Shown here: positions 1 through 57,974 of the stretch, piece after piece | Position numbering within the stretch: the first letter of the stretch is position 1 | Layout: the number at the start of each line of letters is the position of its first letter | Assembly: GCA_947259355.1 (NCBI GenBank) | Contig: CAMYMF010000012.1 | Span: 1-57,974, forward strand | Direction: 5' to 3' | DNA from: an uncultured Nitrospirota bacterium | GTDB lineage: Bacteria; CG2-30-53-67 | DNA: 57,974 nt | The notes under the pieces: generated by a model | Seen by the model: only the letters and a program-made list of their open reading frames with translations | Told to the model about the DNA's origin: nothing | Databases searched by the model: none | Translations under genes and position numbers: made by a program

Positions 1-1003
1 TCGAAGCAAGGACAATACCTGTGCCTTGGTCCTTGACCTCTACGGTGTAGAGACCCACAATGCCGTTCAGTGCATAAATATAGGTGAAGTCGCCAACACC
101 GTCGCTTGTCACAACGTAAGAATCAACAGACGCGTCAGGCCGGGTGATGTCAAGGTCGAAGGACGTGTTGATCGCAAAGCCTGTGCCGTCTATCACAACG
201 GGCTCCCCCGGTGAATAGTCGGGCTTGTCCGTGGTCACGACGGGTGCGGTCGCCAGCGCGGCCACGAAGCTCCCCGTCCCGGCGCCGTCGGTCACACGGG
301 CCTGGAAGGTGCCATTGATCTGGGAAGCGCCCTCACCGGCACCAACGATCGTAGCCGTACCCCCGATGGTGGCCCCAGGCACCGCAATCTCGCCGCCGAA
401 AAGGGCGAAACCATCTTCCCCTGTCGCCGTGCCGTCAGAGTTAAAGAGACTGGGGGAAAATCGGAACCCTACTTTCCAAGCATTCTGGTCTGCGCTTGCC
501 GACGCGCAGTCCCCTGCGTTGAGCCCCTCATAGGTGACGCTGGAGACGCCGATCTTTCTTCCGTAGACCGGACCGGGATTCGTGTCGAGGAACCCGGTCG
601 GTGAGCTCGGCGTGGTGGTCGTATTCCATACATCGATGTCGCTCAAGGCATAGGGGGGAGTGAGGCTGCCGTCTTGAGGCCCGGCGTCCGCGTCGAGGCA
701 AATGTAGATGAAGAAGAAGTCACAGGTGCCGGTCACGGGGGGGTTGCCGCAGTCGCCGTCCTGGGGCGACAGGGTTACCCGGAACGGGGCGGTGTCCCCT
801 TCGATGTACGACGTGTTACTGCCGGTCCCCTGCCATGTGGCACTGGTCTGGTTCCACGAATCAAAACCTGTCAACCGGCTTCCGGCAGCTATGGGGCCTC
901 CCCCGGCTTCACCAATGGCCGGCATGAGCATCACAGCCACCAGAAGCAAGGCGGCCATGAAATTAGGCCTGAATAGTCTGATTTTTCCGATTCTTAAAGT
1001 CAT
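1..1003 (-). CDS. N-terminal part of a large secreted/surface protein (runs off left edge)
   Basis: The reverse strand is open from an ATG at 1003 to base 1, about 334 residues with no stop, so the gene is cut by the window edge. A purine-rich RBS (GAGGAG, 1013-1018) lies about 9 nt before the start. The N-terminus is basic, then hydrophobic, and ends near MLMPAIGEAGGG, a typical Sec signal peptide of about 33 residues. The mature part is rich in Gly/Thr/Ser/Asp. Near residue 275 it has a TTDKPDYSPGEPV segment of the kind that starts Ig-like modules in large bacterial surface proteins. It probably continues with beta-sandwich repeats like those of the giant protein at the right end of the window. 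No enzymatic domain is visible. Function is not known; a surface or extracellular structural role is inferred. Confidence 0.75.
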   Translation of the reverse strand, partial: MTLRIGKIRLFRPNFMAALLLVAVMLMPAIGEAGGGPIAAGSRLTGFDSWNQTSATWQGTGSNTSYIEGDTAPFRVTLSPQDGDCGNPPVTGTCDFFFIYICLDADAGPQDGSLTPPYALSDIDVWNTTTTPSSPTGFLDTNPGPVYGRKIGVSSVTYEGLNAGDCASASADQNAWKVGFRFSPSLFNSDGTATGEDGFALFGGEIAVPGATIGGTATIVGAGEGASQINGTFQARVTDGAGTGSFVAALATAPVVTTDKPDYSPGEPVVIDGTGFAINTSFDLDITRPDASVDSYVVTSDGVGDFTYIYALNGIVGLYTVEVKDQGTGIVLAS

Positions 1004-1112
1004 TTCTTATTTCTCCTCGCTATATTAAGATATTTGTGACATATTTTGCGTAAATAAAATGCTTTATGGAATATAACAGCCAATTCTGACTCTGTATGTC
1101 CTTGTTTGTCTG

Positions 1113-1162
1113 ATTATATTGTAGGATTGCTCTGAATTGTTTTGTAGGGTTTAGTCCTACAA
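1113..1162 (-). promoter_or_regulatory. Putative -10 box with TTGTAGG operator-like repeats
   Basis: On the minus strand a TATAAT box (1113-1118) lies 110 nt upstream of the left-edge gene. Directly next to it are TTGTAGGA (1119-1126), a second copy TTGTAGGG (1142-1149) and the exact reverse complement TCCTACAA (1155-1162). A perfect 8-bp inverted repeat plus a direct copy overlapping the -35 region suggests a regulator binding site. No regulator can be named. Confidence 0.35.
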
Positions 1163-1244
1163 CTGGTGGTTTTGCTCTTTTGTTGAGCGGTGGGTGGGGA
1201 GTACGAGGTGGGGCTGCAAAGCAACCGACCTGCTAACTATATGA

Positions 1245-1500
1245 AAAGATGGGAAATTGGCGGAGGGAGAAGAAACTGAAGAGCCAGTGGGCAGTAAAAG
1301 AACGGAAGACTGAGTAACGGAGGACGGATGACAGAGAGTTCAAAAGACAAAAAACAGAAGACAGAAGGCTGAAGGCAGGGCAGGAAATAGAAAGTAGAAA
1401 GTAGAAAATGGGAAAGAGCGTAAAGACTGAAGGCTAAAGACTGAAGGTGGAAGGCAGGTTGGGAAATAGAAATTGGGAAATGGAAAATGGTAAAAGCAGT
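1245..1500. repeat. Purine-rich degenerate repeat tract
   Basis: The plus strand is almost all A and G for about 250 bases. It is built of short degenerate words such as gactgaaggc, gaaggcagg, gaaatagaaa and tgggaaatgg repeated with variation. All frames are interrupted and no start with an RBS is present. I see no gene here; it resembles the low-complexity intergenic tracts that occur next to dispersed repeats in some environmental genomes. Confidence 0.6.
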
Positions 1501-1568
1501 ACGCCATAGAAGGACCAGGCTTTGCTAACCTTTGGAAGAGCGTTTCCGATCGGTCTCTATTTCAGAAT

Positions 1569-1587
1569 CCCCCTTTAGCAAAGGGGG
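1569..1587. repeat. Perfect CCCCCTTT/AAAGGGGG hairpin
   Basis: CCCCCTTT (1569-1576), a 3-nt loop AGC, and AAAGGGGG (1580-1587) form a perfect 8-bp stem. It has no U-tract on either side, so it is more likely a dispersed palindromic repeat than an efficient intrinsic terminator. Confidence 0.55.
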
Positions 1588-1657
1588 GGACAGACTCACC
1601 CTGATGACTGCATCATGCACCGTCATCTAGCGCCCAGCATTGCGTCGTCCGACTCAA

Positions 1658-1918
1658 TGGGGATCTCAGCGTTCTCCGCTGTAAGATGGGTTCTTGCTTC
1701 TAGGTTTCTTCTTTTCACGCGATGGGTATTCCTCTGCGTCCTCAGCGCCCTCTGCGGCGTCTTGGAAAACAGTAAATGGTAAATAGTAAATGGGGAAGTG
1801 CTCTTTGTTGTCCTCTGCCCCCTCTGCGGTAGGATTTGTTTATCATTTTTGGCTTTTACGCGAGCTGGCCTTTCCTCTGCGTTCTCGGCGTCCTCTGCGG
1901 TAAGATTGGTTCTTGCCT
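1658..1918 (-). repeat. Four tandem copies of a 'CGCAGAGG' dispersed repeat
   Basis: Read on the minus strand, four units (about 1658-1700, 1727-1768, 1803-1845 and 1867-1918) share the core CGCAGAGGACGCCGAGAACG or close variants, followed by an A/G-rich stretch. In one frame the units spell LTAEDAENAEE-like peptides, a well-known spurious translation of this repeat family. The copies differ by small substitutions and indels and are separated by unrelated spacers of varying length, so this is not a CRISPR array. No gene is called here. Confidence 0.7.
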
Positions 1919-2086
1919 TTGATAAAAAAAACGGGATGCACCTTACTGCCCCGGAACAAACGGCAGTACCACCCGGGTCGGCACGCAGCTCGCCGGATGC
2001 TGGCAGACATTGCCGCCCCGGGCGAAGACCCGACCCAGGTTCTGGTGAAAGACCGCCCAGAGAGGATGGGTGCTCGTGGTGGCGCA

Positions 2087-2263
2087 CTACCAGCCTAGGG
2101 TGAAAATGCCGTTGAGATCGAGCTGCAGGTCCCGGGTCAGATCGCACTGCTCGAAATCCTTGAAGTTCAGCTGCTGGCTGAACTTGGCATGGATGTTTGA
2201 ACCGCCGGGTAGAAAAACACCGCCGGTAGATTGTTGCCCGGAGAAGCTCAGGATGCCAACCAT
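2087..2263 (-). pseudogene. Possible 3' remnant of an unknown gene
   Basis: A 58-codon minus-strand frame (ATG at 2263, stop at 2087-2089) starts inside the end of the sulfotransferase gene. Its composition is protein-like, with segments such as GGSNIHAKFSQQLNFKDF and LQLDLNGIFTLGW that look like the end of a beta-rich protein. There is no separate RBS of quality and no recognisable start of a family. It may be the 3' end of a gene lost when the flanking repeats invaded, or chance. Confidence 0.25.
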
Positions 2264-3192
2264 CCTTGAATGATTCTCTTTTGACGTTCATCCGGAAAAA
2301 GCTCGATCAGCTGAGTCAGGTCTGTCTCATATTTCTCTCTCAGATAGTGTCTGATATTATCGGGTATTCCAGATTTCTTTATGACCTTCGATCCGACGAT
2401 TCTCTTTACCGTCATCCTGACCGATTCCGGGAGAAGCCATTTGAGAGATGTTTTAAAGCGGCTCCGCTCAAAGAGGAGTCTGTATAGCGGAGCCACAAGA
2501 ACATTCCGGGGAACACCTGAAAAGTTATATTGTTTGCCGACGTTTGAAGCGACAAAGACCTTGCGGGCCCCCACAAACTCCAGGATCTCCTTGAAGACCC
2601 GTTCCGGTTCCGATGTCAGCTCTTCGAAAAGAAAGAATCGTGATAAAGGAAAACGAGTCTGGTAGGCTTTAACCTGCTCATAGTAAAGACCGGACCTGAG
2701 AAAATTATAATATTCATAGGGGTCGCCGGCCGCTTCCAACTCCCTGGCAATCGTGAAAAAATCCTCGGTCCAGCCCCCGCCCTGTTTTCTCAGCATGTAG
2801 GTGGACCAGGCGCGGCTCACTGGATCCCGCAGCACACCAATGATTTTAAGCTTTTTCATCCGATCCCCGTAGAGTTTTCTGATATTGTTTTGCGTCCGGG
2901 GATAAATATAGAGGTAGGATGTCGATGCTTCACCGAGAATCTGACCGGGCCCTGTGGAACCGAACAGTCCCAGGTAATCTTCCACATTCCACGGTTCGCT
3001 TCTGATGTCATCGGTGTGGGGAGAATACGCCTCACCGAGATAACTGAAAAACTGGGGCTCCTTCAAGGCGGGCATGAAGACGTCCGGATGGTTTTTTAAG
3101 TAGGAATAGAGAGAGGTCGTGCCGCTCCGGCTCGCCCCGACGACCAGAAAATCCGGGAGTAGAATCTCTTTGCTTTGATAGACGACCTTCAT
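2248..3192 (-). CDS. Sulfotransferase domain protein (PAPS-dependent)
   Basis: This is a 314-residue protein that probably transfers sulfate from PAPS to a hydroxyl of the exopolysaccharide. The N-terminal motif VVGASRSGTTSLYSYL (residues about 17-32) matches the 5'-phosphosulfate loop of the sulfotransferase family. Around residues 121-132, GVLRDPVSRAWSTYM matches the 3'-phosphate binding motif (RxP...S). Length is normal for bacterial carbohydrate sulfotransferases. The ATG overlaps the TGA of the preceding GT4-GT9 gene (ATGA), so it is the translationally coupled last gene of the polysaccharide operon. No signal peptide is visible, so it acts in the cytoplasm before export. The acceptor sugar cannot be deduced. 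Confidence 0.88.
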   Translation of the reverse strand: MKVVYQSKEILLPDFLVVGASRSGTTSLYSYLKNHPDVFMPALKEPQFFSYLGEAYSPHTDDIRSEPWNVEDYLGLFGSTGPGQILGEASTSYLYIYPRTQNNIRKLYGDRMKKLKIIGVLRDPVSRAWSTYMLRKQGGGWTEDFFTIARELEAAGDPYEYYNFLRSGLYYEQVKAYQTRFPLSRFFLFEELTSEPERVFKEILEFVGARKVFVASNVGKQYNFSGVPRNVLVAPLYRLLFERSRFKTSLKWLLPESVRMTVKRIVGSKVIKKSGIPDNIRHYLREKYETDLTQLIELFPDERQKRIIQGWLAS

Positions 3193-5513
3193 TCCTTCAC
3201 CGAAAACTGTTCAGAAACCGGCAGAGCCTTCTCTGTCTCCGACGTGAAACGGGCAAGCTTCACTTGAATGGCGTCAAACACGGCATCCGGACTGATCCGC
3301 TCCATGCAATCATGTGTTCCGATCCTGCAGGATCCCGAATTGCAGCCGATACAGGGAAGATCATCCCTGCGGAACACGGTGTGGTTCTCTCCGAAAGGCC
3401 ACCACTGCACGGCGTTGGTGGGTCCCATGAAAGAGACCGTGGGGGTTCCGACGGCGGCCGCCAGGTGCAGGGGACCGGAGTTGTTGCAGACAACAAGATC
3501 CATGACCGACAGCCGGGCGGCCAGATCCTTGAGACTCAGAGAAGGAGGCGCCAAGATCGGCGGCTCCCGCATCATCTCGTGAATCTGCAGCACCTGGTGC
3601 CACTCGTGTGGCCCCCCGAAGAGAACAATCCGGCCGGTTCCGGCAGCGAGAATCCGGTCGGCCAGTTCGGCAAATGAGGCCAGCGGCCAGCGCTGCGTGG
3701 GATGATGTGCGCCCGGATGTATCCCGATCCGTGCTTCGCGGCCGTGCAGGTCCATCTTTGCGATCCATTTTTTTGCCTCTTCACGTTCCCGGTCCGGAAT
3801 AAAAAGACGGCATTCATGCGCCAGGTTTATCCCCCAGGGTGAGAGCAGATACATCAGCAGGTCAACAAAATGCATTGCCTTTTCAGGGAAGGCAACGGGT
3901 TGATCGAAGAAAACCCCGCGGCCGTACTGATCATATCCTGCTGTGAAGCCGGCTCTTGCAAATCTTGCCATCAGCGCCGTCTGAAGATTCCCATCGGTAT
4001 TCAGATCGACAAGAAGTTCTGGTTTCAGTTTCCGAATCGCCTTGAGTGCGCGAAAAAACCCCCGGATCCGCCACCACCCTTTCTCCTGCGGCCCCGGGAG
4101 GATTGATCCCAGATCCGGGACCATCTCGAATAGAGACGCAACATAATCATTCGCCAAAACATGAATGGCTGCCCCATGAAATCGCCGGCCAAGGGCATCC
4201 AGCAGAGGCGTGGCGAGTGCGGCGTCTCCCAGCCTCTGTTGAGAGACAATGAGTATGGTGTCCGGGTGATGTGGACGATCGTTCTTCTTTTTCGGACGGA
4301 GCATGGTGGAGAGTAGATGCAGACACGCGCTTCGGCATCGCAGATAGAGATTCTTGAAGGCTTGTCGAAACCGCCTCCTGACGGATTGGGGTGCCACCTC
4401 TATCTCGTCGTAGAGCTTCTCCACGGCATGGACATGATCAATAATGTTGAACAACGCTTCGCACCGCTCACGGCCGGCCCTGCCCATCCGCTGACGGGCT
4501 GCTTTGTCCTGCGACAAGCTCAGGATAGAGGCCACCAGCGCCTCAGGGCTTTGGACAGGCACAAGGATGCCCGTCGTCGCGTGCTCAATGGCTTCAGGGA
4601 TCCCGCCCACCGATGTGCCGATGACGGGTTTCCCGCAGGCCATGGCCTCAATCACCGCCCGGGGAAGGCCCTCCATCCACGACGCCAGCACAAGGATATC
4701 CATCGCGGCCAGGACGGTGGGAATGTCTTTTCGATAGCCTGTGAATAGGACCCGCTTGTCCTGATCTTCTTCAGGAACCAGGGCTCGGAGCTTCTGTTCA
4801 TAGCCGGGCTCTCCGGTCCCGACAATCACAAAACGCACCGCATCGGTCTTATCAAGCACCTGCCGGGAGGCCGCAAGGAACTCTTCCATTCCTTTTTGCG
4901 GAACCAGCTGGGCAATCGTACCCACAAGGCAGATATCCCGTGCCAGGCCGATCTCTTCCCGGAACGACTGTCCCGACAGGCCGGGATGGAACTTCTCGCA
5001 ATCGACACCATTATAGATGGTTCTATATTTTGGTGTTCGCCCGCTCCGGACCCCAAAGCGATCCCCAACAGCCCGTGAGACGCCGATGATCCTGTTGACC
5101 AGGAACGGGTTCAGCCGGTCCAGGACGGGATCGGAAGAACTGACCCGAGCGTGCCAGACAAGAGGAATGCCGCGAAACAGGCAGACAAGCCCGGCCAGAA
5201 AGGTTGTCACGGGCCGGTCCGTGTGGACCATGTCAACCCGTTCCCGGGTGATGATTTTCCAGAAACCATAGAGCCATCTTAGCGTGGCCAATCGCCACAG
5301 CGTCGAGAGACGGAAAAAGGAGGAATCGAGCAGGTGAACCGCGCACCCGACATCCTCCAGGTGTTCCACGAGCGGTCCCGGATTCGGACAGATGGCAACG
5401 GGCTGATAACGGCTTCGGTCCAGACGTTTAATCAGGTTAAAGAGACTGACCTGACCGCCCAGATCGAGATCCGAGGAATCGCTCACATACAATATTCTCT
5501 TCTGCTCGCCCAT
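3189..5513 (-). CDS. Fused GT4 glycosyltransferase - GT9 (heptosyltransferase-type) protein
   Basis: Two complete GT-B glycosyltransferases lie in one 774-residue chain. Residues 1-370 are a GT4 enzyme: an N-terminal fold beginning KRILYVSDSSDLDLGGQ, a phosphate-binding C-half, and the EX7E motif EGLPRAVIE at 281-289. After a basic linker (about 371-417), residues 418-760 are a GT9 enzyme of the ADP-heptose:LPS heptosyltransferase type. It has IHPGAHHPTQRWP, the CNNSGPLHLAAAVGTP motif and a late Cys cluster (CIGCNSGSC). I chose the ATG at 5513 because homology begins right after it; an upstream in-frame ATG at 5642 would lie inside the preceding gene. No strong RBS is seen and the start is 7 nt after the previous stop. 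It probably adds two successive sugars to the exopolysaccharide repeat unit. Confidence 0.9.
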   Translation of the reverse strand: MGEQKRILYVSDSSDLDLGGQVSLFNLIKRLDRSRYQPVAICPNPGPLVEHLEDVGCAVHLLDSSFFRLSTLWRLATLRWLYGFWKIITRERVDMVHTDRPVTTFLAGLVCLFRGIPLVWHARVSSSDPVLDRLNPFLVNRIIGVSRAVGDRFGVRSGRTPKYRTIYNGVDCEKFHPGLSGQSFREEIGLARDICLVGTIAQLVPQKGMEEFLAASRQVLDKTDAVRFVIVGTGEPGYEQKLRALVPEEDQDKRVLFTGYRKDIPTVLAAMDILVLASWMEGLPRAVIEAMACGKPVIGTSVGGIPEAIEHATTGILVPVQSPEALVASILSLSQDKAARQRMGRAGRERCEALFNIIDHVHAVEKLYDEIEVAPQSVRRRFRQAFKNLYLRCRSACLHLLSTMLRPKKKNDRPHHPDTILIVSQQRLGDAALATPLLDALGRRFHGAAIHVLANDYVASLFEMVPDLGSILPGPQEKGWWRIRGFFRALKAIRKLKPELLVDLNTDGNLQTALMARFARAGFTAGYDQYGRGVFFDQPVAFPEKAMHFVDLLMYLLSPWGINLAHECRLFIPDREREEAKKWIAKMDLHGREARIGIHPGAHHPTQRWPLASFAELADRILAAGTGRIVLFGGPHEWHQVLQIHEMMREPPILAPPSLSLKDLAARLSVMDLVVCNNSGPLHLAAAVGTPTVSFMGPTNAVQWWPFGENHTVFRRDDLPCIGCNSGSCRIGTHDCMERISPDAVFDAIQVKLARFTSETEKALPVSEQFSVKE

Positions 5514-5520
5514 TTGGTTC

Positions 5521-6186
5521 TTACTCACATACCATGGCTGTGGTCCGTGCCATCTTTTCATGCGCTCCGTCAGTGTCTTGATAGGAGAGCGTCTTGACGA
5601 TGCGAGCCGGGTTGCCGGCCACGATGGTGTTCTCGGGAACATCTTTGGTCACCACACTGCCCGTGGCAACAATGGCGTTCCGGCCCACACGAACACCTTT
5701 CAGAATGATCACATCGTGTCCGATCCAGGCATTCTCTTCAATCAGGACGGCTCTGGTTTCCGAATGATAGATACTTCCATGGGCCGTGCGGTCACGATGC
5801 ACGCCGATGATCTGCTCTTTGCGCATCGTCGGGTCAATGGGGTGACTGTTGTTATCATGAATTTCTACGTTGTAGGATATCTGGCAATACTTGCCGATCT
5901 CAACACGTTCGGCACATTCAATTCTGACCCCGCTCAACGCAGCGAAATCAGAGATCTTCAGCATGCCTTTGTCATGGACATGTAAAACAACCTTCCCCAG
6001 TATGACGTGGTCCCCGATGACAAGTTGTTGACGGTGCCGGTTGGTCCATTCTGCATGGACAAATATACGCACCTTTTTGCCAACCATGGCGGTGCGCTTT
6101 AAGACAGCTTCCTGGTAAAGGTTGTACGGACGCCGCAGTGCCCAGTAGACAGCGTAGAGGGGGTCCCGTATCAGGTTCTGCAGCAT
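5521..6186 (-). CDS. Left-handed beta-helix acyltransferase (WbbJ/LacA type)
   Basis: This is a 221-residue hexapeptide-repeat O-acyltransferase that probably acetylates a sugar of the exopolysaccharide. The central part has isoleucine-rich hexapeptide turns (IEENAWIGHDVIILKGVRVG, then NAIVATGSVVTKDVPENTIVAGNPARIVK), the hallmark of the xenobiotic/maltose acetyltransferase class. The catalytic His lies in the EIHDNNSH segment. The ATG at 6186 has an AGGAG RBS (6193-6197) 6 nt upstream; a GTG at 6201 overlapping the previous stop is possible but less likely. Its 3' end lies 7 nt before the GT4-GT9 start. The acyl group and acceptor are inferred from family membership only. Confidence 0.87.
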   Translation of the reverse strand: MLQNLIRDPLYAVYWALRRPYNLYQEAVLKRTAMVGKKVRIFVHAEWTNRHRQQLVIGDHVILGKVVLHVHDKGMLKISDFAALSGVRIECAERVEIGKYCQISYNVEIHDNNSHPIDPTMRKEQIIGVHRDRTAHGSIYHSETRAVLIEENAWIGHDVIILKGVRVGRNAIVATGSVVTKDVPENTIVAGNPARIVKTLSYQDTDGAHEKMARTTAMVCE

Positions 6187-6200
6187 CGCGCTCTCCTGCA

Positions 6201-7337
6201 CTAACCAGCAAGTAATTCCGCGCCATACAAAGCTTCAATCTTGCCGATCATGGTTTTCGACCCATACTGTTCGATACAATGCTGACGCCCATTCATGGCC
6301 ATCGCGTGCCTAAAAGAGGGGTTTCTCAGAAGAAACAGGATGCCATCGGCCAGGGCATTCCGGTCACCCGGCGGAACCAGAATCCCGGTTTTCTTATGGA
6401 GGACCGCTTCGGATACCCCGCCGACATCCGTGGCGACAACCGCTGTCCCGCTGGCCATGGCCTCTGTAATGGCCAATGGCAGTCCTTCCCGTATGAGGGT
6501 CGGCTGGACGAACAAATCGATGGATGAGAGAACATTGGGAATATCGTGACGCGTGCCCAGAAACAGAACACGCTCTTCTAGTGAGAGCTCCTGGACCTGC
6601 TTTTCGAGATTCTCCCTCTCGATCCCATACCCGGCGATCAGGATCCTGCATTCCGGAAATTCTTCAAGAATGGCGGGGGCCGCCTCAATGAGGAAACGAT
6701 GACCCTTGACCCGGGTCAAGCGGGCGATACTGGCTATGAGAATGTTCTGTGACGTAAAGCCGAACTCCTCACGAATCCCCGGGTGAGGTTCTGACGGATC
6801 GTACAGTGCAAGATCCGTGCAATTGTGCACCGTCACCACCTTGTCGGGATGCAGCCCCTCTACCTCGACCTGAAACTTGCGTGCCATCTCCGAACAGGCA
6901 ATGACATGATCACAAAACCAGGACAAGAACTTATCGATGCGGTAATGCCTCTTTTTTCGCACATGCGCGGGCCAGTGACTATTCTGGATGTGGGCAAAGC
7001 GCTTGGGCGTGCCTGCCAGTATCGCGGCCAGCCGTCCCATGGTGTTGGCAAAATACTCATGGGTATGCAGTATATCCACCTCATGTTCCCGGAGTAACTT
7101 TGCCAGTTTCAGAATGTTGACCGGGTTGTGGTAATTGGGGAGATTCAAATGGATTACGTCGAATCCCTTTTGCTGCAATTCATGGGCAATATAGCCTCCC
7201 TCCTCAAGACACCAGACGGAGACGTCGAAAAGAGAAGGATTCAGGTTCTCCACAATGAGCGCGAGATTTCTCTCCAGCCCCCCCACGCCCATGTCTTCAA
7301 CCAGCTGGACAACTTTCTTCTTTCTCACGGATGTCAC
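6201..7337 (-). CDS. GT4 family glycosyltransferase (copy 1 of a tandem pair)
   Basis: This is a 378-residue retaining GT-B glycosyltransferase. The N-terminal domain starts VVQLVEDMGVGGLERNLALI, the glycine-rich loop of GT4 enzymes acting on lipid-linked acceptors. The C-terminal domain has the EX7E motif (EGLPLAITE) followed by ATDVGGVSEAV and GILVPPGD. The start is a GTG at 7337, immediately after the stop of the methyltransferase remnant (7338-7340), which suggests old translational coupling. It is a close paralogue of the gene at 7733-8950: the two share long identical stretches such as HTHEYFANTMGRLAA. The donor and acceptor sugars cannot be told. It presumably works in repeat-unit assembly at the inner face of the cytoplasmic membrane. 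Confidence 0.92.
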   Translation of the reverse strand: MTSVRKKKVVQLVEDMGVGGLERNLALIVENLNPSLFDVSVWCLEEGGYIAHELQQKGFDVIHLNLPNYHNPVNILKLAKLLREHEVDILHTHEYFANTMGRLAAILAGTPKRFAHIQNSHWPAHVRKKRHYRIDKFLSWFCDHVIACSEMARKFQVEVEGLHPDKVVTVHNCTDLALYDPSEPHPGIREEFGFTSQNILIASIARLTRVKGHRFLIEAAPAILEEFPECRILIAGYGIERENLEKQVQELSLEERVLFLGTRHDIPNVLSSIDLFVQPTLIREGLPLAITEAMASGTAVVATDVGGVSEAVLHKKTGILVPPGDRNALADGILFLLRNPSFRHAMAMNGRQHCIEQYGSKTMIGKIEALYGAELLAG

Positions 7338-7532
7338 CTATATGCCATTGTAAGAAATGCCGCCGATGCGAACGACTTTCACTGCGGCCAGCCCGTTTTT
7401 CTTGAGCAGAAAGTCAAGGACATCGCGTGTAAGACGGTAGTAATCGTTCGGGCCGTAGTGCAGACACCCGGTCATGGGAGCTCTCATATAGAGCAGTCCA
7501 TCCTTTTTCAGAATAATACAGAGGGCTCTTTA
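7338..7532 (-). pseudogene. Remnant of a SAM-dependent methyltransferase (C-terminal half)
   Basis: One minus-strand frame reads ALCIILKKDGLLYMRAPMTG, then CLHYGPNDYYRLTRDVLDFL and VVRIGGISYNGI before a TAG at 7338-7340. This is the 'GG.LY..APM...HY.P.DYYR.T..GL..LL...G' block of type-11/23 methyltransferases. The frame is closed by a TAA about 15 codons upstream and lacks the SAM-binding glycine motif, so the gene is decayed. It lies in the same place relative to GT copy 1 as the shortened methyltransferase (8920-9426) does relative to GT copy 2. It carries roughly the block that the other copy has lost. Bases 7533-7732 hold no clear gene, though one frame (to about 7700) is open with protein-like composition. 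Confidence 0.6.
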
Positions 7533-7732
7533 ATAGCTGAAAATACCCGGCCCAGCCCTCATGGTGATTCCTGCCTGGCAGACCGGCTCTCCCCCCGTGC
7601 AGTGAAACAGGCCGTCTCTCACAGCGACCCCGTCCCGCTTTTTCAGGTCTTGAATGACACAAGGGTCAACATGGTAAAGCCTTCGACAGGGCCCATGGGG
7701 TGCGTATCAGCGATCCCGCAGAACTCGTGGGA

Positions 7733-8950
7733 TCATCGACCCTCCCCCATGCCCGCATCCGCGCCCTCTCCGGCGTAGAGCGCTTCGATCTTCTTGATGA
7801 CGGTTTCTATGCTGAACTGTTCGAGACAGAGCCTGCGACCCGCTGCCGCCAGCCCGTGGCGCTGCTCGGGATCACCCAGCAGAGAGAGGATCCCCTCCGC
7901 GAGTGCCTCGGCATCCCCCGGCGGCACCAGAATCCCCGTCTCCCCGTGGCGGACGGCTTCCGAAACACCCCCCACATCCGTGGCGACCACCGGTTTCCCG
8001 CTGGCCATGGCCTCGGTGATGGCCAGGGGCAGCCCTTCCCGGACGAGGGTGGGCTGTACAAAGAGATCGATGGAGGCGAGGATGTTCGGGATATCCTGCC
8101 GGGTTCCGAGAAAATGGATCCGATCCTCCAGAGCAAGGGCTCGAGCCTGTCGTTCGAGGTAAGGACGCTCCGGCCCGTCGCCGACGATGAGAATCCGGCA
8201 GGCCGGGAACGCCTCAAAGATCGGCACGGCGGCATCCAGGAGAAACTGGTGCCCCTTGACCTCCGTCAGGCGGGCCACGGAGGCGATGAGAATCTCGGAA
8301 TCCTTGAAGCCGAACTCACGGCGTATCCCGGGGTGGGCCACGGAAGGGTCGAAGATCCGTGCGTCCGCGCAATTGGGCACCATCACCACCCGGTCGGGAT
8401 GAATCCGTTCCACTTCGATCTGATAGCGTCGCGCCATCTCGGAACAGGCAATGACCCGATCACAGGTGCGACTCAGAATACGATCGATGAGGTAGTGCCT
8501 GCCCTTTCGCTCTGCCGGTCTCCAGTGGCTGTTCTGGATATGCGCAAAGCGGCGCGGTGTGCCGGCCAGCACGGCGGCCAGCCGACCCATGGTGTTGGCA
8601 AAATACTCGTGGGTGTGCAGGATTTGTACCTTTTCCCGCCGCAGGAGGCGAGCCAGTTTCACCACGTTGCCGGGACGGTGATAGGTGGGCAGGTCGAGGA
8701 CCCGCACGTCCACGCCCTTTTCGCGCAACTCGTCGGCAATGGCGCCGCCTTCTTCGAGACACCAAACGGAGACGTCAAACTGTTGGCGATCAAGATTTTC
8801 CACGATCAAGGCCAGATTACGTTCCAACCCGCCGACCCCCATATCCTCCACGAGATGGACCACCTTTGTTGGGGGCAGTATCGTTCGCCGCTCGGTCTGC
8901 CTCGGCGAGGCAATCTTTTCTATGCGATCTTCCTGGCAAGTATGGCCCAT
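7733..8950 (-). CDS. GT4 family glycosyltransferase (copy 2 of a tandem pair)
   Basis: This is a 405-residue GT-B enzyme, paralogous to 6201-7337. Shared landmarks are VVHLVEDMGVGGLERNLALI near the N-terminus, SHWRPAERKGRHYLIDRIL, NCADARIFDPSVAHPGIRREFG and EGLPLAITEAMASGKPV (EX7E). I chose the ATG at 8950, which overlaps the end of the upstream methyltransferase gene by 31 nt; AGGAGG lies 11 nt before it. This adds about 28 residues of poorly conserved leader compared with copy 1, so a later start is possible. The upstream in-frame ATG at 9010 is unlikely. The retained pair suggests either two similar linkages in the repeat unit or one redundant copy. Confidence 0.9.
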   Translation of the reverse strand: MGHTCQEDRIEKIASPRQTERRTILPPTKVVHLVEDMGVGGLERNLALIVENLDRQQFDVSVWCLEEGGAIADELREKGVDVRVLDLPTYHRPGNVVKLARLLRREKVQILHTHEYFANTMGRLAAVLAGTPRRFAHIQNSHWRPAERKGRHYLIDRILSRTCDRVIACSEMARRYQIEVERIHPDRVVMVPNCADARIFDPSVAHPGIRREFGFKDSEILIASVARLTEVKGHQFLLDAAVPIFEAFPACRILIVGDGPERPYLERQARALALEDRIHFLGTRQDIPNILASIDLFVQPTLVREGLPLAITEAMASGKPVVATDVGGVSEAVRHGETGILVPPGDAEALAEGILSLLGDPEQRHGLAAAGRRLCLEQFSIETVIKKIEALYAGEGADAGMGEGR

Positions 8951-9426
8951 CCCAGAGCATCCCTCCTGTCGAATCGATCCAAAAGCAGCGAAAGGTAATA
9001 GAGGATCCATAAAAAGGGTAACAGTGCGACAAGCCCTGCCCCCTTCCGATATTTCGGCGTGAGAAAGAAGCGCATCTTTTGAATGACCTCATGGGCCACA
9101 TCGATCATACGCATATGGATGAGAGAACAAACAGCGCCGATACGCGCGACCCGAACGGGCTCGAGGACATCCGTCGGGACGGCCGCGTCTAGCATACCGT
9201 CCTTGAAGGGAAGATCCAGCCCGTCGCCCAGCACCGCGGTGTTCAGCCCGGGGGTCCGGTCCAGGCCGATATAGTCGGTGTTCGGGCAGAGCTCCCGGTA
9301 AAACGACTCGCCGCATCCCACATCGCGCAGCCGGCCCCGCAGCAGGGTGCCCGCCTTGCGGAGCGACGCCTTTTGTAATCGCTTGAGAATGTAGAACGGC
9401 CTCTTGAAAAGCCTCCAGTCAAACAT
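8920..9426 (-). CDS. Shortened SAM-dependent methyltransferase, probably inactive
   Basis: This is a 168-residue frame. It starts MFDWRLFKRPFYILKRLQKA and has a SAM-binding motif I (LRDVGCGESFYRELC), the acidic loop (YIGLDR) and DLPFKDGMLDAAVPTDVLEP. It then jumps to a C-terminal segment (MIDVAHEVIQK..., LVALLPFLWILYYLSLLLDR). Full-length relatives are about 230-250 residues and have, between these parts, the 'LxPGG.LYL..P' strand and the DYYR.T block. About 60 residues are missing here, and the usual LEH is LEP. The reading frame stays open, so it may be an in-frame deletion product. The ATG (9426) is 1 nt after the previous gene's TGA and has a GGGAGAGAA RBS. Confidence 0.6.
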   Translation of the reverse strand: MFDWRLFKRPFYILKRLQKASLRKAGTLLRGRLRDVGCGESFYRELCPNTDYIGLDRTPGLNTAVLGDGLDLPFKDGMLDAAVPTDVLEPVRVARIGAVCSLIHMRMIDVAHEVIQKMRFFLTPKYRKGAGLVALLPFLWILYYLSLLLDRFDRRDALGWAILARKIA

Positions 9427-9427
9427 C

Positions 9428-10546
9428 TCAGAGTTCTCTCCCAACGGGGATTGGGACCTGGCCTTGCTCGCGATAGACCTGCTCGCAACAAGCTTTCCAG
9501 GCTTGCGCCACGGCCCCTGGCGAAAAGGAGCCCAGCACCTTGGACCGTCCCTTGTCCGCAAGCCGTTGCCGCAGCCCTGCATCCGCCGCCAGATCTCCAA
9601 TGTAACGGGCCCAATCGTCCTCCGTGGGGGCGAGGAATCCGTCTTCCCCGTGCGACACAAGCGCCCTGTAGTCGACGCAGGGGGACACTACCACCGGGAG
9701 CCCAGCCATCCAATAGGTGGCGATCTTGTTGACCGACTTGGACACCCCTGCGGGCAGCGGCGCCACCGCAATGTCCGCCTGCCGCAGTTCGGTCCCCACC
9801 GTCTCAAGGTTCCACGGGACGAGCTGGTAGCTGAAGGCCAGCCGACGATTCAGGTCCCGATAAAACTGGTAGGTGCTCTCGTGCGTAATAAGATGGACCC
9901 GCAGGGCCATCTTGCGCTGTAGGCGGGCCAGGGTCTGCGCCACTTCCGTCAGAAAGATGGTGTTATTCGGCATACCGAGCCAGACAACCACGGGCGTGCG
10001 CGTCGATTGATGGTCCTTGTCCGCCGCCAGGCGATCAAAATCAATGATGTCGGGTATGTAGTGCACCTGGCCCTTGCCGGTCTTCAGATCCGCCTGAATC
10101 TGGAGGGTGCTCGTGGTGACTGCGTTGGCGGTACGGATCATTTGGGAGAGACCCCGGTCGAGCTTTCGTCTTCGAAAGAAGAAATAGACCCGCTGAAGCA
10201 CCTGCCAGGGGTTGGCAGCATAGCGGCGCATCCCCTTGAACTTCGCCACCGAAATCTCCGCGCGCCGGCGGAACTCATTGTCGGAGAGATCAAAAATCAC
10301 CACACCGCCCCTCTCCTGGATCCGCGCCGCCTCCGGAAGCCATCGTTGAAAGTCGAGACTGAGGATGACGAGCACCTCGCACGGATCGCCCGGTCTCAAG
10401 AGGTCGGCATCACAACCAATCTGTCTCAAAGCGGCCATGACATTGTAGCAACGCATCCGATTGACCGGGTCATCTGTCAGATCGTTCTTGGGAACGAAGC
10501 GAATCCGAATTTTTTCCGAAGCCGTCACTGTCTGTATGGGATTCAT
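9428..10546 (-). CDS. Glycosyltransferase (GT4-like, divergent)
   Basis: This is a 372-residue protein with a GT-B-like layout. The N-terminal region contains RMRCYNVMAALRQIGCDADL. The middle has PDIIDFDRLAADKDHQ followed by VVWLGMPNNT at the start of the second Rossmann domain. The C-terminal part has YWMAGLPVVVSPCVDYRALV, resembling the nucleotide-sugar binding end of GT4 enzymes, but the EX7E motif is not obvious. The ATG overlaps the TGA of the upstream methyltransferase gene (ATGA), indicating coupling. It likely adds a sugar in the repeat unit; its divergence makes the family assignment less certain than for its neighbours. Confidence 0.8.
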   Translation of the reverse strand: MNPIQTVTASEKIRIRFVPKNDLTDDPVNRMRCYNVMAALRQIGCDADLLRPGDPCEVLVILSLDFQRWLPEAARIQERGGVVIFDLSDNEFRRRAEISVAKFKGMRRYAANPWQVLQRVYFFFRRRKLDRGLSQMIRTANAVTTSTLQIQADLKTGKGQVHYIPDIIDFDRLAADKDHQSTRTPVVVWLGMPNNTIFLTEVAQTLARLQRKMALRVHLITHESTYQFYRDLNRRLAFSYQLVPWNLETVGTELRQADIAVAPLPAGVSKSVNKIATYWMAGLPVVVSPCVDYRALVSHGEDGFLAPTEDDWARYIGDLAADAGLRQRLADKGRSKVLGSFSPGAVAQAWKACCEQVYREQGQVPIPVGREL

Positions 10547-11307
10547 GGTTGTTTGCGTCCTACGGCGATGAGATACTTGTATCCTTCTCCCTCGCGAAGG
10601 GGAACGGGGTGGAGCGCGCGACGCTTGCCGCTGACATAGGGAAAAAGCCCGTAGAGCATGGGGTTTGCGAACAGCAGCCTCTTCAGGGCAATCCGCATGC
10701 CCATGCGGATCCCCGGCGTCTGGCGCTCATAGCGGGCCTTACGGGCACCCTGATCTGCAGCGGTCTCCTGCCCCCACCAGCCGATCTCTTCAAAGACGGC
10801 CCCAAACAATCGGCGGAATTCCTCCAAGGTCAGCTCCTTTTCGTGGTAAGGATTGGACTGCTCCGTGCAGTTGTAGTGCTCCCGATCGGGCGTCGAGATG
10901 ATGGCGAGCCCTCCGGGCACAAGGACCCGCCTGATTTCACCGAGAAACGCCCGCTGCTCGGTGATATGTTCCAGCGTTTCAAAGGAGACCACTCGGTCAA
11001 AGGAGGCATCCCGGAACCCCAGGCAGGCGGCATCCATGTGCACGAAATGGGTTCTCGCAGAGCCGTACTGCTCCCGGCAGAAGTGCAGTGCCTCCTGGGA
11101 GAGGTCCGCCCCGGCTACCCATCGGGCTCGCTGCGCCAGGTAATGGCTTCCGTATCCTGTCCCGCAGGCCACGTCGAGCACCCGGGCCCCGCGGCAAAAC
11201 CGACCGGCCAGTTCGTAGCGATACAGATGCTCATAGTAGACATCTTCAAAGTTGAAACCCCGTCTCGGTTTGATGAGACGCTCGCCTGTATAGGTCATGG
11301 TCGTCAT
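10543..11307 (-). CDS. Class I SAM-dependent methyltransferase
   Basis: This is a 254-residue methyltransferase of the type-11 group. Motif I VLDVACGTGYGSHYLA (about 43-58) binds SAM, GADLSQEALHFC provides the acidic ribose contact, and FDRVVSFETLEHI and LVPGGLAIISTP are motifs II and III. The N-terminal TGERLIKPRRGFNFEDVYYEHLYRY pattern is common in methyltransferases from O-antigen and exopolysaccharide loci, which methylate sugars or cap chains. It starts 17 nt after the flippase gene and overlaps the next gene by 4 nt. The substrate is not deducible; a role in sugar O-methylation or chain termination is inferred. Confidence 0.88.
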   Translation of the reverse strand: MTTMTYTGERLIKPRRGFNFEDVYYEHLYRYELAGRFCRGARVLDVACGTGYGSHYLAQRARWVAGADLSQEALHFCREQYGSARTHFVHMDAACLGFRDASFDRVVSFETLEHITEQRAFLGEIRRVLVPGGLAIISTPDREHYNCTEQSNPYHEKELTLEEFRRLFGAVFEEIGWWGQETAADQGARKARYERQTPGIRMGMRIALKRLLFANPMLYGLFPYVSGKRRALHPVPLREGEGYKYLIAVGRKQP

Positions 11308-11324
11308 GGCCGATGTATCTCCGT

Positions 11325-12884
11325 TCAGACCCGGATGAACCGAGGCAACACCCGTTGGAGCTGCAGACGAAAGATGCGCCGGTCCGCCTCTTTCAGATAA
11401 TCACTCATCAGCATGGCCCCGGCATAAAGCCCGAAGAAGAGCATCGCCTTGAGGCTGAGGATCCACAGCACGGTCAGCCGCCCCGGAGAGCCGTCCGGGT
11501 CCATCCCGAGCCGCCCGGCGAGATAGAGAAGCAGACACAATGCCAGCGAGATGAGCATCGGCTTCTCGTAGAGGTCCCGAAAGAAGGCTGCCGGGGAGCG
11601 TTCGAAGAAGCGCAGCACGATGCTCGTGTAGTAGATCAGACTCAACAGCGAGGCGATGAACGTGCCCAGCGGTGCGCCCAGAAACCCCAGCCGGACCACC
11701 AGGAGGGTACTCAGAACGGTATTGAAGACCAGCACGAAGCCCGCGGCTTTCATCTGATACTCGGGCTTGTGGAGCCCCTGGACGGTATGGGAGATGGCGG
11801 CTGTGGGAATGACCGTGTAATAGGCGAGAGCCAGCAGCTGTACTACGGGGACGGCTTTCTCGTAGCCCCTGCCCATCCAGAGCGTGATGAGGTCCGATGC
11901 GGTCAGGGCGACGAAGAACATGAGCGGGGTTCCCACCAGCACCACGCACTTGGACCCGAAGAGAAAGAGATCGTAGACCCGTCGGCGCTCATTGCGGGCG
12001 CTCAGCTCGGACACCGCCGGCATCACCGCCGAGACGAGCAGTGACGGGAAGGAGCGGACCGTCAGCGTCAATCGGGAGGCCATTTCGTAGAATGCCACAA
12101 AGACCCCGTTGACGAAGAAAGCAATGAGGAATTTGTCGAGATGGAGGTTCAGAAAGGATGCCAGGGTACTGACATGGATGCGCATGCCGAATCCAAAAAG
12201 TCTCTCGATGGATTTCCATGAAACGCCGCCCTCGGCCCGCACGGTCAAACCGGGCAGGACGCCATAGGCCAGTCGCGTCTGGCAGAGCCCCGACAAAGAG
12301 ATGACCGCCAGTTCGTTGAGCATTAGCCCGACGATGCCGTAGCCGCCCTCCAGGACAAAGACGGTCCCCAGCACCCTGGGAATGGACGATGCCATTTGAA
12401 TCTTGTTGCCCAGATCCGTCCGCTGCAGGCCGACAAGCACGGCGTTGTAGACGCCGAAGAGGCTTTTCACCGCAAAGAGGACCAGCCCGATCCGGAAGGC
12501 TGATTGCACAGCCTCGAAGGTGTCTGCCGGGAAGTGCAGCATGCGAAAGAGCGCGGGAAAGCACGGGGGTGCGATGAGCAGAATGCCAAGGCCCACCAGG
12601 GCATAGATAAGAAGGCCAGCCCGGACGGTCTGGTTGATACGCCGCTGCTCTCCCAGTGCGTGGTCGTGTGCAATGAATTTGACGAAGGCGTTGCCCACGC
12701 CCAAGTCGAAGAGACCTATATATCCGAGGAGGGCTCCGATCAGGGCCCAGGCGGCAAATTGCTCAAGACCGATGTGATGCAGAATGTAGGGCGTGAGAAA
12801 GAAGCTGACCAGCACCTGCCAGAACCGCCCGGCCGTATTGAAGAGGGTGTTGGTGACGATCTTGTCTGAAAGTCTCGGGCTCAT
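11325..12884 (-). CDS. wzx: Wzx-like polysaccharide repeat-unit flippase (MOP superfamily)
   Basis: This is a 519-residue integral membrane protein with about 12-14 hydrophobic helices spread along its length. It begins NTLFNTAGRFWQVLVSFFLTPYIL and GLFDLGVGNAFVKFIAHD, typical of the RfbX/Wzx branch of MOP exporters. It should flip the undecaprenyl-linked repeat unit across the inner membrane. The ATG at 12884 was chosen because homology begins there; a TTG at 12920 is also in frame. It lies between the Wzy-like gene and a methyltransferase gene in the same direction, as expected for a Wzx/Wzy-dependent locus. Confidence 0.9.
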   Translation of the reverse strand: MSPRLSDKIVTNTLFNTAGRFWQVLVSFFLTPYILHHIGLEQFAAWALIGALLGYIGLFDLGVGNAFVKFIAHDHALGEQRRINQTVRAGLLIYALVGLGILLIAPPCFPALFRMLHFPADTFEAVQSAFRIGLVLFAVKSLFGVYNAVLVGLQRTDLGNKIQMASSIPRVLGTVFVLEGGYGIVGLMLNELAVISLSGLCQTRLAYGVLPGLTVRAEGGVSWKSIERLFGFGMRIHVSTLASFLNLHLDKFLIAFFVNGVFVAFYEMASRLTLTVRSFPSLLVSAVMPAVSELSARNERRRVYDLFLFGSKCVVLVGTPLMFFVALTASDLITLWMGRGYEKAVPVVQLLALAYYTVIPTAAISHTVQGLHKPEYQMKAAGFVLVFNTVLSTLLVVRLGFLGAPLGTFIASLLSLIYYTSIVLRFFERSPAAFFRDLYEKPMLISLALCLLLYLAGRLGMDPDGSPGRLTVLWILSLKAMLFFGLYAGAMLMSDYLKEADRRIFRLQLQRVLPRFIRV

Positions 12885-12941
12885 GGTCACACTGGCACGT
12901 CCCCGGCAGCCTGGGATCAAGACCTGTCTTACGGGGAAGTC

Positions 12942-14330
12942 TCAAAAATGGGCAACGGGCGTATGGGCCGTCTCGGGGGTCGCTGCGGACCTGTCCGCCT
13001 CGGTCAGACTCGGCAGAATCAGCACGATCCCAAGCAAAAACATGAAAGGCTCCATGATCCGCACGATCACAAAGGTGTTGGCCCCAATGGCGTGCACGTA
13101 CATGGCCGCACAGCCCGCCAGCATTCCCAGGGAGAGCCCCGTCTTGAACGGTGTGTCGCTGTGCCGATACACGAGGAGAACCTCCCGGAAAATGACAAAG
13201 AGCAGGTAACCGAGGGCCGCCATCCCGACGAGCCCCAATTCCACCAAGGTCCGGAAATACTGGCTGTCAATGAACCCGTATCCTGTGACCCCGTAGCCGA
13301 GCACGGGGTGATTCACAAAATCCCTGAGACATTGCTGCCAGCTCGTCACCCGCTCGGAGGAGGAAGGGTCGAGGGTAATGCCAGCGATCTGGACGGACTT
13401 GGTCGGATGGGTTTGAAAGGTATAGTGCACTCGCTCCCGAGCGCTCTGGGGCGCCAGCAGGAACGTCAGGATGGTCGCCAGAATGGCAAAGTAGACGAGG
13501 ACCGTCTTTCGATAGCTGAAGAAGAGCAGGGTGCCGATCATCGGCAGCAGGGCGATCCACGATGTGCGCGAGAGGGTATACACAAAGGGAACCGCGAAGA
13601 AAGCCACCAGCCCGAGATAGAGCAGCTTGCGCTTATCCGTGCGGGCTGTCAGGAAGAGACCGGACGCGAGGGCCATCAGCAGGAGCAGATAGCCGCCCAG
13701 CGTGTTGGGCTCCCCGGACTCTCCCTCAAAGGGCGCCGAGACGCGAACACCCCCCGGAATCTGCAACATCCCATAAATGGAGATGAGGATCCCCGTGACG
13801 AGCAGGGCCCACACAAACCGCCTCACCTGATCCTCCCGTTGGAGATGATTGACCACCAGAAAATAGACCAAGAAATACTCGAGATATTTCATCACATAGA
13901 AAAAGCCGCTGGCCGGCCGGACCCGGCCGAAGAAAACCCCCAGGGTCGTGGAGAAGACACAGACGAAGGCATAGATGAGGATGGCCCGGTTGATGGGGGT
14001 CTTACGGATCAGTCCCATCTCCTTGAAGATGGCCGTCCGGGCAAACCAGGAGATGCCGATGATCACCAGGAGGATATCGTCCACCCGCAGCACGATGTCG
14101 CGGCCGCCCCCACCGCCCACCTTAATTTCCGGCGAGAGCAGCATGGAGAAGACCAAAATGTAGAGGGCCGCTTCGATGCGGAAGATCGAGACCACCACGA
14201 TGGCAAAGCCCGCCACCGCCTTGAAGGCCGCACCTGTCTCCAAACTTGTCACGGCCTGCGTCGTCAGGAACACCACCGCAAGCAGCAGCAGGTAGAAGAG
14301 GTGAGTCCTCGACCGTTCGGAAGCAATCAT
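12942..14330 (-). CDS. O-antigen ligase/polymerase family protein (Wzy-like)
   Basis: This is a 462-residue protein with about 10-12 membrane segments. A large extracytoplasmic loop (residues about 285-355) contains SSERVTSWQQCLRDFVNHPVLGYGVTGYG, matching the Wzy_C/O-antigen ligase signature (R...W......HP..G.G..). In this locus it most likely polymerises repeat units on the periplasmic side; ligase and polymerase cannot be separated by sequence. An N-terminal GGGGGRD loop near residue 72 is unusual. The ATG has GAGAAGG just upstream. It follows the Wzc-like gene by about 80 nt in the same direction. Confidence 0.87.
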   Translation of the reverse strand: MIASERSRTHLFYLLLLAVVFLTTQAVTSLETGAAFKAVAGFAIVVVSIFRIEAALYILVFSMLLSPEIKVGGGGGRDIVLRVDDILLVIIGISWFARTAIFKEMGLIRKTPINRAILIYAFVCVFSTTLGVFFGRVRPASGFFYVMKYLEYFLVYFLVVNHLQREDQVRRFVWALLVTGILISIYGMLQIPGGVRVSAPFEGESGEPNTLGGYLLLLMALASGLFLTARTDKRKLLYLGLVAFFAVPFVYTLSRTSWIALLPMIGTLLFFSYRKTVLVYFAILATILTFLLAPQSARERVHYTFQTHPTKSVQIAGITLDPSSSERVTSWQQCLRDFVNHPVLGYGVTGYGFIDSQYFRTLVELGLVGMAALGYLLFVIFREVLLVYRHSDTPFKTGLSLGMLAGCAAMYVHAIGANTFVIVRIMEPFMFLLGIVLILPSLTEADRSAATPETAHTPVAHF

Positions 14331-14409
14331 AACCTTCTCTCAGGGTCGGTGGGGCGAAGAACCGGGAAGGGATCTGCGGACGCCGTCGCCGGAACAGCCT
14401 GGCCCCGGA

Positions 14410-16686
14410 TCAGAAAAAGAGCCGGAAGACGTTGGTCTTGGCAAGACCCTCTTTGGCGCGCTGCAGCGACTTCTCCAGCGCCGCCAGCCAGTCGGTCCTT
14501 GCTTCCTGCTCCCGACCGGTATCCTCTCCGTAGTACTTGTACTGATACTGGGAGAGCGGATAGTAACCGCTGATCTCCGCGCTAATGTCGTTCAGGACGA
14601 TCCCCAGTATGTTGGCCTGAACATTGTCCAGATGGGTCTTGGCACGTTTGAGCGCGTTGCGCGGAATCCGACCGGCCTGGTAGACCAGCACCACCCCGTC
14701 CACCTTGGGCGACAGAATAGCAGCATCCGTAACCGGCAAAATGGGCGGGCAATCCATGAGGATCATGTCGTACTCTTCGCGCACGGCGTCCAGAAATTCA
14801 TTCATGCCGGAAGAACTGAGCAACTCCGCGGGGTTCGGGGGAATGCCGCCGCAGGTGATGATTTGGAGATTCTCCAAACCGGGCGTTTTCATGATGTCGT
14901 CCATACGCATCTTGCCCATCATAAGATCGGTGATATCCTTGACCGCTTCGCGCCAGTGGATTTTGCCCAGGATGACATCGGTCAGACCGACGTCCCGGTT
15001 GACACCGAAGATCTTGTACACCGACGGTTTGCGAAGGTCGCAGTTTACCAGAAGCACCTTGTTCCCCTCCTGGGCCTTGGTGATGGCCAGGTTGGCCACG
15101 GTGGTGCTCTTGCCCTCCTTCAGAGAGGAACTCGTAAAGAGGATGACCTGGCCTTGCTTTTCCAGATTGGTAAACTGTATGTTGGTCCGCAGGGTGCGGT
15201 AACTCTCGGCCACCGATGATTTCGGTTTCAGCTGGGTAATGAGATGGGCGTGCCGCCCCAAGAGGTCCTCGATGCGGCTGTCCTTGTCACTGGTCTTGAT
15301 GAGAATTTCCCGCAGTTCGTTCAAGTCAATGTGGGGAATCACGCCGAGCACGGGGATCTGCAGGTAGCGTTCCACGTCTTCAATGGTACCGATGGAGGTG
15401 TCCAGCGTCTCCCGGAAGAGTGCCATGAGCAGCCCCACCATGGCGCCCAGCAACAGACCGACCACCGTGGTGGCCACCCGTTTGTTGCTGATGCGAACAC
15501 CCTGATCGGCCGTGCGGATCACCGAGACTTCATCGGCATGTTCCTTTTCCCGGATTTCGGCTTCCTGATGTTTGGTCCGGAGCAGGGAAAAGAGATCTTC
15601 GTTGACTCTCACGTCGCGCTGGAGCTGGCTCAACTGGACCTCATACTCCGGCAGATTCCGGTTCCGATCCATCATGCCGGAGACTTCTTCTTCGAGCACC
15701 ACGGCCCGCTGACGATAGGCGGCCTCCTGGTTGCGCAGCTCCCGCAGCATCTCCCGACGCACGTCCCGGATCTTTTCATCCAGCCCCTTCACCTGAGGAT
15801 GCTCGGTGGTGTAATCAATGAGCAGATTATTCCGGTTCAGGATCAGTTCCACCAGAGAGCTGTTCAGCTGGGACAAGATCGTGTTTCCCTCCTCCACATA
15901 GGGTCGCTCCGAGAGCATCTCGTCCAGGGCGCCGATGGTCGACTTCTCCAACCGCCGGATCATGGCAGCGCTTTCTTCGCTCCTGCGCTGCACCCGCTGC
16001 AGCTCTGCCTCTGCGGCCTGAAGTTTGCTTAAAGTCAAATTGACTTCTGCATCGAAGGTGATGAGCTTGTGCTGTTCCTTGAAGTTGCGCAGCCGCTTCT
16101 CGGACGCCTCCAACTTGTTCTGCGTTTCCAGGAGCTGATTCTCAATGAATTCCCGGGTACGTCGGGCCTCGTGGGTACGGGTATGAATATGGTAGGCACG
16201 ATAGGCCTCCGCCACGGTGTTGGCAATGCGCTTTGCGCGCTCTGCCTCCCCAGCGGATATCATAATATTGATGATGTTCGTGCTGCCTTCTTGCTCGGTG
16301 CGAATTTGGCCCTGCACCCCGCGCACCACGGCCATATGCTGTTCGGACTGCTGGACCTCCTCCAGAGTAAGCTCCGGCGGCACCAACCCCAGCGACTGGC
16401 ATACCCGGATCACCACTGGCGTGCTGCGGATGACTTCCGATTCACTGGCAATGTTGTCCCAGGCGTTCCAGGTGAAGGCCTCGAGGAAGAGGCCTGCCAC
16501 GGTCTTGCTCTGCTCCACCTTCACGCTGGACATCGCTTCAAAGATGGAGGGTTTGCGCATGGCAATGATCAAGCTGAGAAAGCCAACGGCCAGGGCGGTG
16601 AAGAGGATCAGCCGCTTGCGCTTGGCCAGAATGATAAGGTAATCCCTCAGATCAAACTCATACTGGGACGTGTCGATGGCTTTCAT
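14410..16686 (-). CDS. Wzc-type polysaccharide co-polymerase / BY-kinase
   Basis: This 758-residue inner-membrane protein controls chain length and export. TM1 lies at about 26-43, a long periplasmic coiled coil at 160-390, and TM2 at about 404-424. The cytoplasmic ATPase domain follows: Walker A TSSSLKEGKST (518-528), Walker A' VLLVNCDLRKP (544-554) and Walker B MILMDCPP (641-648). A cluster of six tyrosines (708, 709, 714, 716, 718, 719) follows, the usual autophosphorylation tail. The first Asp of the A' motif (D.D.R) is Asn548 here, encoded AAC, which may weaken kinase activity. It sits directly downstream of the export protein gene with which Wzc proteins pair. Export partner and tyrosine phosphorylation are inferred from the family. 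Confidence 0.93.
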   Translation of the reverse strand: MKAIDTSQYEFDLRDYLIILAKRKRLILFTALAVGFLSLIIAMRKPSIFEAMSSVKVEQSKTVAGLFLEAFTWNAWDNIASESEVIRSTPVVIRVCQSLGLVPPELTLEEVQQSEQHMAVVRGVQGQIRTEQEGSTNIINIMISAGEAERAKRIANTVAEAYRAYHIHTRTHEARRTREFIENQLLETQNKLEASEKRLRNFKEQHKLITFDAEVNLTLSKLQAAEAELQRVQRRSEESAAMIRRLEKSTIGALDEMLSERPYVEEGNTILSQLNSSLVELILNRNNLLIDYTTEHPQVKGLDEKIRDVRREMLRELRNQEAAYRQRAVVLEEEVSGMMDRNRNLPEYEVQLSQLQRDVRVNEDLFSLLRTKHQEAEIREKEHADEVSVIRTADQGVRISNKRVATTVVGLLLGAMVGLLMALFRETLDTSIGTIEDVERYLQIPVLGVIPHIDLNELREILIKTSDKDSRIEDLLGRHAHLITQLKPKSSVAESYRTLRTNIQFTNLEKQGQVILFTSSSLKEGKSTTVANLAITKAQEGNKVLLVNCDLRKPSVYKIFGVNRDVGLTDVILGKIHWREAVKDITDLMMGKMRMDDIMKTPGLENLQIITCGGIPPNPAELLSSSGMNEFLDAVREEYDMILMDCPPILPVTDAAILSPKVDGVVLVYQAGRIPRNALKRAKTHLDNVQANILGIVLNDISAEISGYYPLSQYQYKYYGEDTGREQEARTDWLAALEKSLQRAKEGLAKTNVFRLFF

Positions 16687-16757
16687 AGAATCCCCTGCTC
16701 AAGAGGTGTGACAAGCAACCGGACGCGGTCGCTCCGATCCATCCGCGCCATGGCCGT

Positions 16758-19295
16758 CTAAGGGCTGCTGTCCAACGGCCGAATATTCTCTTTGTTCAGA
16801 TCAATGGTGGTGCGCAGCGCTTCGAATTGATAGGGCCAGAGCACGAAATCGAGGGCCGGCCGGATGTTTTTGAGGAGCCCGGCGACCGACGCGATTCGGG
16901 TTCTCGGCACGTAGATGATGTCGTTGTCCCGCAGGGTGACATTGATGGCCAGGTTCCCGCTATTGAAGAGCTTGCGGAAATCGACGGGGATCACTTTCGG
17001 ATGAGAGATATCGCCACGGATGACCCGGACGTCGTTGATAACAGCGCTATCTGCAAAACTGCCCGCCTTACCCACCGCCTCCAGCACATTCATCCCTTCC
17101 TTCAGATCGTAGATCCCCGGATTCTTGACTTCGCCGAAAATGTATATCTTGTTCATCCCTTCGGACATCTCGGGGATAAAAATGGAATCACCGGGATAGA
17201 CCGGGATGTCCTGGCTGAGGTCGGACTGAAAGATGGCCTTGTAGAGATTGACATAAACGGTGGAGCCGTTCTGACGCTGCACAGTCACCTTCTTCAAATT
17301 GGCTGTCGGCCGCGGCCCGCCGGCAATGGTAATCAACTCCACAATTCTCGTCGGTTTCGTCAGCACATAGACGCCGGGACCCGTCGGCTGGCGCACCAGC
17401 GCATTGACGGCTCCGAGCACGAGGACTTCCTGGCTGTGGAACTCCTGGACAAGCACGTCGATTTTGGGCTGCTTGATGTATCGGCTGAGTTTCGCGGTCA
17501 GCAGTCTATCGAGCTCGGTGACCGTCAGTCCGCTGACGGCGATGCTGTCCACCATGGGGAAGGAAAGTGTTCCATCCGGTCGGACCCGTACTTCGTACTC
17601 GTCAGCACTGAAATGTTTCCAGAGGATGATCTTCAAGATGTCGCCGGGGCCAATCCGGTAGCCATTCAGGGAATGGCTCTCCTGGAAGGATGAGTGCTGT
17701 TGCTGCTCTTCAGGAGTCATGGTCTCTGCCGCGTCCGCCTCCTCCCGGTTCGTCACGACCACCTCGACGCGAGCCCCGCCGGCTGCATCCTGTGTCCCCA
17801 TTTCCGCGGCAGCCTGGCCGTCGGCATAGCCGACAACGGTGGCTTTGTCGGGGTCCATGGCGCCGCGCTCGCCCAGAATGTCCCGCACGGCAACGGCCCG
17901 GGCCTCGGAGAGCTCCATGAGCGTTCTGTCCTCCCCCGTCGGCTCCGAGCCCGACGCATGCCCTTCGAGGCGCACCTCTGCCCCTTCGGCCGATTCCAGA
18001 AGGCTCACGATCCGTTCTATGGCCTCCCTGCCCGACGCCGAGGGTGTAACGGTGCCAACCTCAAAGTGAACGCCTATGCGGGTCATGAGTGGTGCGGCAT
18101 CTTTCCGACTCGCGGCAGCTGGGGGAACCTCGTTCGTGCCCACCGCCGGCGGCTGCACCGCTGCACCGCCGCCGAGCCACACTTTGACTCCCTCACTGTA
18201 GCTCGACGCCACGAGATCATGGTGTCCGTCTCCGTTGACATCGGACAGCACCATCCCGTAGTAGCCACCGTCCTCGGGAAGGGCGTGCACCACCGGACGC
18301 CATTCCCCCACGGCGCGCCCCAACCAGAGCCGAACCCCTCTGGAATCGGCCGAACTGGCGGCAAGATCGGTTATTCCGTCGCCATCGAAGTCATCGGCCA
18401 GCACTTCCCAGAAAAAGCCCTCCTCCACGGGGGAGATCTTTTCCACCCACTCTCCGCCTTCGCCACCGCACCAGATCTTGATGCCCTCGTAGTAGGTGGT
18501 GGCCGCCACATCGAGCCATCCGTCCCCATTGAAATCGGCAGCCGTTACCCCCCAGAAGTCCCCTTTTTTCGCTGGACTGGCATAGGCGGACCAGGCACCG
18601 TCCCCGCTTCCGGTGAAGATGAAGATACCCCCGGAGTGGCCCCACGCTGTGCCGATGATGTCGAGGTTCCCGTCCCGGTTGATATCGGCCACTTCCACAT
18701 CCCGGTAAATGTGCGACGCATCGGGACCGACCTCATCGATCCACTCTCCCTGTCCGTCCCCCAGCCAGATTTGAATGCCTCCCTGCAGGTCTCCGGAGCT
18801 GTTCGCGGCCACGAGATCGAGAAAACCGTCCGCGTTGACATCGACGCATTTGAGACTTTCGTAACTCCCCATTTCCGCCGGGGAGACCCCCCGGTGCCAT
18901 CGTCCGTCCGCCCCCTGCAGGAGCACGACGACGCCTTTCAGGTCCCGCTGACCGCCGATGACCAGGTCGGTGCGCCCGTCCCCATTGAGATCGCCGGCCG
19001 CAATGGAGCGGACATCTCCGATCACGGCAGGCCGCGGCGCCACCCGCCATCTGCCGTGCCCGTCTCCGTACCAGATCGACACCCCGCCGGGCAGGAACGA
19101 CCCTGCCGCGATATCGGGCAGCCCGTCCCCATTGAGATCACTCACGGTGGCACAGCGGTAATGACCTGCATTGCTCGGCCCGCTCTCCGCCGACAGATCC
19201 AGACCGACGCCGGTGGGTACGGCCCCCCGGTGCGAACAGCCCGCAGCAAGCCACAAGAAGAACAGGATGGTGGCGACAGAGAGTCTTTTCACCAT
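16758..19295 (-). CDS. Fused export lipoprotein: 7-bladed FG-GAP propeller + OmpA + Wza-type PES/SLBB
   Basis: This is an 845-residue chain with an unusual domain order. Residues 1-20 are a lipoprotein signal (lipobox LAAGC, Cys20). Residues 45-378 hold seven repeats of about 50 residues. Each carries a calcium-type DxNxDGxxD loop (53-61, 102-110, 152-160, 204-212, 254-262, 302-310, 352-360), enough for a closed seven-bladed integrin-like propeller. Residues 405-515 are an OmpA C-terminal, peptidoglycan-binding domain (LMELSEARAVAV, final RVEVVV). Residues 545-615 are a polysaccharide export domain (YRIGPGDILKI). Two SLBB domains (620-705, 715-798) and a C-terminal helix (about 805-830) follow. 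It should form the outer-membrane polysaccharide channel for the adjacent Wzc-like partner. As the first gene after the divergent promoter region, it leads the operon. The propeller and OmpA modules are extra relative to standard Wza (about 380 residues). Confidence 0.92.
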   Translation of the reverse strand: MVKRLSVATILFFLWLAAGCSHRGAVPTGVGLDLSAESGPSNAGHYRCATVSDLNGDGLPDIAAGSFLPGGVSIWYGDGHGRWRVAPRPAVIGDVRSIAAGDLNGDGRTDLVIGGQRDLKGVVVLLQGADGRWHRGVSPAEMGSYESLKCVDVNADGFLDLVAANSSGDLQGGIQIWLGDGQGEWIDEVGPDASHIYRDVEVADINRDGNLDIIGTAWGHSGGIFIFTGSGDGAWSAYASPAKKGDFWGVTAADFNGDGWLDVAATTYYEGIKIWCGGEGGEWVEKISPVEEGFFWEVLADDFDGDGITDLAASSADSRGVRLWLGRAVGEWRPVVHALPEDGGYYGMVLSDVNGDGHHDLVASSYSEGVKVWLGGGAAVQPPAVGTNEVPPAAASRKDAAPLMTRIGVHFEVGTVTPSASGREAIERIVSLLESAEGAEVRLEGHASGSEPTGEDRTLMELSEARAVAVRDILGERGAMDPDKATVVGYADGQAAAEMGTQDAAGGARVEVVVTNREEADAAETMTPEEQQQHSSFQESHSLNGYRIGPGDILKIILWKHFSADEYEVRVRPDGTLSFPMVDSIAVSGLTVTELDRLLTAKLSRYIKQPKIDVLVQEFHSQEVLVLGAVNALVRQPTGPGVYVLTKPTRIVELITIAGGPRPTANLKKVTVQRQNGSTVYVNLYKAIFQSDLSQDIPVYPGDSIFIPEMSEGMNKIYIFGEVKNPGIYDLKEGMNVLEAVGKAGSFADSAVINDVRVIRGDISHPKVIPVDFRKLFNSGNLAINVTLRDNDIIYVPRTRIASVAGLLKNIRPALDFVLWPYQFEALRTTIDLNKENIRPLDSSP

Positions 19296-19366
19296 ACGGA
19301 AATCTCCAAGAATAGAATGCTTTAGAAATGAGGGGGAAACTACCGAAACAACCGGTATTTACTAAA

Positions 19367-19394
19367 ATTCTATCACAGACCCCACTACTGTCAA
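19367..19394 (-). promoter_or_regulatory. Sigma70-type promoter of the exopolysaccharide operon
   Basis: On the minus strand there is a perfect TTGACA (19389-19394), a 16-nt spacer and TAGAAT (19367-19372). It lies about 70 nt upstream of the fused export gene start and points into the whole left operon. Confidence 0.65.
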
Positions 19395-19564
19395 TAAGAA
19401 TGTACGGTTTTTCTGACGCTTTGGCGGGTCTCGCCGCACTGGCGGATCACGAAAAAAAACCGGCATCAACCGGAACCGACCGGTCTAGGGCAGTGTCTTA
19501 TCCTCCAAGTGCGGGTGCAGCGGCAAGCGGGATGATTCCGGGGGCTGAAACCGGGTGAACCTTC

Positions 19565-19593
19565 TTGACAATGATCCGAATTTTTAATAAATT
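19565..19593 (+). promoter_or_regulatory. Possible sigma70 promoter of the gsp operon
   Basis: TTGACA (19565-19570), a 17-nt spacer and a weak TAAATT (19588-19593) in an AT-rich stretch lie 35 nt before gspC. A GAGGGA RBS (19612-19617) precedes the ATG. Confidence 0.45.
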
Positions 19594-19627
19594 AAAATGA
19601 CTTACAAGCCTGAGGGATCTCCTTTTC

Positions 19628-20473
19628 ATGAAACAGATGAAACTGCTCCATATCATATTAATCACGTTGGCCATCCTCTTTGCCGCTGACATCGCCATGA
19701 AAATAATCAACAGCCGTCTGGGCGAAGAACGGCCGACGCAGACCCAGACAGAGCCGACAGTGAGCGAGCGGAAAGAAGAAAAACCGCTGGAGGACTTCGC
19801 CGAAATCGCCAAACGCAATCTCTTTCAGGGCGAGACACCCTCCGAGTCAGAATCGGGACCCAAGCCGGTGGAGCCGACGGAAAATCTCGAGGTAACGGAT
19901 CTCAGGCTGACCCTGAAGGGAACGGTTGTGGCCACCACGAAGGAGCGTTCCTTCGCGATCATCGAGGACGAGAAGCTCCGGATGCAGAATCTCTACCACA
20001 TCGACGACACCATCTCCAACGGCATCACGTTGAGTGCCGTCTACACCGATCGCGCCGTCATCAACCGCAACGGGCGCAAAGAGCTGCTTCTCATGTTCAC
20101 CAACGACCCCAAAAAGAGCGATTCCAAAGGGAGTCGGGCTCGACCGTCGAAACCCACACGCCGTTCCATCCCGAGGCAGGAGATAGAGGAAGCGGTCAGT
20201 GATATCCGCTCCGTCATGCGTGATGTGCGGATCATCCCCCATTTCACGGCGGGAAAGCGGGACGGTTTCACCGTCACCTACGTCCGCCAGGGAAGCCGGC
20301 TCGAAGAATTCGGCCTCCAGAAAAACGACATCATCAAAGAAATCAACGGAGCGCCGGCCGAGGAGTTCAGGAATATCTTTGAGATCTTCAACAAATACGC
20401 GGACGCGACCGCCCTTGATTTGGGGGTGGAACGGGACAATCAGATCATCACGATCAGCTACACCATCGAATAA
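19628..20473 (+). CDS. gspC: Type II secretion inner-membrane protein GspC (PDZ form)
   Basis: This 281-residue protein links the inner-membrane platform to the secretin. A single N-terminal membrane helix (about 5-22) is followed by a variable Pro/Glu-rich linker. The homology region (about 85-150: LRLTLKGTVVATTKERSFAI, MQNLYHIDDTISNGITL) binds the secretin N0 domain. A C-terminal PDZ domain (about 205-281: VTYVRQGSRLEEFGLQKNDI) completes the protein. It is the first gene of the gsp operon, about 90 nt before the first secretin gene. The domain layout and length are standard. Confidence 0.92.
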   Translation: MKQMKLLHIILITLAILFAADIAMKIINSRLGEERPTQTQTEPTVSERKEEKPLEDFAEIAKRNLFQGETPSESESGPKPVEPTENLEVTDLRLTLKGTVVATTKERSFAIIEDEKLRMQNLYHIDDTISNGITLSAVYTDRAVINRNGRKELLLMFTNDPKKSDSKGSRARPSKPTRRSIPRQEIEEAVSDIRSVMRDVRIIPHFTAGKRDGFTVTYVRQGSRLEEFGLQKNDIIKEINGAPAEEFRNIFEIFNKYADATALDLGVERDNQIITISYTIE

Positions 20474-20566
20474 ATGCAGATGATATCGCATTCCCAAGCC
20501 GGCATACGGAACGTGCGCCAAGACGCGGCCCCGGCATGCCATCTTGCATGAGAACGGAGCTGTGGC

Positions 20567-22684
20567 TTGAACCCATTTCGCGCATTCACCAGACAGTCTG
20601 AACGAACCCTGTTCGCGCTGTGCTGTCTCGCGGCGGCGGTGCTCCTGTTCCTCTTGGCCCCCCGCCCGGTAACGGCCGCCGACCACACCATCACCATGAA
20701 CTTCGAGGACACCGACATCCACATGGTGATCAAATTCATCAGTGAGCTGACCCACAAGAACTTCATCATCGATGAGAAAGTCACCGGCAAGGTGACCATT
20801 GTCTCACCGGAGGAAATCACGATCCAGGAGGCCTACAGCGTTTTCGAGTCTATTCTGGAGGTCAACGGCTTCGCCCTGGTACCTGCAGGCAAGGCCACAA
20901 AAATCATCCCCAGCAGCGAAGCGAAGCAGAAGGCCCTGTCAACGGTCATCGGAAAACGGGACATTCCCCGGCAGCACGCCGACGAGTTCGTCACCCAGGT
21001 GACCCGCCTGGAATACACCGACGCCGATCAGCTGTCCGGGCTGATTCGACCCCTTTTCTCACCGGACGGACATCTGGTCGCGTACAAACCGACCAACACC
21101 CTGATCATGACCGACATGAAATCGAACCTTTTTCGGATCATGACGATCATCAGGGAACTCGATGTCAAAGGCTACCATGCAGACCTCTACGTGATTCCAC
21201 TCCAGTACGCGTCGGTCTCAACGGTGACAGAACACTTGACCTCAATTCTCCAGCAAGCAGCCCCCACCGGCGTTACTCGCGTGACGCGAAGAACCACCCG
21301 ACGGGGCCAGACCACGAGGGCGCCGGCCGCGGTGGCCGGGGTCTCCTCATCGGCCAAGATCCTCGCCGATGAGCGGACCAACTCCCTCATCGTGCTGGCC
21401 ACCCGGAGTGACTATCGAACCATCACCCGCCTCGTTGAGAAACTCGACGTGGAAGCCCCGGAAGGCAAGGGCCGGATCAACATTTATTACCTCCAGCATG
21501 TCGTCGCCGAAGAGATTGTGGACGACCTGAAGGAATTCATCTCCGGCATCCAACCGGGGGCGAAGAAGGGGCAGGCCGTACCGGTCCTGCCTTCGGACAC
21601 GGACATCAAGATCGTCTCTAACAAAGCCACCAACTCGCTGATCATCAACGCAGAGCCCGACGACTACGAACAGATCCGGGGCGTCATTGAGAAACTCGAC
21701 ATCCCCCGATCGCAGGTGCTCATTGAAGCCCTGATCATGGAAGTGCGGGGGACCGACTCGCTGAACCTCGGCGTGGAGTGGCAGACCTTCGGCGGGGAGG
21801 TGGGCACGGACAATTCCATCGACAAGCTCGGCTTCGGCGGCTCCCTCACGAACCAGGGAAACCTCGTCAGCGTGATCGACTCGATCAACGAACGCGAGAT
21901 CCCCACAGGCCTCGGCGGCGGGTTCAATCTCGGTGTCTTCGGGAATTTCATCGAAGTGGACGGCCTGGAGTTCCCCTCGCTGTCGGCACTGGTCACCGCG
22001 GTGGCTACCCGCTCCGATACCAACGTCCTGGCCACCCCGCAGATTTTGACCATGGACAACGAGGAAGCCGAGATCAGGGTGGGCGAGAACCGCCCCTTTC
22101 TCACCCAGTCCCGCACCGGCGAGCAGGGTGTGAACGACGTCTTTCAGTCCTTTGACTTCCGGGACGTGGGATTGACCCTCAAAGTCACCCCGCACATCAG
22201 CCAGAACCGGATCGTTCGCCTGGAGCTGTTTCAGGAGATTTCCCGCGTGAACGAAGAGGCAACGCTAGGACCGGGAGGGACCGGTTCCACCGCCCCAGTA
22301 ACGAACAAGCGCTCCGCCGACACCACGGTGGTTGTTCAGGACGGGCATACCATCGTCATTGCCGGGCTCATTCAGGACGCCGTGACGGACACGAGCACCA
22401 AGGTTCCCTGCCTGGGAGACCTCCCCTTGCTGGGGTATCTGTTCAAGTCCCAGAGCAATGCGAACGACAAGACCAATCTGATGATCTTCCTCACCCCGCA
22501 CATTATCACCAACCCAATCGAAGCGGCAGCGCTCTCGGAGCGTAAACACTCGGAATTCGAGTCTTACAAGCAATACGAAAAGAAGAAACCGGATCTCTTC
22601 TTCCGGGGTCGCGACGGCGGCATCAAACTGCAACTGGAGGAGCACCAGGGGACTGCGCCCGCACCGGAGCCGGGGCAGCGCTAG
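20567..22684 (+). CDS. gspD: Type II secretion secretin GspD, copy 1
   Basis: This is a 705-residue outer-membrane secretin. The start is a TTG at 20567 with GGAG 8 nt upstream; no in-frame ATG is near. The signal peptide ends about residue 38 (RPVTAAD). N0 begins at TMNFEDTDIHMVIKFISEL, followed by N1-N3 repeats (about 140-400). The N3 loop contains an Ala/Thr/Arg-rich insert. The C-terminal secretin domain (about 460-650) has the motif VLATPQILTMDNEEAEIRVG and the end block VPCLGDLPLLGYLFKS. It forms the exit channel as a multimer. It is followed by a second, highly similar secretin gene, an unusual arrangement for a gsp operon. Confidence 0.95.
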   Translation: MNPFRAFTRQSERTLFALCCLAAAVLLFLLAPRPVTAADHTITMNFEDTDIHMVIKFISELTHKNFIIDEKVTGKVTIVSPEEITIQEAYSVFESILEVNGFALVPAGKATKIIPSSEAKQKALSTVIGKRDIPRQHADEFVTQVTRLEYTDADQLSGLIRPLFSPDGHLVAYKPTNTLIMTDMKSNLFRIMTIIRELDVKGYHADLYVIPLQYASVSTVTEHLTSILQQAAPTGVTRVTRRTTRRGQTTRAPAAVAGVSSSAKILADERTNSLIVLATRSDYRTITRLVEKLDVEAPEGKGRINIYYLQHVVAEEIVDDLKEFISGIQPGAKKGQAVPVLPSDTDIKIVSNKATNSLIINAEPDDYEQIRGVIEKLDIPRSQVLIEALIMEVRGTDSLNLGVEWQTFGGEVGTDNSIDKLGFGGSLTNQGNLVSVIDSINEREIPTGLGGGFNLGVFGNFIEVDGLEFPSLSALVTAVATRSDTNVLATPQILTMDNEEAEIRVGENRPFLTQSRTGEQGVNDVFQSFDFRDVGLTLKVTPHISQNRIVRLELFQEISRVNEEATLGPGGTGSTAPVTNKRSADTTVVVQDGHTIVIAGLIQDAVTDTSTKVPCLGDLPLLGYLFKSQSNANDKTNLMIFLTPHIITNPIEAAALSERKHSEFESYKQYEKKKPDLFFRGRDGGIKLQLEEHQGTAPAPEPGQR

Positions 22685-22755
22685 CAAGAGCGGCGCACGC
22701 AAAGCGGACACCGGTGGGTGAACGCTTCATCGAAACCGATCACATGGGGACCGTC

Positions 22756-25635
22756 ATGATACGTCAGAGTCTGGTTCGTCTCACGATATGGGCCGTGCTG
22801 TTCACCTGTTTGCTCCTCCCCTTCTCGGCACCTTCCGTGCAGGCCGAGGAGGAGTTGATCACCATGAACTTCGAGGACACGGACATTCGGGTCTTGATTA
22901 AGTTCATGAGCGAGCTGTCCCAGAAGAACTTTATCGTCGATGACAACATCAAGGGGAAGGTCACCGTCTTCTCTCCAGAGAAGATTACGCTCCAGGAAGC
23001 CTTCAACGTGTTTCAGTCGATCCTCGAAGTGAAGGGCTTCACGCTGATACCCGCCGGCAAGGCCATCAAAATCGTGCAGAGCAGCGAAGCCAAACAGCGC
23101 GGCATCGAGACGCTCACCGCAAGGCCCTCCTTTCTGGGGGAGAGGAACGACGAGTTCGTGACCCGCATCGTTCGACTGGAGTACGTTGATGTCAACGAAG
23201 CGTCCACCCTCGTGCGGCCGCTGGTGTCCAAGTACGGCAACCTGAACCCCTACAAACCGACCAATACCCTCATCCTCACCGATGTCAAATCGAACCTCTA
23301 CCGCATCATGAAGATCATCAATGAAATCGATGTCAAGGGGTATCATGCGGAGTTGTATGTGATTCCGCTTCGCTTTGCTTCCGTGAAAACCGTCACCGAC
23401 CATCTAAACAAGATTCTGGAAGAGGGAACCGTGGCGACCCCGAGGGCCCCTGCAAGACCGCGGGGCCGGGCCCCCCAGCAGGCTGCGGTGACGGCCGGCG
23501 GTGTCTCCACGTCGGCCAAGATCATCTCCGATGAGCGCACCAACTCCCTCATCGTGCTCGCCACACGGACGGACTACGAAACGATCATCAACCTGGTGAG
23601 AAAACTGGACGTGGAAGCCCCTGAGGGGAAGGGTCGGATCAATATCTACTACCTCCAGAACGCGGTGGCCGAGGAGATGGTCTCGGTGCTCCAGGAGTTC
23701 ATCACCGGCATCAAACAGGACCAGAAGGCCGGGCAGGGGCAGGCAAAACTCCCGACGGAAACGGACATCAAGATTGTTGCCGACAAGGCGACCAACTCCC
23801 TCATTATCAATGCCGACCCCGAAGACTACGAGCAGATCAAAGGCGTGATTCAGAAACTCGACATCCCGCGGTCCCAGGTACTCATCGAAGCCCTCTTTAT
23901 GGAAGTCCGGGGATCGGACTCCATGAGCCTGGGTGTTGAATGGATCGGTTTTGGCGGCGAGGTGGGCACTGACAACTCCGTCGACAAACTCGGCTTCGGC
24001 GGCTCGCTGACGGGCGGCGGCAATCTGCCGCGGGTCATTGACAGCATCAATGAGCGGGAAATCCCGACGAGCCTTGGCACCGGCTTCAACCTCGGCGTCT
24101 TCGGCAATTTCATCGAGGTGGATGGGCTGGAATTTCCTTCCATTTCGGCCTTGATTACGGCCGTGGCCACCCGCGGCGACACCAATATTCTGGCCACCCC
24201 ACAGATTCTCACCATGGACAACGAAGAGGCCGAGATCAAGGTGGGTGAGAACCGTCCCTTCTTGTCGCAGGCTCGCACCGGAGAGCAGGGGGTCAACGAC
24301 GTCTTTCAGTCTTTTGATTTTCGGGACGTGGGGCTCACCCTGAAGGTGACCCCTCACATCAGTCAGAACCGGACGGTTCGCCTGGAGCTCTTCCAGGAGA
24401 TCTCCAGGGTCAACGAGGAGGCCACGACAGGACCGGGCGGGACCGGTGCCACCGCGCCGGTGACGACCAAGCGGTCCGCCGATACGACCGTCGTGGTCAA
24501 GGATGGCCATACCATCGTCATCGGCGGGCTCATCGAGGATGACGTCACCGACAGCGATACCAAAGTCCCATGTCTCGGGGATCTTCCCTTACTGGGTTAT
24601 CTTTTCCGGTCGAGTACGAATTCCACGGGAAAGACCAACCTGATGATCTTCCTGACCCCCCACATCGTCACCAATCCCACGGAGGCGGCGGACCTGTCTG
24701 AAGGCAAGTTTGAAACCTTTGAGGATTTCAAGCGTTACGAAAGCCGAACACCGGAACTTGATTTCTACGGTCCCGACAAAGGGCCCGGCACGGGCGAGAG
24801 AGACTCGCTGCCGCAATTGCACAAACCGGAACTGTTGCCCGATCGAACCCGTGAACGGCGTCCGCAGAGCGGGTCCGTCCCGGGGGCGGATGCGTCCGTG
24901 CAGGCGGCTGCCCGGCCCGACACCGGCCCCCCCGCGAAAACCGCCCCATCGGCACCGTCCCCGGCCGCGCCGGAGCCAGGCGCCTCCGCGATGCCAACGG
25001 GGCTCGGCGCCGCGTCCATGGAGCTTCCCGATCCGGCCGTCATCGAACAGAAGAAGAAAGAGGCCATGGCCGTGCTGCAGGAGTTGACCCGATCCTCGTC
25101 CCTCCCGGCTGCGGCTGCGCCCGGCCCAGCGGTGCGGGAAACCATGGCCCGCAGCACCACGCCGGAACTGACCGGTTATCTCGTCCGGGCGGGCGTCTAT
25201 TTCGATACCCATTTTCTCAGAAAACATCAAAGACGGCTCTCCGATCTCGGGTATTCGCCGATGACCCGCACGAAAACGGTCATGCGGAACCAGAACACCC
25301 TGCGGGTCGGACCCCTCAAGGGGGAGTCCGATTTCGAGAAGATTGCCGCACAAGCCAGGACAGAGAGGGCCGGCATTGAAAAGATCCGAGATGGCGAGAA
25401 TCTCTACATACAGCTGACCTTCCCGCAAGCGCCGGAGGCCCTCGATCCCATGGCTGGCCGCCTGCACCGACAGGGATATGGGGTTACCATCGAGAACCAC
25501 CCCTACCCGAGAACGATCTACTGGTTGGTGGTGGGCGATTATGCCACGAAGGAAGAGGCGAGCCGGGTGCAGCAGGCCTTGCAGCAGCGTAACATTGAAT
25601 CCATCATTCTCGAGAATCGCGAGGCCCTTCGGTGA
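22756..25635 (+). CDS. gspD: Type II secretion secretin GspD, copy 2, with C-terminal extension
   Basis: This is a 959-residue secretin paralogue of the preceding gene. Signal peptide, N0-N3 and secretin domains line up along about 690 residues, with long identical runs such as GLTLKVTPHISQNR. The ATG at 22756 has GGGGA 6 nt upstream; GTG 22714 and ATG 22744 are in frame without a good RBS. After the secretin domain it carries about 260 extra residues. These are a Pro/Ala-rich low-complexity linker (about 690-810) and a folded tail (about 815-959) with two similar halves beginning YLVRAGVYFD and YWLVVGDYAT, like SPOR-type peptidoglycan-binding domains. The extension probably lies in the periplasm or near the S-domain. 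The SPOR assignment is inference from pattern only. Confidence 0.93.
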   Translation: MIRQSLVRLTIWAVLFTCLLLPFSAPSVQAEEELITMNFEDTDIRVLIKFMSELSQKNFIVDDNIKGKVTVFSPEKITLQEAFNVFQSILEVKGFTLIPAGKAIKIVQSSEAKQRGIETLTARPSFLGERNDEFVTRIVRLEYVDVNEASTLVRPLVSKYGNLNPYKPTNTLILTDVKSNLYRIMKIINEIDVKGYHAELYVIPLRFASVKTVTDHLNKILEEGTVATPRAPARPRGRAPQQAAVTAGGVSTSAKIISDERTNSLIVLATRTDYETIINLVRKLDVEAPEGKGRINIYYLQNAVAEEMVSVLQEFITGIKQDQKAGQGQAKLPTETDIKIVADKATNSLIINADPEDYEQIKGVIQKLDIPRSQVLIEALFMEVRGSDSMSLGVEWIGFGGEVGTDNSVDKLGFGGSLTGGGNLPRVIDSINEREIPTSLGTGFNLGVFGNFIEVDGLEFPSISALITAVATRGDTNILATPQILTMDNEEAEIKVGENRPFLSQARTGEQGVNDVFQSFDFRDVGLTLKVTPHISQNRTVRLELFQEISRVNEEATTGPGGTGATAPVTTKRSADTTVVVKDGHTIVIGGLIEDDVTDSDTKVPCLGDLPLLGYLFRSSTNSTGKTNLMIFLTPHIVTNPTEAADLSEGKFETFEDFKRYESRTPELDFYGPDKGPGTGERDSLPQLHKPELLPDRTRERRPQSGSVPGADASVQAAARPDTGPPAKTAPSAPSPAAPEPGASAMPTGLGAASMELPDPAVIEQKKKEAMAVLQELTRSSSLPAAAAPGPAVRETMARSTTPELTGYLVRAGVYFDTHFLRKHQRRLSDLGYSPMTRTKTVMRNQNTLRVGPLKGESDFEKIAAQARTERAGIEKIRDGENLYIQLTFPQAPEALDPMAGRLHRQGYGVTIENHPYPRTIYWLVVGDYATKEEASRVQQALQQRNIESIILENREALR

Positions 25636-25674
25636 AACACGGAGCAGCCGCGCGTCACATGAGGACACTGAAAC

Positions 25675-27219
25675 GTGAACAGTAACAATATGGACATGGG
25701 CCTTCCGGTCTTACAGGAGATCCCGGAACCGCAGTTAAAAGAAGGCACCCTCGAACGTATCCCCAGGGGGTACCTGAAACGCTTTGTGCTCTTCCCCTTC
25801 TTTGAGGATGATCATGGGGTCCGGGTGGCCATCTCCGATCCCGCGCACCTGGTCCCGCTGGACGATCTCGGCAAACTCCTTCAGAAAAGTGTCGAGCCCT
25901 ACCTGGCTCCGGAGGATATGATTAACAGGAGCATCAACCTCTTCTTCGGCAGCGCCACCGACACCGCCGAGAGCGTCATCGATGATCTCTCCGGGGAGGC
26001 CTACGAATCGATCGCCGAGGAATGGGATGTCGTCCAGGACCTGCTCGACGCGGAGACGGAAGCACCCATTATCAAACTGATCAATTTGATGCTCTATCAG
26101 GCGGTGGAAGCCCGGGCCAGTGATATTCATATCGAGCCCTATGAAAAGGACATGCTGGTACGCTACCGCATCGACGGTGTCCTCTACGAGAGGCTGCAGC
26201 CCCCCAAGCGATTTCAGTCGGCCCTGATTTCCCGCATCAAGATCCTGGCGAACCTGAACATCGCCGAGAAACGCCTGCCCCAGGACGGGCGCATCCGGAT
26301 CAAGATCGCCAACAAGGAAGTGGATATCCGTGTTTCCATCATTCCGACCGCCTTCGGCGAACGGGTGGTGCTGCGACTCCTGGACAAGAACGCAACCATC
26401 TACGATCTCGAAGACATCGGCATGACCCAGCAGCACTACAAAATGGTCTCCCGGCTGATCCGCAAGAGCCACGGCATCATCCTGGTCACCGGTCCGACGG
26501 GAAGCGGCAAGAGCACCACCCTCTATGCCGCCTTGAACAAGATCAATTCGCCCGACAAGAACATTCTCACCATCGAGGACCCCATCGAGTATCAGGTGAA
26601 GGGGATCGGACAGATTCAGGTCAGTCCGAAGATCGATTTGTCCTTTGCCCGGGGTCTGCGCTCGATTCTGCGGCAGGACCCGGACGTGATCATGATCGGT
26701 GAGATCCGCGACCTGGAGACGGCGGAAATCGCCATCCAGGCCTCGCTCACCGGTCACCTCGTCTTCTCCACATTGCACACCAATGACTCCGCCGGCGCCG
26801 TGACCCGTCTGATCGACATGGGCATCGAGCCGTTCCTTGTCTCCTCCTCGGTCGTCGGTATCCTGGCGCAGCGTCTCGTTCGGGTCATCTGTCCGCACTG
26901 CAAGGTCTCCCACACACCGGCCGAAGCGGAATTGGAGGAGCTTGGCCTGGACGCCGCCAAACTGAGCAGCCCCTCCTTTTCCCATGGCAAGGGATGCGAA
27001 CACTGCTTCCAGACGGGCTATCACGGACGTACCGGTATTTATGAGCTTCTGCTCACGTCGGACAGAGTCAACAAGCTCATCCTGCAAAATGTCGATGCCA
27101 ATGCTATCAAGGAGGAAGCCCTGCAGGAGGGCATGAAGACGCTCCGCTTCGACGGCGCACTGAAGGTCCTGCAGGGGATCACCACCATCGAAGAAGTCCT
27201 GAGAGTCACCCAAGAATAA
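25675..27219 (+). CDS. gspE: Type II secretion ATPase GspE
   Basis: This 514-residue cytoplasmic hexameric ATPase powers pseudopilus assembly. It has an N-terminal GspE/MshEN domain (1-110) and a catalytic domain with Walker A GPTGSGKSTT (about 273-282), Asp box, Walker B IMIGEIRD (about 341-348) and His box. A tetracysteine zinc site is present: CPHC (about 406) and CEHC (about 442). The start is GTG at 25675 with GAGGA 9 nt upstream; an ATG five codons later is possible. Spacing to gspF is 3 nt, showing tight coupling. All catalytic motifs are intact. Confidence 0.96.
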   Translation: MNSNNMDMGLPVLQEIPEPQLKEGTLERIPRGYLKRFVLFPFFEDDHGVRVAISDPAHLVPLDDLGKLLQKSVEPYLAPEDMINRSINLFFGSATDTAESVIDDLSGEAYESIAEEWDVVQDLLDAETEAPIIKLINLMLYQAVEARASDIHIEPYEKDMLVRYRIDGVLYERLQPPKRFQSALISRIKILANLNIAEKRLPQDGRIRIKIANKEVDIRVSIIPTAFGERVVLRLLDKNATIYDLEDIGMTQQHYKMVSRLIRKSHGIILVTGPTGSGKSTTLYAALNKINSPDKNILTIEDPIEYQVKGIGQIQVSPKIDLSFARGLRSILRQDPDVIMIGEIRDLETAEIAIQASLTGHLVFSTLHTNDSAGAVTRLIDMGIEPFLVSSSVVGILAQRLVRVICPHCKVSHTPAEAELEELGLDAAKLSSPSFSHGKGCEHCFQTGYHGRTGIYELLLTSDRVNKLILQNVDANAIKEEALQEGMKTLRFDGALKVLQGITTIEEVLRVTQE

Positions 27220-27222
27220 GCC

Positions 27223-28440
27223 ATGCCTGTTTACGAATACAAAGCCTTCAACCAGAAGGGAAAAACTGTCAGCGGTATCGTGGATGCCGACTCGTTCCAG
27301 GAGGCCAAGTTTAAACTCCGGGAACAGAAGATCTTCATCACCGATTTGTCCGAAACCACCGCGCTTGCGGAAAAGAAGGCCGCGACGGAAATCACCTTCT
27401 TCACGCGGATCAAAGCCATTGAAGTCTCGGTCATGATCCGCCAGCTCTCGACGCTGCTCAACGCCGGCATTCCGCTGGTGGAGGCCCTCTCGGCGGTCAT
27501 TGAACAGCTTGACAACCGGGCCTTGAAGAAGATCCTCTCGCAGGTACGCGAGTCGGTCCGGGAAGGAATGAGTTTTGCCGACGCGCTCTCCCGCCATCCC
27601 CGTGCCTTCTCCCCGCTCATGGCGAACATGATCCGATCGGGGGAAGGGAGCGGATCGCTCGAGATCGTGCTGCTCCGTCTGGCCGACTTTCTGGAACAAC
27701 AGGTGGAACTGAAACGGAAGGTCCTCTCCGCCCTGATCTATCCCGCCGTGACCATCTCGGTGGCCATTCTGGTGCTTCTGTTTCTGTTGACCACGGTGGT
27801 GCCTGCGGTGAGCCAGATCTTTGCGGACATGCAGCAGACCCTGCCCCTGCCGACGGCCATCCTCATCGCCGTCAGCGGCTTCACGCAACGCTACTGGTGG
27901 CTCTTCTTCCTGATGGGGGCCTTGGCGGTCGTAGGATTCAAGGCATACAGCCGCACAGAGGAGGGGCGCATCCGCATCGACCGGTTCAACCTCAAGATGC
28001 CGCTCTTCGGCTCGCTGGTGCGGAAGGTGGCCATCGCCCGCTTTTCCCGAACCCTGGGGACCCTGCTGCGAAACGGTGTGCCCCTGCTGAGTGCCCTGGA
28101 CATCGTGAAGAATGTGGTGGGGAACAAGATTCTGGAGAAGACCATCGATGACGCCCGAACCGTCATCGGCGAAGGCTCGGCCATTCACGAGCCGCTGCGG
28201 CGGAGCGGCGTCTTTCCGCCGATCATGATTCACATGATCGCCGTGGGAGAAAAGAGCGGCACCCTGGAGGATATGCTGACCAAAGTGGCCGACGCGTCGG
28301 ACAACGAAATCAACACGACCATCAATACGCTGACATCCCTGCTGGAGCCGATTATGATCGTAGGACTGGCCCTGGTGGTCGGCTTTATTGTCATCTCCAT
28401 TCTCCTCCCCATCTTTGAAATCAATCAATTGATCAAATAA
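27223..28440 (+). CDS. gspF: Type II secretion inner-membrane platform protein GspF
   Basis: This is a 405-residue polytopic protein, the usual length. Two related cytoplasmic domains (about 70-170 and 270-375) each resemble T2SSF. Membrane helices lie at about 170-195, 220-245 and 375-400. The N-terminus MPVYEYKAFNQKGKTVSG is classic for the family. It interacts with GspE and the pseudopilins to drive pilus-like extension. It lies between gspE and gspG as in most gsp operons. Confidence 0.96.
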   Translation: MPVYEYKAFNQKGKTVSGIVDADSFQEAKFKLREQKIFITDLSETTALAEKKAATEITFFTRIKAIEVSVMIRQLSTLLNAGIPLVEALSAVIEQLDNRALKKILSQVRESVREGMSFADALSRHPRAFSPLMANMIRSGEGSGSLEIVLLRLADFLEQQVELKRKVLSALIYPAVTISVAILVLLFLLTTVVPAVSQIFADMQQTLPLPTAILIAVSGFTQRYWWLFFLMGALAVVGFKAYSRTEEGRIRIDRFNLKMPLFGSLVRKVAIARFSRTLGTLLRNGVPLLSALDIVKNVVGNKILEKTIDDARTVIGEGSAIHEPLRRSGVFPPIMIHMIAVGEKSGTLEDMLTKVADASDNEINTTINTLTSLLEPIMIVGLALVVGFIVISILLPIFEINQLIK

Positions 28441-28458
28441 TCAAAAGAGGAGTCGTCC

Positions 28459-28953
28459 ATGAATCTGTTCTTCACCTCCCGTTGCACACCGTTTCGCACC
28501 ACAGTGCGGTCACACGCGCTGTCAGTGAGCGTCATGCAACGCGGTTTCACTCTGATTGAACTGCTGGTTGTGCTGGTCATCCTGTCGGTGCTGGCCACGG
28601 TCGTCGGCCCCAAGTTGTTTGGGCAGACCGAATCGGCTCGACGTAACACGGCCATTGCCCAGATCCGAAACATCGAAAGCGCCCTGGCCCTCTATGAACT
28701 GGACAACGGGGCCTTCCCAACCACCGAAGAGGGACTGCGGGCCCTGGTGGAGCAGCCCGGGAGTGCCAAGAACTGGCGCGAGGGAGGCTACCTGGAAAAA
28801 GGGAAAGTGCCTAAAGATCCGTGGGGCAGCCCCTACGTCTACGTTTCGCCCGGCTCGCACACGCCGGAGTACGATCTGGAGTCTTACGGTGCCGACGGAG
28901 CGGACGGCGGCGACCGCAAGAATGCCGATGTGGAAAGCTGGAACATTGAATAA
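28459..28953 (+). CDS. gspG: Major pseudopilin GspG
   Basis: This is a 164-residue prepilin. The cleavage site is G29^FTLIELLVVLVILSVLA, with Glu at +5. The mature part contains NGAFPTTEEGLRALV, DPWGSPYVYVSPG and an acidic DGADGGD calcium loop, all typical of GspG. The ATG at 28459 has a GAGGAG RBS at good spacing. This gives a long (29-residue), basic, Ser/Thr-rich leader instead of the usual 6-10 residues. An internal ATG at 28534 would give a standard leader (MQRG) but has no good RBS. It needs a prepilin peptidase encoded elsewhere. Confidence 0.94.
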   Translation: MNLFFTSRCTPFRTTVRSHALSVSVMQRGFTLIELLVVLVILSVLATVVGPKLFGQTESARRNTAIAQIRNIESALALYELDNGAFPTTEEGLRALVEQPGSAKNWREGGYLEKGKVPKDPWGSPYVYVSPGSHTPEYDLESYGADGADGGDRKNADVESWNIE

Positions 28954-29500
28954 CCCGGGTCGTTGCCGGCAGGACGGATTCACCCTCATCGAACTGACCG
29001 TCACCCTCCTGCTCATCACGATCATGGTGGGGATCACCCTTCCCAGGATCGGGGATGCGATCTATTCGACCAATCTGAAGCACTCGGTGCGTCAGCTTCG
29101 GGCACTGATCACCCTGGCGCGCAGCAAAGCCACCCTGGAGCGGATTCCGCGGCGCGTGGTCTGTGACATGACCCAGGGGGAAATCCGCATCGAACGGGAG
29201 ATGCGTGATGAGGGTGAGGGGCAGGTCATCTTCACCTATGAGCCCGACACATCGCTCATGATGCGGGCCTATCGCTTACCGGAGGGCGTAAAGATGGAAG
29301 ATGTCATTACGGAGACGGGCGAGAAGGAAACGTCCGGTACCGCCCATCTGCGGATTGCACCCAACGGTTTGGTGACGGGCAACTTCATCCATCTTCGCAA
29401 AGGCGAGGAGCAGTACACGCTCCATATCAATCCGCTGACGGGACGGGTGACGATCGAAGAGGGATATCGTGAGGAGTTCAAGGTTTCAGGACAAAGATGA
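28922..29500 (+). CDS. gspH: Minor pseudopilin GspH
   Basis: This is a minor pseudopilin of about 192 residues. The cleavage site is QDG^FTLIELTVTLLLITIMVG with Glu+5. The mature domain contains SVRQLRALITLARSKATLERI and GLVTGNFIHLRKG as in GspH/FimT. The start is uncertain: the ATG at 28922 or 28928, or a TTG at 28946 whose codon overlaps the region of the gspG stop (28951-28953). All give coupling with gspG, and no clear RBS decides. The end overlaps gspI by 32 nt. Confidence 0.88.
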   Translation: MPMWKAGTLNNPGRCRQDGFTLIELTVTLLLITIMVGITLPRIGDAIYSTNLKHSVRQLRALITLARSKATLERIPRRVVCDMTQGEIRIEREMRDEGEGQVIFTYEPDTSLMMRAYRLPEGVKMEDVITETGEKETSGTAHLRIAPNGLVTGNFIHLRKGEEQYTLHINPLTGRVTIEEGYREEFKVSGQR

Positions 29501-29879
29501 AGGGGGCTTCACCCTTCTGGAGGTGATCTTTGCCGTGGCCATCCTCGGCATGTCCCTCGTGACCATTCTGGGCCTGCAGATCAAGACCATCCGGCTGCAG
29601 CAGATCTCCAACCGTACGACGGTGGCTACCCTGCTGGCCCAGGAGAAGATCACGGAAAAGATGATCGAAATCGGCGAGAGCGAATCGCCGCCTTTTTATT
29701 CCGAATCGGGAGAGTTTGAAGACGAAGCCTATAATCAGTACGGCTGGGAATATACCGTCACAGCCACGGAAGCCGCCACCCTCTATCGCATCGATTTGAC
29801 GGTCTTCTGGGATGAGAAGAGCAAGTCGGCCCAAGGCGTGACGCTGTCGAGCTTTGTTTCCACTGGGAGCGGTTTATGA
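29469..29879 (+). CDS. gspI: Minor pseudopilin GspI
   Basis: This is a 136-residue protein with cleavage site GG^FTLLEVIFAVAILGMS. The mature part has LLAQEKITEKMIE, the T2SSI pattern in which tip pseudopilins I, J and K form the complex at the top of the pseudopilus. The start is GTG at 29469 with GAGGGA 4 nt upstream, inside the end of gspH. The end overlaps gspJ (ATGA-type). Confidence 0.92.
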   Translation: MRSSRFQDKDEGGFTLLEVIFAVAILGMSLVTILGLQIKTIRLQQISNRTTVATLLAQEKITEKMIEIGESESPPFYSESGEFEDEAYNQYGWEYTVTATEAATLYRIDLTVFWDEKSKSAQGVTLSSFVSTGSGL

Positions 29880-30481
29880 AACACTGGCGCGCCGACACCG
29901 GACTGACGCTCCTGGAGATACTGGTCGCCATTGTCATTTTGTCGATCATGCTGGGCGTGGTTTATGCATCGTTCTTCGGGACCACCAAGACGTTCGCCGT
30001 GCTCGAGTCCAACGAAGACGTCTATCAGACGGCCCAGACCCTACTTGACATGATGGGCCGTGAGCTGCGCAGCGCCATTTCTCTGGAGGGAAGCAACGCC
30101 GAACTGGAGGACACCGCCGTGGATGCCGTCCATATGGTCACAACGGCCCACCGCCGGCCGGGACCGAACGCCCGCGAGGGACACCTGGCGGAAATCAGCT
30201 ATTTCGTGGATGTCGATGCCGAAACGGACGAGCGCGTGCTGGTCAAAAGCGTCGATGCCTCCCGCGACGGAGACTACAACAGCGGCGGCACTCTCTACAT
30301 ACTCAGTGATCAGGTGGAGAGCCTGAATATCTTCTATTACGAAAGGGAAGAGAAGGACTGGCTGGAAGAGTGGTCTGACGGGGAAATGCCCGTGCTCATC
30401 CGGCTGGAGCTGACCCTTCTCGACGATCGCGGAAATCCAGCTGCCTTTCGAACACTGATTCAACCGCCGGACCTGCAATGA
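29876..30481 (+). CDS. gspJ: Minor pseudopilin GspJ
   Basis: This is a 201-residue protein with prepilin site TG^LTLLEILVAIVILSIML (Leu at +1, Glu at +5). The mature domain has DMMGRELRSAISLEG and VESLNIFYYE, consistent with GspJ. The ATG overlaps the gspI stop; the end overlaps the gspK start by 4 nt. It is part of the tip complex. Confidence 0.92.
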   Translation: MKHWRADTGLTLLEILVAIVILSIMLGVVYASFFGTTKTFAVLESNEDVYQTAQTLLDMMGRELRSAISLEGSNAELEDTAVDAVHMVTTAHRRPGPNAREGHLAEISYFVDVDAETDERVLVKSVDASRDGDYNSGGTLYILSDQVESLNIFYYEREEKDWLEEWSDGEMPVLIRLELTLLDDRGNPAAFRTLIQPPDLQ

Positions 30482-31461
30482 GGCAACACCCCATGACGAA
30501 CAGGCAGACAAACGGCCGACCCCGAACCAACGAAGCAGGCTTTGCACTGATTCTTGTGCTACTCGTCACCGGTGCGCTGTCGGTGCTCATTCTCGACATG
30601 AATTACCGGACCCGCGTCAACATCCATCTGGCGGAAAATCTCCGGGATGACATCCGGGCCTACTTTTTGGCACGGGGCGCCGTGGAAGCCGCCAAGGCGC
30701 TGCTGTTGGAAGACGAATCCTTTGAGTACGACGATCTCGACTCGGAAGACGACGCGATATGGGCCACCCCCAATCGTCACGAAGAGGACAACGGCGCCAT
30801 CCTGGTGGAACTGCTCATCCGGGACGAAGACGGCAAGCTCTGGATCAATGATACCAAGAATCTCTTCAGGAGTCCCATGCCCCTGGGAGCGGGCCTGCCA
30901 GAGGTTCTGCTAAACCTGCAGGACCAGCTCGGCCTGGAAGAGGAGGTCTTCGAGTCGATTCAAGACTGGATCGACAGCGATGATACGCCCCTGGCCTTCG
31001 GAGCTGAGAATGCGTACTACCAGTCGCTTGTGCCGCCCTACCTGCCGCAGAACAACAAGCTCATCGACCTGAGCGAGCTCTTCATGGTCAAGGGGGTCCA
31101 GGACGACCTCTATTACGGCAATGCCGAGGAAGAGCGGCCGGGGTTGCAGGATCTGTTCACCGTCTTCGGAGACTCTCAGAGCAAGGTCAACGTCAATACC
31201 GCCTCGTTTGACCTTCTCGCCGCACTCGTGGACCCGGGCTTCGCAGAAGAAGTCGAAGCCAACCGGCCGATCATGACTGAAGCGGACATTCCGCCCACGC
31301 CGGGAGCCGGCAACATCAGAAAGAGACTGGGCATCAAATCAACCTATTTTTCCGCCCACATTCGTGTGAAAGCCCACAATGTGGTGAAAAGGGTCCACGC
31401 AGTCTTGAAAAGGGACAGCAATAATGATAAGGTGAATCTCATCTACTGGCGTGAAATTTAA
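30478..31461 (+). CDS. gspK: Minor pseudopilin GspK
   Basis: This is a 327-residue protein, the largest pseudopilin as usual. The prepilin-like start has a 21-residue leader ending EAG^FALILVLLVTGALSVL; there is no Glu+5, as expected for GspK. The body includes NYRTRVNIHLAEN, LINxx-type alpha-domain features (WIDSDDTPLAFGAENAYYQS) and SKVNVNTASFDLLAALV, a classical GspK helix-hairpin motif. It sits at the tip of the pseudopilus. About 20 nt separate it from gspL. Confidence 0.93.
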   Translation: MRQHPMTNRQTNGRPRTNEAGFALILVLLVTGALSVLILDMNYRTRVNIHLAENLRDDIRAYFLARGAVEAAKALLLEDESFEYDDLDSEDDAIWATPNRHEEDNGAILVELLIRDEDGKLWINDTKNLFRSPMPLGAGLPEVLLNLQDQLGLEEEVFESIQDWIDSDDTPLAFGAENAYYQSLVPPYLPQNNKLIDLSELFMVKGVQDDLYYGNAEEERPGLQDLFTVFGDSQSKVNVNTASFDLLAALVDPGFAEEVEANRPIMTEADIPPTPGAGNIRKRLGIKSTYFSAHIRVKAHNVVKRVHAVLKRDSNNDKVNLIYWREI

Positions 31462-31481
31462 GGACTTTTGAGAGTATTACC

Positions 31482-33026
31482 ATGGCCAGAATCATCACCG
31501 GCGTCGAGATCAATCGACAGGGAATCCAGGCCGTCGAGATCTCGGTGCCCCTCAAGAAGCAGGTGCAGCTGCTGCGCTATATCGAAGAGCCCATCGAGGG
31601 CGATGGGCTCTCGCCGGACGGTCTCTCGCTCTTCTTTGCGGAACACGGATTGAGCAAAGAGGAAGTGGTGACCGCAGTACCCGGCGATCTGCTGATTACT
31701 CGGGAGATCTCGGTCCCCTTCCGGGAGCGGGGCAAGATCGAGAAGATCCTCCCCTACGAAATGGAGCCGCTGGTCCCCTTCCCCATTGATGAGCTGGATC
31801 TCGCATACCGGATTCTCCGTCAGGAGCAAGGCAAGAGCGAACTGCTCGTTTACGCGCTTCCCAAGAGCGTCCTCGATCGGCGCACCCAACTCTTCGAAGC
31901 CGCCGAGGTGCCGCTGCGCATGCTGTCGGTCTCATCCCTTTCGGCGGCCAACACCCTGTTGCAAACCGGCATCATTCCACAGGATGGCGAGGGATTGCAC
32001 CTGCACGTCACGTCGGATTTCAGCATTCTGTCGCTTTATCGCCAGGGAAAGCTGACCCACTTTACGCGCATCCAATGGAGTGATCGGAACTACTTTGAGA
32101 AGATCCAGGAGATCACAGGATTGGAAGGGCCCATTCTGGCCGAACGACTGGCGGCGGCCACCCAAGCCGAAGCTGCGGAGATCGAGGAACCGCTGGGCGA
32201 CGTGACGGCCAAACTGAGCGGACAGATACAACGCAGCCTGCAGCCGCTGCTGCTCTCCCCGCCGGGACGGCTCCCGAACGCGCTTTACGTAACCGGTGCC
32301 GCCCCTGGCTTGCATCTACTCACACCCTTCCTGGCGGCCCAGTTGTCGAAGCAGGTGGAGATTCCGAACCCTTTGCAGCAGTTGGAGCACAACCTGGCAC
32401 CGGGGCAGGCCTGTCAGGGAGTCCATGCGCCCCTGGGCATGGCCCTGATGCAGGGCGGTCGGGATGCCATCGCCTGCGCCTATCGAAAAAAGAAGAGCTC
32501 CTTCGCCGCACGGCTGGTCGAATCCAAGCGACAGCTGCGATATGCCGTCTTCATAGGGGTCTTTCTTCTGGTCGGGCTGCTGGCCGACTTTTACGTGGGC
32601 ATTCAGGCCAAGGAGTATCAGGTACGACGGATCCAGCAGGAGATGCGGAGCCTCTTCCAGGAGACCTTCCCCAATGAGAAGAATGTGGTCAATGAGCTGG
32701 AGCAGATGAAGCTGCTGGTCAAGGAAATCGAGAAACAGAACGAGATCTTCGAGAACGTCTTCGGGGAAAAACCGTCGCCCCTGGAGATCCTCAAGGAGAT
32801 CACAGAGCGCATTCCCAACGAAATTCAGCTGGTCATAAACAATTTCTCTCTCGATGATCGATCTGTGCGCTTCGTGGGTTGGACCGATTCGTTCAACTCG
32901 GTCAACCGTATCGAACAGGAGCTGCGAAAATCGCCCCTGCTGGCCACGGTAAAGGTCAGCAATGCCAAGGTAGGAAAGAGCAAGGAGCAGGTCAATTTCC
33001 AGATGACCATCACCTTTGAAAGCTAG
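31482..33026 (+). CDS. gspL: Type II secretion GspL (PilM/PilN-like)
   Basis: This is a 514-residue inner-membrane protein. The cytoplasmic part (1-345) has an actin-like/PilM-type fold (ITGVEINRQGIQAVEIS at the start, ILPYEMEPLVPFPIDELDLAY). One membrane helix lies at about 353-372 (AVFIGVFLLVGLLADFYVG). A periplasmic PilN-like coiled coil and ferredoxin-like domain end ...VNFQMTITFES. GspL binds GspE and GspM. The ATG at 31482 is 20 nt after gspK. In most operons gspM follows directly; here a ParA-type gene comes between. Confidence 0.9.
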   Translation: MARIITGVEINRQGIQAVEISVPLKKQVQLLRYIEEPIEGDGLSPDGLSLFFAEHGLSKEEVVTAVPGDLLITREISVPFRERGKIEKILPYEMEPLVPFPIDELDLAYRILRQEQGKSELLVYALPKSVLDRRTQLFEAAEVPLRMLSVSSLSAANTLLQTGIIPQDGEGLHLHVTSDFSILSLYRQGKLTHFTRIQWSDRNYFEKIQEITGLEGPILAERLAAATQAEAAEIEEPLGDVTAKLSGQIQRSLQPLLLSPPGRLPNALYVTGAAPGLHLLTPFLAAQLSKQVEIPNPLQQLEHNLAPGQACQGVHAPLGMALMQGGRDAIACAYRKKKSSFAARLVESKRQLRYAVFIGVFLLVGLLADFYVGIQAKEYQVRRIQQEMRSLFQETFPNEKNVVNELEQMKLLVKEIEKQNEIFENVFGEKPSPLEILKEITERIPNEIQLVINNFSLDDRSVRFVGWTDSFNSVNRIEQELRKSPLLATVKVSNAKVGKSKEQVNFQMTITFES

Positions 33027-33126
33027 CCCGTGCCGGGAGGCATGCGTGAGGGCGTAGGCACCCCTGGGGGCTCACAGAGGAGATTGACAACCTTGACAGG
33101 GTTATTGCAAATCGCACGAGGCATCC

Positions 33127-33888
33127 ATGAAGGTCATATCCATCATCAACCAGAAAGGGGGCATCGGCAAGACCACCACGGCCGTGAATTTGTCGGCCTG
33201 CCTCTCGGAGCTTGGAAAACGGGTGCTGCTCATAGACATGGATTCGCAGGCCAACGCCAGCATGGGACTGAACATCGAACCGGATGGACTCGAGCGGACG
33301 GTCTACGATGTCCTTGTGAACAACGAGCTGCGCATCAGCGACGCGCTGTGCCCGTCCGAGCTGGCGCGCCTGGATGTGCTGCCGGCCCACATGGATCTGG
33401 CAGGCTGCGAGGTGCAGCTCGCCCGTGATGCCTCACGGCCATACCGGCTGCGCAACAGCCTTCAGGAAGTCAATGGCCGTTATGATTACATCATTATTGA
33501 CTGTCCGCCGTCCCTTGGCGTTCTGAGTCTCAATGCTTTGCTGGCCTCCACGGACATGATCATCCCGACGGAAGCCAAGTACTATGCCACGAAGGGTCTG
33601 GATATGCTCAACAAGATGGTCGTCGCCATTTTTCATCGCCTCGGGCATCGGATCAATCTCATGGGCGTGTTGATTACCATGTATGAGACCAGCGCGCCGC
33701 TGAACCGGGTCTTTTACGAGGAACTTCACAGCATTTTCGGAAAGAAGATCTTTGCGACGCTGATCCCGAGAAGCCAGACTATCAGTGAAGCCGAACTATA
33801 CCGCAAACCGGTGATCAAGTACGCCGCCAATTCTGACGGGGCCATCCACTACCGGCATCTGGCCATCGAGGTGCTCTCCCATGAGTGA
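33127..33888 (+). CDS. ParA/MinD-family ATPase inside the gsp operon
   Basis: This is a 253-residue P-loop ATPase. It has the deviant Walker A KGGIGKTTTAVNLSACL (about 11-27) with the signature Lys, A' VLLIDMDSQANAS, and Walker B YIIIDCPPSLG (about 121-131), typical of Soj/ParA. It lies 100 nt after gspL with GAGG before its ATG. Its end overlaps the next gene (gspM-like) by 8 nt, so it is co-translated with secretion genes rather than with a parB. No parB or parS-like sequence is nearby. By analogy with ParA-like proteins that position Tad pili (TadZ), flagella (FlhG) or chemotaxis arrays, it may place or limit the number of secretion machines. This role is inferred. Confidence 0.92.
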   Translation: MKVISIINQKGGIGKTTTAVNLSACLSELGKRVLLIDMDSQANASMGLNIEPDGLERTVYDVLVNNELRISDALCPSELARLDVLPAHMDLAGCEVQLARDASRPYRLRNSLQEVNGRYDYIIIDCPPSLGVLSLNALLASTDMIIPTEAKYYATKGLDMLNKMVVAIFHRLGHRINLMGVLITMYETSAPLNRVFYEELHSIFGKKIFATLIPRSQTISEAELYRKPVIKYAANSDGAIHYRHLAIEVLSHE

Positions 33889-34828
33889 CAAAGAAGAGGA
33901 ACTGAGAAAACAGGCGAAGCGGCGTCTGAACCCGAAGGGCTGGGAAGCGCTCCTGGAAGGCGTCCCGCGCCTCGACGAAAGCGGCAGCCCCGCTGCAGCC
34001 GCCGAAGATGATGCCGCGCCAGCGGCGGCTCGCGAAAAGCCTTTTCTCAAGATCACCGATGAGTCAGGGCAGGTGTCACAAAAGGCCATCTCCCCGGAAA
34101 GCGTTGCGAAGTTCGCGCCCGTCGCGCCGGCGTCCGGCTATCCATCTCAGTCCAAGCGGGTGGTGCCCGCGGGCCAGGTACAGACGCCTCAACCCGTCGT
34201 GTCGGAAGAACCGGTGCTTCCCGAGAAGAAGGGTCCCACGGGCCTCTGGGACAAGCTTCGACGTCAACCCCTGGTCGATCGCGCGCTCCGCTATTACCAG
34301 GGTCTCAACCTACGGGAGCAGCGCCTGATCCTCGCGGCCGGGGTCTTTCTTGGTGCCGTCTTCATCTGGAGCGTGATTCTCGATCCCCTGATGCAGAAGA
34401 ACGATGTCCTCAACAGAAAGATCAAGGCCAAACGCAATGAACTCGCCCAGATGGTTCGCCTGCGCTCCTCCGTCGTCCAGGACCGGGACGGTATCGAACG
34501 CATCAAGGGGGTCATCGAACAGCGGGGCAATGGCTTCTCCGTCTTCGCCCATCTTGAGCATCTGGCGACCAAGGCTGAGATGAAGGAACGGATTGTCCAT
34601 ATCAAGCCTCAGCGTGAAACCAAGGTGGGTGAGTTTCGGGAATCGGTCGTGGAGATCAAGCTGGAACGTATCACTATGCAAGAGCTCATCCGCTTCCTCT
34701 ATCAGATTGAAACATCCCAGGACCTGCTCTACATGAAGAATCTCAAAATGAAAAGCGGTATTCCCGGCGCGGGCGATGCCGGCCTGGGTGTGACCGTGTC
34801 CGTTGGAACCCTCATCCAGGGCCGCTGA
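33881..34828 (+). CDS. gspM: Type II secretion GspM-like (PilO-like) protein with long N-terminal tail
   Basis: This is a 315-residue protein. The first about 135 residues are charged and Ala/Pro-rich with no fold signature and would be cytoplasmic. A single helix at about 150-170 (LILAAGVFLGAVFIWSVIL) is followed by a periplasmic coiled coil and ferredoxin-like domain (VVEIKLERITMQELIRFLYQIE, LLYMKNLKMK), the PilO/GspM pattern. Typical GspM has only a short cytoplasmic tail. The extra 120 residues, together with the 8-nt overlap with the ParA gene, suggest the tail is the ParA contact. That is a hypothesis. It is the last gene of the gsp operon. Confidence 0.82.
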   Translation: MSDKEEELRKQAKRRLNPKGWEALLEGVPRLDESGSPAAAAEDDAAPAAAREKPFLKITDESGQVSQKAISPESVAKFAPVAPASGYPSQSKRVVPAGQVQTPQPVVSEEPVLPEKKGPTGLWDKLRRQPLVDRALRYYQGLNLREQRLILAAGVFLGAVFIWSVILDPLMQKNDVLNRKIKAKRNELAQMVRLRSSVVQDRDGIERIKGVIEQRGNGFSVFAHLEHLATKAEMKERIVHIKPQRETKVGEFRESVVEIKLERITMQELIRFLYQIETSQDLLYMKNLKMKSGIPGAGDAGLGVTVSVGTLIQGR

Positions 34829-35219
34829 AGCTGGCGCGATCTTTCCAGCCAACAGCCATCCGCCATACTCGATACCTGCTGGCAGCTCCCCCTCGAAGCT
34901 TTTTTGCCCCCAGGAGCCGTCCGGTTGACGCATCAGGGATCTCCTGCTAGACTCAGGTGCCATCCGAAAATCCTCCCACGTGATTCGGCGTGAAATCGGT
35001 CAAATTTTGGGGATGCAGCCCCATCTGCCGCATTGGCGCAGGCGGGGGGATGAGGGAACGGATGTCGTCGGATCGGGCCCCGACGGACAGGGAGTCCGGC
35101 CCGGTGATCGAACTTGGAGACTCCGGTTGACGGCAACGGCCCGCAGCCGGAAGCGGCCGGTCAACGCGGTACCCGTGAAGAGGCGTCCGCGGCTGAGGCG
35201 CCGTAAAGGAGGGACGAAG
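34829..35219 (+). promoter_or_regulatory. Intergenic region with sigma70-type promoter (34925-34953)
   Basis: This 391-bp gap holds no gene. TTGACG (34925-34930), a 17-nt spacer and TAGACT (34948-34953) form a good promoter pointing at the 35220 operon. A very strong RBS, AAAGGAGGG (35205-35213), precedes the ATG at 35220. The frame stays open upstream to 34980, but that part is Arg-rich and not protein-like. Confidence 0.6.
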
Positions 35220-36407
35220 ATGAGCCAGATGAGCACACCCATGAAGTATCTCGACAAAGCCATGACGGCCTTGCGCGATCTTGGACTGGTCCCGGATAAG
35301 ACGGAGGAGGCACCGGTGATCGCGCTGATCAACCAGATCGCCGATCTCGACCAGGAGAAGATCGTAGCCATCGCGCGCACCCTCAGCCAAGCCTCTCTGT
35401 TCAACGAAGTCGTGCGGGAGCAGGTGACCCGCATGGAACTGGGCGAGCGTTACGAGCAGATCACCAACGCCTTCAATACCATTCGGGAAGATGCCAAGGG
35501 AATGGTGGAGCAGATTGAAGACGGCACAATCAACACCTGGGAGCGTCTGCAGAACGTCTGGATGAAACTGACCCGTGGCGACATTCCCCACCGCTTCGAC
35601 GCAATCAAGAAGGTCTATCTCGATGTGGCGGAGGATTCCAAGGACCAGATCGAGCGGGAGCATCTCATTCTCAATGCCTACCTCGATTTCCGCGGCGCGC
35701 TGAAGGAATCGGAGGTCCTGGCCCTGGAAGTGCTCAAGAAGGCCGAAGCGGTTCTCACGCAGACCAAGGCACACCTGCAGAAAGCAGTCCAGGCCGTCGA
35801 AGCATACACCGGAGAGGATGCCGCAGAGCGGGCGAAACTGGAACTGGCCCGGGACGAACGGATCCGGGAGGTTCAGACGGAGGAGCGCCGCTACCAGATC
35901 GCCAAAGACCTCTCGGACAATTTGACCATCGGATACAACACCTCCGAGGTCATTATGGCCCGGCTCATGCAGACCACCACCGCCAAAGAGCGCGTCTATC
36001 AGCAGGCCATTAGTTTCTTCGGCACCAACGAGACGGTGCTCACCGCCTTGAGCGCCTCCTTCATAGGGTTATTCGGACTGCACGAGAGCACACAGACATT
36101 GAACGCCATGAAGGAGGGCATGAGCAAGAGCCTAGAGGATCTCGCCGACATCGGCGGCAAAGTGCAGGAGGAGGCCCTCAAAGCCGGGTATGGCCCCACC
36201 ATTCGGGCCGATGCCGTGAAACGTCTCGTCGAATCGGTGGTCAACTACCAGCAGCGTTCCCGGGAGATCATCGAAGAGATGCGCCGGCTCAGCACCCAGA
36301 ATGCCGAGGAGATACGCGTGGTTGTTGAAGAGGGCAAACAGCGCCTGGCCCGTCTGGTGCAAGAAGGCAAGGCCTTGCCGCTGCCCCCCGCAGCCCAGGC
36401 GTCCTGA
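35220..36407 (+). CDS. Helical protein of unknown function, distantly TelA-like
   Basis: This is a 395-residue, almost entirely helical acidic protein without signal peptide or clear membrane helix. It begins MSQMSTPMKYLDKAMTALRD. The middle (about 130-220) alternates heptads such as EREHLILNAYLDFRGALKES. The C-terminal third has KRLVESVVNYQQRSREIIEE and NAEEIRVVVEEGKQRLARL, which recall the C-terminal helices of TelA/'toxic anion resistance' proteins. A weakly hydrophobic patch (VLTALSASFIGLFGL) lies near 277-291. The ATG at 35220 is fixed by a near-perfect RBS. It is first of three closely spaced genes (29-nt gap to the next). TelA relationship is tentative; function unknown. Confidence 0.85.
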   Translation: MSQMSTPMKYLDKAMTALRDLGLVPDKTEEAPVIALINQIADLDQEKIVAIARTLSQASLFNEVVREQVTRMELGERYEQITNAFNTIREDAKGMVEQIEDGTINTWERLQNVWMKLTRGDIPHRFDAIKKVYLDVAEDSKDQIEREHLILNAYLDFRGALKESEVLALEVLKKAEAVLTQTKAHLQKAVQAVEAYTGEDAAERAKLELARDERIREVQTEERRYQIAKDLSDNLTIGYNTSEVIMARLMQTTTAKERVYQQAISFFGTNETVLTALSASFIGLFGLHESTQTLNAMKEGMSKSLEDLADIGGKVQEEALKAGYGPTIRADAVKRLVESVVNYQQRSREIIEEMRRLSTQNAEEIRVVVEEGKQRLARLVQEGKALPLPPAAQAS

Positions 36408-36436
36408 GGCCTACCGAGACTGCGTGAGGCTGCCCC

Positions 36437-37711
36437 ATGGCCGAGGCAACACAAGCGGAACAGCGACCCCTGGACGAAGTCATGTTGGCCATGGATGTGG
36501 TCGACACCCTGCGTCATCGGGAGATACTCGTCGAGCGGGAACTGCACTCGGATGCGCGCGACCGCAAACTGATCGAGCGCTTGCGGGAGATCTACGCCTC
36601 GCAGGGTATTGATGTACCCGACGCCGTTCTGGCGGAGGGCGTGGCGGCCCTCAAGGAAGAACGTTTCGTCTACAAGCCGCCGGGTCGCAGTCCCGCCACC
36701 ATGTTGGCACGCCTGTACGTCGCACGCGGCCGTTGGACGAAGCGTGCCGGCGCGGCCGCGCTGGTGCTCGCTCTCATTTGGGTTGCGGCCCAGTTCTTTG
36801 TTGTCGGGCCCGGGCAACGGCGGCTCAAGCAGCAAGTCACCCAGCTAAACACGGAGATTCGGGGAACCGCCGAGCGTCTCGACGCGCTGGCCCGTGAAGC
36901 AACCCGGATCGAAACGGCGCTGCCCGATAGTCCCACCGGACTTCCCACGTCTCTCGCGGAGACATTCTCAGCACAGCACAAAATCGCCGGCCAATCGCTA
37001 CGTTTGGCCCGCGGGTTCCTCGCGTCCGCCCGGGAGCTGGTGGTCCAACCCAACCTGGACAGCAGGCATTTTGACGCGAAAGCCCCCGCTGCTCGCCAAA
37101 CCCTGCAGCAACGGGAGGCGCTGCTCACCCAAGCCGGTGGAGAAATTGACAAAGCCCAGGCAGCCCTGGCTGCTATCATGGCCCTCGGCAAGGTGCCTGC
37201 GGAGCTTGCGGCCGCGCGCGACGCGGCCCTGCACGTTGCGAAAGCAGACGACGCCAAGGGGCGGGCCCGGCAGTTATACACCAGCGCTCTGGCCGCTCTG
37301 AAAGCAGGGGATTTGAGCACGACCCGCGAAGCTTCGGAAGCCTTGAATGATCTGCGCAACCAACTCGAACGGGAGTACGAGATTCGTGTGGTGTCCCGTC
37401 CCGATGAATACACCGGTGTCTGGCGGGTCCCCGAACGAAACCCCAAAGCCCGCAACTATTACATCATTGTCGAGGCGGTCACACCGGACGGTAAGACGCT
37501 GACCCTCCCCATCACAAATGAGGAGGACGGCCGGACCTACCAAGTCAATCGTTGGGCTCTGCGCGTGGATCTGTCGGTCTTTCAGAACATCTCGGCCGAC
37601 AAACAGGACGACGGCATCATTCAGAACCGGCGCTTCGCCGTCAAGCGGCGGGGTTACCTCGAACCGGACTACCTTGTGCCCACGACGGGTGGGGCCATCA
37701 CACGCTGGTAG
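36437..37711 (+). CDS. Single-span membrane protein, probably DUF6384 family
   Basis: This is a 424-residue protein of unknown function. The N-terminal cytoplasmic part (1-100) has LDEVMLAMDVVDTLRHREIL and ends KPPGRSPATMLARLYVARG. One membrane helix lies at about 106-126 (AAALVLALIWVAAQFFVV). A periplasmic coiled coil (130-310) follows. A beta-rich C-terminal domain (315-424) has ARNYYIIVEAVTPDGKTLTL, ITNEEDGRTYQV, DDGIIQNRRF and a C-terminal GGAITRW. I associate this pattern with DUF6384 from memory; it should be checked. It sits between two helical proteins and could anchor them to the inner membrane. The ATG is 29 nt after the previous stop. Confidence 0.85.
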   Translation: MAEATQAEQRPLDEVMLAMDVVDTLRHREILVERELHSDARDRKLIERLREIYASQGIDVPDAVLAEGVAALKEERFVYKPPGRSPATMLARLYVARGRWTKRAGAAALVLALIWVAAQFFVVGPGQRRLKQQVTQLNTEIRGTAERLDALAREATRIETALPDSPTGLPTSLAETFSAQHKIAGQSLRLARGFLASARELVVQPNLDSRHFDAKAPAARQTLQQREALLTQAGGEIDKAQAALAAIMALGKVPAELAAARDAALHVAKADDAKGRARQLYTSALAALKAGDLSTTREASEALNDLRNQLEREYEIRVVSRPDEYTGVWRVPERNPKARNYYIIVEAVTPDGKTLTLPITNEEDGRTYQVNRWALRVDLSVFQNISADKQDDGIIQNRRFAVKRRGYLEPDYLVPTTGGAITRW

Positions 37712-37721
37712 GAGAGAGATT

Positions 37722-39152
37722 GTGTGGACGGGGCGGGAGACACTCCACTCCATTGAACAGGGCCTGAACCAGGTGCGCGAGCAGGTCCAGCAGGTCGACG
37801 AGCGGATTCAGTCGACCAGCCGCGATCTCGTCGCGCTCCGTCAGGATGAAGGTGCCCGTTACAGAAGACTGGCGCAGATCCGCCTGGATCAAATGGTCAG
37901 CGGTGAAATTGCCGCCGGTCTCGACGCCGCGGATCGTCGCGTCAGTGAGCTTCTGGCGGAACGGGAGGCGGCATTGCAAAGTCTGCAGCAGCGGATCGAC
38001 GCCGCCCGGAAGACGCAGAGTGATCTCGAACAGCGCCGGGCGGAACAGAGCGATCGGGTCGAGCGGGCCGCGGAAGCCCTGGACGTCTCGGAAGGGGAAG
38101 TGCAGAAACAGCTTCACGGGGACCCCGAGTATCAGCGTCAACTGGAAACGGCACGCAAAGCCGATAGCGTGGCCCGACATGCGGAGGAGAAAACCCACCA
38201 AGCCGAATCGGATCGCGCAGAAAAGGGCAAGCCCTACGAATCGGACCCGCTTTTCATCTATCTCTGGAAACGGGGTTATGGCACCACGAAATACTCGGGC
38301 AACCGGTTGACGCGCTTTCTGGACAAATGGGTTGCCAATCTCTGCAACTACCAGGATGCACGCCCCAATTATGCCATGCTGTTGGACATTCCGGTGCGCC
38401 TGCGGGAACATGCCGCTCGCGCTCGGGCGGCAGCAGATCGGGAGTTTGAGGCGCTGAAATCCCTTGAGCGGGAAGCGGCAGAACAGGGTGGCGTCTTCAA
38501 AATGCGGCAGGCCCTCGACGAGGCCGAGGAACGCATGGCAGCCATTGACCGGAACATTCACGACCGGGAGGAAGAAATCCGGGGCTTTCTTAAGGAGCGG
38601 GCAACCTACGCCGCGGGAGAGGATGCGTTTTTCCGCCGCTGTATCGAAGCCCTGGCCGGCGCGTTTCAGCGGGAAAAACTTTCCGTTTTGCACGGGTATG
38701 CCCGGGCAACAGCCACGGCGGCGGACGATGTCATCGTCCATGAGCTGGCCGACCTGAACGAGAGGGAAACGGACCTGGAAGAAACGCTGGCAGAGCACAA
38801 GAAGATGTATGAGCGGCAACTCGCTCGCCTGCAGGAACTGGAGGATGTGCGGCGGCGCTTCAAGCATGAGCGCTTCGACGACATTCACTCGGTCTTTGGC
38901 AACGCGGACCTGCTCGCCGTCGTCCTGAGCCAGTTTCTCCGAGGCATGGCAAGCTCGGACGACCTGTGGCGAACGATCCGCCGCGCCCAGCGCTATCGCC
39001 GAATGCGATCCAACCCGCGATTCGGAAGCGGCGGCTTCGGCGACAATGGTACCTGGCGAATTCCCTTCCCGAAAGGCCGGTGGGGTCCAATCGGGCGCGG
39101 TGGCGGCGGCTTCGGCTCGGGCGGTGGATTCCGCACGGGCGGCGGTTTCTGA
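37722..39152 (+). CDS. Coiled-coil protein with Gly-rich tail, unknown function
   Basis: This is a 476-residue soluble protein. It starts at GTG 37722 with AGGAGAGAG upstream, 10 nt after the preceding stop; the open frame further upstream is a shadow of the previous gene. Long coiled coils lie at about 8-170 and 220-400. Between them is a conserved-looking globular part (DPLFIYLWKRGYGTTKYSGN, RFLDKWVANLCNYQDARPNYAML). The end is Arg-rich (DLWRTIRRAQRYRRMRSN) followed by a Gly/Phe-rich tail (GGGGFGSGGGFRTGGGF). It has no signal peptide. As third gene of the module it probably binds the other two proteins. I do not recognise the family. Confidence 0.82.
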   Translation: MWTGRETLHSIEQGLNQVREQVQQVDERIQSTSRDLVALRQDEGARYRRLAQIRLDQMVSGEIAAGLDAADRRVSELLAEREAALQSLQQRIDAARKTQSDLEQRRAEQSDRVERAAEALDVSEGEVQKQLHGDPEYQRQLETARKADSVARHAEEKTHQAESDRAEKGKPYESDPLFIYLWKRGYGTTKYSGNRLTRFLDKWVANLCNYQDARPNYAMLLDIPVRLREHAARARAAADREFEALKSLEREAAEQGGVFKMRQALDEAEERMAAIDRNIHDREEEIRGFLKERATYAAGEDAFFRRCIEALAGAFQREKLSVLHGYARATATAADDVIVHELADLNERETDLEETLAEHKKMYERQLARLQELEDVRRRFKHERFDDIHSVFGNADLLAVVLSQFLRGMASSDDLWRTIRRAQRYRRMRSNPRFGSGGFGDNGTWRIPFPKGRWGPIGRGGGGFGSGGGFRTGGGF

Positions 39153-39527
39153 AATTGCTCGAGCGCGGCTGGGGCTGGTGATGCTGGCGTTCGCCGCCTC
39201 CTGCCGGAACCCCAAGCACCTCCGGGCACCCCCAACAAGAAATCCGCATTCATTTCAATAGGTTATATTCAGATTTGCCCTGGTTGCATTCAAACAGACG
39301 CCCAAGCACAGCCCGTCTCGGCCACGGCAGAGGCCGCATGATTTTGTAGCAATCCCCCCCAAGTTGTGTTATCTTCTTTAGTGCAAGTTTCGATTATCCC
39401 ACCCAGTAAAATGGTTGGCAACACAGGTTGTGATATCTGTGAAAAAACCCGAAGCCGTTGATGAATCCTCCGACCGGCGTTGCCGCCGAGCAGCCAACCT
39501 GCCACTCCGAACAGATGAGGACTGTTG
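39153..39527. other. Intergenic region, nothing clear
   Basis: This 375-bp gap has no open frame with coding character. GC content drops after about 39240. I found no convincing promoter; GAGG (39517-39520) serves the next gene as RBS. Confidence 0.5.
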
Positions 39528-41804
39528 ATGGGAATTGAGATCTTTTCGGTAGCTGTCATGATTCTGGCCTTCTTTGCCGTGTTCGATCTCGCCGTGGGCG
39601 TTACGAACGACGCCGTCAATTTCCTGAATTCCGCTATCGGTTCTCGGGTTGCGTCCTTTGTCGTGATCATGACGGTGGCCAGTCTGGGAATCCTCGCGGG
39701 CGTGACTTTCTCGAGCGGGATGATGGAAGTTGCGAGAAAGGGGATCTTCCATCCCCAGTTCTTTACCATGCCCGAACTCTTTACCATTTTCATGGCGGTC
39801 ATGTTGACCGACGTTCTCCTGCTAGATTTTTTCAATACCCATGGGCTGCCCACGTCGACGACGGTCTCCATTGTTTTTGAACTGCTGGGCGCGGCCGTGG
39901 CCGCCTCGGTCATTAAAGTTGTCTACAGCAGTGATGCCTTCGGCGTGGGGGACTATATCAACACGGCCAAAGCCTTTGCCATCATTTCGGGGATTCTCCT
40001 TTCCATCGTGGTCGCCTTTATCGCCGGCGCAGCCGTCCAGTTTCTGACCCGTCTGCTGTTTACGTTCGACTATGAGACACGGCTCAAACGTTACGGGGCG
40101 CTTTGGGGCGGTATCGCCATGGCGGCCATCACCTTCTTCATTGTGATCAAGGGAGCCAAAGGGGCCTCCTTCATGACCTCCGATGCCGTGGTCTGGGTCA
40201 AGTCCCATACTGTTTTCATTCTTGTCGCCATCTTTAGCATCTCCGCCGTCGTTCTGCAGGCGGTAATGAAGTTGTCCCGCATCAACATCCTACGCATCAT
40301 CGTGCTGATCGGCACCTTTGCACTGGCCATGGCTTTTGCCAGCAATGATCTGGTGAATTTCATCGGTGTGCCTCTGGCAGGGTTCAATGCGTACCAGACG
40401 GCGGTGGCATCCACCGATCCCCTGAACATCCCGATGGCCGCGCTGAACCAGAAAGTGCACTCCCAAACCCACTTATTGCTCCTGGCGGGCGCGATCATGG
40501 TGGTGACCCTCTGGGTTTCCAAGAAGGCCCGGAGCGTCACGGAAACGGAAATCAGCCTGGGCCAGCAGGAAGAAGGGATGGAGCGTTTCGAGTCTATCTG
40601 GCTCTCCCGAACCATTGTGAGCATGGTTGATTCCTGCATGGGCGCCTTCAAGGGTCTGCTACCGAAAAGGATGCGGGCGCTGGTGCGCAAACGGATGGAT
40701 CCCAGACGGGGGGCATCCACCGTCACCCATGGGAGTCAGCCCTCCTTTGACCTGGTGCGTGCATCGGTGAACCTCATGGTGGCCAGCGCAGTGGTCTCTT
40801 TTGCCACATCCCTGAAGCTGCCCCTCTCGACGACGTACGTGACGTTCATGGTGGCCATGGGGACATCCTTTGCGGACCGGGCCTGGGGCCTGGAAAGCGC
40901 GGTTTACCGAGTCACCGGCGTGTTAACCGTCATCGGCGGATGGTTTATGACCGCCTTTATCGCGTTTGTCGTCTCCTTTGTCTTTGCCGGCACCATCCAT
41001 TATCTCCAGGCTCCTGGGGTTCTCCTTCTCATGTCCTTGGCGGGCTTTATCATTTGGAAGAACCACCAGCAGCACAAAGGGCGCATCAAAGAGAAGGAGG
41101 AGACGAAGATCTTCAATTTGAAAAAGATCAAGGATGCTCCTGCTGCCATCTCCAACACCTTTGAGCACCTGGCCTATCTGCTGAAGGAAATCCGGGAGTC
41201 TCTGGATGTGACCTTTGATGCGCTCTTCACACAGGATGTGGACACGCTAAGCCGGCAGCGCAGGAAAATTCGGCAGATACAGCTCTGGGCCAACATCATC
41301 ACGGCCAATATCTATAAGGTCCTGCGCCTCCTGCAGAAAGAGGATTACAAGATATCCTACAAGTACTCGCAGACCACCCGACGGTTGCAGAAACTCTCCG
41401 ACGGGCACCGGGACATCATCCTGCGCTCTTACGTGCACCTGAGCAACAAACACAAGGGGCTGCTGCCTGTGCAGATCGAAGAATTGAAGCAGATCAAAGC
41501 ATGCATCGTCGATATCCTCCAAAAAGTCGAAGACACGTTCCATCAGAAGAAGATTGTCGACTATCAGAATGTCATTGATCAATACAAGTCCATGCGGGCC
41601 ATGGCGGAACTCTTTCATGAAAACCAGATTGAACGCATCCGCAATGATACCTCCAAGACCCGCCTGAGCATCCTGTTCTATGCCCTGATAGGAAACAGCG
41701 TAATGCTCGCCAAGCAGAATATGCTGCTCCTCGAAATTTTCAATGAGTCCTTTCAGCTTGACAAGGAGCTGTCTAAGTCATACTTCACCGTGGATACGAA
41801 CTAG
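39528..41804 (+). CDS. PiT-family inorganic phosphate transporter with PhoU-like C-terminal domain
   Basis: This is a 758-residue protein. Two PiT repeats contain the family signature: GVTNDAVNFLNSAIGSR (about 24-40) and ASNDLVNFIGVPLAG (about 267-281). About 10-12 membrane helices span 1-520, including THGLPTSTTVS (about 105) and KLPLSTTYVTFMVAMGTSFA (about 425), paired P/ST-rich motifs. The last about 220 residues are soluble and helical (SLDVTFDALFTQDVDTLSRQ...), like PhoU-type domains found in long PiT proteins. It imports phosphate driven by an ion gradient; the tail may sense or regulate. ATG 39528 has GAGG 7 nt upstream. A hairpin follows the stop (41809-41835). Confidence 0.9.
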   Translation: MGIEIFSVAVMILAFFAVFDLAVGVTNDAVNFLNSAIGSRVASFVVIMTVASLGILAGVTFSSGMMEVARKGIFHPQFFTMPELFTIFMAVMLTDVLLLDFFNTHGLPTSTTVSIVFELLGAAVAASVIKVVYSSDAFGVGDYINTAKAFAIISGILLSIVVAFIAGAAVQFLTRLLFTFDYETRLKRYGALWGGIAMAAITFFIVIKGAKGASFMTSDAVVWVKSHTVFILVAIFSISAVVLQAVMKLSRINILRIIVLIGTFALAMAFASNDLVNFIGVPLAGFNAYQTAVASTDPLNIPMAALNQKVHSQTHLLLLAGAIMVVTLWVSKKARSVTETEISLGQQEEGMERFESIWLSRTIVSMVDSCMGAFKGLLPKRMRALVRKRMDPRRGASTVTHGSQPSFDLVRASVNLMVASAVVSFATSLKLPLSTTYVTFMVAMGTSFADRAWGLESAVYRVTGVLTVIGGWFMTAFIAFVVSFVFAGTIHYLQAPGVLLLMSLAGFIIWKNHQQHKGRIKEKEETKIFNLKKIKDAPAAISNTFEHLAYLLKEIRESLDVTFDALFTQDVDTLSRQRRKIRQIQLWANIITANIYKVLRLLQKEDYKISYKYSQTTRRLQKLSDGHRDIILRSYVHLSNKHKGLLPVQIEELKQIKACIVDILQKVEDTFHQKKIVDYQNVIDQYKSMRAMAELFHENQIERIRNDTSKTRLSILFYALIGNSVMLAKQNMLLLEIFNESFQLDKELSKSYFTVDTN

Positions 41805-41808
41805 TTTC

Positions 41809-41835
41809 CATCGGGAAAAGGCCCTCTTCCCGATG
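41809..41835 (+). terminator. Inverted repeat after the phosphate transporter gene
   Basis: CATCGGGAA (41809-41817) and TTCCCGATG (41827-41835) form a perfect 9-bp stem with a 9-nt loop, 5 nt after the stop codon. There is no clear U-tract, so termination strength is uncertain. The rest of 41836-41999 has a repeated TGGATACGAACTAG (also at the transporter stop codon) but no gene. Confidence 0.5.
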
Positions 41836-41999
41836 CGCTGCGTTCTCCGCGGGCTCACTTCCTCGACGTACAGTGAGTATGCCTCGTCGTAAACCCTTGT
41901 GCAGCCTTGCTCATCGAAAAAACTCCTCATTTCTAAATTGGAAACTAATTCGTGTCCGTTTCAATTTCCGGATGGATACGAACTAGAGGAAGAACGGAG

Positions 42000-42280
42000 A
42001 TGATCCAGACACACCAAGTCGGACAAAAGATCCCCGATTTCACGTTGGAGGCCTACAACCCCGCCACGGGTGACTTTGACCAGCGGCATTCGAACAAGCT
42101 CCAGGACGCCGGAACATGCACGAGCTGATGCGAAAGTCCAAGGCGTCGCTGCGCGTGTCCCGTAAGCCGAAAGAGGCTTGCCCCGCCAACTGGAAGGTTG
42201 AAGGGGACCTCACCCTGACCCCCTCGGCCCCCATGGTGGGCAAAGTGCAGGAAGTCATTGAGCGGGGCGGCAAACTCTGA
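42000..42280 (+). pseudogene. Peroxiredoxin (AhpC/Prx type) with large internal deletion
   Basis: A good RBS (GGAG) and ATG at 42000 start a frame MIQTHQVGQKIPDFTLEAYN, the classic N-terminus of a 2-Cys peroxiredoxin. It ends at a TGA (42126-42128) after 42 codons. A second frame (42116-42280) reads HELMRKSKASLRVSRKPKEA, then CPANWKVEGDLTLTPSAPMVG and stops with GGKL. This matches the peroxiredoxin C-terminus with its resolving Cys (ACPANW). The peroxidatic-Cys block (FTFVCPTEL) and about 110 residues are missing. The deletion and frame change leave a non-functional gene. Confidence 0.75.
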
Positions 42281-42618
42281 GACCCTCGGCGGGGTCAGAC
42301 GGTTGGTACGCTCTCCGTTTCACCCCGCTTGTACCTCTTCCTTTACATCTGTTTTTTGCTCTGCACCAATCAAAAGAAAAAGAGGCAAGTCTCGCCGCTG
42401 GTTGCTGTATTTCGGCCTCCCTGCGTCCATTTTGATTTCCGCCGATCAATATCTAACCGAAGGAAATTTCACCAACAATCACTGGCTGAACGGGCGGTGC
42501 CCCAATTCGGGCGAATACTACTCTCCTTCAAAGTTGACCTTTTCGCGATTGCAGGTAGACTATGGAGCGAGGGAATGAACCCCATCTGTCCATCATCGGG
42601 GACCCAAGGAGGTGCAGC
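42281..42618 (+). promoter_or_regulatory. Intergenic region with promoter (42534-42561)
   Basis: The stretch to about 42480 is AT-richer and shows no coding signal. TTGACC (42534-42539), a 16-nt spacer and TAGACT (42556-42561) form a good sigma70 promoter, 58 nt before the small gene at 42619. AAGGAGGTG (42606-42614) is its RBS. Confidence 0.55.
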
Positions 42619-42822
42619 ATGCTGTGCAGTCTCTCGACCGGAATCGACTCGAAGGCACTCGTGTCGATCCAAAAGCTGGAAAAGGATCTGGGAATACCGA
42701 TTCTCGCCTTCTCCTGTCATCAGGTGAACCCGGCAGCGATCACGAAAGAGCAGCTCGGCCGGGTGCAGGCCCTGGAGAAGAAGCTCGGTGTCGCACTCGT
42801 CGCCATACGGACGGCAGCGTAA
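42619..42822 (+). CDS. Small protein of unknown function (67 aa)
   Basis: This 67-residue frame is supported by its own promoter and a near-consensus RBS 5 nt before the ATG. It begins MLCSLSTGIDSKALVSIQKL, continues EKDLGIPILAFSCHQVNPAA, and ends in a helix (KEQLGRVQALEKKLGVALVAI). Two helices flank a short strand-like LLAFSCH segment with one Cys and one His. This resembles small conserved redox or metal-associated proteins, but I cannot name a family. Its place between a dead peroxiredoxin and a methionine sulfoxide reductase hints at oxidative stress. The hairpin CTCCCC/GGGGAG (42839-42859) after it may be a weak terminator. Confidence 0.65.
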   Translation: MLCSLSTGIDSKALVSIQKLEKDLGIPILAFSCHQVNPAAITKEQLGRVQALEKKLGVALVAIRTAA

Positions 42823-42962
42823 ATCGCCACCACTTGCACTCCCCTGTGCCGTCGGGGAGGTGAAATAGCGTTTACGAGAAGTCTTTGGCTGGCCGCAGAT
42901 CCGGGGCGGGCGACACGTGCGCGGTGTTTCTGTCCTGCACCTAAGCTTTGCTGCTGCATCGG

Positions 42963-42992
42963 TTGTTAACTCCCGGCCCCCTGAAGTATACT
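42963..42992 (+). promoter_or_regulatory. Promoter of the msrAB gene
   Basis: TTGTTA (42963-42968), an 18-nt spacer and TATACT (42987-42992) lie about 45 nt before the start of the methionine sulfoxide reductase gene. Confidence 0.5.
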
Positions 42993-43037
42993 CTGAAAAC
43001 GCGAGACCATGTCAGTGTAGCGAAAAATGAACGTGTG

Positions 43038-44126
43038 ATGCGGAAACCCACGATGAGAATAACCTTTCTGGCAGCCCTACTTCTTGGGGCGGCTCTTTTC
43101 GTCTTCTTCCTTCCGCACGAGCACGGGAAGAATGCCACGGAGGTGTACAACATGGAGAAGAAGGCCACCTTTGCGGGCGGATGTTTCTGGTGCATGGAAA
43201 AACCCTTTGAGCAACTGGACGGGGTTTTCTCGGTGACCTCCGGTTATGCCGGCGGCACGAGCAAGAATCCCACCTATCAGGACTATGGTGCCGGCGGGCA
43301 TCTGGAAGTGGTTCAAATTCTTTATGATCCGAATCGAGTGACCTATGAGAAGTTGCTCGACGTTTTCTGGCGGCAGATCGATCCCACCGATGGGAACGGC
43401 CAGTTCGTAGACCGGGGCCATGAATACTCCACGGCCATTTTCTATCATGACGAACAACAGAGAGCCGCCGCTGAAGCTTCGCGCGATGCCCTGGCGGCAA
43501 GAAACCTCTATGGCGGCAAGCCGATCGTCACACCGATCCGACGGGCCCCGACCTTCTATGTCGCCGAGGAGTATCACCAGGATTACTACAAGAAGAACCC
43601 CATTCGGTACAAATATTACCGGTTCAATTCAGGCCGAGATCAATTCCTCGCGAAGATCTGGGAACGAAAAGAGCAGGAGGGGGAGAAGAAGGAGAAGAAG
43701 TCCATGAGCACATCGAAGAAAGAGCTAACGCCCTTGCAGTACCAAGTGACCCAGGAGGACGGCACGGAGCCGCCGTTCGCCAACGAATACTGGGACAACA
43801 AACGAGCCGGGATCTATGTGGACATCGTCTCCGGAGAGCCTTTGTTTAGCTCCACGGACAAGTTCGACTCCGGCACCGGATGGCCGAGCTTCACCAAACC
43901 GCTGGTCTCGGCCAATATCGTGGAAAAGTCGGACCGCAAATTTTTGAGGGTCCGCACCGAGGTTCGCAGCAAGGGAGCCGACTCTCACCTGGGCCACGTC
44001 TTCGGAGACGGTCCGAAGTCAACGGGCCTTCGATACTGCATCAACTCGGCGGCCCTTCGCTTTATTCCCGTGGAGGACCTGGAGAAGGAAGGCTATGGTC
44101 AGTATCTGAAGCTCTTCGAAAAATGA
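43038..44126 (+). CDS. msrAB: Exported MsrA-MsrB methionine sulfoxide reductase fusion
   Basis: This is a 362-residue protein that repairs oxidised methionines. The N-terminus [20 protein letters not shown] is a signal anchor or signal peptide, so it acts in the periplasm. MsrA follows at about 40-200 with GGCFWCME (catalytic Cys, S-form sulfoxide). After a Lys/Glu-rich linker, MsrB covers about 222-355 with [17 protein letters not shown] and the catalytic Cys in [11 protein letters not shown] (R-form). The CxxC zinc motifs of zinc-type MsrB are absent. The start is not certain: ATG 43038 or 43053, and the frame is open from 42948 without an RBS. It converges on aceA, with a hairpin between. 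Confidence 0.93.
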
Positions 44127-44160
44127 GACAGAACTGAAAGACGCGCGCAGACTATCCGCA

Positions 44161-44191
44161 GCTCGCGCCCGTCCCCTTGTGCGGCGCGAGC
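44161..44191. terminator. Hairpin between convergent msrAB and aceA
   Basis: GCTCGCGCC (44161-44169) and GGCGCGAGC (44183-44191) form a perfect 9-bp GC-rich stem with a 13-nt loop. It lies between the msrAB stop and the aceA stop and could serve both strands. No long U-tract is seen. Confidence 0.5.
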
Positions 44192-44192
44192 G

Positions 44193-45536
44193 CTAGAACT
44201 GTCCCTTTTCGGTGGAGCCTTTCATGGCCTGCACGGAAGTCTCCCCCCCTGTGATGCAATTCATCACCCGGTCGAAATATCCGGTGCCCACGAACTTCTG
44301 ATGGGTGATGGCCATGTAGCCATCATCCTGACCATGGGCGAACTCGGCCTGCTGAAACTCGGAGTAGGCCAGCATTCCCTGATCCTTGTATTTCCGGGCC
44401 AGCTCGAACATCCCCAGATTGAGGGTGTGAAAACCGGCCAGTGTCACGAACTGAAACTTGAAGCCCATCGCGGCGAGTTCCCGCTGAAACTTGGCGATGG
44501 TGGCGTCGTCCAGATGGGCTTTCCAGTTGAAGGAGGGTGAGCAGTTGTAGGCCAATAGTTTCCCGGGATACTGGGCGTGAATTCCCTCCGCGAACTTCCT
44601 GGCCTGCTTCAGATCAGGATGGGATGTTTCGCACCAAACGAGATCCGCATAAGATGCATACGCCAGCCCCCGGGCGATCGCGCTCTCGACGCCCTCCCGA
44701 ACATAGAAGAAACCTTCCGCCGAGCGTTTCTTTCCCTTCCGGATGAAGGGGCGGTCCCGTTCATCGATGTCGCTGGTCAGAAGTTTGGCCGCCTCCGCGT
44801 CCGTCCGGGCGATGAGGATGGTGGGCACGCCGCAGACATCCGCCGCCAGGCGCGCAGCAATCAGCTTGGTAATAAACTCGCTGGTGGGGACCAGCACCTT
44901 ACCGCCCAGATGGCCGCACTTCTTGGCCGACGCCAGCTGATCCTCAAAGTGAACACCCGCGGCGCCCGCTTCGATCATCTGTTTCATCAGCTCGTATGCG
45001 TTCAGGGGTCCCCCGAAACCGGCTTCGGCATCGGCGATGATCGGCGCGAACCAGTAGGGGCCGCCCTTGCGCCCGTCGAGCACCTGGATCTGATCAGCCC
45101 GCCGCAGGGCCTTGTTGATTCGCCGTACCACCTCGGGCACACTGTTGGAAGGGTAGAGGCTCTGGTCGGGATACATCTCGCCCGCCAGGTTGGCATCGGC
45201 TGCCACCTGCCAGCCGCTGAGGTAGATGGCCTTCAGTCCCGCTTCCACCTGTTGCACCGCCTGATTGCCGGTGAGAGCACCAAGGGCCGAGATAAAGGGC
45301 TCCCGTTGAAGCAGACACCAGAGGCGCTTGGCGCCCGCTTCGGCAAAGGTGCACTCCACCTTGAGGGTGCCCCGCAATTTCAGCACATCGTCCGGCGTGT
45401 AGGGCCGCGCAATGCCTTTCCATCTCGGATCCGTTTTCCATTCACAGCCCATGGCTTGTGCGTCGTCTTCCAGAATCTCGTGACAAGCCAGTCTCTCACA
45501 GAGTTCCATGCCTGTTTCTTCGATGGTCTTGCTCAT
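44193..45536 (-). CDS. aceA: Isocitrate lyase
   Basis: This is a 447-residue enzyme that splits isocitrate to glyoxylate and succinate (glyoxylate shunt, cytoplasm). It shows the catalytic loop [15 protein letters not shown] with the essential Cys, [24 protein letters not shown] and YNCSPSFNW. The ATG at 45536 has GGAGGGAG directly upstream; an upstream ATG at 45605 would add a non-conserved leader. It is the last gene of the aceK-aceB-aceA set, about 100 nt after aceB. Length is normal for the proteobacterial type. Confidence 0.97.
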
Positions 45537-45637
45537 CTCCCTCCACCCTTTCCTTTCGTCCACATCAATGATCGCCCCGCGCCGTGCAGGTGCAAACGAT
45601 CCCACCGACCCACGCGTTTACCTGTGATCTATCCGGG

Positions 45638-47248
45638 CTAGTCCAGATGATCATAGGCCTTGAGCGTGAGAAACTCATCGAGCTCGTCGGCTAACACAAT
45701 TTCTTCGAAGAGCGTCGCCGCCTTTTCGTAATGACCCTGCGCAAAGCGTGCCTCGCCGACGGCCGATTTGATTTTTCCAAGTTCCTCTGCCATCACGTCG
45801 CGGCACATTTCCGGGGTGACTTTGCGCCCATCGGCAAGAACCCCCTGGGGGTGGTGCACCCACTGCCAGACCTGGGTCCTTGAGATTTCAGCCGTGGCCG
45901 CGTCCTCCATTAAATGATAGATGGGAACACAACCCATCCCGCGCAACCAACTGGCCATGTACTGAATGCCCACATCGATATTGGTGCGAAGCCCTGCCTC
46001 CGTAATCTCGCCTTTGGGCAGCTTCAGGAGATCTTTCGCTGTGACATGGACATCGTCTCGCCTTCTGTGGATCTGATTGGGCGTCGGCATGGCCCGGTCG
46101 AACTCCTCCTTGGCGATCTGCACCAGACCCGGATGGGCCACCCAGGTGCCGTCGTGCCCGTCCCCCGCTTCGCGAATCTTATCCTGCCGAACTTTCTCCA
46201 GCGCAATCGCGTTGGCCTCCGCATTGTCTTTGATGGGAATCTGCGCGGCCATCCCGCCCATGGCATGGACCCCGCGGCGGTGACACGATTGAATGACCCG
46301 GAACGAATAGGAGCGCATACAGTGACGGGTCATCGTGATCTGGGCACGGTCTGGAAAGATATATCCCGGCACACGCCGAAAGCGTTTGATGAAGCTGAAG
46401 ATGTAGTCCCACCGGCCGCAGTTCAGCCCGGCCATATGCTCTTTCAGTTCGTAGATGATCTCATCCGTTTCAAAGGCCGCCAAGACGGTCTCGATGAGCA
46501 CCGTCGCTTTGATGGTACCTTGCGGAATGTCGAGTATCTCCTGAGCTTTCACGAAAATGTCGTTCCAGAGCCTGGCCTCCAGGTGGCTTTCCATCTTCGG
46601 CAGATAGAAGTACGGGCCCGTTCCCCGGGCGCTCAGGTTCTTCGCGTTGTGAAGGAGATAAAGACCAAAGTCGAAGATGCTCGCCGAAATCGGCCCGCCA
46701 TCGACCCGGAAATGCTTCTCCACCAGATGCCATCCCCGGGGGCGAACCATGAGCGTCGCCGTCTTGTCCTTTAACGCGTAGTGTTTGCCCTCGGGACTGT
46801 CAAAGGTGATCGTCCGGTTCACAGCATCGCAGAGATTGATCTGCCCCTGGAGGGTCCCCGCCCAGGTGGGTGCATGGGAATCTTCGAAATCGGCCATAAA
46901 CGCGCTGGCGCCCGAGTTGAGAGCATTGATCATCATCTTTCGCTCCACCGGCCCGGTAATTTCCACACGGCGATCCTGAAGGTCCTTGGGAATGGGCGCC
47001 GCCGTCCAGGCACCCTCTCGGACCTCCCGGGTCTTCGAGAGAAAGTCCGGCAGCCACCCGCCGTCGATGCGGGTCTGCACACTCTGACGCCGCGTCAAAA
47101 GCTCCCGCCGGCGGGCATCAAACTCGCGATGGAGCCTCCCCAGAAACGCTTGCGCCTCCGGTGTCAGAATCCGTGCGAACTCTGGGGAGAGCGTCCCGGT
47201 GACCTCGATCCCCTCAGCGGTCTTTTCACTGGTCTTGGTATTCTTCAT
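45638..47248 (-). CDS. aceB: Malate synthase A
   Basis: This is a 536-residue enzyme that joins glyoxylate and acetyl-CoA to malate. It shows TATLMVRPRGWHLVEKH (active-site Arg), GPYFYLPKMESHLEARLWND, AVLIETV-type metal Glu region (IKATVLIETVLAAFETDEII) and CGRWDYIFSF, all typical of form A. The ATG at 47248 follows AAAGGACAG; an ATG at 47305 is in frame but adds a non-conserved leader. It lies about 60 nt downstream of aceK. Confidence 0.97.
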   Translation of the reverse strand: MKNTKTSEKTAEGIEVTGTLSPEFARILTPEAQAFLGRLHREFDARRRELLTRRQSVQTRIDGGWLPDFLSKTREVREGAWTAAPIPKDLQDRRVEITGPVERKMMINALNSGASAFMADFEDSHAPTWAGTLQGQINLCDAVNRTITFDSPEGKHYALKDKTATLMVRPRGWHLVEKHFRVDGGPISASIFDFGLYLLHNAKNLSARGTGPYFYLPKMESHLEARLWNDIFVKAQEILDIPQGTIKATVLIETVLAAFETDEIIYELKEHMAGLNCGRWDYIFSFIKRFRRVPGYIFPDRAQITMTRHCMRSYSFRVIQSCHRRGVHAMGGMAAQIPIKDNAEANAIALEKVRQDKIREAGDGHDGTWVAHPGLVQIAKEEFDRAMPTPNQIHRRRDDVHVTAKDLLKLPKGEITEAGLRTNIDVGIQYMASWLRGMGCVPIYHLMEDAATAEISRTQVWQWVHHPQGVLADGRKVTPEMCRDVMAEELGKIKSAVGEARFAQGHYEKAATLFEEIVLADELDEFLTLKAYDHLD

Positions 47249-47308
47249 CTCTCTGTCCTTTCCGGGTGCCTGCGCGGTGCCACACACCGCAGCCCATGAC
47301 CGCACCCG

Positions 47309-49084
47309 TCACATCCCCGTCGGCTCCCCACTCCTCTGTGGCGCCGCGGACAAGCACCGGCGGCGTTGCGAACTGTCATAGGGAAAAATATGGAAGAACT
47401 CACCGGCCTCGATGGCCTTCTGCGTCGTCCGCCAGAAGGACACATCGAAAAGGTCGCCGTGGTGTTCCAGGAAGAGCTCCCGCAACGGACCCGCCAGCCC
47501 GAGAAATCTCACGAACTCCTCGGGAAACACATCCTGCTCCCCAACGTAGAACCAGGGTTCGTCCGACAGCTCGTCCTCGTCATGGGAAGACTGAGGGAGT
47601 TCTCGGAAATGGCAGGTTGTCAAGAAACAGATCTCGTCGTAATCGTAGAAGACAACCCGTCCGTGCCGGGTCACGCCGAAATTCTTCAGTAGGACATCCC
47701 CGGGAAAGATGTTGCTCACGGCAAGATCCTTGATGGCCCGTCCCAAATCCATGACGACCCGCTTCGCTGCGGTGCCGTCTGCCGTCTGCAAATAGAGATT
47801 CAGCGGTGTGACGCGCCGCTCTACGTAAGCATGCTCCACGACAAGGTGATCCTCACCGAAGCGAACGGTCTTTGCAGCTTCCCGGCGCAGCTCCTCAGTC
47901 AACTCTGGTGAAAACCGTGACAAATCGAACTTGAGATGTTCAAAGGCCTGTGCGTCCACCAGCCGGCCCGCCCGATCGTGTCTGAACACAAGATCGTATT
48001 TCTTCATGACGCCCTGCCGGCTCACCTTCTTCGGTGTGGCGAAGCGATCCCGGATCAGTTTGAACACCAGATCGTCCTCGGCCATATTGAAGACGATCAT
48101 CACCAGTCCGGGCTCGCCCCGAGAAATCTCGAAGCGATCCTCGGGAGAGGCCGCCAGGTGTTCCAGCAGTTCCCGATAAAGTTCGGTCTTGCCATGCTTG
48201 TTGAACCCCATCGATATATAGAGTTCCGAGATCCGCTTTCGGGGCAGAATCGTCTTGAGGAATTTCACCAGATCATAAGGCCGGTCGGCCGCTACATGAA
48301 AGTAGGAGCGCGTGAAACTGAAGAGAATGCTGATCTGGTTCTCTTCCACAAGCACGGCATCCACCGCCACGCCCTCCGGCGAATTGAGCAGCGCGATTCC
48401 CAGTGGAATGAGCTCTGAGTTGGCACGCAATCGACCGATGATATAGGCCCCCATCCCGCGATAGAAGATGTGCGCCACCATCTCTGAGCGATCGATCGGA
48501 CCGGGCAGACCCAGACCCTTCAGCCGACTTTCGATTTCTCCTGCCACCCATTCTACGTCACGCGCAATATCCTGAAAATGATCACTCAGCGGGTAGCTCC
48601 CCAGGATAGATGCGACAAGATCAACCAGCGATCCGGTGCTCACATGCGTGTGGAAAACCTCCGCGTGCGACGCTGTCGGAGGCGATTTGAAATCGGTATC
48701 CACAAATTCCATCGTCCGATTCACGCCGGCCGTGGCGAAAATACGGCGGGTCACCGAATTGAAAAAAGTCTCCGCCAGCTCCCAGTCGTGGCGGGTAGCA
48801 ATGAAACGGGAATAAAAGGTCTTCATGGCCGCCCACACTTGCGGATCTTCCACACGGGAGTCAAGGATCCGTCGCATATCGCTCTCAATCCGACCGATGA
48901 CGTTCTTGTACAGATCCAACCGTTCGGTGGCATCGGCCCGCATGCCCTGCCAATCACGCTCTTCAAAACGAATCCTCGCCCGCTCGGTGATGGCCTGGAA
49001 TGTCTCGCGGTAGGCGTGGAACGCTCCCGCCAGGGTTCGGGCACCGATCCGGGACAGACTGTTCTCGGCAACTGGTTCAGTCAT
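47309..49084 (-). CDS. aceK: Isocitrate dehydrogenase kinase/phosphatase
   Basis: This 591-residue bifunctional enzyme phosphorylates isocitrate dehydrogenase to push carbon into the glyoxylate shunt, and reverses this. It shows EENQISILFSFTRSYFHV, ISELYISMGFNKHGKTELYR (P-loop region) and VVFYDYDEICFLT (catalytic Asp), as in E. coli AceK (578 residues). The ATG at 49084 was chosen because homology begins there; upstream codons to 49207 look non-coding and no clear RBS is visible. It is first in the operon, whereas E. coli has aceB-aceA-aceK. Confidence 0.95.
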   Translation of the reverse strand: MTEPVAENSLSRIGARTLAGAFHAYRETFQAITERARIRFEERDWQGMRADATERLDLYKNVIGRIESDMRRILDSRVEDPQVWAAMKTFYSRFIATRHDWELAETFFNSVTRRIFATAGVNRTMEFVDTDFKSPPTASHAEVFHTHVSTGSLVDLVASILGSYPLSDHFQDIARDVEWVAGEIESRLKGLGLPGPIDRSEMVAHIFYRGMGAYIIGRLRANSELIPLGIALLNSPEGVAVDAVLVEENQISILFSFTRSYFHVAADRPYDLVKFLKTILPRKRISELYISMGFNKHGKTELYRELLEHLAASPEDRFEISRGEPGLVMIVFNMAEDDLVFKLIRDRFATPKKVSRQGVMKKYDLVFRHDRAGRLVDAQAFEHLKFDLSRFSPELTEELRREAAKTVRFGEDHLVVEHAYVERRVTPLNLYLQTADGTAAKRVVMDLGRAIKDLAVSNIFPGDVLLKNFGVTRHGRVVFYDYDEICFLTTCHFRELPQSSHDEDELSDEPWFYVGEQDVFPEEFVRFLGLAGPLRELFLEHHGDLFDVSFWRTTQKAIEAGEFFHIFPYDSSQRRRCLSAAPQRSGEPTGM

Positions 49085-49275
49085 AATGCGCCGCGCAGGA
49101 CCGTCCCGAAGTAAACCTGTTCGGGACGCATTCAAGTTGACTCCGCCTCCGGCCGGCCCGTTTTCTCTCCTTGGCACCACGGTTGAAAGAGACCCACGGG
49201 GCCTCATGGTACTACGCCTTCACCACAAAAACCGCTGGAAAGAAAGCAAACATGCACAAAGCAAAACGTATCCAA

Positions 49276-49304
49276 CGTGTACCGCAAAATGATGGGGGTG
49301 TCAA
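49276..49304 (-). promoter_or_regulatory. Possible promoter of the aceK-aceB-aceA operon
   Basis: On the minus strand TTGACA (49299-49304), a 17-nt spacer and a weak TACACG (49276-49281) lie about 190 nt before aceK. The rest of 49085-49459 holds no gene I can support. Confidence 0.35.
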
Positions 49305-49459
49305 ACGACTGCAAGAACGGGGGGATAGACGGGAACGGTGGGATAACTTGCACTGCAATGGGCCCCAATCCCCGCACAAGGAGGGCCTCGATCATGCCCA
49401 GCGCGAGCCGCAGGCAAGGCACCGACCTGACTACATGCAATGTCCGGGCTAGGGGCCGG

Positions 49460-49738
49460 TTACTTCTCTTCGATGACGAACGTTCCGGAAATATAGACCG
49501 CTTTTCCCTGGTCAATAAAGCGCGCGGAACCACCCGTGGCCTCCACCTGAAACCGCCCATCCCACGCACGGATGACCGATCCGTCATGGGCATAGAGGGT
49601 GATGGTGCGGTCGAGACCGACGAGGTTGCTCTTCAAATGGCTGACCCGCTGTTGGCAGCCTTTGGTACAACCTGCAGTCAGAAGGAGGGCCAAGAGAACG
49701 CCCAACGCGAGAACCAAGCGGATACGGTGGTGCTTCAT
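49460..49738 (-). CDS. Small lipoprotein of unknown function
   Basis: This is a 92-residue protein. MKHHRIRLVLALGVLLALLL followed by TAGC gives a lipoprotein signal peptide (lipobox LTAGC, Cys near 24). The mature part is a single beta-rich domain (SNLVGLDRTITLYAHDGSVI, RFQVEATGGSARFIDQGKAV) ending ISGTFVIEEK. The ATG at 49738 has AAGGAGCC 7 nt upstream; the upstream ATGs at 49771-49774 are not supported. It looks like a small SH3/OB-type envelope domain. Family not recognised with certainty. It lies downstream of, and in the same direction as, the giant protein gene, with a 385-bp gap that shows no other gene. Confidence 0.8.
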   Translation of the reverse strand: MKHHRIRLVLALGVLLALLLTAGCTKGCQQRVSHLKSNLVGLDRTITLYAHDGSVIRAWDGRFQVEATGGSARFIDQGKAVYISGTFVIEEK

Positions 49739-50123
49739 AAATGGCTCCTTTCTGAAATCTTCTTCCGACATCAACGGTTGCTGGCGCGCAGTTGCTACTG
49801 TCTGGCGCTCCCGGCAATGTACCCCACAGGAATGGGCCTCAGTCGCGCGCCCTGACGAGGCCGCAACGGCTTGGATAGGGTATGCGTGATCGGCACGAGC
49901 GGGGAGTGAAGCAGTTATATCATATCAGCTCGAAAACGGAAACAGGAATGACAGGAGGGATCCCGGGGTCGGGCGGAGTGAATCAGGAAACTCGACCCAG
50001 CCGTCTCTGCACGTACGTCAGGCCAAAATCCTCAATTCTATCAATGAAATACAGTTTTGATTGCACCATGCAAGTCACGGAGGTCCCGTCCTCCTCGACG
50101 GCCCTTCTCGTAGGACAGGCAAA

Positions 50124-53100
50124 TCAATACTTCCCGATCGCGTTGATGAACCATCCGTCAAAGTCGTACTCGAGTTCGGTGAGGTCATCGGAGAAATCGG
50201 TGAAATTGTACCCGATGCCCAGCTTGTAGTGCTCTCCAATGTGACGGGAGAGACCGGCCAGAAAACCTTGACGAGTGGACTCGGCTTCGTCCACGTTCAG
50301 CCACCGATACTCGAGCAGCGCATCCCAGTGCCGAATGAGGTGATAGTTGCCTCGAAGGGCGGCGAAGTTGGTTTGACTCCGGAACCAGTCACCGCTGTTG
50401 CGATCGACCCGAAGCTCCCCGATACGCGAGGCCACTTTGACCCCCAGATCCCAGAACCGGTTGAGACGGTACAGCCCTTCGAAGGAGAGCACGTGGGAGC
50501 GCTGATCGGTGCCGATGCCGTCCTGGGCCAGGCTGGGCAAATCGTAGAGGAAGGTGTACCGGCCGAGCAGGTTGAATCGATCATGGTGAACGGGCCGATA
50601 CGCCAGGCCCAACGCGGCCTCTACGAAGCGGGCATCACCCAGAGCGTCGAGCGCATCCTCAGTACGGGACAGACTGAGTTTTCCAAGCCACGTGTAGTCC
50701 TGCCTCCATCTGTAATTGAGCAGATTAGTGGTCAGCCATTGGCGACGTCGCTCACTGCCCCGGTCTCGCCGGTACTCGAGTTTGCTGCTGAGGCGGGTCT
50801 GCCCGCTTCGGTAAAGGGCCGATAGGGTTCCCGCGTCCCGCTCGATGCCCTCGGTGCTATCGTCCAGTCGGCTCGATTGAAACGAGGCGCCGAGGGACCA
50901 GTGTTCCGTGGCATCAAAGTCGAGTCCGAAGACATGGGCAATGCCGGCTTGCCGATCGCTGTGGCGGAACTGGTTCTCATGGTAGACCCGCAATTGATTG
51001 CTCAGGCCGATCCGTTCACCCAGTGTGAAAATTCCATATTCGTCACGATCGGTCCGGTCCGTCAGGAACGTGTAGCTTGTATAGAACTGATGCCAGTCGG
51101 TGATCCGGTAATCTGTCCCCAGCAAAAACGATCTGCCCCGATCGCCGTAGCTCGCTTCGGCCTTGACGGACAACCGCTCGTTCCATTGGGTGTCAACGCC
51201 CACTGTGTAAAGATCGTTGTCCTCGTAGGCGTCGTTCTTGTCGACCGTGGCCTGGGCTATGCCGTAGACATTGACCCGCTCGGTCACATCATAACCCACT
51301 TTCACCGCACCGAGCACAGCCTTTTCCTCCGCGCCCATGTCCGGTGCGTCGCTGACGTAGCGCATCTCCAAACCGAGCGTCGTCTTCTCGCCGCGGCGGT
51401 AGTCGGCCTGAATCCCGAAGGTGGCGTCTCGGCTCTGGCCGTCACGGTTCAGAACCGTCCCGCGGGATGCCATGGAGAAATTTTCATCCAGTTGCAGAAA
51501 GACTTCAGCGCCGTATTCTTCCGAGCGCTGCCCGTCGGGGACTCGGGCCGTGGAGAAGCCCGCGTCCCGGTCTTTCCACCATGCGGCGGCTACACCTTCG
51601 CGCCGACCGTCTGTGACTTCCGTGAAATTAACCCGCGCCTCCACGCCCACGGCAGAGCCTTCGGTCTCCTCCATTGCCGGAGGATTCCGTTTTGTGAAGC
51701 TCAATCCGCCGTCATCGGAGTGCCAGACATCGGCCTGAGCCGCCTCCGTTTCGGCGTACTCCACCTTCACATGGGTCCCGCGGCCGGCCTTGAGAGTCAC
51801 GTCCGCCCCCCGCAAGGTATAATCCTCGCCACCCCGATTCTCATCAACATAGGTGGCACCGACACCGACATGGTCGGTCACCCACTGCTTGGCACGACCA
51901 CCGACGGTGACATCTTCCGCTTCGAAACTATCGGGGACATATTCGTAATCGACCAGCAGCACCACCTCGTTTCCATCCAGGGGAACATCCTTCACCAGCG
52001 ACGGCGCCGCCTGACGAGCCACCTGCAGCAGGGGTCGGGTCAGGATGATGCGTCCCTGCAGTTCGTCTATGTCGTAGTCGCCACCCTGCTCAAGGGTGCT
52101 GTTCTGGACAACCCGCTGACTGTCGCGGTCTCGCACTTCCACACGAACCTTCTCCGATCCGGGCACGATGTCAGTATGCTTGAGATAATAAAGGCTTCCG
52201 CCGGTCCCCAGGAACTCCGCGTGACCTAGGACCGTCTGCGCTTCGGAAACAAAGAGACGCCCCTGCGTTCTAGCATCATCCAGGGCCGTGGTTCCGGTGC
52301 TTTCATGAGACACCTGGGCACCGTAGAGGCTCCGATTGTACTGGGCGAACTCATTGCCGGTGAGGCCCGTGTGGTAGTCACCCCAGAGGACCCGGGACTT
52401 GTCCCAATCGATGCGCAGGTAGAGACGCCCCTGGGAATCGATGTCCTGAATGGTGGTCGAGTCGTCGCCATAGACCGGATAATAGCGGTCGGGGTCCAGG
52501 CGACGGAAGAGACTTTGCGGATCTTTGCGGTGGAGGTGCCGCAACACGTTTTTCAGCTCTTCTTCCTCGCTGTCCATCTGGGCCGTGAGGAGGTATTTGC
52601 CTCGGATCTTGCCCTTGAGATAGAAAGCGAGACGCCCCTCCACCAGAACATCCTCATCGTAGCGGTCATCCGCCGCAAGGGGTTCCACACTGCCGGAAAT
52701 ATTGTTCCCCGATACCGTCACGTCGGCCAGACCAACCAGGAACATGTGCTTTCCCGTGACTTCTGTAGTCAGCGTCCTGCTGCAGGCCACCGCCTCTTCG
52801 GCCGTCACCAGGGTCACGCCGAACTCATGGGTCCCTACGGGCATCATGTATTCCACGGCAAACTCACTGTCCGTGTCGACGGGAATCTCCTCGCCGTTGA
52901 TCATCAGGGCATAGGCACCGCCGATCTCCTGTCCATGGATACGTACCCGACTACCATGCACAGGAATGTTCTGCCGGATCAAATCGCTTCTCCCATAGAC
53001 GGTCCCGAGAGCATGCCCCGGAATCAATGCCCCATCGTCGAAGTCCGGGGTGGTTGTCGCAGATTGTGCAGCCACCAATCCCGCCAGAGCCTCCTCCGCA

Positions 53101-56100
53101 GCGACCAGACCAGCGTCGGCGGAAACATCGAGCCCGCGCTCTCGATCGAGCAGCGTCATCTCGGGCCCTCTTTCCTGCACTTCATGGACCCGCTCCTCTC
53201 CCCAGATGGTCAACTCGACGCGGCGGTTCCTGGCCCGCCCGGCGGCGGTCTTGTTGCTCGCCACCGGTTCATCGGAACCTCTGCCATCGACGAATATCGC
53301 ATCGTCCGACAACTGAAGGGCCTGCTGCATGTAGCGGGCCACGCTTTCCGCACGGGCTTCGGAGAGCACATAGTTATCCGCAAACTCATGCCGGTTGCCC
53401 GGTGCGATGGGGACGTCCGAAGTGTGGCCAATAGCCTGGACGCGTATTTTCGCGACGCCCTCCCATTGCTCAGCGATCCGCCTAAGGGCCGCTCTGTCCT
53501 TCGCCAGGAGTTCAGCTTTTCGTCGACCGAAGTGGGGCGTCAGCGTATACACCTTGCTCTTGCTCACGGTAACGACTTCGGGGCCGGGCGGTTCGAGGAC
53601 CAGAAGGTTTCCGGAAAGCGGCGTACCGCCGCGCAGATTCTCTTCCAGTGCCAGGCGGGGTCCAATACCTCGAGGGGGCATCTCCGCCCCTTCAGTTCGA
53701 TTCTGGGATTCATGCAACACACTGGCATGCACCAGCCGGACCGATTGCGGACGGGTCTCGTCGACACGACCTTCCGCATCGTAAGCCCGCAGCAGATAAA
53801 CCAGTTCATCGCCCGCCCGGAGTCTGCGTTGACCGGAAACCTCGCCGTTCCACAGGGCATGCATCAGACTCCGACGGGGCATTCTGATTTTAGCAATCGG
53901 AGCCATCCGGTCGGTGTCCTCTGCCCGATAGATCAGTACCTCCAGCCGGTGGATGAAGGCTGCATAATTGGTATAGGCCCAGAAGGCCGCCGTTTCTCCG
54001 ATTCGGCCGTCGGACACTGGCAGTGTCTCCGGACCGGCCACCGCGAGTCGCGGGTCGACGACGGATGGGTCCTCCGTCGCCCACAGCTTACCGCCACCCG
54101 GCACTTCCACGACGAATCGGCCGCTCAGATCCACTCGGCGGCTGCTCCGTCGGGCGGCAGCAGATCCAGCAAGGTCGGGTCTGGTTTGACTGTCCGGGGT
54201 GATAATCTCCACCACATAGCCGGCCGCCGTCCGACAATGATCGACGGTGCATGCGTCTACTGAAGGCTCCTCGGCATAGGCCGAGGGGACCACGAACTCA
54301 CTCAAAGACGCCAGGGCAAGACTGAAACCTGTCTTCCAGCCGGCCTCTCTGTCTTTGTTTTCACGTTGCGAAGCTTGCGGTTCCTGCGACGCGCCGGGAT
54401 CCGTCGATTCCCCCTCCCGTCGGATCTCGATTCTGATCTGCCGCATCAGTTGGTCGCCAAGCAGCGGTTGCAAGGCATCGTAGATTTTGCGGGCGCGCCG
54501 CTGACTGAGGTTCGGGGCCTCCGGACCAGCCGCCTCCTCCACGGCCGAGAGCAGGGCGTCCTTCGCACCGGCACCCCGAATATAGAGTTCAATCCGCCTG
54601 TTGCGTGCGCGCCCTTCCGCCGTCTCATTGCTCGCAACCGGTTCGTCGGGGCCTTTTCCCCGGGCGGTGATCCGGTCCGACGGGAGCCCCAGTCTCTCCC
54701 GCAAGTAGCGGGCGACACTCTGGGCCCGGGCTTCCGACAAGGCATGGTTGTCGGCGAATTCCGCACGGTTGGCGGGGGCGATGGGAACGTTGGACGTATG
54801 ACCGACAACCTCGATGCGAATATCCGAAATGCTACGCCATCGACGCACGAGGCGGTCCAGTTCCGCCCGCTGCCCCCGGGAGAGCGAGGCCTTGCGCTTG
54901 CCAAAGCGTTCCTCGAGAACATGGAGGGCCGGAATGCCTGAGTCGGTCCGGTCTCTCTTACGGTCTGCACCCTCCGAGACCTCGCGGTGCCCCTGGATAT
55001 AAAGGGTGCCACCCCCGTGCTCGCGAAGCCGCTCTGCCAGATCCCCGATCAAAGGCATATATTCGGGCCGGATTTCGTCGCTGCCCCGTTCGAAGAAGAT
55101 CTCGCCCAGCTTGACTTCAATGGACTTGCAGCACGGCTCCTGATCTGACAGACGCACACCGAAGTCAAATCGGTTGAGAAGTCCCTGGGTGATGCGCTTG
55201 ACCCGGGGGTTCTCGGTGGTAAAGACCGCCCCCTCGGGCAGCGTCGAGGGGTCGACCTTCAGAATGAAATTACGTCCCCGGTCAAACCGCCCACCTTCGA
55301 TGCCGGCCAGGTGATACCGGCCGTAGGCATCGGTTTCAACAACCAGACCGCTCACGGTCGCCAACCGCACGCCCGGAATCCCCTCCTCCCCAGGGTCTTG
55401 CCAGCCGTCGCCGTTGCGGTCATTGAAAACCTTTCCAATGATGGTGGTCTGTTCGAAATCGGGATCGGAGGTGATCTCGACGGTCGCTTTGGCACGATTG
55501 CCGATCTGCGTGCTTCCACTGAAGGGCGCGGCACTGTTCACATAGTTGCCTGGAACGACGCCTGGGCCGATGCGGAGCACGTATGTCAGCGTGACGGTCT
55601 CCCCCGCCGGGATGTCGATGCCGCCGAATCTGACGGGGCGCACGCCGGTGACCGTCAGGGCGTTCTTCTCTCCGTTCAGACGGGCCGAATCCTTGACATA
55701 ACCGAAACCCGCCGGAATGGTGTCCACCAGGGTCACGTCGACGAGATCCACGTTATTGAGCGTGATGTTCTCCAGGGTTACCCGGTAGCGAACCATCTCC
55801 CCGAGTATTGCACGACTTCGATCTGCTGTCTTGACGGTTCTCACACTGAAGGCATTCGGGACCAGAGGATCCACAGGAAGATGATTGTTGATGATATCGG
55901 GATCACCGCTGGCCAACTGAAAGCTGAGATAATAATCGGTGCTGTCGCCCATGGCCGGGACAGAGAAGCTCGGCACGATCTGAACCGGATTCGGCAATCC
56001 CGTCGGGTCGAAGGGCCCGGGAAGCGGCGGGATCTGCGTGGATACCCCGCTCACATAACCCGGCGGCGTACTCCATACGATCGTGTAGACGGTGTCTGAG

Positions 56101-57974
56101 GGGCATGACGGGTCGGCCCCAAGGGCGACATCAAAACGGTAAGCCCCGTCGCTCCCTGTGACCTGCCCCTGCTGGCCGACCCCCAGACAGCTGTTTGCCA
56201 CGAGCACGCCGGACGCATTCATCAAGGTCAGGGTGACCCCAGGCAGGGGCGTCCGGGCCTGCGCGTCGTAGACGATGCCGCTCGGATCCACCGGGAGGTT
56301 CTGGTCAACCACGGTCGTCCCGGCGAGAAGCGTCACACCGTCCAGGCGCTCCCACACCACATTTGTTTCGGGATGCCGCAGCACGACGGAATAGCCCGTA
56401 TCGGGGATGAGGTTGTTCACACTATAGGATCCATCGGCAGCGACCGACGTCGTCGCGAGCACGGTTGGACCCTTGACGATTTCGATGGTCCAAGCATTGA
56501 GCGGGCTCTCCGTACCATCGAATATATCGTTTCCGTTCCCGTCGATCCAGGCATAGCCCTCTATGGCTGCCAGCGCCTGAACCACATCGGTGGCGGTTCT
56601 GACGGCGCTGCCGCCCGTTGTGGTAAGGTTGTCCATGTAAGTGACGGTGACCGTGTCACTCCCCTGCGTGTTGAGCACACCGTCATTGGCGGTGCCGGCG
56701 CTCGTGCCGAAGGTGGTCGGAAGGGAACCCGAGAAGACGCCGGTGTTTGGCCCCGTTTCGGTCAGGGTCACCTGTTCGAGCTCGCCCGTCACATCGTTAA
56801 AGACATCCACCATGACGCTGTCAGCGACCGTCGCGTTCAGATTAAGGTCGGCATCGGTCACTGTTATCGTGAGAGTATCGCCGGGAAAGCTGGTAGGCGT
56901 AATGGTAACGACACCGTCAACGCCGCCGAGCACGGTGTCGACATCTGTTAGTGTTGCCGTGCCGTTGGTCGAGGTCAGCATATCGTTATAGGTGACCGTG
57001 ATCGTATCACCGGCCTGGGTGTTGAAGCTGCCGTCGTTGGGGGCACCGGCCACCGTACCGAAGGTGGTTGCTACGGTGCCGGTGAAGACCTCCGTGTCCG
57101 GACCTGTCTCTGTGAGGGTGAGCGGCTCTCCTTCGCCGGTCATGTCGTTCACCAGGGCCACAATCACCGATTCCACAACGGCCCCATTTGTGTTCAGGTC
57201 GACATCGACGACCTCAATATTCAGTGTCTCTCCCGGGCGCGAGAATTCAGTGATCGTAACCGTCCCGTCGTTCCCCGAATCATCATTCCCGATGGTACCT
57301 AGGCCCTGATTGTCGGACAGGGTGGCCCCTGACGGATTGGCGAGATCAAGGGTGAAGGTCTCATCGGGTTCCACCGCGGCATCGCCTATGACATTCACCG
57401 TTATCGGGGCTGTGGTGCTGCCGGCAGGGATCGTGAGTGTTCCGGATGTTGTGGTATAGTCGCTGTCTGCCGTCGTCGCCGTGCCGTCGGTCGTCGTGTA
57501 GTCGACGGTCACATCGCTCACGCTCGGAGTCGTCAGGCTGACGGTGAAGGTGAACGCGGTCGTACCGGAGTGGCCTTCGTTGATGCTGACATCGTTGATG
57601 CTGATGGTCGTGGCATCATCGTTCTGGATCGTCCCCAGGCCTTGGCTGTCTGCCATCGTGGCTCCCGAGGGATTCGACAAATCGAGGGTGAACGCCTCAT
57701 CGGCCTCCACGAGGACATCGCCGGTCACGTTTACCGTGACCGTCTTGGTCGTCTCTCCCGGCAGAAATGTCAAAGTAGTGGCTGGCACGGCGTTGTAATC
57801 GCTCCCACCGGTTGTCGCCGTACCATCGGTTGTCTGATAGTCGACGGTCACATTGGCGGCACTCGGATTCGACAGGGTCAGTGTAAAATCAAAGGCCGTG
57901 GTGCCGGCGTTGCCTTCGGCAAGGCTCACGTCGTCAACGGAAAATGTCGTGCCGTCATCATTCTGGATGGTTCC
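50124..57974 (-). CDS. Giant surface protein: Calx-beta repeats, SdrB/DUF11-like domains, two OmpA domains, putative beta-barrel (N-terminus beyond window)
   Basis: This is an open frame of about 2617 codons with no start in the window; it enters from the right edge. In order: at least two Calx-beta repeats (about 57929-57275; LxxPSGAT, GTIQNDD); two related repeats of about 110 residues (57262-56600; LTETGP.T.VF.G); an SdrB-like module (AIEGYAWIDGNGN, about 56590-56350); a CNA-B-like module; a DUF11 domain (55860-55460); another SdrB-like module (GKVFNDRNGDGWQDPGEEG). Then come OmpA domain 1 (about 55110-54580; HALSEARAQSVARYL) and OmpA domain 2 (about 53560-53190; YVLSEARAESVARYM). The last about 900 residues (52990 to 50127) are rich in alternating aromatic/polar strands and end FINAIGKY-like with a terminal Tyr, as in outer-membrane barrels. 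It would be anchored in the outer membrane and peptidoglycan and display repeats outside; adhesion is inferred. Confidence 0.88.
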   Translation of the reverse strand, partial: GTIQNDDGTTFSVDDVSLAEGNAGTTAFDFTLTLSNPSAANVTVDYQTTDGTATTGGSDYNAVPATTLTFLPGETTKTVTVNVTGDVLVEADEAFTLDLSNPSGATMADSQGLGTIQNDDATTISINDVSINEGHSGTTAFTFTVSLTTPSVSDVTVDYTTTDGTATTADSDYTTTSGTLTIPAGSTTAPITVNVIGDAAVEPDETFTLDLANPSGATLSDNQGLGTIGNDDSGNDGTVTITEFSRPGETLNIEVVDVDLNTNGAVVESVIVALVNDMTGEGEPLTLTETGPDTEVFTGTVATTFGTVAGAPNDGSFNTQAGDTITVTYNDMLTSTNGTATLTDVDTVLGGVDGVVTITPTSFPGDTLTITVTDADLNLNATVADSVMVDVFNDVTGELEQVTLTETGPNTGVFSGSLPTTFGTSAGTANDGVLNTQGSDTVTVTYMDNLTTTGGSAVRTATDVVQALAAIEGYAWIDGNGNDIFDGTESPLNAWTIEIVKGPTVLATTSVAADGSYSVNNLIPDTGYSVVLRHPETNVVWERLDGVTLLAGTTVVDQNLPVDPSGIVYDAQARTPLPGVTLTLMNASGVLVANSCLGVGQQGQVTGSDGAYRFDVALGADPSCPSDTVYTIVWSTPPGYVSGVSTQIPPLPGPFDPTGLPNPVQIVPSFSVPAMGDSTDYYLSFQLASGDPDIINNHLPVDPLVPNAFSVRTVKTADRSRAILGEMVRYRVTLENITLNNVDLVDVTLVDTIPAGFGYVKDSARLNGEKNALTVTGVRPVRFGGIDIPAGETVTLTYVLRIGPGVVPGNYVNSAAPFSGSTQIGNRAKATVEITSDPDFEQTTIIGKVFNDRNGDGWQDPGEEGIPGVRLATVSGLVVETDAYGRYHLAGIEGGRFDRGRNFILKVDPSTLPEGAVFTTENPRVKRITQGLLNRFDFGVRLSDQEPCCKSIEVKLGEIFFERGSDEIRPEYMPLIGDLAERLREHGGGTLYIQGHREVSEGADRKRDRTDSGIPALHVLEERFGKRKASLSRGQRAELDRLVRRWRSISDIRIEVVGHTSNVPIAPANRAEFADNHALSEARAQSVARYLRERLGLPSDRITARGKGPDEPVASNETAEGRARNRRIELYIRGAGAKDALLSAVEEAAGPEAPNLSQRRARKIYDALQPLLGDQLMRQIRIEIRREGESTDPGASQEPQASQRENKDREAGWKTGFSLALASLSEFVVPSAYAEEPSVDACTVDHCRTAAGYVVEIITPDSQTRPDLAGSAAARRSSRRVDLSGRFVVEVPGGGKLWATEDPSVVDPRLAVAGPETLPVSDGRIGETAAFWAYTNYAAFIHRLEVLIYRAEDTDRMAPIAKIRMPRRSLMHALWNGEVSGQRRLRAGDELVYLLRAYDAEGRVDETRPQSVRLVHASVLHESQNRTEGAEMPPRGIGPRLALEENLRGGTPLSGNLLVLEPPGPEVVTVSKSKVYTLTPHFGRRKAELLAKDRAALRRIAEQWEGVAKIRVQAIGHTSDVPIAPGNRHEFADNYVLSEARAESVARYMQQALQLSDDAIFVDGRGSDEPVASNKTAAGRARNRRVELTIWGEERVHEVQERGPEMTLLDRERGLDVSADAGLVAAEEALAGLVAAQSATTTPDFDDGALIPGHALGTVYGRSDLIRQNIPVHGSRVRIHGQEIGGAYALMINGEEIPVDTDSEFAVEYMMPVGTHEFGVTLVTAEEAVACSRTLTTEVTGKHMFLVGLADVTVSGNNISGSVEPLAADDRYDEDVLVEGRLAFYLKGKIRGKYLLTAQMDSEEEELKNVLRHLHRKDPQSLFRRLDPDRYYPVYGDDSTTIQDIDSQGRLYLRIDWDKSRVLWGDYHTGLTGNEFAQYNRSLYGAQVSHESTGTTALDDARTQGRLFVSEAQTVLGHAEFLGTGGSLYYLKHTDIVPGSEKVRVEVRDRDSQRVVQNSTLEQGGDYDIDELQGRIILTRPLLQVARQAAPSLVKDVPLDGNEVVLLVDYEYVPDSFEAEDVTVGGRAKQWVTDHVGVGATYVDENRGGEDYTLRGADVTLKAGRGTHVKVEYAETEAAQADVWHSDDGGLSFTKRNPPAMEETEGSAVGVEARVNFTEVTDGRREGVAAAWWKDRDAGFSTARVPDGQRSEEYGAEVFLQLDENFSMASRGTVLNRDGQSRDATFGIQADYRRGEKTTLGLEMRYVSDAPDMGAEEKAVLGAVKVGYDVTERVNVYGIAQATVDKNDAYEDNDLYTVGVDTQWNERLSVKAEASYGDRGRSFLLGTDYRITDWHQFYTSYTFLTDRTDRDEYGIFTLGERIGLSNQLRVYHENQFRHSDRQAGIAHVFGLDFDATEHWSLGASFQSSRLDDSTEGIERDAGTLSALYRSGQTRLSSKLEYRRDRGSERRRQWLTTNLLNYRWRQDYTWLGKLSLSRTEDALDALGDARFVEAALGLAYRPVHHDRFNLLGRYTFLYDLPSLAQDGIGTDQRSHVLSFEGLYRLNRFWDLGVKVASRIGELRVDRNSGDWFRSQTNFAALRGNYHLIRHWDALLEYRWLNVDEAESTRQGFLAGLSRHIGEHYKLGIGYNFTDFSDDLTELEYDFDGWFINAIGKY

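Follow-up and report, generated by a model that had tools for sequence, protein, structure and literature searches.

The question raised by this locus is whether a polysaccharide exporter of the Wza type, a seven-bladed propeller and an OmpA-family domain are truly parts of one polypeptide, and if so what the additional domains may do for the export machine. The stretch analysed here (the window, 57,974 nucleotides) comes from a 3.1 Mb genome in 94 contigs, about 90% complete, of CG2-30-53-67, which PMC10591310 describes as a candidate phylum of deep groundwater. On its minus strand a single open reading frame (16758..19295), with no internal stop or frameshift, encodes an 845-residue lipoprotein whose Pfam matches run, from the N- to the C-terminus, propeller, OmpA-like domain, Poly_export, SLBB and SLBB. 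The chain begins with a signal peptide (residues 1-20, 19236..19295 on the minus strand, as are all the features of this gene) with the lipobox LAAG-C20 and Ser at +2; Cys20 is invariant in the window's family and, going by what such lipoproteins do, would carry the lipid. The propeller and OmpA-like domain precede the exporter domains and so separate the lipid anchor from the export ring, and the linker from the OmpA-like domain to Poly_export (residues 517-543) is short, polar and devoid of a signal sequence, so that the exporter half would not be exportable by itself. An earlier note, made from the sequence alone, had described a Wza-type exporter, a full seven-bladed propeller and a peptidoglycan-binding OmpA domain in one chain, to be checked by a profile search of the translation; FG-GAP, OmpA, Poly_export and SLBB were all matched, and the description stands save for peptidoglycan binding as there worded.

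The window's family comprises six genomes in the searched set, and the protein is present in six of six. Orthologues intact as a single open reading frame are found in G001 (85% identical) and in G003 and G004 (58-59% identical), while the copies in G002 and G005 are split solely at contig ends. Domain order is thus kept throughout the family, in four intact chains (that of the window included) and two contig-end splits, and the motif positions of the propeller correspond across all six genomes. A scan of genome contigs returned one relative, 85% identical.

Residues ~36-380 (18156..19190) match FG-GAP_3 at 4.8e-38 and make up an FG-GAP/VCBS propeller. Exactly seven D-x-[ND]-x-D-G-x-x-D motifs are present, at residues 53, 102, 152, 204, 254, 302 and 352 and so spaced by 49, 50, 52, 50, 48 and 50 residues, which bears out the seven repeats at about 50-residue spacing counted earlier (48-52 apart here); among 20,000 residue shuffles 19,916 held no motif and the maximum was two. 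For closure of the propeller, which the earlier note had left to structure prediction, AlphaFold2 was given residues 28-392 with 39 rows (those of the window and of L038, with FG-GAP fragments of contigs picked out by a pattern search), the viral-contig fragments found by DNA pattern being used solely to deepen this alignment. The model obtained (pLDDT 84.8, pTM 0.87, 27 strands) has six four-stranded blades and a three-stranded blade 7, and on it a closed seven-bladed propeller is, as a prediction, well supported; a full-length model from a two-sequence alignment was unusable (pLDDT 30). CRTAC1 is the top Foldseek match (E 2e-14) and by VIA-align reaches Z 33.5 with an rmsd of 2.6 Å over 346 residues, the integrin alpha heads following at Z 31-33. 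CRTAC1 (9etn) and the integrin heads (3fcs, 1jv2) share the seven-bladed fold and the DxNxDGxxD loops, although at just 13-22% identity, and in contrast to them the present propeller is joined to an exporter. No integrin domain beyond the propeller occurs in the chain, the remainder being OmpA and OPX by Pfam. In solved FG-GAP propellers, such as those of the integrins, loops of this kind bind calcium in a structural role that keeps the blades stable, and the intact motifs imply that calcium would be bound here too.

The OmpA-like domain (residues ~405-516, 17748..18083) is the least conserved of the chain, with 31-39% identity between genera of the window's family. Its assignment to the fold family of OprF (5u1h) and MotB (6ysf) is by profile, the Pfam OmpA match covering residues 411-503 (3e-8 for the whole protein, 1.2e-9 for the domain alone, 34.3 bits against a curated cut-off of 27.2), and the Arg of the LS..RA motif is shared with both. 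The pair of Asp and Arg that binds DAP is however incomplete, for Arg466 is kept, indeed invariant in the window's family, but the Asp column is Ser448 here and S, D, Q, E or G across the family. Three residues past that column Glu451 is also invariant and might substitute for the missing Asp; the alignment to OprF, against which the domain has a three-residue insertion, places Glu451 on the Asp after that insertion; the alignment to MotB does not. In other lineages the Asp is present (G334, G203) or absent (G157, G080). With the lowest conservation in the chain and the DAP-binding Asp mostly replaced, binding to the wall is uncertain and may have been lost, and the “peptidoglycan-binding” of the earlier note could not be upheld for this domain.

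Poly_export (PES, D1 of Wza; residues 544-616, 17448..17666) matches PF02563 at 2e-20 (73 bits against a cut-off of 28) and the Wza chains in the PDB at E 1e-24 to 4e-26, and is followed by two SLBB stretches, the first at residues ~624-713 (17157..17426, borders approximate) and the second at 716-796 (16908..17150), with SLBB_2 at 8.8e-20 for the whole protein. Poly_export and the two SLBB domains of E. coli Wza (OPX class 1; 2j58, 9r60) align to residues 544-817 with a best E of 4e-26, and the likeness extends to the outer-membrane lipoprotein signal and the adjacent gene for a Wzc partner; Wza itself, however, has neither propeller nor OmpA domain, and the present chain is about twice as long and has no Wza_C match. 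The C-terminal 45 residues (16761..16895), conserved in the window's family, are a possible outer-membrane helix; the last 58 residues have no Pfam match at E<=10, to Wza_C (PF18412) or otherwise, and their helical moment is not outstanding; for several class 1 proteins fold recognition was needed (PMC9603273). With Poly_export, SLBB domains after it and a genetic link to Wzc/PCP and Wzx/Wzy, the sequence has what would be asked of an OPX protein, and assembly into an oligomeric ring and export of polysaccharide would be expected from the family.

OPX classes 1-3 (PMC9603273) share with this protein Poly_export followed by SLBB. The survey that defined them, the largest on OPX proteins that was found, queried Poly_export, SLBB, Wza_C and GfcC only, and so N-terminal FG-GAP and OmpA domains fall outside its classes; it sorts OPX proteins mainly by what comes after Poly_export, and its main text has no FG-GAP or OmpA. 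Since the published classification considered only the part that follows Poly_export, it is of consequence that the N-terminal side, from lipid anchor to ring, can house large folded modules. No published description of an FG-GAP-OPX fusion was found in the open-access literature, so that the reservation of the earlier note, that the architecture might be one already characterised, is answered to that extent, although the architecture itself is not unique.

The gene heads a minus-strand block coding for the exporter, a Wzc-type kinase, a Wzy_C ligase, a flippase, a methyltransferase and glycosyltransferases. Immediately downstream lies the Wzc-type co-polymerase and tyrosine autokinase (14410..16686, minus strand; Pfam Wzz, GNVR and AAA_31, TIGR01007 above the NCBIfam cut-off), then the O-antigen ligase or Wzy_C-type protein (12942..14330, minus strand; Wzy_C 4.2e-12) as third gene of the conserved block, and the Wzx-type flippase (11325..12920, minus strand; Polysacc_synt_3 4.6e-15, Polysacc_synt 6.2e-15). 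The block of OPX, Wzc and ligase genes is kept with the propeller fusions of G221 and G144, with the OmpA-only exporter of G080 and with the AMIN-TPR exporter of G100; OPX and Wzc alone are kept in G334 (with propeller), G400 (up to the contig end) and G094 (plain), and no Wzc homologue was found in the ~9 kb upstream and 18 kb downstream read around the G157 fusion. A related arrangement is seen in L064 (1-2421, plus strand; a more distant relative, of family f95) and L065, where a Poly_export-SLBB exporter stands behind TPR repeats and AMIN, before a Wzc gene, as an N-terminally extended OPX. The exporter gene of the window is divergent from a type II secretion operon whose first gene is gspC, a junction also present in G001, G002, G003 and G004. 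On the plus strand there are two tandem complete type II secretion gspD secretin genes (20567-22684 and 22714-25635, both plus strand; TIGR02517 E 8e-169 and 5e-165), the second with a long C-terminal extension, and G002, G003 and G004 have one gspD at the corresponding place.

Outside the family the combination is found repeatedly. A survey of 386 genomes from ~258 families, in which two candidates were scored per genome and which therefore gives a lower bound, recovered the fusion in at least five families. The full order propeller-OmpA-Poly_export-SLBB occurs in the window's family, in G157 (L055) and in G334/G203 (L057, L056/L085), so that the search proposed earlier for other chains with these four domains was answered by two further phyla; propeller-exporters without OmpA occur in G221 (L062) and in G144 and relatives (L063, L111-L115; L116 is cut short), and OmpA-exporters without propeller in G080/G350 (L059, L060). 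At least three phylum-level lineages thus have the full architecture and five have the propeller. Recurring as it does in bacteria that are unrelated, and all of them uncultured, the fusion is to be taken as a real variant of a known export machine. Searches by phylum returned 2 genomes for the phylum of G157, 9 for that of G334, 18 for that of G144 and 3 for that of G221, numbers low enough to indicate that these phyla are small and sparsely sampled. No propeller-exporter match was found in the sister family f2; the phylum of G361 (95 genomes) gave exporters only, with no propeller match at E<=1e-60; a profile search of viral contigs gave one distant partial match only; and no plasmid covers 80% of the query. 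The relatives from other phyla (L055, L057, L062, L063, L112-L115, L059, L060) resemble the window's protein in domain order, in their OPX branch (100/99) and mostly in the OPX-Wzc gene order, but differ in that some are without OmpA and some without propeller; no characterised member among them was found in the open-access literature.

As to descent, a tree of 54 exporter regions places all propeller- or OmpA-bearing exporters on one side of a branch with support 100/99, a side that also holds four exporters lacking both domains and the truncated G295 row. The propeller-OPX as one clade was not rejected (p-AU 0.089, the truncated G295 row included). Without G295 the one-clade test gives p 6e-36, a trivial rejection because that row is sister to that of G157 and has its N-terminus cut by a contig end. 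A tree of the propellers splits fused from other FG-GAP propellers weakly (61/86). These trees thus neither establish nor refute that propeller and exporter were joined only once.

What, then, might the N-terminal arm do? In Wza the ring has the Poly_export domain at its base, with both the lipid and the C-terminus at the outer membrane. What separates the lipid from the ring base in the present chain is the propeller, the OmpA-like domain and two linkers, and these would therefore run along the exterior of the ring in the periplasm. In the published Wza-Wzc complex, Wza stands 140 Å tall (PMC12881504). The reading we prefer, and to which we give about even chances, is of an OPX translocon of a Wzx/Wzy locus in which the arm of propeller and OmpA-like domain serves as a periplasmic docking and positioning collar. 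Poly_export and SLBB would form the ring and channel, dock on the neighbouring Wzc and pass the polymer, while the calcium-stabilised propeller and then the OmpA-like domain would make the arm from the lipid anchor at Cys20 in the outer membrane to the ring base at Poly_export. The propellers would then form a collar around the periplasmic ring, docking a partner or glycan, and the OmpA-like domain would hold or position the translocon near the peptidoglycan layer; collar, docking partner and wall contact are put forward as proposals. A role in positioning within the envelope is favoured because OmpA and AMIN, two wall-associated families, are both found N-terminal to exporters at an equal place in the operon, although contact with the wall would seem dispensable, as two propeller lineages do without OmpA.

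Gating and sensing by the propeller are a matter of speculation. A lectin-like propeller could bind the polymer or a periplasmic glycan and so select or retain the correct chain at the exporter. That VCBS propellers belong to a single supercluster with those of integrins and tachylectins (PMC8023676), and that the fold matches include 4tqj, a fungal lectin that binds GlcNAc (TM-score 0.55, normalised by query), would fit such a selector or gate. So would the BC loops, which lie across the propeller from the calcium loops, are the most invariant element (55% against 36-49% in other elements, a small excess that may not be significant) and carry the aromatics F67, W218 and Y268, although this is a hint only. 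The protein-contact propellers (integrins, LGI1) are however better matches, and the propeller is retained even where the genes downstream of the ligase differ from one genome to the next, which does not suggest a tight specificity for one polymer, so that a selector or gate is an unlikely though arguable role. More doubtful is a spacer without specific ligand, propeller and OmpA being a rigid tether that sets the distance from outer membrane to ring. The interchange of N-terminal modules at one place in the operon (OmpA, propeller, propeller-OmpA, TPR-AMIN) speaks for it, but the propeller is ~62% identical between genera of the window's family, where the exporter domains are 62-81% identical, and a propeller approaching the export domains in this way is under constraint, beyond the needs of a passive spacer. 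That the seven loops sense periplasmic calcium and toggle export is improbable, given that FG-GAP loops in solved propellers are structural calcium sites and that, although none of the window's seven motifs is broken and the family keeps their spacing, the exact motif is missing from some blades in relatives such as L055, L062 and L114. Scarcely credible is an artefact in which separate genes were fused by sequencing or assembly error, the frameshift or join that the earlier note had named as fatal to its reading, for although the source assembly is fragmented, the same single frame is seen in orthologues from independent genomes (85%, 59% and 58% identical) and again in proteins of other phyla, and these single-frame orthologues rule out a join.

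A wider extension of the docking and positioning collar is possible but doubtful, namely that there exists, in several sparsely sampled phyla, an unrecognised branch of exporters each of whose subunits would carry a seven-bladed calcium propeller, accompanied in some by an OmpA-like domain, the propellers forming a ring around the translocon that captures glycan or partner proteins in the periplasm, and with OmpA and AMIN modules swapped at the same place in the operon. Were such modules to position the channel with respect to the wall or to capture polymer, they would bear on the placement of the channel through the peptidoglycan and on its coupling to partners, and modules swappable within a conserved operon offer a natural handle for testing this.

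Elsewhere in the window an 817-residue open reading frame (3189-5642, minus strand) combines a GT4-type glycosyltransferase with a domain like the family 9 heptosyltransferases, and another of 2,601 residues (50124-57929, minus strand), the 5' end of which is possibly open, contains Calx-beta repeats together with a stretch resembling SdrD_B and two stretches of OmpA domain. Adjoining genes for isocitrate lyase, malate synthase and AceK, the isocitrate dehydrogenase kinase/phosphatase, make up a glyoxylate-shunt block (44193-49207, minus strand), and MsrA and MsrB domains (PMSR, SelR) are fused in a single open reading frame (42948-44126, plus strand).
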